A stretch of 55,973 nucleotides of DNA from Anaerolinea sp. (lineage in GTDB: Bacteria; Chloroflexota; Anaerolineae; Anaerolineales; Villigracilaceae): NCBI GenBank assembly GCA_020049345.1, contig JAIFKY010000120.1, forward strand, positions 1-55,973, read 5' to 3'. Each line of letters opens with the position of its first letter. Position 1 is the first letter of the stretch. Below are positions 1-55,973 of the stretch, piece by piece. The translations under genes were made by a program, and so were the position numbers. Below the pieces are notes generated by a model. It worked only from the letters and a program-made list of their open reading frames with translations. It did no database searches and was not told the DNA's origin.

Positions 1-21
1 AATTACCATTTACCAATCTCC
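1..21. repeat. 7-nt-period repeat upstream of hypF (aattacc atttacc aatctcc), cut by window edge
   Basis: Three degenerate 7-mers read directly immediately before the hypF ATG. Confidence 0.55.
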
Positions 22-22
22 C

Positions 23-2374
23 ATGTCAGGCGCGCGCATCCACATTACAGGCATCGTGCAAGGGGTCGGTTTCCGACCCTTTGTTTATAACCTTGCCACG
101 CGCCTCGACCTCAAAGGCTGGGTCAAAAATACCTCCGCAGGCGTTGAAATTGAAGTGGATGGAAATCAAGACGCCTTGGATTTATTCGTCCAAAAATTAC
201 GAGACGAAGCCCCAGCACTTTCCCGCATAGACGAATTCTCCGCCTCCAACCAACCCGCCAGCGGATTCAGTTCCTTTGAAATTCTCCACTCTGAAAGTGT
301 GGACGGCGCGTTCCAGCCCATCTCGCCTGACGTATCCATTTGTCCCGACTGTCTGCGCGAAATGCTCGACCCGAATGACAGGCGCTATCGTTACCCATTC
401 ATCAACTGTACCAACTGCGGACCGCGCTTCACCATCATCAAAGATATTCCGTATGACCGCCCGAAAACCACAATGGCTGATTTCCCGATGTGCGCGGATT
501 GTCAACGAGAATACGAAGACCCGACAAATAGAAGATTTCACGCACAGCCTGTTGCGTGTTCCGTGTGTGGTCCACATATTTGGCTGGAAACAGGGAATAC
601 GAACTACCAATTACCAATTACCAATTACGGCGAAGCCATTTCCGAAACCCAACGCCTTCTCGCCGAAGGAAAAATCCTTGCCATCAAAGGTCTTGGCGGA
701 TTTCATTTGGCGTGTGACGCGACCAGTTCAACCGCCGTGACCGAACTCCGCAACCGCAAACTGCGCGTGGATAAACCCTTCGCGCTGATGATGCCAGACA
801 TCGAAACCATCGAAAAACATTGCCATGTCAGCGAAGCAGAACGCGACCTGCTCCAATCCACCGCCCGCCCGATTGTTTTGCTAAAAAAGAAACCAGAGTC
901 AAACATTGTTGAAGAAGTTTCACCCAAACAAGACTGGCTCGGCGTGATGCTCCCCTACACACCGCTTCACTATTTACTATTTACTAATTACTATTCACTA
1001 TTTACTGCTCTCGTCATGACCAGCGGAAATTTATCCGAAGAACCCATTGCAACAGATAACGATGATGCCCGCAAACGGCTCTTCAAACTGGCTGATGCCT
1101 TTCTCATGCACAACCGCGATATTCATATTCGATGTGACGATTCGGTGGTTAGAGTAATGAGTAATGAGGCGCTGAGTAACGAGGAAAACTCGTCACTCGT
1201 TTCTCGTTACTCGATTTATCCCATCCGCCGCTCGCGTGGCTATTCCCCCTTCCCAGTAAAACTTCCCTTTGATGTGCCACAAATTCTTGCAGCTGGCTCG
1301 GAGTTGAAAAACACGTTTTGTATCACGAATAAAAATTACGCCTTCCTCAGCCACCACATTGGCGACATGGAAAATTACGAAACACTGCAATCCTTTGAGC
1401 AGGGCGTGGAGCATTTTGAGAAATTGTTCCGCGTGAAACCAGAAGCCATTGCCCACGATTTACACCCCAACTATTTGGCTACACGCTACGCGCTTGAACG
1501 AGCAGAACGGGAGGACTTACCCACTATTGCCGTTCAACATCACCACGCGCACATCGCCGCTTGCATGGCGGAACATGGATTGGACGGCTCACGCCCCGTG
1601 ATTGGGCTTGCGTTTGACGGCACAGGCTATGGCGATGATGGCGCAATTTGGGGCGGCGAGATTTTGGTCGCGAATTACAAATCGTATCAGCGGGCGTTTC
1701 ATCTGGAATATTTCCCATTGCCCGGTGGAGATGCGGCAATCAAGAAACCTGCCCGAACCGCGCTGGCTTTGTTGTGGAGTCTTGGCTTGGAATGGGATGA
1801 GCGGCTCGACTCGGTGGCGGAATTCTGCGCCCAAGACCAAACGATTTTACGCGCGCAGTTGGAGCGAAAAATCAACACGCCTATGACCTCTTCGATGGGA
1901 CGCTTGTTTGATGCGGCGGCGGCGTTGGCTGGTGTGCGGCAGAAAGTCAATTACGAAGGGCAGGCGGCTATCGAGTTCGAGGCCTTGGCGGATTCGGCTG
2001 AAGCGGGGAAATATTCCTTCGGATTGAATCAGGATAGTCCTGAGCAAGGTCGAAGGATCGAGGTACGAAGCGTTGTCGAGGCGTTAATCAAGGATGTGAT
2101 GGCGGGAGTCTCCATCTCAAAAATCTCCGCCAGATTCCACAACGGGCTGGCTGAGTCGGCGCGGGAAATTTGCCTGAAAATCAAATCTGAAACGGGAATT
2201 AATGAGGTGGCTTTGTCGGGCGGAGTCTGGCAGAATATCACCCTATTAGGACGTACTTCGTCACTATTAAGGAATGAGGGTTTCAAAGTATACATACATC
2301 ACGAAGTGCCGACAAATGACGGCGGATTGTCACTGGGGCAGGCTGTTATTGCCGCAAGTAAATTGAGACCCTAA
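23..2374 (+). CDS. hypF: Carbamoyltransferase HypF (hydrogenase maturation)
   Basis: N-terminal acylphosphatase motif (GIVQGVGFRPFVYNLA), zinc-finger motifs (CPDCLREM, CTNCGPRFT, CADCQREY, CSVCGP), YrdC-like segment (KGLGGFHLACDA, MTSGNLSEEPI), C-terminal HHHAHIAACMAEH and ALSGGVWQN. Confidence 0.97.
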   Translation: MSGARIHITGIVQGVGFRPFVYNLATRLDLKGWVKNTSAGVEIEVDGNQDALDLFVQKLRDEAPALSRIDEFSASNQPASGFSSFEILHSESVDGAFQPISPDVSICPDCLREMLDPNDRRYRYPFINCTNCGPRFTIIKDIPYDRPKTTMADFPMCADCQREYEDPTNRRFHAQPVACSVCGPHIWLETGNTNYQLPITNYGEAISETQRLLAEGKILAIKGLGGFHLACDATSSTAVTELRNRKLRVDKPFALMMPDIETIEKHCHVSEAERDLLQSTARPIVLLKKKPESNIVEEVSPKQDWLGVMLPYTPLHYLLFTNYYSLFTALVMTSGNLSEEPIATDNDDARKRLFKLADAFLMHNRDIHIRCDDSVVRVMSNEALSNEENSSLVSRYSIYPIRRSRGYSPFPVKLPFDVPQILAAGSELKNTFCITNKNYAFLSHHIGDMENYETLQSFEQGVEHFEKLFRVKPEAIAHDLHPNYLATRYALERAEREDLPTIAVQHHHAHIAACMAEHGLDGSRPVIGLAFDGTGYGDDGAIWGGEILVANYKSYQRAFHLEYFPLPGGDAAIKKPARTALALLWSLGLEWDERLDSVAEFCAQDQTILRAQLERKINTPMTSSMGRLFDAAAALAGVRQKVNYEGQAAIEFEALADSAEAGKYSFGLNQDSPEQGRRIEVRSVVEALIKDVMAGVSISKISARFHNGLAESAREICLKIKSETGINEVALSGGVWQNITLLGRTSSLLRNEGFKVYIHHEVPTNDGGLSLGQAVIAASKLRP
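606..628. repeat. Heptanucleotide tandem repeat (ACCAATT)x3+AC inside hypF
   Basis: Perfect 7-bp period read directly; encodes NYQLPITNY. Confidence 0.85.
969..1006. repeat. Heptanucleotide tandem repeat ACTATTT-type, five units, inside hypF
   Basis: ACTATTT ACTATTT ACTAATT ACTATTC ACTATTT ACT read directly; encodes YLLFTNYYSLFT. Confidence 0.85.
1153..1212. repeat. GAGTAAT-type heptamer repeat with a 10-bp inverted repeat, inside hypF
   Basis: GAGTAATGAGTAATGAG... then GAGTAACGAG (1174-1183) perfectly inverted as CTCGTTACTC (1203-1212). Confidence 0.7.
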
Positions 2375-2494
2375 GAGACTGTTTAATAAGCCTGCTTTTT
2401 GACCACAAAGGCACAAAGTCTCAAAGACTCGAAGGGAAAAACTTTGTGGCTTTGTGTCTTGGTAACTTCGTGGTGAAATTATTAAACAGTCTCT
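2374..2494. repeat. Nested inverted-repeat (MITE-like) element between hypF and hypC
   Basis: Perfect 15-bp terminal inverted repeats AGAGACTGTTTAATA / TATTAAACAGTCTCT enclosing an inner imperfect inverted repeat (accacaaaggcacaaag ... ctttgtggctttgtg ... cgtggt). Confidence 0.65.
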
Positions 2495-2537
2495 AAAGAT
2501 CTTCGAAACCTTTAGGGTTTGTAATAAGGAGAATAAA

Positions 2538-2816
2538 ATGTGTTTAGGCGTACCTGGAAAAATTGTTGAAAAATACGAGAAGGGCGGACTTCACATGGCA
2601 AAAGTAGACTTTGGCGGAATCTTCCGCGAAGCCTGTTTGGACTATGTGGAAGAGGCTGAGATTGGCGAATATTGCATCATCCACGTGGGGTTTGCAATCA
2701 GCGTGTTAAGCGAATCCGAAGCGATGGAAACGCTCGAACTGTTGCGGCAGATAGGCAGCATTGAAGAAGAATTGGGCGAAGAACCCGTACAAAGCATCCC
2801 GCGCTATCAGCCATGA
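2538..2816 (+). CDS. hypC: Hydrogenase maturation chaperone HypC/HupF
   Basis: Starts MCLGVPGKI, the HypC signature; short; overlaps hypD. Confidence 0.95.
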
Positions 2817-3895
2817 AATACGTTGACGAGTACCGCAACGCCCCGTTGGTGAAGGGCGTAATTGAAGAAATCCGTCGTACCGTGACGCGCCCGTGGACGT
2901 TGATGGAAATCTGCGGCGGGCAAACTCACGCAATTGTGCGTCACGGCATTGACCAGTTGCTGCCGCCTGAAATTGAATTGGTGCATGGACCTGGCTGTCC
3001 CGTGTGCGTCACTCCGCTGGAGTTGATTGACAAGGCGCTGGCGATTGCCTCGCAACCGAATGTAATTTTCTGCTCGTATGGCGATATGCTGCGCGTGCCT
3101 GGCTCTGGTCGCGATTTATTTTCCGTGAAAGCGCAGGGCGGGGATGTGCGCGTGGTTTATTCTCCGCTGGATGCGGTTGCGCTGGCGCAAAAAAATCCAG
3201 ACAAGCAGGTTGTCTTTTTTGCAATTGGATTTGAAACCACCGCGCCGCCAAATGTGATGAGCGTGATTCACGCGCAACGCCTTGGGCTGACGAATTTCTC
3301 TGCGCTGGTATCGCATGTCCGCGTGCCGCCTGCCATGAAAGCGATTTTAGGTTCGCCGCATAATCGCGTGCAGGGATTTCTGTTGGCAGGGCATGTCAAC
3401 GCGGTGATGGGCTATCACGAATATCCGCCGCTGGTCGAGGAATTCCAAATCCCAATGGTCGTGACAGGTTTTGAACCGCTCGACATTGTGCAGGGAATTT
3501 TGACAACCGTGCAACTGCTCGAAGCGGGCAAAATTGAAATTGCCAACGCCTATCAGCGGGCTGTGACTTTTGATGGTTTGAAACCTGCGCAGGCGGCAAT
3601 CAACAAAGTATTCATGGAATGTGACCGCACCTGGCGCGGCATTGGCATGATCCCTATGAGCGGCTGGTGCCTACGCCCTGAGTTTGACCCGTTCAACGCC
3701 GAGAAACGATTCAACGTTGGCGACATCCACACCCAGGAATCATCGCTGTGTATCGCGGGGCAAATTTTGCAGGGCTTAAAAAAGCCGCACGACTGCCCTG
3801 CCTTTGGAAAAGAATGCACCACCGAAAATCCGCTCGGCGCGACGATGGTTTCATCGGAAGGCGCGTGCGCGGCGTACTACAAATACGGGAGATAG
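2813..3895 (+). CDS. hypD: Hydrogenase formation protein HypD
   Basis: [34 protein letters not shown], Cys-rich C-terminus; ATGA overlap with hypC. Confidence 0.97.
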
Positions 3896-3965
3896 GTAAT
3901 TGGGAAATAGGGATTAGGTAATTAGGGAACCCCTGATTCCTAATCACCCAATTACCTTATCACCT
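3894..3965. repeat. Heptamer-rich inverted repeat in the hypD-hypE gap
   Basis: ggtaatt gggaaat agggatt aggtaat ... ttcctaa tcaccca attacct tatcacc read directly; the two arms are imperfect inverted copies. Confidence 0.6.
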
Positions 3966-3985
3966 GTTTTCCCCCAAGAGGTTTT

Positions 3986-5092
3986 ATGACTGACGAAACA
4001 ATCAACATCGAAGGCGCGGTCTGCGCTCCGCCGTTGCCGCATGGCGAACAAATTGTAATGGGACACGGCGCGGGCGGACGCATGAGTCACCAGTTGATTC
4101 AAAAGGCGTTCATGTCCGCGTTTGACAACCCTGCCTTGCGCGCGGGCGATGACGCGGCGCAACTTGAATCCAGCCTGCACGCAAAACTTTCCATCAGCAC
4201 CGACGCGCATGTGGTCTTTCCGCTGTTCTTCCCTGGCGGAGATATTGGCAAACTGGCGGTCTGCGGCACGGTCAATGATGTGGCAATGCTCGGCGCGAAG
4301 CCGCTCTACCTGACAGCGGGATTTATTCTTGAAGAAGGTCTGCCGATGGAAACGCTCAAACTGGTGGTTGCTTCGATGAAAGCCGCCGCTGATGAAGCGG
4401 GCGTGCAAATTGTGGCGGGCGACACCAAAGTTGTTCAAAAAGGAAAAGCGGACGGGCTGTACATCACCACCGCAGGTGTGGGTGTGGTGCGCGAGGGAGT
4501 CAACATCGGCGGGGCGCAAGCCAAAGTTGGCGACGTCGTGATCCTGTCTGGCTCAATTGGAGACCACGGCATTGCGGTTTTGGGCGCGCGCGGCGAGTTA
4601 GGATTTGAATCCACGATTCAAAGTGATGTGGCTCCGCTCAACCATTTGATTGACGCCATGCTCGATGCCAGCAACAATGTCCACGTTTTGCGCGACCCCA
4701 CCCGTGGCGGATTGGCAACGACGTTGAATGAAATTGCTGTACAATCCAATGTCGGGATTTCGCTTGAAGAGCAGTCCATTCCCGTTCATGCGGAAGTCAA
4801 CGCGGCGTGTGAGATGCTCGGCTTCGACGCGTTGTACGTTGCCAACGAAGGCAAACTGGTCGCCATCGTCGCCAAAGAAGACGCAGAGAAAGTTTTGTCG
4901 GCAATGAAACAAACGCGCTACGGCGAGGGCGCGGTCATTATCGGCGAAATCACCGCCGAGCCAAAATCGCGCGTGTTGCTCAAGACCGCACTGGGCAGTA
5001 CCCGCATCGTGGATATGCTGGCTGGCGAGATGTTACCGAGAATTTGCTTCGTGGATATGCTGGCTGGCGAGATGTTACCGAGAATTTGCTAA
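3986..5092 (+). CDS. hypE: Carbamoyl dehydratase HypE with duplicated C-terminal PRIC tail
   Basis: GHGAGGRMSHQLI, GDDAA, LRDPTRGGLATTLNEIA; C-terminus RIVDMLAGEMLPRIC-FVDMLAGEMLPRIC. Confidence 0.96.
   Translation: MTDETINIEGAVCAPPLPHGEQIVMGHGAGGRMSHQLIQKAFMSAFDNPALRAGDDAAQLESSLHAKLSISTDAHVVFPLFFPGGDIGKLAVCGTVNDVAMLGAKPLYLTAGFILEEGLPMETLKLVVASMKAAADEAGVQIVAGDTKVVQKGKADGLYITTAGVGVVREGVNIGGAQAKVGDVVILSGSIGDHGIAVLGARGELGFESTIQSDVAPLNHLIDAMLDASNNVHVLRDPTRGGLATTLNEIAVQSNVGISLEEQSIPVHAEVNAACEMLGFDALYVANEGKLVAIVAKEDAEKVLSAMKQTRYGEGAVIIGEITAEPKSRVLLKTALGSTRIVDMLAGEMLPRICFVDMLAGEMLPRIC
5007..5090 (+). repeat. Perfect 42-bp tandem duplication at the hypE 3' end
   Basis: tcgtggatatgctggctggcgagatgttaccgagaatttgct present at 5007-5048 and 5049-5090, identical. 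Confidence 0.95.
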
Positions 5093-5130
5093 CAAAAGAA
5101 TATATCAAAAAATGTTGCATCGTTAAATGA

Positions 5131-5164
5131 AAAAGAGCCTGTCTTTGCGACAGGCTCTTTTTTT
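5131..5164. terminator. Bidirectional rho-independent terminator between hypE and hppA
   Basis: AAAAGAGCCTGTC / GACAGGCTCTTTT perfect 13-bp stem with T-run, between convergent genes. Confidence 0.85.
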
Positions 5165-5176
5165 ACATTTCAAAAT

Positions 5177-7504
5177 TTATGCGAGTTCTTTGACTGGAGC
5201 CTTGGAGCGAGAAATAGCCCAAATGGTAGCGGCAAGCAAACCCAACGCCACGAAAACCACAACAAAGTTGATCGAGCCATTTGTCTGTATCATCGGATAC
5301 TTAACGATGATTGGCGCAGCCAACAGGGAAACCAGATTGGCGACCTTAATCATCGGGTTCAAGGCAGGACCAGCGGTATCCTTCATCGGATCGCCGACTG
5401 TATCACCTACCACGCCCGCCTTATGGCGCTCGGAACCCTTACCGGTGTTCTCTTTCAGGTTGCGCGGTTCGTCTTCAATGGATTTCTTGGCATTATCCCA
5501 TGCGCCACCGGCGTTGGACAAAAATACTGCCAGCAATTGTCCAGAGAGAATGATGCCAACCAGGAAGCCGCCTAGAGCCTCTACTTGAAGCACCAGACCC
5601 ACAATCAACGGCATCAACACGGCAATAGTCGCCAGCGGAATAAGTTCCTTTTGCGCTGAAGCAGTGGAGATACCCACAACACGAGCGTAGTCAGGCGTCT
5701 TGGTGCCTTCCATAATACCCGGAAGTCTAAACTGACGGCGTACTTCTTCAACAATCTGACCAGCCGCGCGGGTAACAGCACGAATGGAAAGCGAGGAGAA
5801 CAGCCAAGGCAGCGCGCCTCCGAGCAAAAGACCCACGAACACACGCGTATCTGAAACGCGGATCGAATCCATCACAGCAATTCCCAATTGGGTCTGCACG
5901 CGTCCAACATCGGTGATGTAGGAAGCGAACAGTGAGACGGCAGCAATAACAGCCGACGCAATCGCAACACCCTTGGTGATGGCTTTGGTCGTATTTCCAA
6001 CCGCATCCAAGTCAGCCATGATCTGGCGGGCTTTCAATGTGGTTTCATCTTCCATGTTTTGCCAGGCCATTTCGCCAATACCATTTGCATTGTCAGAAAT
6101 GGGTCCGTAAGAATCCATGGCAACGTTATTACCGGTGTGGCTGAGCATACCAATACCGATCATGGCGATGGCGTAAAGCACGTACTGCGGACCATCACTG
6201 CTGTACAGCAAGATGCCGATAATGAAACTAATGGCAATCACCAACAGCGCCCAAACACTTGATTCCATACCGACGGAAAGACCGGAAAGAATGGTTGTGG
6301 CGGGTCCAGTTTTCGTGGATGCCACAATTTCCTTGACCGGAGGCTTCTTGGTGGAGGTGAAGTATGAGGTGAGCGGATTGAAAGCCACCGCCAAACCCAC
6401 ACCAACAGCCGTTAAAGCTGCGAGACGCCAATCGTGAGCATAGGATTGAGCCAGGAAGATGGAAACGATGATGGTGAAAATGCTCGAAACTTCGTAAGAG
6501 CGGAACATCGACTCTTCGGCGTCATGAGCACGACCCAAAAATGGCAGGTTGACACTCTCCCAGATCGGCACAGTAAACGTACCAATGATGGAGGAAATAA
6601 CGCCCACCGCGCGAATGATGAGGGGGTACACAATCCATTTCAAATCACCGGTAGCGGCGACCAAAGCAAGACCGAGGATCAAACCAGAAACAATCGTAAC
6701 TTCGTAGGACTCAAAGATATCGGCGGCCATACCAGCGCAGTCGCCCACGTTGTCGCCCACGAGATCGGCGATAACCGCAGCATTGCGAGGATCATCTTCA
6801 GGAATATCTTTTTCGACCTTACCGACGAGGTCGGCGCCCACATCAGCAGCCTTGGTATAAATACCACCACCCACACGCATAAAGAGCGCCAGCAGGGTAC
6901 CGCCAAAGCCAAAGCCAAGCAAAGCATCCGGGGCGGCTTTACCAAAAATGATAAAGATGATAGTACCGCCCAGCAAGCCTAAACCATCGGTAAGCATACC
7001 GGTGTATGTGCCTGCGTAGTAAGCAATGGAAAGGGCTTCATTAAATCCACGGCGGGAGGCAGAAGCAACGCGCACATTGGCTTGCACAGCCATACGCATG
7101 CCCCATTGACCGACGATTAATGAAAAAGACGCACCCATGATAAAAGCAATGGTGCGTCCAACCGCGATGATAAATGTAATGCCTGAATCGCCAAAAGCCT
7201 TAAACTCTTCGCGGGCTTCAAGACTTGGTGGAACAACGTAAACGCTCAAGAACATGACCACCGTCAAAACGCCAATCAACGGCAAAATTGTCTTAAGCTG
7301 CTGGCTAAGATAAGAATCTGCGCCAATACGGATCGCGTTCCAAACTTCCTGCATTTTTTCGGTGCCTTTGTCCTTCTTGAGCACCGTGCTACGCAACCAC
7401 CAGGCATACAGCAGGCTGATAAATGCTGCAACCAAAACCATCACAATGGCAACCTGTTCAAAGTCATTTAGACCATGACGAGTGCCTAACCAAAGAATAT
7501 CCAT
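5177..7504 (-). CDS. hppA: Membrane-bound proton-translocating pyrophosphatase
   Basis: Polytopic membrane protein with DVGADLVGKVEKDIPEDDPRNAAVIADLVGDNVGDCAGMAADIFESYE and GDTVGDPMKDTAGPALNPMIK. Start taken at MDILW (7504) behind GGAGG rather than the ORF-track start at 7600. Confidence 0.95.
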   Translation of the reverse strand: MDILWLGTRHGLNDFEQVAIVMVLVAAFISLLYAWWLRSTVLKKDKGTEKMQEVWNAIRIGADSYLSQQLKTILPLIGVLTVVMFLSVYVVPPSLEAREEFKAFGDSGITFIIAVGRTIAFIMGASFSLIVGQWGMRMAVQANVRVASASRRGFNEALSIAYYAGTYTGMLTDGLGLLGGTIIFIIFGKAAPDALLGFGFGGTLLALFMRVGGGIYTKAADVGADLVGKVEKDIPEDDPRNAAVIADLVGDNVGDCAGMAADIFESYEVTIVSGLILGLALVAATGDLKWIVYPLIIRAVGVISSIIGTFTVPIWESVNLPFLGRAHDAEESMFRSYEVSSIFTIIVSIFLAQSYAHDWRLAALTAVGVGLAVAFNPLTSYFTSTKKPPVKEIVASTKTGPATTILSGLSVGMESSVWALLVIAISFIIGILLYSSDGPQYVLYAIAMIGIGMLSHTGNNVAMDSYGPISDNANGIGEMAWQNMEDETTLKARQIMADLDAVGNTTKAITKGVAIASAVIAAVSLFASYITDVGRVQTQLGIAVMDSIRVSDTRVFVGLLLGGALPWLFSSLSIRAVTRAAGQIVEEVRRQFRLPGIMEGTKTPDYARVVGISTASAQKELIPLATIAVLMPLIVGLVLQVEALGGFLVGIILSGQLLAVFLSNAGGAWDNAKKSIEDEPRNLKENTGKGSERHKAGVVGDTVGDPMKDTAGPALNPMIKVANLVSLLAAPIIVKYPMIQTNGSINFVVVFVALGLLAATIWAISRSKAPVKELA

Positions 7505-7760
7505 ATTACCTCCGAACAAAAATTTGAGATTTTTTACAACGCAACCTGCATGCAAGCAGACTAAAACCATCGGAATATACCGATAATTAAACCTGCGCAA
7601 TAAATAATATGAAGCGTTTTAAAAAAATTGAAACCAAAAGATTTTACAATTGCAAACAGAATGTGTCAAGAAATCAATAATCACACCTTTAATATTACTG
7701 ATATTACTTAGTGAGGCTGGAAGCTAAATCCTTGCCGCTGCGCGAAAAGCAAGAAAATCT

Positions 7761-7835
7761 TTACCACAGAGAACACAGAGCGCACGGAGGTTTTTAAATA
7801 ATTTTCTCAGTGATCTCCGTGTTCTCCGTGGTTAA
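7761..7835. repeat. Intergenic imperfect inverted repeat of the accacagagaacacagag/ctccgtgttctccgtggt type
   Basis: Left arm ttaccacagagaacacagagcgcacggag and right arm ctcagtgatctccgtgttctccgtggtta are imperfect reverse complements. Confidence 0.65.
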
Positions 7836-7856
7836 ATATCTTTCGGCTTGTCCGAG

Positions 7857-9359
7857 TTAGGCTTTGAAGATCACATCCAGGTATTTTTTGAGCAAGTCAC
7901 TGACCATGCCGCGCAAAGGAACAGTTGCCGCCATGCCATAAACTGGAGCCATCGTCCCTTTCTCTTCGGGGTGCGCCTTGACATGATCAACTGCCTCGCG
8001 CAAGTCTGCAAGAAAGCGCTCAGCAACTCCAGGCTGTGTGTGGCGCAAGGTGACGCATAAATGGACACACGTTGGCTTATGCAAACCATTCAAACTCCAT
8101 TTTTTATGCGCCATGTAATCCAACACTTTATAAACATTGATTGATTCTGATGCGAATGCGACAACAAAAAGCGGATCACCGAGAACATGCAATTCGGGAA
8201 TTTCGTTCACACCCCGCTTGATGGCTGCGGCTGTTTCAAGGATTTTTTTCGTCGCTGATAGATAGCCTTCTGCTCCAATGGAAGTCATTGCGGCCCAGCA
8301 AGCCGCGCTTAATGCGCCTGGTCGGCTTCCCGCAAAAGTGGGCGAAAAATACAACCCGCCGGGCCATTCGGTGCTTGTGTAATATTGAAAATGCCGCAAC
8401 TGCTGGCCGCGATATAACACAACCGATGTGCCTTTTGCGGCGTAGCCATATTTATGCGTATCCGCCGACATGGATGTAACGCCCGGCAAGCGGAAATCAA
8501 ACGACGGCACTGGATAGCCCAACTTCTCAGCCCACGGCAGGACAAACCCGCCAAGACAGGCATCGGTATGAAAGCCGATGTTGTGCTCGCGGGCGAGTTC
8601 AGAGAGTTCTGCAATGGGGTCAATGGCGCCATGCGGAAAGGACGGCGCTGAACCAACAATCACAATCGTATTGGCTGTGATTGCCTTTTTCGCGGCGTTC
8701 ACATCTGCGCGGAAATTTTCATCCACTGGGATGTGTACCATTTTGATATTAAAGTATTGGCTGGCTTTATCGAATGCGGCGTGCGCTGTAACAGGTGCGA
8801 TCATTTCAGGGTTGGTGATCCCTCTCTCAGCCAGCGCTTGATCGCGATAGGTTTTCATCGCAAGCAAAATGCTTTCGGTGCCGCCAGAAGAGAGCGTCCC
8901 ACAAACATCCTGCCCGTCCCCGCCAAGCATGTTTGCGGTCATCGCCACAATCTCAGCCTCGAACTTGTTTGCGCTAGGCCAAACATCTGCATGGAGCGGG
9001 TTGCTCTGCGAGTTGATGGCATACACTTGATTTAGAAAATCAATATGTTCCTGATCGCCGTGATACACCGCGCCTGAGATAAAACCTTCCTTCCAATGTG
9101 ATTCTTCGAGCGCGCGCATGGATTCCATGTCGCGCAGAATATCGGCATGAGCGCGTCCAACGGACGGAATTTGGGTAAAGGAATCAAATGTGTTTTTGTA
9201 AGGCTTAACCGATTTTTCCAGTTCGACCATGATTTCAGCGTACTCGCCTTCAATCTTTTGGCTGACACCTGGAATATTTTTCATTTGTTTTTCAGCAAAT
9301 GCCAAAAAACGCGGATTGAGTTTACCCACCAGATTAAAAACCGTATCTTTCCAACTCAT
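7857..9359 (-). CDS. PLP-dependent decarboxylase/lyase, sphingosine-1-phosphate-lyase-like
   Basis: [129 protein letters not shown] (PLP lysine in DTHKYG), [15 protein letters not shown]. Confidence 0.85.
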
Positions 9360-9374
9360 GACTGCTCTCCAATT

Positions 9375-10958
9375 TTAGTGTTGACGATTTAGCCGCGCGT
9401 ATATTTTGCGGTTGTTCTCATAGATCGCAATGAATTCGTTAAACAGTTCGTCGTAAATTTTGCGATGGTCGGGGTTGGGCATATAAGTATTTGCAATTTT
9501 CACATGCGTGCCAATTTCGTCATATTTCAAATATCCTAAACCAGCAGAGGCGAGTAGAGCCGCGCCGCGCACATTTGCCTCAATTGGGTCTTGCACCTGC
9601 CGAATGGGACGGTTCAACACATCCGCATGAATTTGGCACCAGATATTTGACTTCGCGCCACCGCCAACAATGTTGATGGATTCAACGCGCCGTTTGTTAA
9701 ATTGCTCAACATATTTTAATAGCCAGCGCGAGTTATACGCCACGCCCTCAAAAACAGCGCGCACCATATCAGCGCGGGTTGTACTAAGTGATTGATTATA
9801 GAATCCGCCGCGCACAAGGTGATCGTCAACGGGCGTGCGCTCTCCATAAAGCCAGGGAGTGAAGATCAGTTTGCCACTGCCTGCGGGAGTCCGCTCAGCC
9901 ATTTGATCCAATAATTGATAGGCGTTTTCGGGTCTCTTGCCTATGGATAATTCGTCTTGTGGAAAAAGAATGTTATTACGCAAATATTGCAAGCAGCCCC
10001 CGGCAGATTCCTGCTCATTAGTCAGCAGGTATCGCCCTGGTATTGCTGAAGGCAGAGCAGCCAAGTTATGGAAAAGATCGGTCTTTTTGAATGGGACATG
10101 ACAGATTAACCAGCCGGATGTGCCAATATATAGATGGGGTTCATAATCACGCACCGCTCCCGACCCGACAGCGGCGGAGTGGACATCCGGAGAGCCCATC
10201 AACACCTGAACATCTTCGCGCAAACCCCAATCACGAGCAATGTCGGGGCGCAAAAATCCCAGGATCGCATTCGCAGGTTTCAGGTCAGGCAGTTTTGCGC
10301 GGTCTATGGTCGAGAGTTTGATCAATCCATCGTGGTAGGTAACATTTTCAATATTTCGATTATCAGTTACCCAATTCAGGGTTATGGAATTAAATGAAGC
10401 GGCAAACTGACCTGTCAAGCGCAGCCCAATGTAATCTATCGGCTCAAGAAATTTGTAGGCGCGTTGATAAATATCGGGGTGAATATGCTTGAGATATAAA
10501 ATATGAGCAATTGGGTCTTTGCCTGAATTGCCCGGAATCCCACCTGTCAGTTGAATCCATTTGAGAAGTTTTGCCAGCGCGTATCCCTCAATCTTGAAAG
10601 GTCCGTCAACCATTTTGTGAATGTAGGACGCTCCACGGGAATCCATCCAATTGATGGCATTGCCCAAAGCATTGCCATCTTGATCCACAGGTACAGTACC
10701 AGACCACTGGGCAGTGGATGCAATTGCAACAATGTCATCATTGGAAATCAACCCTTTGGCGAGCAGGCGTTTACTCGCCGCTTGGATTGCACTCCACCAT
10801 TCATCTGGCGATTGTTCCGCCCCCCCATCGGGAAAAAGTATAACCTTCGTTTCCTCAAACTCACTGCCAACCAATTCTCCTTTCGTGGAGAATAATGCAA
10901 CTTTCGGTCCTGATGTGCCCAGATCAATTGCGAGAATGTATTTGTCTGCGGATGACAT
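9375..10958 (-). CDS. FGGY-family carbohydrate kinase (xylulokinase-like)
   Basis: N-terminal ILAIDLGTSGPKVALFS, STAQWSGTVPVDQDGNAL, C-terminal INIVGGGAKSNIWCQIHADVLNRPI. Confidence 0.9.
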   Translation of the reverse strand: MSSADKYILAIDLGTSGPKVALFSTKGELVGSEFEETKVILFPDGGAEQSPDEWWSAIQAASKRLLAKGLISNDDIVAIASTAQWSGTVPVDQDGNALGNAINWMDSRGASYIHKMVDGPFKIEGYALAKLLKWIQLTGGIPGNSGKDPIAHILYLKHIHPDIYQRAYKFLEPIDYIGLRLTGQFAASFNSITLNWVTDNRNIENVTYHDGLIKLSTIDRAKLPDLKPANAILGFLRPDIARDWGLREDVQVLMGSPDVHSAAVGSGAVRDYEPHLYIGTSGWLICHVPFKKTDLFHNLAALPSAIPGRYLLTNEQESAGGCLQYLRNNILFPQDELSIGKRPENAYQLLDQMAERTPAGSGKLIFTPWLYGERTPVDDHLVRGGFYNQSLSTTRADMVRAVFEGVAYNSRWLLKYVEQFNKRRVESINIVGGGAKSNIWCQIHADVLNRPIRQVQDPIEANVRGAALLASAGLGYLKYDEIGTHVKIANTYMPNPDHRKIYDELFNEFIAIYENNRKIYARLNRQH

Positions 10959-11193
10959 TTTTGCCTCGATTCAGGAAGTTTTATCTTGGGTTAACCGTTG
11001 AAACTTTTTAGACTCACATTCGTCTTTCGGGAGCCACTCCCCGGAAAGAACCGGGATGGTTTGTAAAATTATTTTCGACGATTTACTCAGTCCATTATGT
11101 TTCTGGGCGATGATACACCAAAAGCCAATAATGTGTATTTACCCTGAGCAACTCCCAGCATGAAAAAATATTACCCACAGACTACTGGGTAAG

Positions 11194-11230
11194 TAAAACA
11201 TCCGAAGTCTTCGAGACTTCGGATGTTTTA
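11194..11230. terminator. Perfect hairpin downstream of the MFS gene
   Basis: TAAAACATCCGAAGTC-TTCGA-GACTTCGGATGTTTTA, 16-bp stem; a second small hairpin TTACCCA/TGGGTAA lies at 11171-11192. Confidence 0.75.
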
Positions 11231-11278
11231 TGTGAAGTGCTTTTTCCCAATGAAAATTGCTGATTTACCTTTTGAAAA

Positions 11279-12565
11279 TCAATCGGCTTTCGACATGACC
11301 GGCGAATGGACGACGGGGTGCAATTCCCACTGGCGCAACCCATGACGAAAGAAGAGCATGAGCAATGCGCCAGTAAGTAAACAGACGGCATTGATCAATA
11401 TCGCCGCGCGCGTGTTAATAAGTTCCGCGCTATAACCAATGGCAAGCGAAGCCAGTGGCTGCATACCAAAAGTAAGCATGGTGAAAAGGCTAATAATGCG
11501 CGCCCGCATATCTGTGGGTGCAAGCATTTGCAGAACGCCCAAGCCGGTTGTCATCACCAGCGGAGCGCCAAGGCTGGCGCAAAATATCGCAACCATCGAA
11601 AGAGGCAGCCATGTAGATTGCGACAATAGCAGAAAAAACATACCCATCCATGCCGCAGCACCAATCACAATTTGCCCAACGCGTTTTGATGCCTGAGAAA
11701 GCGGAAGCAGAATCAGGGTGGAGATCAACGCGCCCGCTCCCGACGATCCGAGTAAAAGCCCGAAGGTTTGAGAATCCCCATTAAGGACATGATCCGCCAC
11801 CGAGGGCAGGATATTAAAAACCGCCAAGCCGAAGAAGGTGACCAGCGTGGCGAAGATCATCAAATCGATCATGCGCGGCTGGGAGCGGATAAATTGCAAC
11901 GTCTCGCGGAATTGACCGCGCCCGTTGGGATGCTTGCTTTCGGCTTGGTGTGAACGCACCAGCAACAGGCTGATCAACACAACAAAGAAACTTGCGCCGT
12001 TGATCCAAAATGCAGCGGCAGAACCAACCAATTTAAGCGCGACACCCGCAATGGCGGGACCTAACATTCGCGCTACTTGCAACCCCATAATATTGAGTGT
12101 GATCGCCTGGCGTACCTGCCCCATTCCAGAGAGATCACCAATGAAAGTTTGTTGCGCGGGAAAATCAAGCGTATTAACAATGCCCAAAATTAGCGAAAAT
12201 AAATAGATATGCCAAATTTGTACAAGGCCTGTTTGAATAAGAAACGCCAATGTGAAAGCAAGAATCATGGCAATGCTTTGTGTAATGAGCAAAATGGCAC
12301 GGCGGTTAAAGCGGTCGGCAATGGAACCTGCCCACGGAGCCAAGAGAAAAAGCGGCAGGGTGTTGAGCATAACCACAATTCCGAGCGAACTTTCGGCGTG
12401 TGTTAATTCCCAGACCACCCAACTTTGGGCGGTGGCTTGCATCCATGTGCCAAGCAGAGAGATGGCTTGCCCGCCAAGGTAAATACGTAAATTTCGATTC
12501 TTGAGCGGCGCAAAACTGCGCGTGTAGGTTTGTAAAACGGAAGAAAGTTTAGATGAGTCTGTCAA
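11279..12565 (-). CDS. MFS transporter (EntS/MFS_3-like)
   Basis: Polytopic; FRNLRIYLGGQAISLLGTWMQATAQSWVV-type N-terminus (here NRNLRIYLGGQ...), GSIADRFNRRAILL. Confidence 0.88.
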   Translation of the reverse strand: MTDSSKLSSVLQTYTRSFAPLKNRNLRIYLGGQAISLLGTWMQATAQSWVVWELTHAESSLGIVVMLNTLPLFLLAPWAGSIADRFNRRAILLITQSIAMILAFTLAFLIQTGLVQIWHIYLFSLILGIVNTLDFPAQQTFIGDLSGMGQVRQAITLNIMGLQVARMLGPAIAGVALKLVGSAAAFWINGASFFVVLISLLLVRSHQAESKHPNGRGQFRETLQFIRSQPRMIDLMIFATLVTFFGLAVFNILPSVADHVLNGDSQTFGLLLGSSGAGALISTLILLPLSQASKRVGQIVIGAAAWMGMFFLLLSQSTWLPLSMVAIFCASLGAPLVMTTGLGVLQMLAPTDMRARIISLFTMLTFGMQPLASLAIGYSAELINTRAAILINAVCLLTGALLMLFFRHGLRQWELHPVVHSPVMSKAD

Positions 12566-12730
12566 TTTTTTCCTCTAAGGTAAATTTATGCATCGCACAT
12601 AATAAAACGCATAGTTATACCATGCGATATTGCCCTATCGCACAAGATCGAAATGTCAAAAAATAGGCAGCGAAAACCACTCAGCACAGAGAACATAACG
12701 CCCGTGGATGTACCTTCTCAAAAATACGAG

Positions 12731-12751
12731 AATAGGTGACAGTCACCTATT
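12731..12751. repeat. Near-perfect palindrome AATAGGTGACAGTCACCTATT
   Basis: 10-bp inverted arms around a central base, intergenic. Confidence 0.6.
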
Positions 12752-12860
12752 TACCCTGAAGTATTGAGATGATACCCGTGGATGTTTTAGAGACTCTTCC
12801 CTGTGATCACATCAATTTTTTCTTCTCCTATTCCCCATCTTATCGGCTAAAATATGCCCC

Positions 12861-13781
12861 ATGCGATCTACAGATATAAAATATCTCGGCTATGGGTTTG
12901 GGATTGGCGCACTGGTGGCCAGTCTTTTTTTTGTGAGCTACTTTATCGCGCCTCGATTTAATACAAACAAGGAAAATTCATTGTTTGGTGTTCGAAGTAC
13001 GCCCAGCGCAGCCATTACACCAACCATTCAGACTATATCCACAGCCACATTTACAATAACAGCAACAACAACCGCCACGGTCATCCCAACACTCACGTTT
13101 ACGCAAACCCCACTCCCTTCGCCAACAGCCACATTAACTGCAAGTGAAATGAAGGTTGCAAATGGAGAAATTTCCTTTGTGGGACCGCTCACACAAGAGC
13201 AACAGATCAAACTGTACGAAGCATCCCTCTCTTTTATCGCGCCGACATACGAACAAAGCAAACAAATATCGGTGATGATCAATCAACTCCGCTTTTCAGA
13301 CCCAAGCACCACTTGCGGACCTTTGTCAATTGCAATTCTGCAAAAAGCCGGACTATTGAGCGCGGATCTTGTGGCGCATGATTTTTTTCTCATCAACCCC
13401 GACCTTGGAAAAGACCGTAAGTTGATTGCATCTGTATTCCCTCAGGAAAAATATTCAGATACAAGATATAAAGTTAGAATAGACCAGTTCGATTGGACGG
13501 CAAATCCACTTATGCCTGGAGATTTCATTTACATCTATTCTGGCACAGGCGGAAATTTTGAACACATGCTTATCGTCAATCGAGTAGACAGGCTGGGGCG
13601 CGCGTATTCGGTCAACAACTACAACACACAACAGGGATTTGTGATCAACGAAGCCTTGCTGTACGACCCCGCAGACTCAAACGCGGGCATGTTCTCAAAA
13701 TGGACAGAGAAACAATTTGCAAAACTTGGTTCAACAGGCTATGCAGGATTTGAAGTTTGGAGATTAAAGGAAAAACAATGA
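12861..13781 (+). CDS. Membrane-anchored extracellular protein with Thr-rich stalk and a putative Cys/His hydrolase-like domain
   Basis: N-terminal TM segment, Thr/Pro/Ala-rich linker, then STTCGPLSIAILQKAG and GDFIYIYSG...FEHMLIVNR, suggestive of a papain-like/NlpC-P60-like Cys-His arrangement. Confidence 0.55.
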   Translation: MRSTDIKYLGYGFGIGALVASLFFVSYFIAPRFNTNKENSLFGVRSTPSAAITPTIQTISTATFTITATTTATVIPTLTFTQTPLPSPTATLTASEMKVANGEISFVGPLTQEQQIKLYEASLSFIAPTYEQSKQISVMINQLRFSDPSTTCGPLSIAILQKAGLLSADLVAHDFFLINPDLGKDRKLIASVFPQEKYSDTRYKVRIDQFDWTANPLMPGDFIYIYSGTGGNFEHMLIVNRVDRLGRAYSVNNYNTQQGFVINEALLYDPADSNAGMFSKWTEKQFAKLGSTGYAGFEVWRLKEKQ

Positions 13782-14392
13782 CAGAACAAATACAAGCAGT
13801 TATTTTTGATTTTGGTGGCGTGCTAATTGGCTGGAATCCGCGCAACCTATATTCCCGTTTTTTTCCAGAGCAGCCCCAGGCAATGGAAGATTTTCTGGCA
13901 GAGATCAGTTTTATGGAATGGAACGCGCAACAGGATAAAGGACGCCCGTTCTCCGAAGCCATTGCAGAACTTTCACAAGAATTTCCGCACCACGCGCACT
14001 TAATCAGCGCTTACTATGAATATTTCAAAGAATCGGTCACCGGTGGAATCGAAGGCACTATTAAACTTCTACAGATGCTTAAGGAAAAAAATATTCCGCT
14101 ATACGGCTTAAGCAATTGGTCAGCAGAAACATTTGCAGTTGTCCGCCACGAATTTGAGTTTCTAAACTTGTTTGATGAGATCATCATTTCAGGCGAAGTA
14201 AAGTTGATCAAACCAGAGCCTGAGATATTTGAATTATGCCTGCAAAAAATTGGCAAACCAGCCAGCCAATGCCTGTTCATTGACGACTCTGAACCCAACA
14301 TCATCACCGCCAGAAAAATGGGCTTCGACACGGTGCATTTTATTTCTCCTGAACATTTAGAGAATGAGTTGAAAATTCGTCAGTTATTGTAG
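13778..14392 (+). CDS. HAD-family hydrolase (subfamily IA)
   Basis: AVIFDFGGVLIGWNP, LYGLSNWSAETF, KPEPEIFELCLQKIG, CLFIDDSEPNIITARKMGF; ATGA overlap with the upstream gene, so start refined to 13778. Confidence 0.92.
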   Translation: MTEQIQAVIFDFGGVLIGWNPRNLYSRFFPEQPQAMEDFLAEISFMEWNAQQDKGRPFSEAIAELSQEFPHHAHLISAYYEYFKESVTGGIEGTIKLLQMLKEKNIPLYGLSNWSAETFAVVRHEFEFLNLFDEIIISGEVKLIKPEPEIFELCLQKIGKPASQCLFIDDSEPNIITARKMGFDTVHFISPEHLENELKIRQLL

Positions 14393-14396
14393 TCAA

Positions 14397-14443
14397 CATC
14401 CTGAAGGTTGTAAATTTACCGCGTTTTACGAACCTTCGGGATG
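14397..14443. terminator. Intergenic hairpin CATCCTGAAGGTT / AACCTTCGGGATG
   Basis: 13-bp inverted arms with one wobble position; no strong T-run, so the terminator role is tentative. Confidence 0.4.
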
Positions 14444-14462
14444 CTTATCAAAAAGGAAGAAC

Positions 14463-15476
14463 ATGAACCTAAAACAACATATTGAAGTGATGCTGCCGGC
14501 TATCGAAAAAGAACTTCAATCTCAGGTTGCGCGTCTCAACGCTGATAGGACACGTCACTTTCATGAGATGCTCACCTACCACATGGGCTGGACGGGCGAA
14601 GGCGCGGGACGGGAAGCCACAGGCAAACGGATTCGTCCGCTGATTGTGCTGCTGGCAACTGCGTCGCTGGGAGCAGATTGGCAAACTTCACTGCCTGCCG
14701 CGGCGGCGGTGGAATTGGTGCATAACTTTAGCCTTGTACATGATGATGTGCAGGATAATTCGGACAAACGCCGAGGAAGACCCACCGTGTGGACAAAATG
14801 GGGCGTGCCGATGGCGATCAATGTTGGAGATGCGATGTTTGTCATCGCCAATCGGGCGGTCATGGATTTAATCAAAGCGCATCCTGCCTCAACTGTGGCA
14901 CGGACTGCCACCATTTTGCATGATACCTGCCTTGAATTAACCTGTGGACAGTACCTGGATATGTCCTACGAAGAGCGCACCGATCTCAGTCTTGAAGATT
15001 ACTGGCCCATGGTCGGCGGGAAAACCTCAGCCCTGCTTTCTGCATGTACGCACATCGGCGCCTTGCTTGGAAATGCAGGAGAGACGGAGCAGGAAGCCTA
15101 TCGTCAATTTGGCTATCATCTGGGGCTTGCGTTTCAAGTGCAGGATGACATTCTTGGCATCTGGGGCGATGAAACAGTGACGGGAAAATCCACAGCCAGT
15201 GATTTGGTCGAGGGGAAAAATTCACTGCCCGTGCTGTATGCGCTTGGCAGGCAGGGTAAATTTGCTGATAGATGGAAGCAGGGACCGATCACAGCCAACG
15301 AAGTAAAAGCAGTTGCCGCTCAACTTGAAGATGAAGGCGGCAGAAGTTATGCCGAGGAATTGTCTGAGAAGGAAACGCAAACAGCGCTGAAATACCTGAG
15401 TGAGTCCAATCCACGCGGCGCAGCAGGCGAAGCAATGTTAGAGTTGGCGAACATGCTATTGAAACGCAATCAGTAA
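14463..15476 (+). CDS. Polyprenyl diphosphate synthase family protein
   Basis: First Asp-rich motif LVHDDVQDNSDKRRGRPTVW, second FQVQDDILGIWGDE. Confidence 0.92.
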   Translation: MNLKQHIEVMLPAIEKELQSQVARLNADRTRHFHEMLTYHMGWTGEGAGREATGKRIRPLIVLLATASLGADWQTSLPAAAAVELVHNFSLVHDDVQDNSDKRRGRPTVWTKWGVPMAINVGDAMFVIANRAVMDLIKAHPASTVARTATILHDTCLELTCGQYLDMSYEERTDLSLEDYWPMVGGKTSALLSACTHIGALLGNAGETEQEAYRQFGYHLGLAFQVQDDILGIWGDETVTGKSTASDLVEGKNSLPVLYALGRQGKFADRWKQGPITANEVKAVAAQLEDEGGRSYAEELSEKETQTALKYLSESNPRGAAGEAMLELANMLLKRNQ

Positions 15477-15557
15477 ACGGGTTGGAAATGAAGCGTGATT
15501 TTCATCATGCTTGACATGCCTTTTCCATCTAGCGTATAATCCACGCTGTTCCCGCAA

Positions 15558-15629
15558 GCGGGTGTAGTTCAGTGGTAGAACGCTTGCTTCCCAAGCAAGA
15601 TATCGTGGGTTCGAGTCCCATCACCCGCT
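15558..15629 (+). tRNA. tRNA-Gly (anticodon CCC)
   Basis: GCGGGTG/CACCCGC acceptor stem, D-arm TAGTTCAGTGGTAGA, anticodon stem CTTGC-TTCCCAA-GCAAG, T-arm GTGGGTTCGAGTCCCAT; no CCA encoded. Confidence 0.95.
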
Positions 15630-15638
15630 CAAACTCAA

Positions 15639-15666
15639 GTCGAGGAATTGCCTACCTCGGCTTTTT
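15639..15666 (+). terminator. Rho-independent terminator after tRNA-Gly
   Basis: GTCGAGG...CCTCGGC stem (one wobble) followed by TTTTT. Confidence 0.6.
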
Positions 15667-15740
15667 GTTCTTATTTGTAAGGTTGCTGTTATGTAGGCGT
15701 TTTTTATCTTACAGTAGAATTCAATTCGGAGATAACTCAT

Positions 15741-16136
15741 ATGACGCTAGAAGTTAAAAAAGGCATCATTCTTTACGTGGAAGATAATCCAGACAATAGA
15801 AGTTTAATTCGCAGGGTATTGGAAGCAGAAGATTATGCTATTGTTGAAGCTGTCAACGCAAGCCAAGCGTTGGAAAAACTTGAAGGCGGCAACATTGATT
15901 TAGTGTTGATGGATATTAATATGCCCGATATGGACGGGTATACACTCACTGCCAAGATAAAAGCAATTAGCAAATTTTCAAAAATCCCCATCGTTGCGGT
16001 TACTGCAAATGTAATGCGCGGCGATCGCGAAAAATCGCTGGGGGCGGGATGCGATGGTTATATTCAAAAACCCATTGATATTGACACGCTTTCGCAGCAG
16101 ATTGAGCGATTCATTATAAGGAGCAATAATGTCTGA
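15741..16136 (+). CDS. Stand-alone receiver (CheY/DivK-like) response regulator
   Basis: ILYVEDNPDNRSLIRRVLEAEDY, VLMDINMPDMDGY, VAVTANV, GYIQKPID; no output domain. Confidence 0.93.
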   Translation: MTLEVKKGIILYVEDNPDNRSLIRRVLEAEDYAIVEAVNASQALEKLEGGNIDLVLMDINMPDMDGYTLTAKIKAISKFSKIPIVAVTANVMRGDREKSLGAGCDGYIQKPIDIDTLSQQIERFIIRSNNV

Positions 16137-16581
16137 CCAAACAACTGCCATATCTGATACACAACCCATCCGCAAACCAAATATTCCAAAGGATGCGGCT
16201 GTATTGGTTGTTGAAGATAATGTTTCCAACTTTGTGCTGATTGCACGCATGCTTGGTTATCTGGGAATTCATTGTGAGTGGAAGACATCAGGCTATGAGG
16301 TTGTGGAATACGCAGATACCCTGCCCCGCCTTGATCTTATCTTGATGGATATTCGACTGCCGTATGAAGATGGTTATGGCGCATTAAAAAAAATCCGCGC
16401 ATCGGAACGATTCAAAACAGTGCCGATCATTGCTGTAACGGCAGAAGCCAGCCTTGAGCAAATGAAAAAAGCAAAAGACTCTGGCTTTGACGGCTTTCTC
16501 GGCAAGCCCCTTGATCCTGACCGCTTCCCCGACCAAATCCGCCGCATATTAAGTGGAGAGCCGGTCTGGGAATATAGTTAA
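16129..16581 (+). CDS. Stand-alone receiver response regulator
   Basis: VLVVEDNVSNFVLIARML, LILMDIRLPYEDGY, IAVTAEA, GFLGKPLDP; overlaps the previous gene by 8 bp. Confidence 0.92.
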   Translation: MSDQTTAISDTQPIRKPNIPKDAAVLVVEDNVSNFVLIARMLGYLGIHCEWKTSGYEVVEYADTLPRLDLILMDIRLPYEDGYGALKKIRASERFKTVPIIAVTAEASLEQMKKAKDSGFDGFLGKPLDPDRFPDQIRRILSGEPVWEYS

Positions 16582-16588
16582 CCAATCA

Positions 16589-19500
16589 ATGACAACGACT
16601 CAAGCGACGCCCAACCATGACTCCAAACAAAAAAGACTTAAGGGCAGTCTGGCGGGAACTCTTGTACGAACGCTCTTAATCTTTACTTTCATTCCTCTCG
16701 CCTTAATGGCAGGAGTGGCTTATTTTCGCGCACGCGCGCTTTTGCAGGAACAGGCGAGCACTCAGTCTCAAAGCCTGCTGACAACTCAAATCAAGATCAT
16801 TGATCAGGAAGTGGCTAATAAAGAAACTCAACTTGCTCACTTGCTTGACAGCAGTGACTTTACAATCTTAACGGAACTTGCGCTCCACGCAAACCCGCAA
16901 AGCAAAGAATACCGTGAAATTCGCGATGGTATGCTTAAGGAATTCAAGAATCTGAATGGACAGGAAGATGCGCCCTCTTTTGATCAGTTTCTCTTAGTTG
17001 ATCAAAGCGGGAATATAAAAATTGCAAGCAACTCAAGCTGGGAGGGGATAACGCTTGACCCTCTGATTTTTGAGCAAAAACTAAAGGAGCGCCATTCCAT
17101 TGCGCTTTATGGTCTTTCGCCCTTATACGAAAATGAGTTTATTCTCATTACGGCACAGGAATACAAAACCGAGCGCGGCTCTGTACTCGGATCAATTGTG
17201 GGAATTACAGAGAAGAAAAACCTGCAAAAACTGACCCAACCATTAAGCGGGTTATCGCCGCTGGCAACTACTTACTTTGCCTTATCAGATCAACGTTTAA
17301 TTTATAGCGATCCCAAGACTGGTAAATTTGCACTTATAGAATCAACTTCGCAAAATAAAATTAATTCGATATTCTCAGAATTAATGAAGCAGGAAATTTC
17401 GCAACCTAAATCATTGAATGTTACTGCGCAAAGTGGCGAGCCTGCGCTGGCACAACTTCAATGGTTTCCCAGAATACAGACTGGGGTTGTGCTTGAAGTC
17501 AAAGCAATCAACGTTTACGGTCAGGTTGCAAGTCTAATTCCATTCACAATTCTGCTCGTTTTAGGGGCGTTACTGGCAACGGGATTGGTTATGATCATTG
17601 GCATTAATCGGGTGATCAAACCATTGCGCTCGCTTTCAGACATAACACACAGTTTCGCAGACGGGGATTGGAGCCGCCGCGCCGAGGTATCAGGCAGTGA
17701 CGAAGTTGGAGTATTAGCCAGTTCATTCAACCAAATGGCCGATGAATTAGGCAAAGTATATCGTTCGCTTGAGCAAAAGGTGGAAGAAGGCGAACGTCAA
17801 ATTCGCGCCACGGCAGAGGTGGCGCAAAATATAACCACATTTTCAGACCTGAACGAAACATTCAATAAAACAGTCGAACTGCTTGTCCAACAATTTGGAT
17901 TCTACCAGGCAAGCATTTTCTTAATTGACCGCGGCGGAAAGCATGTTGAATTCAAAACCGGATTTGGATCAGCCACAAACGACCTTTCCAAAAAGAACCG
18001 TAGACTGGAAGTAAATTCAACATCCATCATCGGGTGGGTCAGCGCGAATAATCAGATGCGTATTGCATCTGAGGCGCAGGAAGACCCGCTTGATTTGAAG
18101 AATGAAATGTTCCCAGAAACACGATCCGAAGCCACCGTGCCAATTTCAATTGGCAACCTGGTTTTAGGCGTGTTGGATGTGCAAAGCACAGAAGCCGACG
18201 GATTCAGCCCTGAAACTGTCATTATGCTGCAAACCCTGGCAAGCCAAATCGCAACAGCCATTCAAACAGTTGGGCTAACAGAGACAAGTCAGGTCAACTT
18301 TGAAGAACTTGCGCGCCTTTACCGTTCAAGCAGGTTGATTGCAGAAGCAAATACCGAACAAGATATACTTGAAATCAGCAGTCAGATTCTCAAAGAAGCG
18401 CCCTATCCGATTGTCCTTTTTTATAAACAAAACAAAACACTGACCGTGTTCTCATCTACCGACACAGCAAGAGAGAATACAGAGTCGGGCGTTGCACTTC
18501 CTCAATTCAATGAATCTACTACAGAAGAGATCGAAAACTACCTTCTTGGCGGAGAAACTTTTGCATCATTAAATAGCGAAGACATACCAAACACGATCAA
18601 AGAGATGATGCAGGAATTTACGTTTGACAACGCCGCCTATTTACCGATAAGAAAAAACGGGGAACTGGCTGCAATCCTTATGATTGGCGGGCGAAAGCAA
18701 ACTCTATCAAATTCCATAGCGCAACCATACATCAATCTTGCAGATTTGATGTCAATTACAATGGAAAAAGCAGACGCAATACAGCAAACTAAAAAGCATC
18801 TGCGTGATGCAGAAGCGCTGGCATCCATTACCGAAGCAATTTCAACATCTTCAGATCAGCGAATATTCTTTACTGCCCTGCACGACAAAATAAGTCAAAG
18901 TATTGGCAACTACAACATGATCGTTGCGATCTATGATGAAAAAAGCAACACCATCAGCATTCCATTCAACTACGAAGACGAAAAAATATCCGCAATAGAA
19001 TCCTTCCCATTGGGAGAAGGTTTAACATCCATTTTGCTACGGACACGTCAACCACTGATGTTGGTGGAGGACACGGAACGAAGAGCCGCGGAACTTGGGG
19101 CAAAAATTGTTGGAAAACCAGCGCGTTCATGGATGGGCGCGCCCATGCTTGTCCAAAACAAGCCCATTGGCGCATTGATCATTCAAGATACAAATAATGA
19201 ATATGCCTTTGATGAAGATGATCTCAAATTCTTCATTGCCATTACAGGACAGGTCGCCGGCGTGATTCACAATGCCCACCTGCTCGAAGAAAGCCAGCGC
19301 ACAACAATTCAACTGGAAACTGCGGCGGAAATTGCGCGCGACATCAGCGGATCACTTAATCTCGATGAACTTTTGGTGAAAGCGGTCAACTTTATCCGAG
19401 AGCGTTTTGACTTTTATCATGCGTCTATTTTCCTGCACGACTTACCTTCAGAATTCACCGTAATTCGTGAAGCGACCGGCGACACGGGTGCGCAAATGAA

Positions 19501-20470
19501 ACGATCGGGTTATAAGATTGGCATTGGCTCAAAATCCATTGTCGGTTTTGTAAGCAGCCGAGGCGAACAACTTGTTGTGAATAACACAGCCAAAGACGCC
19601 ACCTACTACGCTAATCCGCTTTTCCCCGATACACGTTCAGAGGCGGCATTTCCGCTAAAAGTTGGCGAGCGCATTTTAGGTGAAATAGATGTGCAAAGCG
19701 TTCACCCCTATGCTTTTACAGAAGACAAACTGCGAAGTTTACAGATACTTGCAGACCAAATAGCAATTGCAGTGGTCAATACAGAATTATTTTCAGAAAC
19801 GCAGGAACACCTATCTCAACACCGTTTGTTGCATCACATCACAACAACCGCAGCGTCAGGAACAACGCTTGAAGAAGCGCTGGAAAGCGCAGTAAATGGA
19901 CTTCAAGTAACGTTGGGCGGCGACCGTGTTTCCATCCTTCTGACAAATCGGGAAAAAAATACGCTTGAAACAAAAGCGTTTACAGGTTACGCCGAAGACA
20001 TTGCCAAGGTGGAAATTCCGCTCGGAAGTGGAATTACCGGCTGGGCAGCCGCGCACAAACGCCCGCTTCGAGTGAGAAATGTCACCGAAGATCCGCGTTA
20101 CATCATGGTCAGCTCAAACACACGCTCCGAATTAGCCATTCCGCTTGTTTATCGTAATGAATTACTTGGCGTGCTAAACGTAGAAAGCGAATTGGTGGAT
20201 GCGTACACAGAAAATGATGAGGAAATGCTTGGCACACTTGGCGGAAGCCTTGCTGCCATTATTGCCAATGCACGCCTGCTGGAGCAAATCCGCGTACAGG
20301 CAGAACGTGATCGCTTGATTTACGAAGTTACTACAAAAATACGCAGATCAACTGATATTCAATCCATTATGACTGCAACAGCGAATGAGTTAACAAGACT
20401 CACTGGAGCACGCTTTGCAAAGATCCAAATTAAACCTGCCAGCAACGCAAAACAGGAAGGCGCCAAATGA
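16589..20470 (+). CDS. Receptor P1: TM-extracellular sensor-TM-HAMP followed by about five GAF domains, no kinase
   Basis: HAMP RVIKPLRSLSDITHSFADGDWSRRAEVSGSDEVGVLASSFNQMADEL; several GAF units with TRSEATVPI / TRSEAAFPL / TRSELAIPL motifs; no HisKA or HATPase motifs. Start refined to ATG 16589. Confidence 0.85.
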   Translation: MTTTQATPNHDSKQKRLKGSLAGTLVRTLLIFTFIPLALMAGVAYFRARALLQEQASTQSQSLLTTQIKIIDQEVANKETQLAHLLDSSDFTILTELALHANPQSKEYREIRDGMLKEFKNLNGQEDAPSFDQFLLVDQSGNIKIASNSSWEGITLDPLIFEQKLKERHSIALYGLSPLYENEFILITAQEYKTERGSVLGSIVGITEKKNLQKLTQPLSGLSPLATTYFALSDQRLIYSDPKTGKFALIESTSQNKINSIFSELMKQEISQPKSLNVTAQSGEPALAQLQWFPRIQTGVVLEVKAINVYGQVASLIPFTILLVLGALLATGLVMIIGINRVIKPLRSLSDITHSFADGDWSRRAEVSGSDEVGVLASSFNQMADELGKVYRSLEQKVEEGERQIRATAEVAQNITTFSDLNETFNKTVELLVQQFGFYQASIFLIDRGGKHVEFKTGFGSATNDLSKKNRRLEVNSTSIIGWVSANNQMRIASEAQEDPLDLKNEMFPETRSEATVPISIGNLVLGVLDVQSTEADGFSPETVIMLQTLASQIATAIQTVGLTETSQVNFEELARLYRSSRLIAEANTEQDILEISSQILKEAPYPIVLFYKQNKTLTVFSSTDTARENTESGVALPQFNESTTEEIENYLLGGETFASLNSEDIPNTIKEMMQEFTFDNAAYLPIRKNGELAAILMIGGRKQTLSNSIAQPYINLADLMSITMEKADAIQQTKKHLRDAEALASITEAISTSSDQRIFFTALHDKISQSIGNYNMIVAIYDEKSNTISIPFNYEDEKISAIESFPLGEGLTSILLRTRQPLMLVEDTERRAAELGAKIVGKPARSWMGAPMLVQNKPIGALIIQDTNNEYAFDEDDLKFFIAITGQVAGVIHNAHLLEESQRTTIQLETAAEIARDISGSLNLDELLVKAVNFIRERFDFYHASIFLHDLPSEFTVIREATGDTGAQMKRSGYKIGIGSKSIVGFVSSRGEQLVVNNTAKDATYYANPLFPDTRSEAAFPLKVGERILGEIDVQSVHPYAFTEDKLRSLQILADQIAIAVVNTELFSETQEHLSQHRLLHHITTTAASGTTLEEALESAVNGLQVTLGGDRVSILLTNREKNTLETKAFTGYAEDIAKVEIPLGSGITGWAAAHKRPLRVRNVTEDPRYIMVSSNTRSELAIPLVYRNELLGVLNVESELVDAYTENDEEMLGTLGGSLAAIIANARLLEQIRVQAERDRLIYEVTTKIRRSTDIQSIMTATANELTRLTGARFAKIQIKPASNAKQEGAK

Positions 20471-22110
20471 TGGAAGGCAACACTTCCCAAAACGTTACAT
20501 TCTCCAATCCTGAAGAAGCAACCCGCCAGTTGTATAAAAACTGGCGCGAGCAATTTGTAATGCCGCTTCTGATAGGGTCACTTGTACTGGGCGTATTGGT
20601 TTTAATTCCTGCCGTACAAAGTGTTGGAAGCCTGATTATTAAGGCTATCTTTATTGCATCCTATGTAATGACGGGTATTGTTACTGTCATTCGCTTTTCA
20701 TATTCCGTACGCATAAGTGTTTTTCTGCTTGGTATCTACGCGCTTGGAATGAGCGAGTTATTTAGATATGGCATTTTAGGCGACAGCTCATTCTTCTTTT
20801 TAGGTTTAATTATATTTGCCACCTTATTACTCTCTCCAAAGTCTGGCATTATCGCAATCGTTATAGATACTTTGACGATTATAGTGGTTGGCTGGCTTAT
20901 GTTGAGTGAAAAGATCCTGCCACTTAGTGATCTCACATCTCCCGCGGTACTCCAGGATTGGATAAGCGGCGGCGCCATGACCATCATGTTTGGAGTAATT
21001 ATCGTCCTGGGATTTCAGAGTCTCGAAAAAACATTCCTTGAAGCGCAAAGACAAATTGACACAAACTTAAGTACGATCAAAGACGAACGCAACAACCTGG
21101 AAAAAATAGTTGTTGAACGCACTCTGCAATTACGCCGCGTAAACGAAATCGGACGCACAATTACAACAGTTCTCGATCCTGATGAATTGCTTACACGCGC
21201 CGTGCATTTGATAGGTGATGAGTTTGAATGCTATTACACCGCGATATTTCTGACGGACATATCAGAACGATGGGCTGAACTAAAAGTAGCCACCGGGGAT
21301 GCCGGAAAAGTGTTACTTGAAAACAAACATCATTTGGATATCAACGGAAAAAGCGCAATAGGAACCGCCATACGCACAAAGCAAGTCTACATGAGTTCAA
21401 GCGCCGGACCTGATGATGTCCGCCTTGACAACCCACTGCTTCCATATACCCGTTCGCAAATCGCAGTGGTATTTGACAATCCCCTGCTCCCATACACTCG
21501 CTCTCAAATTGTGTTGCCTCTCGCCATAGGCGAACGAGTCGTTGGCGCATTGGAAATGCATTCAACAAAAGAAAATATGTTTCTGCAACAGGACGCAGAT
21601 ACATATCAAAACATGGCAAATCAAGTAGCAATTGCGCTTGAAAACTCCCGCCTGTTCACAGAAGCACAACAAAGCATCAATGAAATGAGCGCGACTCAAC
21701 AACAATACCTGCAAGGGGTATGGCTATCGCTAGCGGCTGATCAAAAACTGGAGCACACGCTTGGGGATCGAGATCTGGCTGGTAATGAAGAAATTGAAAT
21801 CCCGCTTACTTTGCGCGACCAAATCATTGGTCAGATTAACATGTCAAGTTTGGAAGAATGGACACCCGAGCAGAAAAACTTGATCGAATCAATTGCAGCA
21901 CAAGCCGCCCTCGCGTTGGAAAATGCGCGTCTCGTAGAGGAAAGTCAATCCATCGCCATGCGCGAAAGACTGGCAAATGAGGTCACTTCAAAAATATGGG
22001 CATCAACCACCATAGATAGCATCCTGCAAACAACAGTCCGCGAATTGGGTCGCGCACTCGAAGCCGCCGAAGTTGATATTGAAGTATCAATGGACGGTAA
22101 TAATGAATAA
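20467..22110 (+). CDS. Receptor P2: multi-TM, coiled coil, GAF, degenerate GAF; no kinase
   Basis: About six hydrophobic segments; coiled coil NLEKIVVERTLQL; GAF with duplicated DNPLLPYTRSQI; C-terminal ALALENARLVEESQ...ILQTTVRELGRALEAAEVDI. Confidence 0.85.
   Translation: MMEGNTSQNVTFSNPEEATRQLYKNWREQFVMPLLIGSLVLGVLVLIPAVQSVGSLIIKAIFIASYVMTGIVTVIRFSYSVRISVFLLGIYALGMSELFRYGILGDSSFFFLGLIIFATLLLSPKSGIIAIVIDTLTIIVVGWLMLSEKILPLSDLTSPAVLQDWISGGAMTIMFGVIIVLGFQSLEKTFLEAQRQIDTNLSTIKDERNNLEKIVVERTLQLRRVNEIGRTITTVLDPDELLTRAVHLIGDEFECYYTAIFLTDISERWAELKVATGDAGKVLLENKHHLDINGKSAIGTAIRTKQVYMSSSAGPDDVRLDNPLLPYTRSQIAVVFDNPLLPYTRSQIVLPLAIGERVVGALEMHSTKENMFLQQDADTYQNMANQVAIALENSRLFTEAQQSINEMSATQQQYLQGVWLSLAADQKLEHTLGDRDLAGNEEIEIPLTLRDQIIGQINMSSLEEWTPEQKNLIESIAAQAALALENARLVEESQSIAMRERLANEVTSKIWASTTIDSILQTTVRELGRALEAAEVDIEVSMDGNNE
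21427..21522 (+). repeat. 48-bp period duplication inside P2 GAF domain (DNPLLPYTRSQI twice)
   Basis: gacaacccactgcttccatatacccgttcgcaaatc and gacaatcccctgctcccatacactcgctctcaaatt encode the same 12 residues. Confidence 0.9.
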
Positions 22111-23794
22111 CAACCCCCTATTTTTACAGCCCTCCAAACAGGAAGATTTCGATCCATCCTCTCTTAACTACAAAGGCTGGCGCGAAAACTTTATTCTAAC
22201 CATCTTACGTATTACATCTGTATTGGGCATTGCTGTAATTTCAGCTTCATTCCCCACAGCAACACTCACCGACCGGATTTTGTTTCCCACCCTTTATGTC
22301 GTTTTACTCGTAGTCACAATAGTACGAGTAAAGTATTCAGTGCGCGCTTTTGCCTTGCTATTTATGGTTTTTACCGTTGGTGTAAACTCAATTCTGGCAT
22401 GGGGTCCATGGCTTGATGGAAATGTTTTTTTTATAGTATTTACAATTCTGTCAGCCTTGTTATTTGATCAACGCGTTGACATCGTTGCCCTATTAACCAG
22501 TATTTCAACATTTATATTAATTGCCGCGTTACAACAATTTGGCATCTATCAATTCCAATCAAGCGTACCTGTTACCACACTGATTGATTGGGTTTCCTAC
22601 ATAATAAATTTTTCTGTCGTAAGTGTAATCCTCATTATCGCCATCAATCAATTTAAGGGAGAGTTTGCGCACGTAGTTCAGGATATGCAAAACACATTCA
22701 AGACACTTGCAACCGAACGCGCGCAACTGGAAAACAGGGTACACGAACGCACAGACGAATTGGAAACACGAGCTAGACAGTTGCGCTCATCTGCTGCAAT
22801 CTCCAGAACAATTGCAGAAATGCAGGATATTTCCGAGTTGATGGATGCAACGACAAAACTAACTACAGACAATTTTGGATACTATCATGTAGGGCTATAT
22901 CTATTGGATGACCGCAAAAAAACTGCATTCTTACAAGCGGCATCTTCTGCTACAGGAAAACAACTTGTTGGGCAGGGTTTTCGCATAGAACCAGATAGAC
23001 TTAACCTAATCAACCAGGTTGTCGAAAATAAACGTCCCTATATAACATCAGACGATGATGTAAACTTTATTCGCGATGTCAATTTTGCACGCACCCGTTC
23101 GCGCATGATGTTACCCCTTACTGTTCGCAACAATGTAATTGGCATATTGGATATGCACTCAGACCAGCCGCGATCTTTCAGCACACAAGACACCGAAGTA
23201 TTACAAACGCTTGCCGATCTGGTGGCTATTTCCGTTGACAATGTCCGCCTGATAAATGAAACAAAGAATTTGGTAAGCCAATTGGAAGTAAACACGTCCG
23301 TCCAAACACACGAAACATGGACAAAATTCACAAGCCGTCACAAACCAGCCTATCAATATACTCCGGCGGGAGTACGCCCACTCTTTGTAAGTAATAAACA
23401 GAACAATCTGGATGGATTGCGCGTTCCATTGATTCTTCATGGACAAACCATTGGCACTATCACATTAAAAAGAAAAGGTTCCGCCGCCAAATGGTCTGAG
23501 CGTGAACGCATTCTAGTGGAAAAAGTTGCAAATCAGGTGGCTCTTGCGCTTGAAAACAGCCGCCTTGTGGATGAAACGCAGAAAAACGCATTGCGAGATC
23601 AGGTCATTGCAAACATCTCCACCCGCGTCCGTGAAACTCTTGACATCGAATCAGTGTTGCGCACAGCCACAACTGAACTACGCAGAGTCTTCGACCTAAA
23701 AGAAGCCGAGATCAGCATTGGCGCTCCGCAAACAGATAATGCATCCGGCAGAAGAAATACAAGTTCACTGCGATTAAAAAGCGACAAAGGTTGA
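22103..23794 (+). CDS. Receptor P3: multi-TM, coiled coil, GAF, degenerate GAF; no kinase
   Basis: Start refined to ATG 22103 (MNNNPLFLQ); FGYYHVGLYLLDD; WSERERILVEKVANQVALALENSRLVDETQ. Confidence 0.85.
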   Translation: MNNNPLFLQPSKQEDFDPSSLNYKGWRENFILTILRITSVLGIAVISASFPTATLTDRILFPTLYVVLLVVTIVRVKYSVRAFALLFMVFTVGVNSILAWGPWLDGNVFFIVFTILSALLFDQRVDIVALLTSISTFILIAALQQFGIYQFQSSVPVTTLIDWVSYIINFSVVSVILIIAINQFKGEFAHVVQDMQNTFKTLATERAQLENRVHERTDELETRARQLRSSAAISRTIAEMQDISELMDATTKLTTDNFGYYHVGLYLLDDRKKTAFLQAASSATGKQLVGQGFRIEPDRLNLINQVVENKRPYITSDDDVNFIRDVNFARTRSRMMLPLTVRNNVIGILDMHSDQPRSFSTQDTEVLQTLADLVAISVDNVRLINETKNLVSQLEVNTSVQTHETWTKFTSRHKPAYQYTPAGVRPLFVSNKQNNLDGLRVPLILHGQTIGTITLKRKGSAAKWSERERILVEKVANQVALALENSRLVDETQKNALRDQVIANISTRVRETLDIESVLRTATTELRRVFDLKEAEISIGAPQTDNASGRRNTSSLRLKSDKG

Positions 23795-23888
23795 AAAAAG
23801 CAGATGAAATTATTCGATATTCCGGGTTATTGGTTGCTATTTTTGAGAGACCTATTCCCTATCACTGCATTAAGCCCAAGATAAAACT

Positions 23889-26135
23889 ATGAGCACTCAA
23901 ACCGATAGACCCAAGCGTACTCTAAGCCTGACAACCACCTTGACACTCACTTATTTTGGTGTGAGTCTAATTGCGCTTTTAATATCCAGCGTTATACAAA
24001 TTGGGTTGAATATAAGAACCCAACAGATTGCCCTCTCCAGCAAACAGCAAATCATTGCAAGGGACGCAGGAAAAACTGTTAGTAACTTTGTTCTGGAAAA
24101 ATTTAGCTCACTTGAAATGGCATCTAAATTTTCCGACCTGATCAATGCATCACCTGCAGCACAAAAAAATACCCTGGAAAGGTTGCTGGGCGTTAATACG
24201 GCCATCCAACAGGTTGCGTTGTTGGATACACAGGGACACCAACTGGCAGTAATGACGCGTTCATCTGCAACATTATCGCCTAAATTTATCGAGCATTTAC
24301 AGGGAGAAGAGTTATCTCTGGTTTTATCAAAAAAACGCTACGTCAGTCCGGTCTATATTGGCACCACCAATCGCGAACCTTTAATTGTGATCGCAATCCC
24401 TTTAACAAACACGCTTAATGATGTCCAAGGTATTTTGGCGGCGGAAATCAACTTAACATTTATGTGGGAATTGGTTAAGCAACTTGAAATAGGCACCACA
24501 GGTTATGCATACGTAGTGGATGAGAAGGGAAATCTAATCGCCTACAAAGACATTTCCATTGTCTTAAATGGTAAAAACGTAACGCAAATCGGCGAAGTGT
24601 CCGAGTTTGTCAAAAATCCAACTCTAGAAACCGATGTAACACCAGGTCTCGAAACTTATACCGGACTAAATGGCTCAACAGTTGTTGGAACCTACGTTCC
24701 TCTGGGCACACCTCAATGGGCGGTAGTGATCGAATTGCCACGCAGTGAGGCATATCAACCCATCAACACTTTAGCAGTTCAAACCTATAGCATAATTTTA
24801 GGAATTGCAATTCTTGCTGGACTCATCGGCTCCTTCGGCGCGCGGTTTTCGGCAAGAACGCTTACTGAATTTTCAAAGGTTGCAAATGAAGTCGCAAAAG
24901 GCAACATGGATTTACGAGTTACCCAAAGCGGACCCTCTGAGATTGCAAATCTGGCTATTGCCTTCAACAGTATGACGCGTCAGTTAAGCGACATATTTAA
25001 TAACCTTGAAAAACGCGTGGGTGAACGCACACGCGAAATTGAGCGCCGCAGTAACCTGCTAAAGGCTGTTGCGGATGTCGGTAAAGCCGTTACATCCTTC
25101 CGCGATCTTTCTGAACTCTTGCAACAAACCACCTATCTTATCCATGAGAATTTCGGATACTATCATGTCGGCATCTTTTTACTGGATGAATATAAAAAAT
25201 ACGCGGTATTAAGCGCCACCAACAGCGATGGCGGGCGCCGTATGCTGGAAAAAAATCACCAACTAAAGGTCGGCGAAACAGGCATAGTGGGATACGTCAC
25301 TCAAAATGCAAAGGCTCGTATTGCGTTGGACGTGGGTAAAGACGCTGTTTACTTTGACAACCCAGACCTGCCACAAACGCACTCTGAAATGGCCCTTCCG
25401 CTCATAGTAGGCGGACAAATGCTCGGCGCATTGGATGTGCAAAGTACAGAAGCACAGGCTTTTTCTGAAGAAGATATTTCCACGTTGCAAATTCTTGCAG
25501 AGCAGATCGCCATTGCAATTCGAAACGCGAATTTATTTACAGAGGCCGAAAAGGCGCTTGAAACAGCGCGCATGGGCTACGGTGAAGTAAGCCGGGAAGC
25601 ATGGAGCAAAATCCTGCACAATCAACCACGGGTTGGATTTCTTGCCACGCCCCCCACCACAATCCAAATTCACTCTGAAAGCCTTGAGGCAAACCTTGCC
25701 AAAGCATTCGAAACTGGAGACCTTATTATTGGCAGTGATGGACTCACAATCAGTATGCCAATTCGGGTGCGCGGTCAAACGATTGGAGCCATCCGCCTGA
25801 AGAAATCAGAGATTTCAGAATCGTGGACACAAGACGAAACAAACCTGGCCATTGCGCTATCAGACCAATTAAGCGGCGCGCTGGAAAGCGCTCGTCTTTA
25901 TAAGGAATCTCAACAACACGCCGCTCGCGAATCGCTTATCTCAGATATTTCTGCGCGAATTACGTCTGTTTCACAAACAGATGCAATTCTGCGGGAAACC
26001 GTACAAGAACTTGGGCAGGCAATTGGCAATGCTTCGGTTACCTTCCAATTGTTAGATCAATTTAATGAACAGAAATTGGCTAAAAGTAGCGAAGAACCAC
26101 CTGTGTATGGCAAGAGCAGGAAAACCAGGGAATAA
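23889..26135 (+). CDS. Receptor P4: dCache-like sensor, HAMP, GAF, degenerate GAF; no kinase
   Basis: Two TM segments flanking a large extracellular region with GTTGYAYVVDEKGNLIAY; HAMP-like LTEFSKVANEVAKGNMDLRV; GAF FGYYHVGIFLLDEYKKYAVLSATNSDGGRRMLEKNHQLKVGETGIVGYV. Confidence 0.86.
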   Translation: MSTQTDRPKRTLSLTTTLTLTYFGVSLIALLISSVIQIGLNIRTQQIALSSKQQIIARDAGKTVSNFVLEKFSSLEMASKFSDLINASPAAQKNTLERLLGVNTAIQQVALLDTQGHQLAVMTRSSATLSPKFIEHLQGEELSLVLSKKRYVSPVYIGTTNREPLIVIAIPLTNTLNDVQGILAAEINLTFMWELVKQLEIGTTGYAYVVDEKGNLIAYKDISIVLNGKNVTQIGEVSEFVKNPTLETDVTPGLETYTGLNGSTVVGTYVPLGTPQWAVVIELPRSEAYQPINTLAVQTYSIILGIAILAGLIGSFGARFSARTLTEFSKVANEVAKGNMDLRVTQSGPSEIANLAIAFNSMTRQLSDIFNNLEKRVGERTREIERRSNLLKAVADVGKAVTSFRDLSELLQQTTYLIHENFGYYHVGIFLLDEYKKYAVLSATNSDGGRRMLEKNHQLKVGETGIVGYVTQNAKARIALDVGKDAVYFDNPDLPQTHSEMALPLIVGGQMLGALDVQSTEAQAFSEEDISTLQILAEQIAIAIRNANLFTEAEKALETARMGYGEVSREAWSKILHNQPRVGFLATPPTTIQIHSESLEANLAKAFETGDLIIGSDGLTISMPIRVRGQTIGAIRLKKSEISESWTQDETNLAIALSDQLSGALESARLYKESQQHAARESLISDISARITSVSQTDAILRETVQELGQAIGNASVTFQLLDQFNEQKLAKSSEEPPVYGKSRKTRE

Positions 26136-26136
26136 C

Positions 26137-27873
26137 ATGAATACATTCAACAACCTTCGCAAGTATCTATTCCAAGACCGGCCTGGTGAAGACCCAGGGC
26201 AGCGCGCCGAAATATTGGTGACGCTGGCGCTTGGAATACTGTCAACACTGCTTCCTGCTCTCGTTTACAAAAATCGTATTACCCTTATTGCATCTTTAAT
26301 CACCAATAGCGTCGCGCTCTTTACGTTATATCAAGCGCTTCGAGCGCGCTATAATTATTTGGTTCTTTTCCCTGTAATCACATCATTCTCAATTTGTGTT
26401 GTTACAATTTTCGAAGGATCAGGCACACACGACCTGCTCTGGATGGGTAATTTAGGACTTTTCCTCCTGGCCAATATACAAAGCAGAAAAAATATACGTA
26501 CTCCAATATTTTTGGCAATCCTGATGATCATCACATTTGCCGCGACGGGAGCGGCTGAAATAAACGGAATCCTTTCAAATCCATTCGCAACAGACGCGCA
26601 GTACATCTACCTCAATTCGTTCTTCTTTGCCACAATGATGGCTGCCATTATTGCAATCTTTAGCAGACACAACTCTCTTTTGAAAATTGCGCTTGAGAAT
26701 AAAAGCGAACAGATCAAAAGCAATTTAGAACTTCAGGAAATAAACAAAACGCTGGAAGACCGGGTAATTTCACGCACTCGTGAACTTAGTGAAGCCAACG
26801 AGCAAATGCGCCAACGCGCAACCCGCTTACAAATTATTTCTGAAATATCACAGCAAATATCTTCAAACGTAGACCAACAACTACAGGAATTACTAAATCG
26901 TATTACTCAAGTCGTTAGTGAAAAACTTGGTTTTTACCACATCGGCATCTTTCTACTCGACGAAAACCATGAATATGCGGTACTGCGTGCCGCCAACAGT
27001 GAAGGCGGACAAAGAATGCTTGAACGCCGCCACCAATTGAAAATTGGCGGGACAGGCATTGTTGGCTATGTCTCTCAAGGTGGTCGCCCGCGCATTGCAC
27101 TAGACGCCGGCTCAGACGCAGTTTTCTTTAATAACCCCGACCTGCCAAAAACGCGATCCGAAATGGCGCTACCCCTTAAATACGGGACGCAAACCATAGG
27201 TGTGTTGGATATTCAAAGCACAGTCCCCTTTGCGTTCAAAGATGAGGAAACAAATCTCTTAGGTCCACTCGCCAACCAAATCGCAATCGCCATCAATAAC
27301 GTATTGGTCAACGAACGCACCGGCTTCAAGGTTTCTTCACCCAAGGCAAACAAATATGGCGAACAGCCAGCCCGCCAGCAAAAACAAAGTGGGTATTCAT
27401 TCCAGGCTGATGGAACAATTTCAACTGCGATTCAAGCAACCAGCCCAATGCTGGATAAAGCGCTCGCAACCGGTGAAATAGTGATATTGAATCAATCTTC
27501 GAATGACAATTCCGCCGCCCTGGCAGTTCCTGTTAAATTCAGAGAGCAAGTGATTGGAATCATCCACATTGAAGCCGCCGAAGCAAACAGAAGATGGACA
27601 GAGGATGAAATAACAGTGGTGCAATCCATTTCAGACCGCGCCGCATTCGCGCTTGAAAACGCCCGTCTGTTTGAAGAAACAACCCGCCGCGCAGAACAGG
27701 AAGAAACCATCGCTCATGTGACATCACAAATTGGCGCCACCACCAACTTCAACCGCATCCTGCAAACAACCATTGAAGAACTTGGGCGCACGCTAGGCGC
27801 AACCCGCACCTTTATTCAACTGGAAACTTCCACCGAAGACGATGCAGACAGACATCAACTTGCGACGGATTAA
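26137..27873 (+). CDS. Receptor P5: multi-TM, coiled coil, GAF, degenerate GAF; no kinase
   Basis: Start refined to ATG 26137; GAF FYHIGIFLLDENHEYAVLRAANSEGGQRMLERRHQLKIGGTGIVGYV...NNPDLPKTRSEMALPL. Confidence 0.86.
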   Translation: MNTFNNLRKYLFQDRPGEDPGQRAEILVTLALGILSTLLPALVYKNRITLIASLITNSVALFTLYQALRARYNYLVLFPVITSFSICVVTIFEGSGTHDLLWMGNLGLFLLANIQSRKNIRTPIFLAILMIITFAATGAAEINGILSNPFATDAQYIYLNSFFFATMMAAIIAIFSRHNSLLKIALENKSEQIKSNLELQEINKTLEDRVISRTRELSEANEQMRQRATRLQIISEISQQISSNVDQQLQELLNRITQVVSEKLGFYHIGIFLLDENHEYAVLRAANSEGGQRMLERRHQLKIGGTGIVGYVSQGGRPRIALDAGSDAVFFNNPDLPKTRSEMALPLKYGTQTIGVLDIQSTVPFAFKDEETNLLGPLANQIAIAINNVLVNERTGFKVSSPKANKYGEQPARQQKQSGYSFQADGTISTAIQATSPMLDKALATGEIVILNQSSNDNSAALAVPVKFREQVIGIIHIEAAEANRRWTEDEITVVQSISDRAAFALENARLFEETTRRAEQEETIAHVTSQIGATTNFNRILQTTIEELGRTLGATRTFIQLETSTEDDADRHQLATD

Positions 27874-27885
27874 AAGGAATTTATT

Positions 27886-30246
27886 ATGAGTACCCCATCC
27901 ATCCGCACCGCGCCAAAGTCCAAAATATCAATACCCCAAGATCAAAGGGTGCGCTCCAATCGCAGATTAAATTTGGACATCAAATTACCTTTAATGGTTA
28001 TTTTTCTGCTTTCGCTTGCTTTTTTTGTATCCACCTTCCTAAGCATCCAGGCAACGCAAACAGCGCTGATCGACACCCTAAAAAGCGAACTGAGCGCCCA
28101 AACAGCATCAAAAGCCGAAGTCCTTCGCAGCCACCTGGTCTGGACAAGAGGCGTTGCAATAGATTTAGCCGCCACCGCTGAAACCATCAACTACGACGAA
28201 GATTCGATTCGCAAAATTATTTACAACACACTGACGCACAACGAGCAAATATTTGCTTCCACTATTGCTTACGAACCTTATCAATTTAAACCAGACCTTC
28301 TCTATTGGGCGCCTTATTACACGCGTGTGCCAAACAACGAACTGCTGAAATTCGTCCAATTAGGAAACCCAGAATACGACTATTTCAAATGGGATTGGTA
28401 CACCCTTCCCAAAGGAACCCTCAAACCAGTGTTATCACCGCCATATTTTGATTTTGGCGGCGGCAATATTTGGATGGTTACATGGAGCGCCCCATTTTTT
28501 GACGAAGTAGGCAATTTTAAAGGTGTTGCAACATCTGATATTGCTTTCTCACAAATTCAAGAGATTATAAATAAAATACAAGTTGGAAAAAAAGGCTACG
28601 CCTTCCTATTGGACTCTAAAGGAGTAATACTGGGCATTGGAGAAAACGCGGGGGGCTACTATGAAATCATGTCTGACTCCATGCTAACTGCCACATATTC
28701 GGTAAAAGCCAAAGGGTGGACAGAATTAATTACTGCAATGCTAAAAGGCGGCGAGGGCTTCACCGAAGCAATAGATCCACAGGGAAAATCCGTATTCGTA
28801 GCCTACATTCCCGTTGGGTTGAACACTGGCTGGTCGCTTGCATTGGCATTCCCGCAAGATGAACTTTTTCAAAAAGCATCCTCGCCACAAAACACGCTCA
28901 TATTTTATGCGGTTTTAATAGTGCTAATTTTCGGCGGCATCCTCTACCTGCTTACACGCTCCATCACCCAACCGCTCCGCCGTTTAACTTTATACGCCAG
29001 CCAACTATCTGCCGAAAAACTGCACCTGATTGGCGGAAAATTAAAAGAACCAATCCAAATACATACCGGGGATGAATTGGAAGATTTGGCTGAAGCCTTT
29101 AATAAAATGTCTGGAGACCTGGCTTACACGCTTGAAACGCTGGAAGAAAAAGTGGCGGACCGCGCCCGCAGTTTGGAACGCCGTTCCCTTGAACTTGAGA
29201 TCATAGCGGAAGTGGCGCGCGAAATCACCATTATCCATGACCTGAATACGCTTCTGAACGTATCTGCGAATTTAATTCGCGAACGGTTTAAATATTATCA
29301 TGTGGGTATTTTTCTTATTGATGAGCGCGGTGAGTTTGCCATTCTACGCGCCGCCAGCAGTGTTGCCGCCCACCAAATGCTTGAACAAAACTATAAATTA
29401 AAAGTAGGGCAGGAAGGACTGGTTGGCAATGTGACCAGAACAGGGCAGGCGCACATAGCACTGGATGTTGGCACAGATGCAATTCATTTTCAAAATCCGT
29501 TCCTGCCTGAAACACACTCTGAAATCGCGCTTCCATTACGCAGCCGCAGCATGACCATTGGCGCGTTGGATATCCAAGCAGACGTTCAATCAGCCTTTAG
29601 CGAACAGGATGTAAAAGTCTTTCAATTGCTTGCAGATCAATTGTCCGCTGCAATTGAAAACGCGCAGTTGGTACAACAAGTGGAAGGAACGTTTACCGAA
29701 CTCAACAATGCCTATCGCCTGCAAACTCAAAGCGTATGGCAGTCAACCATCAACCATTACAAGCGCCCATCATATGAATATGATGGCATACAGGTGCGAG
29801 ATGTGCCGCGCCAACTGCCAAAAGATCTGTTAAAACAATTGGAAAATGGCGACCCGATTATCATAAAAGAAAATGAGACGCAAAAAGATAATCGCGCAAA
29901 AACAACGCTCATGGTTCCAATAATGGTGCTTAATCAAGTCATTGGCGTAATTGGATTGGAGCAGGAATCTCCAGACTATACTTGGACAGATCAAGAGATT
30001 TCCATTGTGCAAGCCGCCGCAAATCGGGCGGGAATAACACTGGAAAACGCACGCCTGCTTGAAGAAAGCCAGCGGCGCGCAGTAAAAGAACGCGCGATTT
30101 TTGATGCAACTGCGCGCATTGGTTCTGCTTTAAACATTGGAAATATTCTGCAAGCAACAGCGGAAGAAATAGAACGCATTCTTGGCAATTCAGAAGTAAT
30201 TTTGCAAATTAATAACGATAATGCTACTTCAACAAATGAAAATTAA
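27886..30246 (+). CDS. Receptor P6: dCache-like sensor, HAMP, GAF, degenerate GAF; no kinase
   Basis: Extracellular region ending GKKGYAFLLDSKGVILGIG; HAMP-like SITQPLRRLTLYASQLS...GDELEDLAEAFNKMSGDL; GAF KYYHVGIFLIDERGEFAILRAASS. Confidence 0.86.
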   Translation: MSTPSIRTAPKSKISIPQDQRVRSNRRLNLDIKLPLMVIFLLSLAFFVSTFLSIQATQTALIDTLKSELSAQTASKAEVLRSHLVWTRGVAIDLAATAETINYDEDSIRKIIYNTLTHNEQIFASTIAYEPYQFKPDLLYWAPYYTRVPNNELLKFVQLGNPEYDYFKWDWYTLPKGTLKPVLSPPYFDFGGGNIWMVTWSAPFFDEVGNFKGVATSDIAFSQIQEIINKIQVGKKGYAFLLDSKGVILGIGENAGGYYEIMSDSMLTATYSVKAKGWTELITAMLKGGEGFTEAIDPQGKSVFVAYIPVGLNTGWSLALAFPQDELFQKASSPQNTLIFYAVLIVLIFGGILYLLTRSITQPLRRLTLYASQLSAEKLHLIGGKLKEPIQIHTGDELEDLAEAFNKMSGDLAYTLETLEEKVADRARSLERRSLELEIIAEVAREITIIHDLNTLLNVSANLIRERFKYYHVGIFLIDERGEFAILRAASSVAAHQMLEQNYKLKVGQEGLVGNVTRTGQAHIALDVGTDAIHFQNPFLPETHSEIALPLRSRSMTIGALDIQADVQSAFSEQDVKVFQLLADQLSAAIENAQLVQQVEGTFTELNNAYRLQTQSVWQSTINHYKRPSYEYDGIQVRDVPRQLPKDLLKQLENGDPIIIKENETQKDNRAKTTLMVPIMVLNQVIGVIGLEQESPDYTWTDQEISIVQAAANRAGITLENARLLEESQRRAVKERAIFDATARIGSALNIGNILQATAEEIERILGNSEVILQINNDNATSTNEN

Positions 30247-30312
30247 AGATGTCATACAATACTACCAACCTTTACATATCCCTTCAATCTTTATCACCCG
30301 GATTATTGTAAG

Positions 30313-32016
30313 ATGAATCAATCACCTGACAACATAGAGTTTTCATACACAAACTGGCGCGCTGGCTTCCTGCGAATTACTTTAATTGGAGCAAGTATAT
30401 TTGGGTTAATCGCAGTCATTCCCGGAGTTCTTGGCGCGTCTAGTCCCGTTTATGCAGGACTTTACATTGGTTTCTATTTAGTACTATTATCATTAACAAT
30501 ATTGCGTGTTCCATCCTCGGTAAAATCTGGCGCAGTTGTGATTCTGGTATTCTGTCTGGGCATTGTGGGTTTGACTGAATCTGGAATTCGAGGCGACGCG
30601 CCCGTTTTCATGCTAGGCGCCATAACCATGGCTTCACTTTTATTTTCATGGAAAACCGGATGGGTGGTTACTGGTTTTACAATGCTGTTTTTTCTCGTAT
30701 TTGGCTGGTTGATTATCAGTGGAACAATCTCAATTACCAGCGCAGATGTAACGCCTGGAAATACAGAAACATGGGCCAGCGGAAGCACATCGGTACTTCT
30801 TCTCGCCGCCTTAATTGTGAACGGTATCCGCCTGACGCAAAATGAGTTTGGCAAGGCGCAAAGCCGCGCTCAAATCGTTTTGAATGAAGTTCAGGATGAA
30901 AAATTTACATTAGAACAGCGAGTGGAAAAAAGGACTCAAGACTTAGCCAACGCAAACAAAACAAACGAACATCGCGCTCAAATGTTTCAAGCCATAGCGC
31001 AAGTTACCCGCGCCATCATATCCACACAAAATCTACAAGACCTGCTGCCGCAAATCACACAGGCAATTAGTCAACATTTTAATTTTTATCACGTTGGTAT
31101 TTTTTTGATTAGTGCAAATAAAGATTACGCCACCTTGAGCGCCGCAAACAGTGAAGGCGGACAAAAGATGCTGGAACGCAACCACAAATTACGAGTGGGG
31201 CAAGTGGGCATTGTCGGTTATGTTGCTGGAACATCAAAACCCCGTATTGCGCTGGACACCGGAGCAGACGCCATTTACTTCAACAATCCTGACCTGCCGG
31301 AAACCCGATCAGAAATGGCGCTCCCGCTTATTCAAGTAAATGGTGAAATTATTGGAGTTCTAGACATACAAAGCATCGAACCAAATGCATTCAACCGAGA
31401 AGACATTGAAATCCTCATCACATTGGCAGATCAAGTTTCTGTGGCAATTGCCAACGCCCGCCTTTATGAAGAAACACAAAAAACCTTGATCGAAGCGGAA
31501 ATGCTCTATCGGCGCGATTTGCAAACCGGTTGGAAGAAATATACCCGCTCTCAAAAAATTGCTGGCGTGCGGCGATCTGGAATGACCACAAATCTTTATA
31601 CAAAATCAATAAAACTGCCCGGCGCAGCAGAAGTGATAAGTTCCGGTTCTGCATACTTCAGTAACGACGAAAATTCTCAAACAACAATACCAGTAAAATT
31701 GCGCGGCGAAATCGTTGGAATGTTAAACGTCAAAACAGATGAAGAACACAAGTGGACTGGTGATGAAATGGATATTATCACCGCCATCGTGGAACGCGCA
31801 GCGCTCTCCATTGAAAGTGCGCGCCTATTGGCAGAAAGCCGCAAGAATGCCGAAAAGGAACGCATTGTCAGTGAAATATCTGCAAAAATCAGCGCATATA
31901 CCAACCGCGACAACATCCTGCAAGCCGCGGTAACTGAAATCGGGCGCGCCTTACCCGGCGCAGAAGTTATATTACAGATGCAAAACAATAATAAAAATAA
32001 CGCGGATACAAGGTAA
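30313..32016 (+). CDS. Receptor P7: multi-TM, coiled coil, GAF, degenerate GAF; no kinase
   Basis: FNFYHVGIFLISANKDYATLSAANSEGGQKMLERNHKLRVGQVGIVGYV; C-terminal ERIVSEISAKISAYTNRDNILQAAVTEIGRALPGAEVILQM. Confidence 0.86.
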   Translation: MNQSPDNIEFSYTNWRAGFLRITLIGASIFGLIAVIPGVLGASSPVYAGLYIGFYLVLLSLTILRVPSSVKSGAVVILVFCLGIVGLTESGIRGDAPVFMLGAITMASLLFSWKTGWVVTGFTMLFFLVFGWLIISGTISITSADVTPGNTETWASGSTSVLLLAALIVNGIRLTQNEFGKAQSRAQIVLNEVQDEKFTLEQRVEKRTQDLANANKTNEHRAQMFQAIAQVTRAIISTQNLQDLLPQITQAISQHFNFYHVGIFLISANKDYATLSAANSEGGQKMLERNHKLRVGQVGIVGYVAGTSKPRIALDTGADAIYFNNPDLPETRSEMALPLIQVNGEIIGVLDIQSIEPNAFNREDIEILITLADQVSVAIANARLYEETQKTLIEAEMLYRRDLQTGWKKYTRSQKIAGVRRSGMTTNLYTKSIKLPGAAEVISSGSAYFSNDENSQTTIPVKLRGEIVGMLNVKTDEEHKWTGDEMDIITAIVERAALSIESARLLAESRKNAEKERIVSEISAKISAYTNRDNILQAAVTEIGRALPGAEVILQMQNNNKNNADTR

Positions 32017-32030
32017 AAGAGAACAACACA

Positions 32031-33749
32031 ATGAAGACATTCCTTGATTTTTTCAGCCCGTCTGTCTTTCCAGATGACGAAGAGAAAACACGCTCTGCGT
32101 ATTATCTTAACGCGATTACGCTTATAAGTATCTTTGTTATTACCTTGCTCCTAGTCCTCCGCTTGGTTTCAGGCACAAATCTTGTATCGACGCCCAACCT
32201 TATCTTTTCAGGAATAATATTCATTTTAATAATTGTTTTTTTTCTGGGAAAAAATGGGCGCATTCTAAGTGCGGGTTATTTAAATATAGCAACGTTGTGG
32301 GTTGCGACCACATTGCTGGCAATTGGAGGAAATGGAACAGCGGGAAATCAGGCAGCAAGATACATTGTTGTCATTGCCTTCGCAGGTTTAATTCTTGGCT
32401 ACCGAGCCGCGTTATGGATTGCATCAATCTCCATTTTTAGCATCTTTGGCACCGTCTATGCCGAATCAATTGGAATCGTACACCAACAGATCGAATCATC
32501 TTTTATCAAGGCAATACAAGCATCAATCCCATTGATTTTAAGTGCTGTATTCATTTACTTGAGTATAAACAGCCTGCAAGCAGCTCTTAAAAAAGTAAAA
32601 ATGGAAGCGCAGGAAGTAGAAAAAAACAACAAAGAGTTGAAGGAACTTCACGAATCGCTTGAAGATATGGTCAAAGAGAGAACCGACAACCTACTGAAAG
32701 CCAATATTGAAAACCAGCGGCGTGCTGCCCAATTCCTAACCGTTGCTCAAATTGCCCAAACCATCGCATCGGAACGCGATCTTAATACTTTATTGTCCAT
32801 CATCACAGATGTCATCAGCGCTCAATTCAACTATTACCATATTGGCATCTACCTGAATGATGACATACAAGAATATACAATCTTAAGCGCCGCCAACAGC
32901 GAAGATGGAAAACATATGATGCAACACGGGCACAAATTGCCTATTGGACAAACAAGCGTTGTAGGATATGTTGCCATGATAGGAAAAGCCCGCAGCACAG
33001 CAGAAGCCGACGATCTGTCATTAAATGACCTCAATCTTCCCGAAACCAAGTCTGAACTTGCATTACCACTTAAGGTTGGAACACAAACCATCGGTGTAAT
33101 TGACATGCAAAGCAAGGAAGAAAATGCTTTTGACCAGACGGATACTGAAGTGTTAACTGCACTCGCAAATCAAGTCACAATCGCCATTCAAAATACACGG
33201 TTATTTGCCGAAACACAAACGGCGCTTGCCGAAAGCCAACTACTCTACGGAACAGTAGTAAAACAGGCCTGGCAGACTAATATACAAACCAACCCACAGG
33301 TCGGATATCGTTACGCGGGCATAAAATCAACTCAACTGGAAAAGGAAATCTCCACGCCTGAAATTCGCGCCGCAATGGAAAATAACGATCTTGCCGTCAC
33401 CCATCCCAGCAGAAGAAAAAGCGAAAACGCGCTGGCGATTCCAATAAAAATGCGCGAGTCAACAATTGGCGTTCTTAATATTAATTTTCCAATAGACGTG
33501 GAATTGGAGGAAGACGAGATAGATATTGCCCGCGCAGCCTCACAGCAAATAGCAATCGCGCTTGAAAACGCATCACTACTCGAGGAGTCGCAACGACGCG
33601 CTAAACGCGAACAAACCATCAGTGAAATATCAACAAAAATAAGTTCGAAAACAGAAATTGAAGCGATCCTAAAAACTGTCATTCGAGAATTGGGAGTTCA
33701 AATTGGCGGCGCCCAGATTACAGTAGAGATGGGGAGCGAGAATGAATAG
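32031..33749 (+). CDS. Receptor P8: multi-TM, coiled coil, divergent GAF, degenerate GAF; no kinase
   Basis: FNYYHIGIYLNDDIQEYTILSAANSEDGKHMMQHGHKLPIGQTSVVGYV; C-terminal REQTISEISTKISSKTEIEAILKTVIRELGVQIGGAQITVEM. Confidence 0.85.
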   Translation: MKTFLDFFSPSVFPDDEEKTRSAYYLNAITLISIFVITLLLVLRLVSGTNLVSTPNLIFSGIIFILIIVFFLGKNGRILSAGYLNIATLWVATTLLAIGGNGTAGNQAARYIVVIAFAGLILGYRAALWIASISIFSIFGTVYAESIGIVHQQIESSFIKAIQASIPLILSAVFIYLSINSLQAALKKVKMEAQEVEKNNKELKELHESLEDMVKERTDNLLKANIENQRRAAQFLTVAQIAQTIASERDLNTLLSIITDVISAQFNYYHIGIYLNDDIQEYTILSAANSEDGKHMMQHGHKLPIGQTSVVGYVAMIGKARSTAEADDLSLNDLNLPETKSELALPLKVGTQTIGVIDMQSKEENAFDQTDTEVLTALANQVTIAIQNTRLFAETQTALAESQLLYGTVVKQAWQTNIQTNPQVGYRYAGIKSTQLEKEISTPEIRAAMENNDLAVTHPSRRKSENALAIPIKMRESTIGVLNINFPIDVELEEDEIDIARAASQQIAIALENASLLEESQRRAKREQTISEISTKISSKTEIEAILKTVIRELGVQIGGAQITVEMGSENE

Positions 33750-36666
33750 ATCGTCAATCCCAAGTGAACGGCACATCCGCAATTCGTATGCCGCAATCAT
33801 CATTTTAATGCTCTCACTTATACCCACAACAGCATTGTTTGGCTATATTGGCTTTGCCAATAGTCAATGGCAGTCGCAGGTTATTACCGGTATATTACTG
33901 GTTGTGTTTTTCATAGACTTTAGTTTAATCTCGCTAATTCGACGCGGAAACTCAAACCTGGCGATGATGATCTTAATGACCAATTTCATTATCGTAGTTC
34001 TTGCAACAACACTGTTTGTAAAAGGACTTGGTTTGGTTATTGCCATTGCAACAATCTTGATCGTTATTTCCGTCAGCAATCTGGCAATGCCGACAAGATA
34101 CGCAATATATGGCGCAGTGATTGCAACATTGGCGGGTTTTGGGTTATTCCTTTTAGATACAACCTATTCTGGAAATCGTCTTACGGCGCCTCAAATCGAA
34201 CTTTACTCGCCATATATTGCCGCATTCCTGGGGTTGGGTTTTATTATTTTAGGGATACGTGAATTCAACAGGTTCAGTTTGCAAGTAAAAGTTGCCTTGG
34301 GCACCCTTGTCACAGGCGGCATAACAGTAGGCGTACTTATAGTATTTGGTCTTAATCGCGCCGGTTTAATTACTACTTATTTATTAGATCAATACAAAAA
34401 CTCAAGCAGTGAAAATATAGAACAACAAATTACAACCAGCGCAGGCAACACAGCCGAACAGACAAACGAATTATTTTCTTTATTGGTCAATGATATTAAT
34501 ATTATGTCCAGTTACAGAGCAAGCCTTGAAGCGCAAAAAGAAACTCTGGGACAAGGCGCATACTGGGATGCAAGCACCAGACTTATGCGGTTACCTGGCA
34601 GTCAATATGGCAATTCAACCTCAGATCCCGCATCCATTTATATTCCCTTCACGGTCAGCATAGACCAAACCGTTCTTGCGGACTTAAACACAACCGCATA
34701 CTTCGACTTCTATGCTTTAAACTATCTCAAAAACCACCCAGATATTGAAGCTGTTTATTTTATTAGCAAAACAGGCGCCACCACCTATTATCCAAACATA
34801 GACCTTGCCAATAACATTCCCTCAGGTTTTGATCCACGCACACAGCCATTCTACACAATATCTGATCCTGCCAACGGAGCAAAACATGAGCCAAGTTGGG
34901 TTAGAGCATACCAAGACCCAGCCGGACAGGGATTAATCGTTACGCTTTCAGCGCCTGTATATTCAAACAACAACTTCTTAGGTGTAATCGGTATTGACAT
35001 TCAACTCCAAAACTTTTTTAAGGCTGGAAATATAAAAATTGGAGAAACCGGATACACATTTTTAGTGGACGGTGTAGGACACATCCTTGCCATGCCCCCA
35101 CAAGGGTATACGCTCTTCGGATTACAACCAGAGGAAGTCTCTATTAATGGCTCACCTGAACAATCAATAGTTGGAAAAGGTTCGCCGGAACTTCAAAATG
35201 CAGTTGCAAAAATGATGATCTTTAGTCACGCCAGCGTTGAAGTTGTTTCAATAAACAATGAAAACGTATATTTTGCCTTTGCGCCGATCTCCACCCCGGG
35301 TTATCGGCTGGGTATCGTAGTCCCCGAAAAGGAATTTACCACTGATGTAGTTACAGCTGAAAACAAAGCGCAAAACCAGATCCAAAACTCGCTGCGCGGA
35401 ATGACCATCATTCTCATCTTCCTCTTTATTGGAGCAGTCGTCATCAGCCTGTTTGTTGGGCAGATCATCACCCGCCCCCTGCTTCGCCTGACACAAACCG
35501 TTGAAACAATCAGCGAAGGCAATCTTACCGTTCGCGCAAACATTAGCGGAGAAGATGAAACGGGCACACTCGCCAAAGCATTTAATACCATGACAGATAG
35601 GTTAAACGAAAACCTGGCTCAACTTGAAGAACGCGTAACTGAACGCACCCAGGAACTGGAAAAAGCGAATGAAAGAAACGTCCGCCGCGCAAATCAATTT
35701 GAAACCGTTGCGCGCGTAGCGCACACCATCAGGTCCACTCAAACACTGGAAAGCCTCCTGCCATTAATCACAGTAGCCATTTCAGAACAATTCGGCTTTT
35801 ACCATGTAGGCATCTTTCTATTGGACACACGCCACGAATATGCAGTATTGACAGCGTCAAACAGCGAAGGTGGACAGAAAATGTTAAAACGGAACCACCG
35901 GCTACTCGTCGGAGGAACTGGCATTGTAGGCTTTGTAACCAAAAGCGGACAACCCCGCGTCGCGCTTAACGTTGGAGAGGATTCTGTTTACTTCAACAAT
36001 TCCGACCTCCCGGAAACCCGCTCTGAAATTGCGCTCCCCCTTCGCATTGGCTCAGAAACATTTGGCGCATTGGATGTGCAAAGCAAACAAACAAACGCAT
36101 TCGCCCAGGAAGACATAAGCATCCTCTCCACCCTGGCAGATCAGGTAGCAGTAGCCATTCAAAATGCGCGATCATATCAACAAACACAGGACGCCCTTGC
36201 CCAGGCTGAAGCCGCATCTGTTCAATTAAGTGGGCAACAGTGGAAACAATTCCTTACACATCAGCATGTACAAGGGTTTTCCTTTGATGGCGTAGAGACA
36301 ACGAACCTTACAACGTCAGATAAACAACGCCCGCACAGCCTTGCAATTCCGCTCACATTGCGCGGAACAAAGATCGGCGCAATCAAACTCAGCGCAGAAA
36401 ACCCAGATCGAATGTGGACTGATGACGAAATTACCATGGTTCAGGCAGCAGCCGAAAGAACATCACTTGCCCTTGAAAGCGCCCGCCTGCTTGAAGAAGC
36501 GCAAAAACGTGCCGCCAAAGAACGCGTTATCGGAGAAATATCAGCCAAAATTGGCAGTTCAAGCAGCCTTGAAAACATATTGCAAACGGCAATTAAAGAA
36601 CTGTCCAACACCCTGCCTGGAACAGACATTGCCATTCAATTCAAGAAAAATCAGGAGACTGAATGA
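33742..36666 (+). CDS. Receptor P9: multi-TM plus dCache-like sensor, HAMP, GAF, degenerate GAF; no kinase
   Basis: Multi-TM N-terminus followed by a second TM-extracellular-TM unit (GETGYTFLVDGVGHILAMP), HAMP ITRPLLRLTQTVETISEGNLTVRANISGEDETGTLAKAFNTMTDRL, GAF FGFYHVGIFLLDTRHEYAVLTASNSEGGQKML. Confidence 0.87.
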   Translation: MNRSSIPSERHIRNSYAAIIILMLSLIPTTALFGYIGFANSQWQSQVITGILLVVFFIDFSLISLIRRGNSNLAMMILMTNFIIVVLATTLFVKGLGLVIAIATILIVISVSNLAMPTRYAIYGAVIATLAGFGLFLLDTTYSGNRLTAPQIELYSPYIAAFLGLGFIILGIREFNRFSLQVKVALGTLVTGGITVGVLIVFGLNRAGLITTYLLDQYKNSSSENIEQQITTSAGNTAEQTNELFSLLVNDINIMSSYRASLEAQKETLGQGAYWDASTRLMRLPGSQYGNSTSDPASIYIPFTVSIDQTVLADLNTTAYFDFYALNYLKNHPDIEAVYFISKTGATTYYPNIDLANNIPSGFDPRTQPFYTISDPANGAKHEPSWVRAYQDPAGQGLIVTLSAPVYSNNNFLGVIGIDIQLQNFFKAGNIKIGETGYTFLVDGVGHILAMPPQGYTLFGLQPEEVSINGSPEQSIVGKGSPELQNAVAKMMIFSHASVEVVSINNENVYFAFAPISTPGYRLGIVVPEKEFTTDVVTAENKAQNQIQNSLRGMTIILIFLFIGAVVISLFVGQIITRPLLRLTQTVETISEGNLTVRANISGEDETGTLAKAFNTMTDRLNENLAQLEERVTERTQELEKANERNVRRANQFETVARVAHTIRSTQTLESLLPLITVAISEQFGFYHVGIFLLDTRHEYAVLTASNSEGGQKMLKRNHRLLVGGTGIVGFVTKSGQPRVALNVGEDSVYFNNSDLPETRSEIALPLRIGSETFGALDVQSKQTNAFAQEDISILSTLADQVAVAIQNARSYQQTQDALAQAEAASVQLSGQQWKQFLTHQHVQGFSFDGVETTNLTTSDKQRPHSLAIPLTLRGTKIGAIKLSAENPDRMWTDDEITMVQAAAERTSLALESARLLEEAQKRAAKERVIGEISAKIGSSSSLENILQTAIKELSNTLPGTDIAIQFKKNQETE

Positions 36667-38408
36667 TCAAAAGATTATTTAGCCCGCCGCTTTTTGATAC
36701 TGAAGAAGATAATTTTCGCGCGAAGTTCATTAGTGGCTTTGCCTGGACTCTCATTTTGTTATTACTATTTAGCTTAATTCCTGTCCTAGGTCCAAATGCA
36801 GACGTAAACGCCAACACTACAATTATTTTTATTGTAAGTGTCATCCTTGTTTGCTTTACTTCGCTTTACATATTACGAAAAGGCAACCTAAACGCAAGCG
36901 GATTAATCCTGGTAATCCTCTGCTGGGTGGGGTTTGGACTGCAAGCATATACAGCGGATGGAGTCAGAGACATAATTATAGTTGCGTACATTGCAATCAG
37001 TTTGCTTGCCAGTATTGTTATTAACTGGCGCGCAGGCAGTATTGTCATGGTTCTCAGTATTGGAGCAATCTGGGGTTTTGCGATACTCGAAACAAACGGA
37101 TTTCTACACCCCCGCTTTCAAGAACCAATTACGTTTTCACGCGATCTCTCTTTTGTTTTTGCGGCAATCGCAGTATTAATCTATTTCAGCACAACCAGTT
37201 TACGAGATGCAACCACCCGCGCAAAAACAAGCAAACAAGAACTGCTTGTTTCAAATAAGAATCTGCAAGAACTTAACCAAACATTGGAAGAACGCGTAAA
37301 CCAACGCACAACTGAATTAGACAGCGCAAACCGCCATAACTTACAACGCGCCCGCCAATTTGAAGCAATTTCGCAGGTTGTACGCGCAATTTCATCCATT
37401 CAGGATTTGGAAATACTCCTCCCTCGAATTACAAAAGTGATCAGTGAACAATTCAATATTTACCATACAGGTATTTTTTTATTGGATGACAACCGCGAAT
37501 TTGCAATCTTGCGCGCCTCAAACAGCGATGGCGGCAAAAAAATGCTGGCGCGTGAACACAAGTTACCCGTCGGACAGACCGGTATTGTTGGCTATGTAAC
37601 AGCAACCGGACAACCCCGCATTGCTCTTGATGCAGGAGCAGATGCTGTATTCTTTAATAATCAAGACCTGCCAAATACCCACTCGGAAATTGCACTGCCT
37701 TTACGCTACGCCGGCACACTCCTCGGCGCGCTTGATGTGCAAAGTGTTGAATCAAACGCATTTGATCAGAATGACGTTGAAATTTTAACCATCCTGGCTG
37801 ATCAGGTCGCGGCAGCGATAACAAACACCCTGACTCTTGAAGAAGCCCGAAAAACTCTGGCTAAATTCCAAGGCTCATTAGACAATAAGACCCAGGAATC
37901 ATGGAAAGTCATGAGATCAAAGTCATTGGGATTAGGCTTTCAAATAATTGGTTCCGCCATCAAGCCGTTGGATGCTCCGCTGACCGGCAAACATATTCAA
38001 CAAGCGCTTGCACAAAACAAAATAGTCTTATCTGATAAAGAAGATGCCACAACCTCAAGTATTGCAATCCCCATCCGCCTGCGGGGACAAGCCGTTGGCG
38101 TTATAAACTTGCGTACCAACAATAAGTATAAACTAACAGAAGATGATACTGAGATAGTAGAGGCTGTTACAGAACGTCTTTCACTTGCCATTGAAACAGC
38201 CACATTGCTCCAAGCCACTCAACATCGAGCGGATATTGAGCGACTTACAACCGATATTTCTTCAAAGATCAGTTCCTCCACTCACTTTGAAACCATCCTG
38301 CAAACAGCCGCACAGGAACTTAGCAAGGCGCTCGGCGGCTCAGACGTGTTGGTACAGATTGAACCAGTTTCCATTGAATCTGACCGCAAAGATAAATACG
38401 GGTATTAA
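36663..38408 (+). CDS. Receptor P10: multi-TM, coiled coil, GAF, degenerate GAF; no kinase
   Basis: FNIYHTGIFLLDDNREFAILRASNSDGGKKMLAREHKLPVGQTGIVGYV...NNQDLPNTHSEIALPL; ATGA overlap with P9. Confidence 0.86.
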   Translation: MIKRLFSPPLFDTEEDNFRAKFISGFAWTLILLLLFSLIPVLGPNADVNANTTIIFIVSVILVCFTSLYILRKGNLNASGLILVILCWVGFGLQAYTADGVRDIIIVAYIAISLLASIVINWRAGSIVMVLSIGAIWGFAILETNGFLHPRFQEPITFSRDLSFVFAAIAVLIYFSTTSLRDATTRAKTSKQELLVSNKNLQELNQTLEERVNQRTTELDSANRHNLQRARQFEAISQVVRAISSIQDLEILLPRITKVISEQFNIYHTGIFLLDDNREFAILRASNSDGGKKMLAREHKLPVGQTGIVGYVTATGQPRIALDAGADAVFFNNQDLPNTHSEIALPLRYAGTLLGALDVQSVESNAFDQNDVEILTILADQVAAAITNTLTLEEARKTLAKFQGSLDNKTQESWKVMRSKSLGLGFQIIGSAIKPLDAPLTGKHIQQALAQNKIVLSDKEDATTSSIAIPIRLRGQAVGVINLRTNNKYKLTEDDTEIVEAVTERLSLAIETATLLQATQHRADIERLTTDISSKISSSTHFETILQTAAQELSKALGGSDVLVQIEPVSIESDRKDKYGY

Positions 38409-38413
38409 TCAAA

Positions 38414-39382
38414 ATGAAAAGAAATCTATTAATAAAAATTACCAATTTAATTCTACTCCTACCCGTTTTGGCGGCATGTGCCACATTACAAGTCACACCG
38501 ATCCCCAATCCGCCACTGCGAATTGAATTCACACAATGGTGGGGAGACTATACCCTGCTGGTAGCACAGGACAAGGGTTTTTTTGAAGAGCATGAGGTAC
38601 GGGTAGAGCCCAGATACTATAAGACTCTTGCCAACACCTACCCAGATTTAGCCTCTGGACAAATTGACGGAGCGTTGATAGCAATCGGAGATGCGATCAA
38701 TATCAACCGTAGCACCCCCATAAAAGTGGTGGCCGTCAGTGACAATGGAGGCGACGATGCCGTTGTCGTTGGATCAGAAATTAATTCCATACAAGACCTG
38801 AAAGGCAAAACAATCGGCTTGGAGATAGGTTCACAATTTGAGTTAACCATCTTCCAAATGTTGCAAAGCGCAGACATGGATTTTAACGACGTTACTCTCG
38901 TCTCAATGAACCCTGAAGACACGCTGGCCGCCCTTGAAGGTGGTCAGGTTCAAGCAGTTAATACCTGGGAGCCCTATTTATCAAATGCGCTTGCAAAGGG
39001 ATACAAAAGCATTTATCCGCAGGAACAACTTCACCTATTTCCAGACTTAATTGTATTTCGCAAATCAATTGTAGATGAAAGACCCGAAGATGTTCGCGCA
39101 TTCCTGCAAGCATGGTTTCAAGCAGTTGAATACCGCCAACAACATCAGGGAGAAACACGTGTCATTGCCGCCAAGTATTTGGGCGTAAGCGCAGATGAAG
39201 TACAGCCCGACAACAATCTAAAAATCCACACACTGGAAGACAATAAATTATTATTCAATGTGCAAAAAGCAAATTCCATTTATTCCATCGCAAAAGTTAC
39301 ATCCGATTATTTAATTTCCATTGGAGTAATCACAAAAGCCATCGATCCGCTTGAATTGCTTGATTCGATTTATTTGCCATAG
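38414..39382 (+). CDS. ABC-type substrate-binding lipoprotein, NMT1/SsuA-like
   Basis: Lipobox LPVLAAC; FTQWWGDYTLLVAQDKGFFEEHEVRVEPRYY, IQDLKGKTIGLEIGSQFELTIFQMLQ, GGQVQAVNTWEPYLSNAL. Confidence 0.88.
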   Translation: MKRNLLIKITNLILLLPVLAACATLQVTPIPNPPLRIEFTQWWGDYTLLVAQDKGFFEEHEVRVEPRYYKTLANTYPDLASGQIDGALIAIGDAININRSTPIKVVAVSDNGGDDAVVVGSEINSIQDLKGKTIGLEIGSQFELTIFQMLQSADMDFNDVTLVSMNPEDTLAALEGGQVQAVNTWEPYLSNALAKGYKSIYPQEQLHLFPDLIVFRKSIVDERPEDVRAFLQAWFQAVEYRQQHQGETRVIAAKYLGVSADEVQPDNNLKIHTLEDNKLLFNVQKANSIYSIAKVTSDYLISIGVITKAIDPLELLDSIYLP

Positions 39383-39417
39383 TCATTTACGTCAATAATG
39401 CCAAGAGAGTCTCTCTA

Positions 39418-42246
39418 ATGAACAACACATCCGCCCAACCCACGCCACAAGAAAAGCATCGTAAAGAAAATGCGCTTGCGATCAGTTTGATCACCGGCAT
39501 TCTATTTACGATTGTTTCAATAATTGTTGGACCGATTGCCTATAGCGAAAATAAAGAAGCTGGTTTATGGGGCATCGTGCTTATGGTGGTAGTCTCCATA
39601 GCGGCATTTATTAGCGCATATCAAATATCTCGCAATCGTGTTCTGCCAGGGATAGGAAATCTCATCATAACCATACTGGTGATGTCGCTTGCGCTCCCTA
39701 TTGTGGCGCACGGACAAGGGCTTGCGCTTGGTGTCATGATCCTTGTTTTTATTGCAAGTATTTCTTTAGCCACCCTGCCAAACGTGTGGGCAACACGCGC
39801 AATCATTAGCGCTTTTGTGATCGCAATCATCATCACCCTTACCGATCTATATCTTCCTGATTTTGGACTGCCCACCAAGCCCAGTTACACCAACCTGATT
39901 GCCATTATCGTGTCTTTCGTATATATTATTTTCATCCTAAGGCAGTTCAAGACATACGCACTGCGCACCAAGATTGTTATTGCCTTCATACTTATCACCA
40001 TCATTCCTTTGATTGCATTAAGCATAATCAACAGCAGGTCATCCAGCGCAACCCTTGAAACACAAAGCAAAGATCAACTGACAACCTTGTCCGAAATAGT
40101 AGCGGATAAAATTGACGGGTTTATAACAACCCAGCTTAATTCAGCGCACACAGACGCAAAGCAATTATCGCTTGTCTCTTACCTGCAATTGCCCCCTGAA
40201 TTACGCAACGGCAGCAAAGAAGAAATAGACGCCCGTGTCACCCTTTTATCTTTAACGCGCAAAGACCCTGTATTTATCAACTCAATTGCCATTCTCGATC
40301 TGAGTGGAAAAAATATTCTGGACACCGTCAACAAATACAAAGATCAATACGAAGGCTCGTTCGCTTATTTTCGCCCGCTTCAAACAGGATTACCCTACGC
40401 ATCCAATGTTCTTTTCCGCGACGACAAAGCAAATATTTATTTCACCGCCCCGATTAAAACTCAGGAAGGAAAAGCGCTTGGCTTACTGCGAATAGAATAT
40501 CACGCAACGGTTATCCAATCCCTTATTCGTTCCATAAATCCAGGCAATACAGAAACCATTATTGCGCTTGTAGATACGAACACATACATGCGGGTAGGGT
40601 ACACGGGAGACCGTGACGCGCTTTTTACATCATACAAGAATTTTACAGATTTGGAATTAACCACCTTACAGGCAGTGGGACGCCTCCCCTCAGCCACCCG
40701 AGAAAACGCCCTGAAGAATGTTAACGATGAAACAGTTGCCGGCTTGGACAACCTGCAACAACAGCCATTCTTTAACGCAAAATCCAACTCGCCTGTTTCA
40801 GAAACAATTAATACGGGTGTATTTCTAAAAACGCAACCGTGGGTTGCAATGGTGAGCCAGTCCACCGATGTATATCTTGTGCCTGTCAAAGAACAAAACA
40901 AAGCCAATACACTGATTGCGGTATTAGTGCTTATTTTTAGTATTATCGCTGGGTTTATAGCATCACAAATTCTAACATCCCCGCTCACAGCCCTTACAAA
41001 TGCAGCCGAAAAAATCACATCCGGCGATCTTAATGCGCGGGCACAGATAACCACAGAAGATGAAATCGGCGCATTGGCAGTCACATTTAATCGCATGACC
41101 GAACAACTCAACCAAACACTCACAGGGCTGGAACAACGCGTAGCAGAGCGCACAACAGACCTCGAACTATCGCGTCAGCAAAGTATAAAACGCGCCAACG
41201 AACTTCAATCAATTGGTGAAATTTCAAAAATTATTACCGGCGAACAAAAATTTGAGAGCCTGCTGCCGCTGATCACCCGCCTTGTGAGCGAACGTTTCAA
41301 CTTCTATCACACAGGAATTTTTCTGCTTGACAGCACAAACCGGTTCGCAGTATTGCAAGCCGCAAACAGTACCGGCGGAAAAAATATGTTGCAACGCGGA
41401 CACAAACTTGAAGTCGGTGAAAGCGGAATTGTGGGATACGTCGCGCAAACTGGAACACCCCGCATCTCACTCGACGTTGGGCAGGATGCTGTTTTCTTCA
41501 ACAATCCCGACCTTCCAAACACACGTTCTGAAATGGCGCTGCCCCTCAAAGTACGCGACCAAATTGTAGGCGTATTGGATGTTCAAAGCGAAAGACCCGG
41601 CGCATTCACTGAAAACGACACAAACACACTCAGTATTTTAGCTGACCAAATTGCAATCGCCCTGGAAAATGCGCGGCTGTTCACGCAAACAGAGCAGGCA
41701 TTAAGTGAAGCACAGGCGCTCTATCGTCAAAATTTACAGGAAGGCTGGAAAACCTTTAGCCGCGAAAAAGAAATTGTCGGCTATCATCAAAGTTTGACAA
41801 GCGGAAAAAAGCTAACTCAACTTGTTGAGACAGATGAAATCAGGCAAGTCATCAATCGCAGAGAATCATTAATCTTTCATGCGGATGGCGTCACACAGGA
41901 AGCATCCATCATTGTGCCGATCAAACTGCGTGGACAAATCATCGGCACGATGAAAATTAATGCGCCCGATAAAAATCGTTCATGGTCATCTGATGAAATC
42001 AATCTTACCGAAGCGATCTCTGAGCGTCTTTCAATTGCGCTTGAAAATTCGCGCCTAATCGAAGAGTCTCAACGTCAAGCTATTAAAGAGCAGACCATTA
42101 GTGAAGTCACCGGCAAGATCGGCGCTTCCATCAACCTGAAAAATGTTTTACAAACCGCAGTGGAAGAACTGGGACGCGCCCTGCCGGGGTCTGAAGTGAT
42201 CATTAAGTTTGAACAAAAGAACGCGAATGCGGAGCCTCAATCATGA
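39418..42246 (+). CDS. Receptor P11: multi-TM plus dCache-like sensor, HAMP, GAF, degenerate GAF; no kinase
   Basis: Multi-TM N-terminus, second extracellular sensor, HAMP LTSPLTALTNAAEKITSGDLNARAQITTEDEIGALAVTFNRMTEQL, GAF FNFYHTGIFLLDSTNRFAVLQAANSTGGKNMLQRGHKLEVGESGIVGYV. Confidence 0.87.
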   Translation: MNNTSAQPTPQEKHRKENALAISLITGILFTIVSIIVGPIAYSENKEAGLWGIVLMVVVSIAAFISAYQISRNRVLPGIGNLIITILVMSLALPIVAHGQGLALGVMILVFIASISLATLPNVWATRAIISAFVIAIIITLTDLYLPDFGLPTKPSYTNLIAIIVSFVYIIFILRQFKTYALRTKIVIAFILITIIPLIALSIINSRSSSATLETQSKDQLTTLSEIVADKIDGFITTQLNSAHTDAKQLSLVSYLQLPPELRNGSKEEIDARVTLLSLTRKDPVFINSIAILDLSGKNILDTVNKYKDQYEGSFAYFRPLQTGLPYASNVLFRDDKANIYFTAPIKTQEGKALGLLRIEYHATVIQSLIRSINPGNTETIIALVDTNTYMRVGYTGDRDALFTSYKNFTDLELTTLQAVGRLPSATRENALKNVNDETVAGLDNLQQQPFFNAKSNSPVSETINTGVFLKTQPWVAMVSQSTDVYLVPVKEQNKANTLIAVLVLIFSIIAGFIASQILTSPLTALTNAAEKITSGDLNARAQITTEDEIGALAVTFNRMTEQLNQTLTGLEQRVAERTTDLELSRQQSIKRANELQSIGEISKIITGEQKFESLLPLITRLVSERFNFYHTGIFLLDSTNRFAVLQAANSTGGKNMLQRGHKLEVGESGIVGYVAQTGTPRISLDVGQDAVFFNNPDLPNTRSEMALPLKVRDQIVGVLDVQSERPGAFTENDTNTLSILADQIAIALENARLFTQTEQALSEAQALYRQNLQEGWKTFSREKEIVGYHQSLTSGKKLTQLVETDEIRQVINRRESLIFHADGVTQEASIIVPIKLRGQIIGTMKINAPDKNRSWSSDEINLTEAISERLSIALENSRLIEESQRQAIKEQTISEVTGKIGASINLKNVLQTAVEELGRALPGSEVIIKFEQKNANAEPQS

Positions 42247-45029
42247 CCACCTCTTATTCTGACGCATTGATCTTCCAAAATACTGAAAAAGAACAACATC
42301 AGCGCATTGCGCTGGTCATTACAAACATCCTTCTCATAACCGGCGGGCTGATTTCTTTTGCCATTCTATCAATTGCCATAATAACAAAAAGTTGGCATAT
42401 ATTTGTCCTCTATGGCGGCAATTTACTATTCTTAGCGCTAAATTATTTGGGCTTGAAGCAAATCAAGCAAAATCACATTACCACCGGCGCAATCATAACT
42501 TCAGGTTCCATACAATTAACCATAGCGCTTCTTCCCCTTCTATTTACAGACGTTGGAAGCCTGGTTGGTTTGTTTAGCATCCTGACAGCCTCTCTGATAA
42601 TCCACCAAACCGTGGATTTAAAAAACTTCCGTAAAATAATTCCATACAACATCATTATCGGATTGCTAACGATCCTGCTTATTTATCTGCCAACGTCATT
42701 CCGAATAGCCATACCTACCATATTAATTATCACAATTGCCATAATAGCCGTTTTTGAAATAATGATTTTAATTGTAGTTATGTGGCTGCAATTCAAAACT
42801 TTTACGATCCAAACAAAATTAATCGTCGCATTCATAAGTCTGCTAGTCATATCATTAATCACCACCGGCGGCTACAACATCACCACCAATTACCGTATCC
42901 AACGCGCGCAAATATCTACAAACCTTGAAAGTGAAACAAACGCAAAAAGCGCGGCAATCGTTGACTTTCTTATTGCTGCCAGACAGGATGCGGTTTTTCT
43001 TGGTCAGGCTGAGGTTTTACAAAACTACATAAAAACTCTGGGAGATATTTCCAATCCAAACATTGTGATCCGAGCGCGCACCGTTGTGGAACGTGAGTTT
43101 CGCCGCTTTGCCGAAAACAGAGAAGTCTACGAACAAGTACGGTTTTTAGACAACGATGGGAATGAAGTCATCCGCATAGACACCACTCAAGACGGAGTAT
43201 CATCCATTGTGCCCCAATCAGAGTTACGCAAAAGCGAAACTCTAAACGTCATGGGCGAGTTAAATTATTTCAAGCAAAGTAATATATTATCCTCAGGAGA
43301 AATTTTCGAGTCGCCGCTTAAATTAAATATAGACAATAACAACCAGATTATATTTCCATACGAACCAATCATTCAGTATGGCACGCCATTGGTTATTAAC
43401 ACCCAAACAAAAGGCGTAATCCTTATTAATGTGTACGCCGAAAATTTCCTAAAAATATTATCGGCATCAGGCTCAAATACCTTCCTTGTTGATACAAATG
43501 GATATTATCTTTTTCACCCCGACGAAACCAAACGTTGGGGTAGAGACCTCAAAACCGGAATAACCATTGGGCAAGATTTCCCCGATCTCGTCAACGACCT
43601 TTACAGTGGAAAACCTGGAAACCGCGAAGTTAACGGCTACCTCATTACCTACGCGCCCATAATCATGCCGGGCGAAGATGCGCCGCGTTGGTACATTGGA
43701 ACTTTCGTTGATCTGGATTCGATCTCCAGACCTATTTTCACATCAACGTTTAATTCATTAACCTTATTGTTGCTGACAATGGGCATTTCCATTTTTATGA
43801 TGACCTATCTAAGCAGTTCAATCACCACCCCGCTTGGAAATCTATCAACTGCCGCGAGAAATATTACCGCCGGAAATCTGTCTGCCCGCGTTAATGTCGA
43901 AACACAAGATGAAATCGGCGCTCTGGCAGAAGCATTTAATATTATGAGCAGCCAGTTACAAGAATTGGTCGCCAGCCTCGAAAGCCGCGTTTCAGAACGC
44001 ACAGCAGAACTGGAAACAGAAAAACAACAATCAGATGCGCGCGCCAAACAATTTGAGGCAGTTACAAAAGTAGCGGGCGCCATCAGCGCCACCAAGAATT
44101 TACCGGAATTACTTCCGCAGATAACCAAGGTAATCAGTGAACAGTTCGGTTTTTATCATGTTGGAATTTTCCTGAACGATCCAGCCAATCAAATTGCAAT
44201 ACTCCGCGCCGCAAACAGCGAAGGCGGAAAGAAAATGATCCAACGTAATCACCAACTCAAAATCGGCGAACAAGGCATCGTGGGGCATGTCGCCAAAACT
44301 GGAAAACCACGCATTGCGCTTGACGTGGGCGAAGATGCAAACTATTTCGATAACCCAGAATTACCATCAACACATTCAGAAATGGCGCTGCCGCTTAAGG
44401 TAGAAAATCGGGTTATCGGCGCATTGGATATTCAAAGCACTGAAATAGGCGCGTTCACAGATGAAGACTTTGAAACCCTTTCCGCGCTGGCTGATCAAGT
44501 CAGCCTTGCAATTCAAAATGCGCGTTTATTTGATCAAATAAAAAACACTCTTTCAGAATCCGAGGCTATTCAACGGCAATACATTCGCGAAACCTGGGAA
44601 CACCTGCCCAAAGAGGAAAAAATAAGTGGTTTCCGATCTTCCAACGCAGGCGCAGTTTTGTTGAATGAAGAGGCAATAGATGCTTCAGACAAACGGGAAA
44701 TTAGCGTACCCATTATCCTGCGCGGCGAAACCATCGGTACGCTTTCAGTATTGGTACCTGCCAGCCAGCGCGAAAACACAGATCAAGATGATTTAATCAA
44801 AGCAGTGGCAGACCGTATCGCGCTATCTGCCGAAAACGCCCGCCTCTTTGAAGAAACAACCCGCCGCGCCACACGCGAACATCTTGTATCAGACATTACC
44901 ACAAAAATCCGCAGTACCAACGATCCACAGGAAATGATCAATACCGCCATGCAGGAATTGCGGCGCGCACTAGGCGCCACGCGCGTTGAAATTGTCCCGC
45001 AAAAAATTGCGCCTCCACCAGATAAATAG
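42243..45029 (+). CDS. Receptor P12: multi-TM plus dCache-like sensor, HAMP, GAF, degenerate GAF; no kinase
   Basis: Multi-TM N-terminus, extracellular sensor with GSNTFLVDTNGYYLFHPDE, HAMP ITTPLGNLSTAARNITAGNLSARVNVETQDEIGALAEAFNIMSSQL, GAF FGFYHVGIFLNDPANQIAILRAANSEGGKKMIQRNHQLKIGEQGIVGHV; ATGA overlap with P11. Confidence 0.87.
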   Translation: MTTSYSDALIFQNTEKEQHQRIALVITNILLITGGLISFAILSIAIITKSWHIFVLYGGNLLFLALNYLGLKQIKQNHITTGAIITSGSIQLTIALLPLLFTDVGSLVGLFSILTASLIIHQTVDLKNFRKIIPYNIIIGLLTILLIYLPTSFRIAIPTILIITIAIIAVFEIMILIVVMWLQFKTFTIQTKLIVAFISLLVISLITTGGYNITTNYRIQRAQISTNLESETNAKSAAIVDFLIAARQDAVFLGQAEVLQNYIKTLGDISNPNIVIRARTVVEREFRRFAENREVYEQVRFLDNDGNEVIRIDTTQDGVSSIVPQSELRKSETLNVMGELNYFKQSNILSSGEIFESPLKLNIDNNNQIIFPYEPIIQYGTPLVINTQTKGVILINVYAENFLKILSASGSNTFLVDTNGYYLFHPDETKRWGRDLKTGITIGQDFPDLVNDLYSGKPGNREVNGYLITYAPIIMPGEDAPRWYIGTFVDLDSISRPIFTSTFNSLTLLLLTMGISIFMMTYLSSSITTPLGNLSTAARNITAGNLSARVNVETQDEIGALAEAFNIMSSQLQELVASLESRVSERTAELETEKQQSDARAKQFEAVTKVAGAISATKNLPELLPQITKVISEQFGFYHVGIFLNDPANQIAILRAANSEGGKKMIQRNHQLKIGEQGIVGHVAKTGKPRIALDVGEDANYFDNPELPSTHSEMALPLKVENRVIGALDIQSTEIGAFTDEDFETLSALADQVSLAIQNARLFDQIKNTLSESEAIQRQYIRETWEHLPKEEKISGFRSSNAGAVLLNEEAIDASDKREISVPIILRGETIGTLSVLVPASQRENTDQDDLIKAVADRIALSAENARLFEETTRRATREHLVSDITTKIRSTNDPQEMINTAMQELRRALGATRVEIVPQKIAPPPDK

Positions 45030-45051
45030 ATTGGAAAAAGAGAAGGTAACC

Positions 45052-45840
45052 GTGATAAAAATAATTGCAGTATCCAACGAAAAAGGCGGCGTAGCAAAAA
45101 CCACAACCACCATCTCCCTTGGCGGCGCCCTTGTTGATCTGGGGTATCGTGTCCTGCTCATTGACCTTGACGCGCAAGCCAACCTAACGCTTGCACTTGG
45201 GTTTGAGCCGGGAGAATCTGAAAATACATCCAGCAATATTATGCTTGATAATGCTCCGCTATTAAGCGCGCGGCGAAAAACTGAAGTCGAAAACCTTGAC
45301 CTCATCCCGTCCAATTCACGCATAGAAACATCCGAGCAATTCCTGCCGGTACGCACAAACTACACCACCATCCTGCAGCGCGCCATTGCAAACGCAACAG
45401 AAATGTCATACGATTACATACTTCTTGACTGTCCTCCCGCGCTTGGCGCAATTACACAAAATGCACTCACTGCGGCAGACCTTCTTCTCATCCCTACGCA
45501 AGCGGAATACTTCTCGGCATACGCGCTACGCAACATGATGACGCTTGTACGCCGCATTCGCGAAGAAGACAACCCAAACCTGGCATACCGCATCCTTGTC
45601 ACAATGCTGGATAATAGAAACCGCACACACCGCAACATTCACGATCAACTTCGCACAACTTTTGGCGAAGGCGTGTTTAATTCAGTCATAGAAATAGACA
45701 CAAAATTACGCGAAAGTTCCATCGCTGGTTTGCCCATTTCACATTACAAACCTGGCGCGCGCGGCACCACGCAATACCACATACTCGCTCAGGAGTTAAT
45801 TGAATATGTCAAAGAAACCAAAAATAAACAAACGGCTTGA
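45052..45840 (+). CDS. ParA/MinD-family ATPase (orphan, no ParB gene adjacent)
   Basis: Deviant Walker A SNEKGGVAKTTTTISLGGAL, VLLIDLDAQANLTLALG, YILLDCPPALGAITQNAL. GTG 45052 behind AGAAGG preferred over the ORF-track start 44986. Confidence 0.92.
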   Translation: MIKIIAVSNEKGGVAKTTTTISLGGALVDLGYRVLLIDLDAQANLTLALGFEPGESENTSSNIMLDNAPLLSARRKTEVENLDLIPSNSRIETSEQFLPVRTNYTTILQRAIANATEMSYDYILLDCPPALGAITQNALTAADLLLIPTQAEYFSAYALRNMMTLVRRIREEDNPNLAYRILVTMLDNRNRTHRNIHDQLRTTFGEGVFNSVIEIDTKLRESSIAGLPISHYKPGARGTTQYHILAQELIEYVKETKNKQTA

Positions 45841-48800
45841 CAAGTTATTCAAGGACATTACTCCTGAAGAGAGCGATTCATCAAAGCCAAGGGAGCACAT
45901 AAAGTCTTCAACAGAGCCGATTCAGCCAGCGGAATCTTTGAGCGCCTCAAGCTCGCACCCGACACCTGTACAGAAAAAAGCTGATGCATCTCCCTCCCCC
46001 AAACCGATCAAACATCACACATCAGTACTGGTACCTCCTGAACCGGTCATCACACAAGATACCGAAAATTCCACGCAAGCCTATGCCGTAAATATTCAAA
46101 CCGGCTATCAAGACTGGGCAACACTGCGCGTCATTGATGAGACAAATCAACGTGAATGGACTCCAGATGAAGAACTGCTTGTAAAACAGGTATCCGACCA
46201 ATTATCACTGGCTCTTGAAAACGCGCGTTTGTTTCAAGAAGCACAGGAACGTGCCGAAGAGCTTTCCCTCATCAACCGCGTCGTCAGCACATTAACCGAT
46301 GCAACCAACTTACAGACAGCCCTCCAGGCTGTCGTTCAAGAAATTGTTGAAGCGTTCCCTGTCACCCGTGGCGCAATTGCCCTTCTGGATGAAAACAAAC
46401 AAAACTTTAGCGTAATCGCCGAGCACTCAAAGAAAAAAGGTGACGCCAGCGCCATTGGACTCAAAATTCCACTGCAAGGAAACCTTGCAACTGAAACTGT
46501 AATTTCAACCCGAAAACCTTATATTCTGGATGATGCGTCAAACAACCCAGCCAACCCGCCCATCGTTCAAGCAGAATTCCGCCGGCTGGGAATTATTCAT
46601 GCTGTTATTTTCCCTATTATTATTAACGATCTAGTGATCGGAACACTAGGCGTGGATATGCTCGAAGGAGACACGCGACTTACTTCAAGCCAAATTGACC
46701 TGCTGGAAACAACCCTGCCTCCGATCTCAGCCGCCATCAGCCGTCTGCGCGCCGAAGAAGCGCTGGCAAGATCCGAAACAGATTTACGCACCCTATTTTC
46801 ATCCATGGAAGACGTTGTGTTGGTTGTTGATAAAGACGGGCGTTACGTACGCATCGCCCCCACAAACCCATCACGCCTTGTACGCCCACCGGAAGAATTA
46901 GTGGGGCAACTCATGCACGATGTGCTGCCAAAAGAAACAGCGGATCGTTTTGTTTCTGCCATTCAACAAACGTTAAATGGAACTGAAACGGTGAAATTGG
47001 AATACGACCTGCCTGTTGGAAATGAAACCTACTGGTTCCTGGCAAACCTTTCCAAACTTGATGAAGGCAATGTGTTCTGGGTGGCGCGTGACATCACCGA
47101 GCGAAAAAGATCAGAAGAGGCAATCAGACGCCGCAACGAATATCTCGCTGTTTCTGCCGAAATTGGAAAACTGGTCACGTCCACACTGGACCTAAACTCG
47201 ATCTTTGCGCGAACTGTAAATCTGATCAACGAAAGGTTTCACTTTTATCACGCCGGCATATTTATTGTAGAAGAAACCGGCTTTAACGCCACCTTGCGCG
47301 AAGCAACTGGTGAAGCCGGCGCAGAAATGAAAGAGAGAAAGCACACGCTTCAGGTTAACGAAAAATCTATCGTAGGCAAAGTGACACTGGACGGGCAATC
47401 CGTAATCGTAAATGACGTCATGGCAGATCCTTTGCATAAATTTAACCCATTACTGCCCGAGACACGCGCAGAAGCCGCAATTCCTCTAAAAATTGGAAAC
47501 CGCGTTATTGGCGCAATTGATATTCAGTCAAAAACTGCCGGCTCATTTACAGAAGATGAAATCATCGTACTGCAAACACTTGCAGACCAGGTGGCGGTTG
47601 CCATTGATAATGCGCGATCCTTTGAACTCTCTCAACAAGCCGTAATGGAAATGCGCGAAATCGATCGTCTAAAAAGCCAGTTCCTGGCAAACATGAGCCA
47701 TGAATTACGCACTCCTCTCAATTCGATTATTGGCTTCTCACGCGTAATCATAAAAGGAATTGACGGCCCTGTCACAGAACTGCAACAACAAGACCTGACC
47801 GCCATCTACAATTCAGGTCAACACCTGCTTGGACTTATCAATGACGTTCTCGATCTCTCGAAGATTGAAGCAGGCAAGATGGAACTAGCCTTCGACGAAG
47901 TGAATATCGCCGACATAACCAGCAGCGTCCTCTCCACCATGAGCGGACTTATTAAAGACAAGCCGATTCAGATGAAGCGCATCATCGAGCCAAACCTGCC
48001 AACAGCCCGCGCAGACGCGATCCGCATCCGTCAGGTCATGATCAACCTGCTCTCCAACGCCTCCAAATTTACAGACGAAGGCGATATCCTTGTGGAAGTT
48101 GGACTCAAGGCTGGACTCACTGGGCGCAATGAATTGAGAGTGAGCGTGACCGACACCGGACCTGGTATCGCCAAACAAGATCAAACAAAACTCTTTCAAG
48201 CCTTCTCGCAAGTGGATGACTCGCCGACCCGCAAAACGGGCGGCACAGGTCTTGGTCTCTCCATTTGTCAACACATCATTAACATGCACGGGGGCAGAAT
48301 TTGGGTCGAAAGTGATCTTGGCAAGGGAAGCACATTCCACTTCACCTTGCCGCTCTTCCGCAAGGAAAAAGAAAATGAATCCGCCTCCGGCTCCAATAAA
48401 GTCATCCTTGCAATTGATGACGACCCTCAGGTTATTGGGTTATACGAACGTTATCTGCAACCACAAGGGTATCAAGTTATCCCATTATCGGACCCAACAC
48501 ACGCAGTTGAACGCGTAAAACAAATAAAACCCTTTGCTGTAACATTAGACATTATGATGCCCGGCATTGACGGCTGGCAAGTTCTGGATAGTTTGAAGGG
48601 CGACCCTGACACTCGCAACTACCCTGTTATCATCTGTAGCATCGTTGAAGACTTGGAAAAAGGATTCAACCTTGGGGCAACAGACTACCTGGTAAAACCC
48701 ATTCTGGAAGATGATCTTGTCAACGCCCTGGATCGACTAAACGCAGACGGATCAATCCGCGATGTGCTTGTCGTGGATGATAATCCCGACGACCTGCGCC

Positions 48801-49150
48801 TGATCGGAAAAATTTTGACCGACGATGGCAGATACAAAGCCACGCTTGCTGAAGGCGGACGCATTGGGTGGGACATCATCTCCTCAGGCAAACCACCACA
48901 CGCTGTCATCCTGGACCTTTTCATGCCTGAAATAGATGGCTTTAAGATATTAGAGAACATGCAGGCATCTCAAACCCTGCGCGAGATTCCCGTAATTGTC
49001 ATTAGCGGCATGGATCTTTCAGCAGAACAAAAAGATCAATTAAATGAATTCGGTCAACGGCTGTTGTTATCAAAAAGTTCTTTCAACGAAAAAGAATTAC
49101 TTACATCCATTCAGCGTTCACTTGAACGGGTTCATACAAAGAATAAATAG
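45806..49150 (+). CDS. Soluble hybrid histidine kinase: half-GAF, GAF, PAS, GAF, HisKA, HATPase, REC, REC
   Basis: HisKA FLANMSHELRTPLNSIIGFS; HATPase MINLLSNASKFT, DTGPGIAKQDQTKLFQAFSQVD, GGTGLGLSICQHI; receivers VILAIDDDPQV...LDIMMPGIDG...VKP and VLVVDDNPDD...LDLFMPEIDG. No TM segment seen. ATG 45806 behind AGGAG preferred over TTG 45800. Confidence 0.93.
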   Translation: MSKKPKINKRLDKLFKDITPEESDSSKPREHIKSSTEPIQPAESLSASSSHPTPVQKKADASPSPKPIKHHTSVLVPPEPVITQDTENSTQAYAVNIQTGYQDWATLRVIDETNQREWTPDEELLVKQVSDQLSLALENARLFQEAQERAEELSLINRVVSTLTDATNLQTALQAVVQEIVEAFPVTRGAIALLDENKQNFSVIAEHSKKKGDASAIGLKIPLQGNLATETVISTRKPYILDDASNNPANPPIVQAEFRRLGIIHAVIFPIIINDLVIGTLGVDMLEGDTRLTSSQIDLLETTLPPISAAISRLRAEEALARSETDLRTLFSSMEDVVLVVDKDGRYVRIAPTNPSRLVRPPEELVGQLMHDVLPKETADRFVSAIQQTLNGTETVKLEYDLPVGNETYWFLANLSKLDEGNVFWVARDITERKRSEEAIRRRNEYLAVSAEIGKLVTSTLDLNSIFARTVNLINERFHFYHAGIFIVEETGFNATLREATGEAGAEMKERKHTLQVNEKSIVGKVTLDGQSVIVNDVMADPLHKFNPLLPETRAEAAIPLKIGNRVIGAIDIQSKTAGSFTEDEIIVLQTLADQVAVAIDNARSFELSQQAVMEMREIDRLKSQFLANMSHELRTPLNSIIGFSRVIIKGIDGPVTELQQQDLTAIYNSGQHLLGLINDVLDLSKIEAGKMELAFDEVNIADITSSVLSTMSGLIKDKPIQMKRIIEPNLPTARADAIRIRQVMINLLSNASKFTDEGDILVEVGLKAGLTGRNELRVSVTDTGPGIAKQDQTKLFQAFSQVDDSPTRKTGGTGLGLSICQHIINMHGGRIWVESDLGKGSTFHFTLPLFRKEKENESASGSNKVILAIDDDPQVIGLYERYLQPQGYQVIPLSDPTHAVERVKQIKPFAVTLDIMMPGIDGWQVLDSLKGDPDTRNYPVIICSIVEDLEKGFNLGATDYLVKPILEDDLVNALDRLNADGSIRDVLVVDDNPDDLRLIGKILTDDGRYKATLAEGGRIGWDIISSGKPPHAVILDLFMPEIDGFKILENMQASQTLREIPVIVISGMDLSAEQKDQLNEFGQRLLLSKSSFNEKELLTSIQRSLERVHTKNK

Positions 49151-49170
49151 GAGTTGGTATCACCATCACC

Positions 49171-50823
49171 GTGTCATTTATCATCAAATGTATTGATTGT
49201 GGGCATAATGCGCCGTACTACCCCACATCCACCACATGCCCAAAGTGCAACAGCCAGTGGCGTGAAGCGGAGTACGACTACGAAATCATTGCGAAAACCC
49301 TGCCAGCCAAACTGGTAAGCCGCCCCTTTGATCTTTGGCGTTATCGCGAATTATTACCCGTGCGTAACCCAAATATTAGTTTATCGCTGGGTGAAGGAGG
49401 AACGCCGCTCATTCGCGCAGTAAACCTCGGCATGATGCTGGGCTGCCCCAACATCTACATCAAAGACGAACGACAAGGTCCCACATCCTCATTCAAAGAC
49501 AGGCAGGCCTCAGTGACCATTGCCGCACTAAAAGAAGCGGGGATCACAGAAATGGTTGCGGCATCCACGGGCAATGTGGCAATCTCCTACTCGGCGTACG
49601 CATCCCGCGCCGGGATGAAACTGTGGGCTTTCGTCACCAGCCTTGTGCCTGCGATGAAAATGCGTGAAATCGCATTGTATGGAAGTCAGGTGATCAAAAT
49701 CACCGGCTCCTACGACCAATGCAAAAAAGTTGCCGCCGAATTTGCCCATCAGCGCCATTTATATCAAGACATGGGCGCGCGCACAATCACTTCAATTGAA
49801 GCAATGAAGACAATTGCATTTGAAATTGCAGAACAACTAACCGCCATTCAAGGACCCGATACAAACGCGCCCTGGCGCACACCCGATTGGTATGTGCAAG
49901 CCATTAGCGGCGGCATGGGACCCATTGGCGTTTACAAAGGCTTCCGTGAGATGAAACAAATGGGATGGGTTGAGCGCATACCTGCATTCGCGCCCATTCA
50001 AGCCGAAGGTTGCGCCCCCATGGTGGATAGTTGGAAAAAAGGATTGGAAAAAGCAGAGCCGGTAACCTCTCCCAAGACCCGCATCGAAACACTTGCCACA
50101 GGCGACCCTGGCCGCTCCTATGAATTCCTGCGGGAATATGTAAACAGCACGCATGGCGCCTTTGAAAGCGTTAGTGATGAAGACGCATTTCGCGCCATGC
50201 ACGTCCTGGCAAAAATGGAAGGCATCTCAGCCGAACCCGCCGCCGCAGTAGCCTTCGCCGGTCTATTCAAGTTAATTCGCGCAGGCATCATTAAACCAAG
50301 CGATACGGTTGTCGTGAATTGCACAGGGCACACCATGCCGGCTGAAGCAGGCGTTCTTGGCGATAATTGGTCTCGTGACGTAAAAATTACCACCAGTGAA
50401 GAAACCCCACAGGAAGGTTTACTCTCAGCGCTCAGGCAGGTTGCGCCAGAACGCTTCCCCAAGATTGCCATTGTCGAAGACACCACCGAGGCGCGCCGCC
50501 TCATCCGCCGTATTCTGCAATCACAGGGTAGTTTCACCATTTTAGAAGCAAGCAACGGACGCGAAGGACTCGAGTTAATTCAACGTGAACTGCCAGACCT
50601 GGTCATCCTGGATTTAATGATGCCGGAAATGGACGGATTTACAGTAATCGAAGCATTGCGCGCAAAACCCGAAACAGCCACCATCCCTGTAATTGTCGCA
50701 ACGGCAAAAGAACTTACAACCGACGAAAAAAGCAGACTCAACGGACAGATTCAATCGCTCATGCAAAAAGGCGACTTTCTTAACGACGAATTCCTTGAAG
50801 AAGTTAAAGCATTAATAAAATAA
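49171..50823 (+). CDS. Threonine synthase with C-terminal receiver (REC) domain fusion
   Basis: Zn-ribbon IKCIDCGHNAPYYPTSTTCPKCNS; PLP-enzyme GPTSSFKDRQASVTIAALKEAG, AASTGNVAISYSAYASRAGM, ISGGMGPIGVYKGF, CTGHTMP; C-terminus KIAIVEDTTEARRLIRRIL...DLVILDLMMPEMDGF...IVATAKE...QKGDF. Confidence 0.93.
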   Translation: MSFIIKCIDCGHNAPYYPTSTTCPKCNSQWREAEYDYEIIAKTLPAKLVSRPFDLWRYRELLPVRNPNISLSLGEGGTPLIRAVNLGMMLGCPNIYIKDERQGPTSSFKDRQASVTIAALKEAGITEMVAASTGNVAISYSAYASRAGMKLWAFVTSLVPAMKMREIALYGSQVIKITGSYDQCKKVAAEFAHQRHLYQDMGARTITSIEAMKTIAFEIAEQLTAIQGPDTNAPWRTPDWYVQAISGGMGPIGVYKGFREMKQMGWVERIPAFAPIQAEGCAPMVDSWKKGLEKAEPVTSPKTRIETLATGDPGRSYEFLREYVNSTHGAFESVSDEDAFRAMHVLAKMEGISAEPAAAVAFAGLFKLIRAGIIKPSDTVVVNCTGHTMPAEAGVLGDNWSRDVKITTSEETPQEGLLSALRQVAPERFPKIAIVEDTTEARRLIRRILQSQGSFTILEASNGREGLELIQRELPDLVILDLMMPEMDGFTVIEALRAKPETATIPVIVATAKELTTDEKSRLNGQIQSLMQKGDFLNDEFLEEVKALIK

Positions 50824-50865
50824 CCTGCCCTCCCCTTCCTTTTATTGATTTTAAAGGTGGTATCT

Positions 50866-51813
50866 TTGCAAAAAAAACAAACGGCTGGAATTCTTGCAGC
50901 ATTCAGTTCAGCGGTATTTCTCGGGTTTGCGCCTGTTTTCGGGAAATTAGCAATCACGCTGGGATTCACGCCGTTTGCGGTTGTAGCGTTGCGTACCGGT
51001 TTCGCCGCAGGTATTCTCCTGTTGGCAATTGCAATATTCTATCCACAGTATCTTTACATTTTTCCGGTAGGCTTGGTTGGGTGCGCTCTTGCAGGCGCAA
51101 TCAATGGCTTCGGCTCCCTCTTGTACTATCTGGCATTGCAAAGGCTTGATGCCAGCGTCGGTCAATTACTTTATTCACTTTACCCATTCTTCGTCGCACT
51201 CTGGTTAATTCTCGACCATCAACCTCCAAGCCGTCTCACTCTCTTTCGCGTGGGGCTGGCCACAATTGCAGTCCTACTCCTCACAAGCGTCCCAAAAAAT
51301 TCAGTAGACCTAACTGGCGTGCTGATGATGATCGGAGCGGCGGTTTTATACGCCATGCACCTGCCCATCAATCAACGTGTGCTTTACGAAGTCCCTGCGC
51401 CAACCGTAGCCCTTTACACGCTACTCTCCATGAGCGCAGTTGTCATCCCCGCATATTTGCTGTTTGACCGCGCCTGGCCGCTACACAATGTCCCTTGGTG
51501 GCCAGTGGCAGGGCTAACCTTCGTAACCATTTTTTCAAGGATCGCGCTTTTTTTGGGCGTAAAAAAGATCGGCGGAATGCAAACAGCATTATTAGGACTC
51601 GCCGAACTTTTGATTGCGATCATCTTTAGCCACATCTGGCTTGGCGAAAACCTGACTCTGCTCCAATGGCTGGGCGCAGCGGGACTCGGCTTTAGCCTGA
51701 TCCTGGTTATGTTCGAAGATGCAGCGGCTCCGACACATAGCGGAAGAACCGGCTGGCTCTCATGGATTCGCGCGCCCGGTTTGCCAAAGGACATCTTTGG
51801 TCCCTACGAATAA
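50866..51813 (+). CDS. EamA/DMT-family transporter
   Basis: About ten TM segments; GFAPVFGKLAITLGFTPFAVVALR; C-terminal AELLIAIIFSHIWLGENLTLLQWLGAAGLGFSLILV. TTG 50866 behind AAAGGTGG preferred. Confidence 0.85.
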   Translation: MQKKQTAGILAAFSSAVFLGFAPVFGKLAITLGFTPFAVVALRTGFAAGILLLAIAIFYPQYLYIFPVGLVGCALAGAINGFGSLLYYLALQRLDASVGQLLYSLYPFFVALWLILDHQPPSRLTLFRVGLATIAVLLLTSVPKNSVDLTGVLMMIGAAVLYAMHLPINQRVLYEVPAPTVALYTLLSMSAVVIPAYLLFDRAWPLHNVPWWPVAGLTFVTIFSRIALFLGVKKIGGMQTALLGLAELLIAIIFSHIWLGENLTLLQWLGAAGLGFSLILVMFEDAAAPTHSGRTGWLSWIRAPGLPKDIFGPYE

Positions 51814-51821
51814 TTTTTGAC

Positions 51822-51857
51822 AATAAAAAAACCGCCTGTCACGGCGGTTTTTTTATT
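51822..51857. terminator. Bidirectional terminator between convergent transporter and response regulator genes
   Basis: AATAAAAAAACCGCC / GGCGGTTTTTTTATT perfect 15-bp stem. Confidence 0.88.
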
Positions 51858-51860
51858 CCA

Positions 51861-52598
51861 CTACTTATTTCCTTCGTACAAATACCCTGTGCCGCGCACG
51901 CTAACAACCCGCTCAGACAACGATGGAAACTGCTCCAATTTATGGCGTAAACGGCTAACCAGCGGACGCAATATCTCAGGCGCTTCACGCTGCGATGTAT
52001 CGTAACCCTGAACCAATAAAACCAACTCGCGATGAGAAAATACCCGCCCTTCATTTTCTATCAAAATTCTCAGCAACCGCCCTTCTGCGGGGGTAAGGTG
52101 CTCCACTTTATTTTTATGCTTTATCTGGCGGCGGGAAAGATCAACAGAGGTGCCATCTTTGAGCGAAAAAACCTCCACAGCCTCGTCCACATCATTGCCG
52201 GCGGCAGTGTTGTTCACCACACGCGATCTTGTAGAACGGCGAGTAAGCCCTTTCTTTACGCTTGCCAAAATTTGGGTAGGGGAAGCCGGTTTTAGCAAAT
52301 AATCATGGATGCGTAAGCGCAACGCCTGAATGGCGGTTTCTGTTGAACCAAAAGCAGTGAGCAGAATTACTTCTGTTTCAGGCGATATTTGATTAACCAC
52401 CTGAACCACTTCCAAGCCATCCATGCCGGGCATACGCAGATCCACGATCATCAGATCTATCGGATGCGTGCGGACATATTCGACTGCCGCCTGACCATTG
52501 GGAGCAGACGCCACGTTGTGCCCTTCCAGTTTAAGAATATCCGTCAAAGATTGGCGCGCAACGGGTTCATCATCAACCACCAAAATACTGGACTTCAT
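51861..52598 (-). CDS. Response regulator: REC plus winged-helix DNA-binding domain (OmpR/PhoB-like)
   Basis: ILVVDDEPVARQSLTDILKLEGH, DLMIVDLRMPGMDGLE, LLKPASP; C-terminal LTPAEGRLLRILIENEGRVFSHRELVLLVQGYD...LVSRLRHKLE...VRGTGYLYE. Start refined to ATG at 52598. Confidence 0.92.
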   Translation of the reverse strand: MKSSILVVDDEPVARQSLTDILKLEGHNVASAPNGQAAVEYVRTHPIDLMIVDLRMPGMDGLEVVQVVNQISPETEVILLTAFGSTETAIQALRLRIHDYLLKPASPTQILASVKKGLTRRSTRSRVVNNTAAGNDVDEAVEVFSLKDGTSVDLSRRQIKHKNKVEHLTPAEGRLLRILIENEGRVFSHRELVLLVQGYDTSQREAPEILRPLVSRLRHKLEQFPSLSERVVSVRGTGYLYEGNK

Positions 52599-52600
52599 TG

Positions 52601-54175
52601 TTATCCTCCTGTCGGTAAAAATATACGAAAACAAGCGCCGGGGCCGCGCTCGGGCAACAATTCCAATGTGCCTCCGTGCGCGGTAATTATATTGTAACTC
52701 ACTGTCAGTCCCAAGCCAGTACCTCCATCTTTTGTGCTGAAAAATGGTTCAAAAATATTAGGCTGTTTTTCCGGAGGTATTCCACTGCCTTGATCTTGAA
52801 ACATAATTTCAATGCCGCCTTTTAAAGGGCGGGTTGCAATGTTCAACACTCCGCCATCGGGCATTGCGTCCACGGCGTTCAAAATCAAATTGATGAATAC
52901 CTGCTGGATCTGACTTCCCACCGCCTTGATGGTCGGAATTGTTCCAAGGAAGTCAACAATTATTTTCACATTTGATTCTGAAAGTTGCTTGGACATTAAG
53001 TTTAATATATATTGGAGCATCTCTGCAAGATCAACTTTTTCAAGCGAGGTTGCGCCAGGTCGGTAGAAATCCAACATGCGGCGGACTGTAAGTATTAAGC
53101 GTTCCAGTTCTGTGCGGGCGAGATCAAAATATTCTTTGCGCTTTTCCTGTGGCAAGTCTTCACGCCCTGCAAGATGCAGACAGTTTTGAACAGCCTGTAA
53201 TGGGTTGTTTACTTCGTGCGCAATGGATGCGCTTAGCCGTCCAGCGGCGGCCATTTTTTCGGCCTGAAGCAATGCCTTTTGAGATTCTTCCACCTTGCGG
53301 ACATAATCCAATTGTTCGGCGTAGAGACGCGCATTTTCCAGCGCTGCGGCGGCCTGACGCGCAAGGATCTGAAATAATTCCAGGTCAGATTCGCGAAACG
53401 GGGGTTGATCAACATCTCGCGCGGCATACAATACCATACGCATGTTTGGGCGGAGAATCGGTACAAGAATCGCCGCGCCAAGTTTCAGCCCAGAGAGAAG
53501 CGTTTTTAGGGTTGCGTCTCCAGGTCCGGCGGCGTTGATCAGCATGGGGTTGGAGGATGCGTCCACGCGGGCAATCAAATCGAAAAACTTTTTTGGGGGT
53601 TCTTTGCCGCGTGAAGCCAGCAAGGAAAAACCTTTGGCGTCTGTGTTTTGTTGATAACATGCGGCGTGCGCGCATTGCAGGTGTCCGCAAATGGCGTTGA
53701 TGATGAGATCGAGCAGGGGTTCGCGGCGCGTTTCAGAAAGCAAAGATTCGGTGACAGAAAAGAGCGGGCGCAATGCTTGAGTGCGCGCGGCGTCGCGTTT
53801 TTGCTGGCTGTCTGCGAGTGCAAGTTTGACCGCGTCAATCAATTCACTGCCTTTGCCAAACGGCTTGAGGATCAGCCCGTCCACTCCTTGCCTGAGGGCG
53901 CGGATAGCGGTTTCAACTGTGCCATGACCAGTCATAATCAACATGGCGGCATCAGGCTGAAGGCGTTGCGCATGTTGAATGACTTCGAAGCCATCCACTT
54001 CGGGCATGCGGATGTCAACCAGCAAGAGATCGATCTTGTTCTCTTTGAGGTAGCCAATGGCTTTATGTGGATCGGTTTGAGTTTCAACCTTGTAGCCGGC
54101 ACGTGTAAGAAGGCGACTGCACAAAAGCGCAATGCCGGGTTCATCATCAACAACAAATACGAAGGGCGTTTCCAT
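52601..54175 (-). CDS. Histidine kinase: REC-GAF-HisKA-HATPase
   Basis: VFVVDDEPGIALLCSRLL...LLVDIRMPEVDGF; HisKA GRLSASIAHEVNNPLQAVQNCLHLA; HATPase INLILNAVDAMPDGG, DQGSGIPPEKQPNIFEPFFSTKDGGTGLGLTVSYNII. Confidence 0.93.
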   Translation of the reverse strand: METPFVFVVDDEPGIALLCSRLLTRAGYKVETQTDPHKAIGYLKENKIDLLLVDIRMPEVDGFEVIQHAQRLQPDAAMLIMTGHGTVETAIRALRQGVDGLILKPFGKGSELIDAVKLALADSQQKRDAARTQALRPLFSVTESLLSETRREPLLDLIINAICGHLQCAHAACYQQNTDAKGFSLLASRGKEPPKKFFDLIARVDASSNPMLINAAGPGDATLKTLLSGLKLGAAILVPILRPNMRMVLYAARDVDQPPFRESDLELFQILARQAAAALENARLYAEQLDYVRKVEESQKALLQAEKMAAAGRLSASIAHEVNNPLQAVQNCLHLAGREDLPQEKRKEYFDLARTELERLILTVRRMLDFYRPGATSLEKVDLAEMLQYILNLMSKQLSESNVKIIVDFLGTIPTIKAVGSQIQQVFINLILNAVDAMPDGGVLNIATRPLKGGIEIMFQDQGSGIPPEKQPNIFEPFFSTKDGGTGLGLTVSYNIITAHGGTLELLPERGPGACFRIFLPTGG

Positions 54176-54177
54176 GA

Positions 54178-55973
54178 TTAGATAGGCAGCCAGACGGCGA
54201 ATGTGGAACCTTTGTTAAGTTCGCTTGAAATTTCAATGGTTCCACCATGATCTGTAACGATTCCATAGGTTACTGAAAGCCCCAAGCCTGTGCCGCCGCG
54301 ATCTCCTTTTGTGGTGAAGAATGGTTCAAAGACTCGATCCTGGTCTGCGGGTTTTATGCCTACCCCGCTGTCTGTAACTGCCATGACGATCCAATTACGA
54401 TCCTGTCGTTTGGTTTCGTGGGTGGTGACCAGTAGTTCCCCGCCTTTGGGCATGGCTTGCAGGGCGTTGTGAATTAAATTCAACAGTACCTGCTTCATTT
54501 GGTTGTGATCAATGGAAACCCAGGGCAGATTGTCATTAAGTTTGAGGGTTAAATTAACGCTATTGGTTTGGATGAGGTGTCTGGTGAGCGCGATGACATC
54601 GTTGACCACTTCATTCAAATTTGCGCGGATGCGGGTATGTTCGCCCTGACGCGAAAAATCAAGCAGGCGGCGGACGACATCACTGGCGCGATGGGCTTCA
54701 CGCGAGACCATTTCCAATTCTTCACGAAACGTGGAGTCCAAGGGTAAATCTTCCAACACAAGTTCCGAGAAACCTGTAACTGTGGTTAGCGGGTTGTTTA
54801 ATTCGTGAGCAATGCCCGCCGCCATTTCACCAACTGCGGCAAGTTTGGCGGCTTGAATCAAACGGTTTTCTGCGGAACGCTGCGCTTCGATGCGCGCATT
54901 TAATTCTATCTCAATTGCACGCAATTGCCGGATAGTTTCCTGTAATTTTTGATATTGATTTGCGCTGGTAATCACCGAGGTTAGAATCCCAGCAAGCGAC
55001 TCTGTTGCGATCAAGTCGTTATGCGAGAATGCATTTTGTTCACGGCTTTCCACAACGATGATGCCAAGAATATTTTCGCCATCCTTTAACGCAACGCAAA
55101 TTTCAGAACGTGCCTCCCAGCCTTTTAGCGGCACGTATAACTTTTCCTGTTTTGTATCGTTGATCAAAATACTTTCACCAGTTTTAGAGACAAGTCCTGT
55201 AATGCCATTTGTTGCAAGGAATTCACGCCCCGCAAGCACACGCTTGACTGTCTCAGATTGTGTGCCGCCAATACCTTGGATGGAAAAGTTTTGGTTATCA
55301 TCAAGCAGTAGAATGGCGGCTAATTCATATTTAAAATATTGCGCCACAAGTTCAGCAGTAATGGCCGCAACCTCTTTTTTATCGTGCAGTCCGATAACCT
55401 GTTGCACCACTTCATGAATCAACCCCAAACTGCGCGCGCGTCCTTCGGCTTCTTCACGCAGGCGGGTGTATTCGATCAACCCAGCCAGGTGACTGGTGAT
55501 CACCACCATCAGGTGTTCGTCGTATTGACTGAATGCTTCAGCGCGCAGGTTTTCAATGATCAGCACGCCGATGGCTTGTCCCCGATATTTAAGCGGAACA
55601 ATCAACAAGGAACGCGCGCCTTTGTTCAGCGGAACAAATCCTTCCTTGATCGTATCCACAATGCGGCGCACGCGCCCTTCTTTTAGCACAGGCTGAATGG
55701 AATGTCCTGCAAGCGATACGCTGATGACATTTAACTTGCCTTCAAACATGCGATAATCGCGCAGGACGCGCCCATCGCTGGATCGCAGGAAGAGGGCAAT
55801 CAACTCGGTGTTGAAAGCGCGCGAGAGCAAGCCAAACATGCGCCGCGCAATTTGATCCAAGTTTTGGGCAGAGGAAACCGTAAGAACAAAGTCGTTGAGC
55901 AAACCAAGACGTCGGAGGTGCGCGGCCATTTCAGAAAAAGTGACCAGCACTTCCACCGAAGGCGAAACCCGCA
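54178..55973 (-). CDS. Histidine kinase: GAF-GAF-HisKA-HATPase, probably 5'-partial at the window edge
   Basis: HisKA AAVGEMAAGIAHELNNPLTTVTGFSELVLEDL; HATPase LNLIHNALQAMPKGG, DSGVGIKPADQDRVFEPFFTTKGDRGGTGLGLSVTYGIV; the frame stays open past GTG 55956 to the window end. Confidence 0.9.
   Translation of the reverse strand, partial: RVSPSVEVLVTFSEMAAHLRRLGLLNDFVLTVSSAQNLDQIARRMFGLLSRAFNTELIALFLRSSDGRVLRDYRMFEGKLNVISVSLAGHSIQPVLKEGRVRRIVDTIKEGFVPLNKGARSLLIVPLKYRGQAIGVLIIENLRAEAFSQYDEHLMVVITSHLAGLIEYTRLREEAEGRARSLGLIHEVVQQVIGLHDKKEVAAITAELVAQYFKYELAAILLLDDNQNFSIQGIGGTQSETVKRVLAGREFLATNGITGLVSKTGESILINDTKQEKLYVPLKGWEARSEICVALKDGENILGIIVVESREQNAFSHNDLIATESLAGILTSVITSANQYQKLQETIRQLRAIEIELNARIEAQRSAENRLIQAAKLAAVGEMAAGIAHELNNPLTTVTGFSELVLEDLPLDSTFREELEMVSREAHRASDVVRRLLDFSRQGEHTRIRANLNEVVNDVIALTRHLIQTNSVNLTLKLNDNLPWVSIDHNQMKQVLLNLIHNALQAMPKGGELLVTTHETKRQDRNWIVMAVTDSGVGIKPADQDRVFEPFFTTKGDRGGTGLGLSVTYGIVTDHGGTIEISSELNKGSTFAVWLPI

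Follow-up and report, generated by a model that had tools for sequence, protein, structure and literature searches.

A threonine-synthase-like PLP enzyme fused to a phospho-receiver domain and encoded beside histidine kinases in Chloroflexota

Our analysis identifies a gene family, here called PALP-REC, in which a PLP enzyme of the threonine synthase (ThrC) superfamily continues in one open frame into a C-terminal receiver domain. Judged by sequence comparison, the fusion is old and spread across Chloroflexota. It was followed up from a 55,973-nucleotide contig of Anaerolinea sp. (JAIFKY010000120.1, assembly GCA_020049345.1), the whole of which is referred to as the window. The reading that we favour, at a probability of roughly 0.6, is that PALP-REC is a two-component response regulator with a PLP enzyme as its output, phosphorylated at Asp481 by the adjacent kinase, its activity being set in this way. 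The usual output of a two-component system is a module for DNA binding, cyclic dinucleotides or protein-protein contacts. The features of the locus are given in Table 1.

Table 1. The PALP-REC locus: positions in the window, with residue numbers of the window protein
Feature	Position	Strand	Basis or remark
Roughly 12 GAF receptor genes lacking a recognised kinase domain, with dCache, MASE11, HAMP or some other sensory part	16553..45029	+	same direction as kinase
ParA/MinD-type ATPase	44986..45840	+	conserved between GAF array and kinase in Anaerolineales loci
Soluble hybrid histidine kinase, GAF-PAS-GAF-HisKA-HATPase-REC-REC, putative phosphodonor	45800..49150	+	Pfam; adjacency
PALP-REC fusion gene	49171..50823	+	550 aa, GTG start; uninterrupted frame; full-length orthologues in 130/149 family genomes
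N-terminal four-Cys ribbon (probable zinc), C7-x2-C10 ... C23-x2-C26	49171..49275	+	Cys in ~100% of 79 fusions
Fold-type II PLP domain, ThrC-like (Pfam PALP, residues 72-386)	49384..50328	+	Pfam and AlphaFold fold match
Lys109 codon, predicted PLP Schiff-base lysine (PTxSFKDRQA; window PTSSFKDRQA)	49495..49497	+	aligned with T. thermophilus ThrC Lys61; invariant among fusions
Linker, residues 391-430, with short conserved helix (EGLxxAL, 415-421)	50341..50460	+	pLDDT and conservation
Receiver (REC) domain, residues 431-550	50461..50820	+	Pfam Response_reg; conserved E/D436, D437, D481, T/S511, K533
Asp481 codon, predicted phospho-acceptor	50611..50613	+	invariant in 79/79 fusions
EamA gene (drug/metabolite transporter superfamily)	50845..51813	+	21 nt downstream of PALP-REC

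A first-pass annotation made from the sequence alone had described a single uninterrupted ORF with a Zn-ribbon, a PLP domain and a receiver from about residue 431, beginning 20 nt after the stop of a hybrid kinase, and this anatomy is confirmed throughout. All 550 codons are open from the GTG start, the kinase ORF ends at 49150, 20 nt ahead of PALP-REC, and the four ribbon Cys are in place. The window protein contains exactly two Pfam domains, both complete: PALP on residues 72-386 (216.8 bits, cut-off 35) and Response_reg on residues 432-530 (72.2 bits, cut-off 30.2). Every residue expected of a response regulator is present, namely the acid pair E436/D437, the phospho-acceptor Asp481 at the codon that had been proposed, T511 and K533. 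For the enzyme half, the PALP fold is indicated by the Pfam score, by the invariant Lys109 and STGN motif, and by matches to solved structures. An AlphaFold model built from a 40-row alignment (mean pLDDT 80.7) finds its best PDB matches among threonine synthases (TM about 0.8-0.85 by target), the nearest being ThrC of M. tuberculosis, A. aeolicus, T. thermophilus and B. subtilis. The linker is poorly ordered in this model (pLDDT <50 over 388-415, with a short helix at 417-422); since it is predicted to be flexible, coupling between receiver and enzyme is not visible in the monomer.

Could the fusion be an assembly artefact, or a read-through joining two genes? The window assembly is fragmented and 79% complete, which might invite the suspicion, but more than 200 independent genomes carry full-length open fusions, some of them single-contig, which argues against two separate genes and refutes the idea. 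The fusion is full-length and free of internal stops in 130 of the 149 genomes of the same family (81 of the 88 good-quality ones). Among 249 genomes sampled from the class, 81 have matches, a handful of them partial and lying at contig ends. Outside the class, other Chloroflexota classes included, the fusion turned up in one genome (G394) and in six members of another genus; G482, among these outside genomes, consists of 3 contigs (6.8 Mb). Many genomes hold two fusion paralogues, and the genome of the window has a second full-length one with 49% identity on another contig (C227). Variants with two C-terminal receivers (PALP-REC-REC) were seen at four loci (L147, L149, L143 and L144). Open frames of 826-1784 aa that in some genomes seemed to encode a single-chain kinase-PALP-REC were rejected, their N-terminal parts looking like an out-of-frame reading of the overlapping kinase gene.

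Alignment of 79 distinct fusions shows no or almost no variation at the ribbon Cys, at Lys109, at S132-T133-G134-N135, in the loop S246-G-G-x-G-P251 (with variants GG[M/L/I]GP) and at His387. On the receiver side E/D436, D437 and D481 are kept in all 79, and T/S511 and K533 in all 77 rows that reach that far, two rows lacking the receiver end. A set of 40 fusion sequences gives the same pattern, and all 40 score for both PALP and Response_reg. Because the PLP-binding and receiver residues are invariant or nearly so in these 79 fusions, both halves are under selection. Searches at E<=1e-68, run without a positive control, gave no match in sampled genomes of Planctomycetota (200; phylum of locus L052), Rokuibacteriota (95; L068), the phylum of the Cohnella locus L062 (299) and Acidobacteria (199; L095). 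The Cyanobacteriota sample (phylum of L056) yielded solely unfused members of the PALP clade, and plasmids and phages nothing beyond low-identity, partial-length matches.

The name threonine synthase, which the first-pass annotation had given to the enzyme half, does not stand. According to NCBIfam the window protein falls short of NF006050 (265 bits, cut-off 303) and of TIGR00260 (162 bits, cut-off 167.1), with other threonine-synthase families far below; some fusion paralogues exceed the TIGR00260 cut-off. In complete genomes canonical thrC is a different gene, which scores about 290-325 bits for TIGR00260 where the fusions reach about 155-188, and the window's own assembly has a 228-aa thrC-like fragment at a contig end (L180). 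With ThrC (TIGR00260, NF006050) the fusions share the PALP fold, the PLP lysine in SFKDR, the STGN motif and the His in TGH; in Thermus numbering, Lys61, Ser84-Asn87 (STGN), Lys116, Glu162 and His319 are kept. They differ from it, besides the scores and the C-terminal receiver, in an altered PLP-phosphate loop and in other active-site residues: Ser155, Arg160, Gln164 and the GNAGN loop, all invariant in the canonical set, are replaced. We take Ser155, Arg160 and Asn188 to be contacts of the substrate phosphate; if they do bind it, the fusions are unlikely to act on O-phosphohomoserine. The glycine-rich loop that is new in the fusions looks more like the loops of serine/threonine dehydratases, which we regard as a hint only.

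A quickly built, midpoint-rooted tree, which drew a long-branch warning from the program, joins the fusions with four unfused proteins from cyanobacteria in a single clade (SH-aLRT 100); canonical ThrC (16 rows, support 100) and other ThrC-like paralogues fall outside it. These comparisons place the fusion in a clade of its own within the ThrC superfamily, and PALP-REC is probably not the ordinary threonine synthase of the cell. That it is nonetheless a genuine threonine synthase which a two-component system controls, as the best family matches, the closest solved structures and the retained Thermus residues could be taken to indicate, is highly improbable in view of the separate thrC in the same genomes, the score of the window protein under all threonine-synthase cut-offs, the replaced S155, R160 and GNAGN loop, and the separate clade. 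A related beta-elimination or replacement reaction, also raised in the first-pass annotation, is a better guess than threonine synthesis. The same superfamily fold is found in cysteate synthase (TIGR03844; CapA2, PDB 9k3c; TM 0.74 by target), an enzyme that, unlike PALP-REC, has no receiver; PALP-REC reaches 116 bits for TIGR03844 against a cut-off of 325.

The four unfused cyanobacterial proteins (L197-L200), one in each of 4 of the 195 genomes of the Cyanobacteriota sample, share 47-50% identity and the FKDRQ and SGGMGP signatures with PALP-REC, from which they differ in lacking the receiver and in having no recognised two-component genes beside them. In two genomes (G714 and G782) the unfused protein stands beside two higher-scoring ThrC genes each. 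In the tree all four branch inside the fusions, a placement that points to loss of the receiver or to acquisition in receiver-less form. A cyanobacterial ThrC with both threonine synthase and deaminase activity has been described, as have three ThrC types, including ThrC3, in Planktothrix (PMC12172450).

Linkage to two-component genes was counted at 34 representative loci, which are less than 82% identical to each other. A kinase or receiver ORF ends less than 150 nt upstream on the same strand in 28 of the 34, and at 207 and 234 nt in two more; two loci (L049, L159) have a REC-histidine kinase gene just downstream and one (L147) a receiver gene downstream. Counting either side, 33 of the 34 representatives have a kinase or receiver gene adjacent, as expected of a response regulator linked to a histidine kinase; the L137/L154 lineage is the sole representative of the 34 that has neither. 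The second paralogue of the window genome lies 4 nt behind a kinase, and since this kinase is receiver-less, the fused receiver offers it a ready target. Distance matrices are well correlated (r=0.89 between REC and histidine kinase, r=0.93 between PALP and REC), which says just that the parts were not shuffled, as common descent alone could give such values. Taken together, the proposal that the adjacent kinase tunes threonine synthesis keeps its first half, kinase-receiver coupling being well supported by adjacency across the phylum and by the receiver residues, and loses threonine synthesis.

The Anaerolineales loci run from the GAF-receptor array through ParA, the GAF-HK-REC-REC kinase and PALP-REC to EamA, and the array is present in all nine genomes examined (9/9). 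In the window two CheY-like receivers precede the array (15768-45029 with these included), then ParA and one hybrid kinase follow; it looks as if many receptors share one kinase. One GAF receptor (window 20467-22110) repeats FDNPLLPYTRSQI or nearly so, and far upstream a protein (window 3986-5092) ends in FVDMLAGEMLPRIC twice; both are short in-frame tandem duplications, and each may be real or an assembly error. Inside the array lies a gene for a lipoprotein-like SsuA-family substrate-binding protein (window 38414-39382; 160 bits, cut-off 163.5); it recurs in one other array alone (L219), so a sulfonate link was rejected as not being a conserved part. On the minus strand, facing the operon, an OmpR-type response regulator and two histidine kinase genes occupy window 51861-55956; the regulator and its REC-histidine kinase neighbour recur in several relatives.

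The conserved array and ParA, together with the flexible linker, raise the thought that the receiver is a mere docking or assembly tag, for example one that places the enzyme on the receptor array or on ParA, with no catalytic switch. We consider this distinctly improbable, given that the phosphorylation residues are conserved and that the fusion persists at loci which have no array or ParA.

Downstream of PALP-REC, EamA follows in 19 of the 34 representatives, in some after a REC-histidine kinase gene, and at many loci a stand-alone CheY-like receiver or a REC-histidine kinase gene comes just after the fusion. These receiver and REC-histidine kinase genes could be the real output if the PALP half were a ligand sensor, a bound amino acid gating (de)phosphorylation of the receiver and the protein serving as a metabolite-sensitive phosphate sink or as a feedback arm of the kinase. 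Allosteric effector sites are possible in ThrC-fold enzymes, as with S-adenosylmethionine in Arabidopsis ThrC (PMC3174156), and the canonical active-site residues are changed. We hold a sensor to be unlikely, though it is the main rival: the sampled fusions retain the PLP lysine and the cofactor-binding motifs, as expected of an enzyme, and the unfused cyanobacterial members, which have no receiver, keep the same motifs. In two distant lineages an unfused ThrC-like gene adjoins PALP-REC (L118:12487-13677, of NF006050 type with 585 bits, and L144:5014-6549), and the two enzymes may work together.

The response-regulator reading would proceed as follows. The adjacent histidine kinase, which in Anaerolineales the GAF receptor array probably feeds, would pass a phosphoryl group, possibly via its own receivers, to Asp481 of the fused receiver. 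Through the linker, the phosphorylated receiver would then change the activity or the oligomeric state of the fold-type II PLP enzyme. Most likely this enzyme catalyses a beta/gamma-elimination or replacement and its amino-acid substrate is not O-phosphohomoserine, and the neighbouring EamA transporter may move its substrate or product. In having a receiver with an intact phosphorylation site on an enzyme, encoded beside a histidine kinase, PALP-REC resembles the response regulators with enzymatic output (CheB, GGDEF, HD-GYP). Counting against an output enzyme are the few close relatives in Cyanobacteriota that have no receiver, the L137/L154 lineage with no neighbouring kinase, and the flexible linker.

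The fusion had been called unusual, a fair description that needs one correction, as receivers fused to metabolic enzymes are a recognised trend, with KaiC, a glycosyltransferase, thioredoxin reductase and pyruvate phosphate dikinase as published partners; those of archaea are described as staying, for the most part, within a single family or genus (PMC5847659). PALP-REC departs from these in carrying a ThrC-superfamily PLP enzyme, in the C-terminal place of its receiver and in its phylum-wide distribution. A literature search found no description of a REC-ThrC or REC-PALP fusion; the two main bacterial response-regulator classifications lay outside that search and may mention one. The fusion is thus of a known kind, and PALP-REC is notable for its breadth, age and enzyme class.

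A first consequence is that Chloroflexota genes which would be annotated as threonine synthase may be something else. A second is that, with a PLP enzyme of amino-acid type joined to a receiver for so long that the pair has spread through a phylum and duplicated there, the direct control of small-molecule chemistry by a phosphorelay becomes testable. The boldest version of the response-regulator reading is doubtful. It holds that, throughout the phylum, a phosphorelay fed by sensors acts straight on the PLP enzyme, and that this enzyme forms or breaks down a compound resembling an amino acid, with EamA as the transporter of that compound. If it is true, the output of a two-component system would be a small amino-acid-type metabolite or signal, and neither transcription nor cyclic nucleotides would be what changes.
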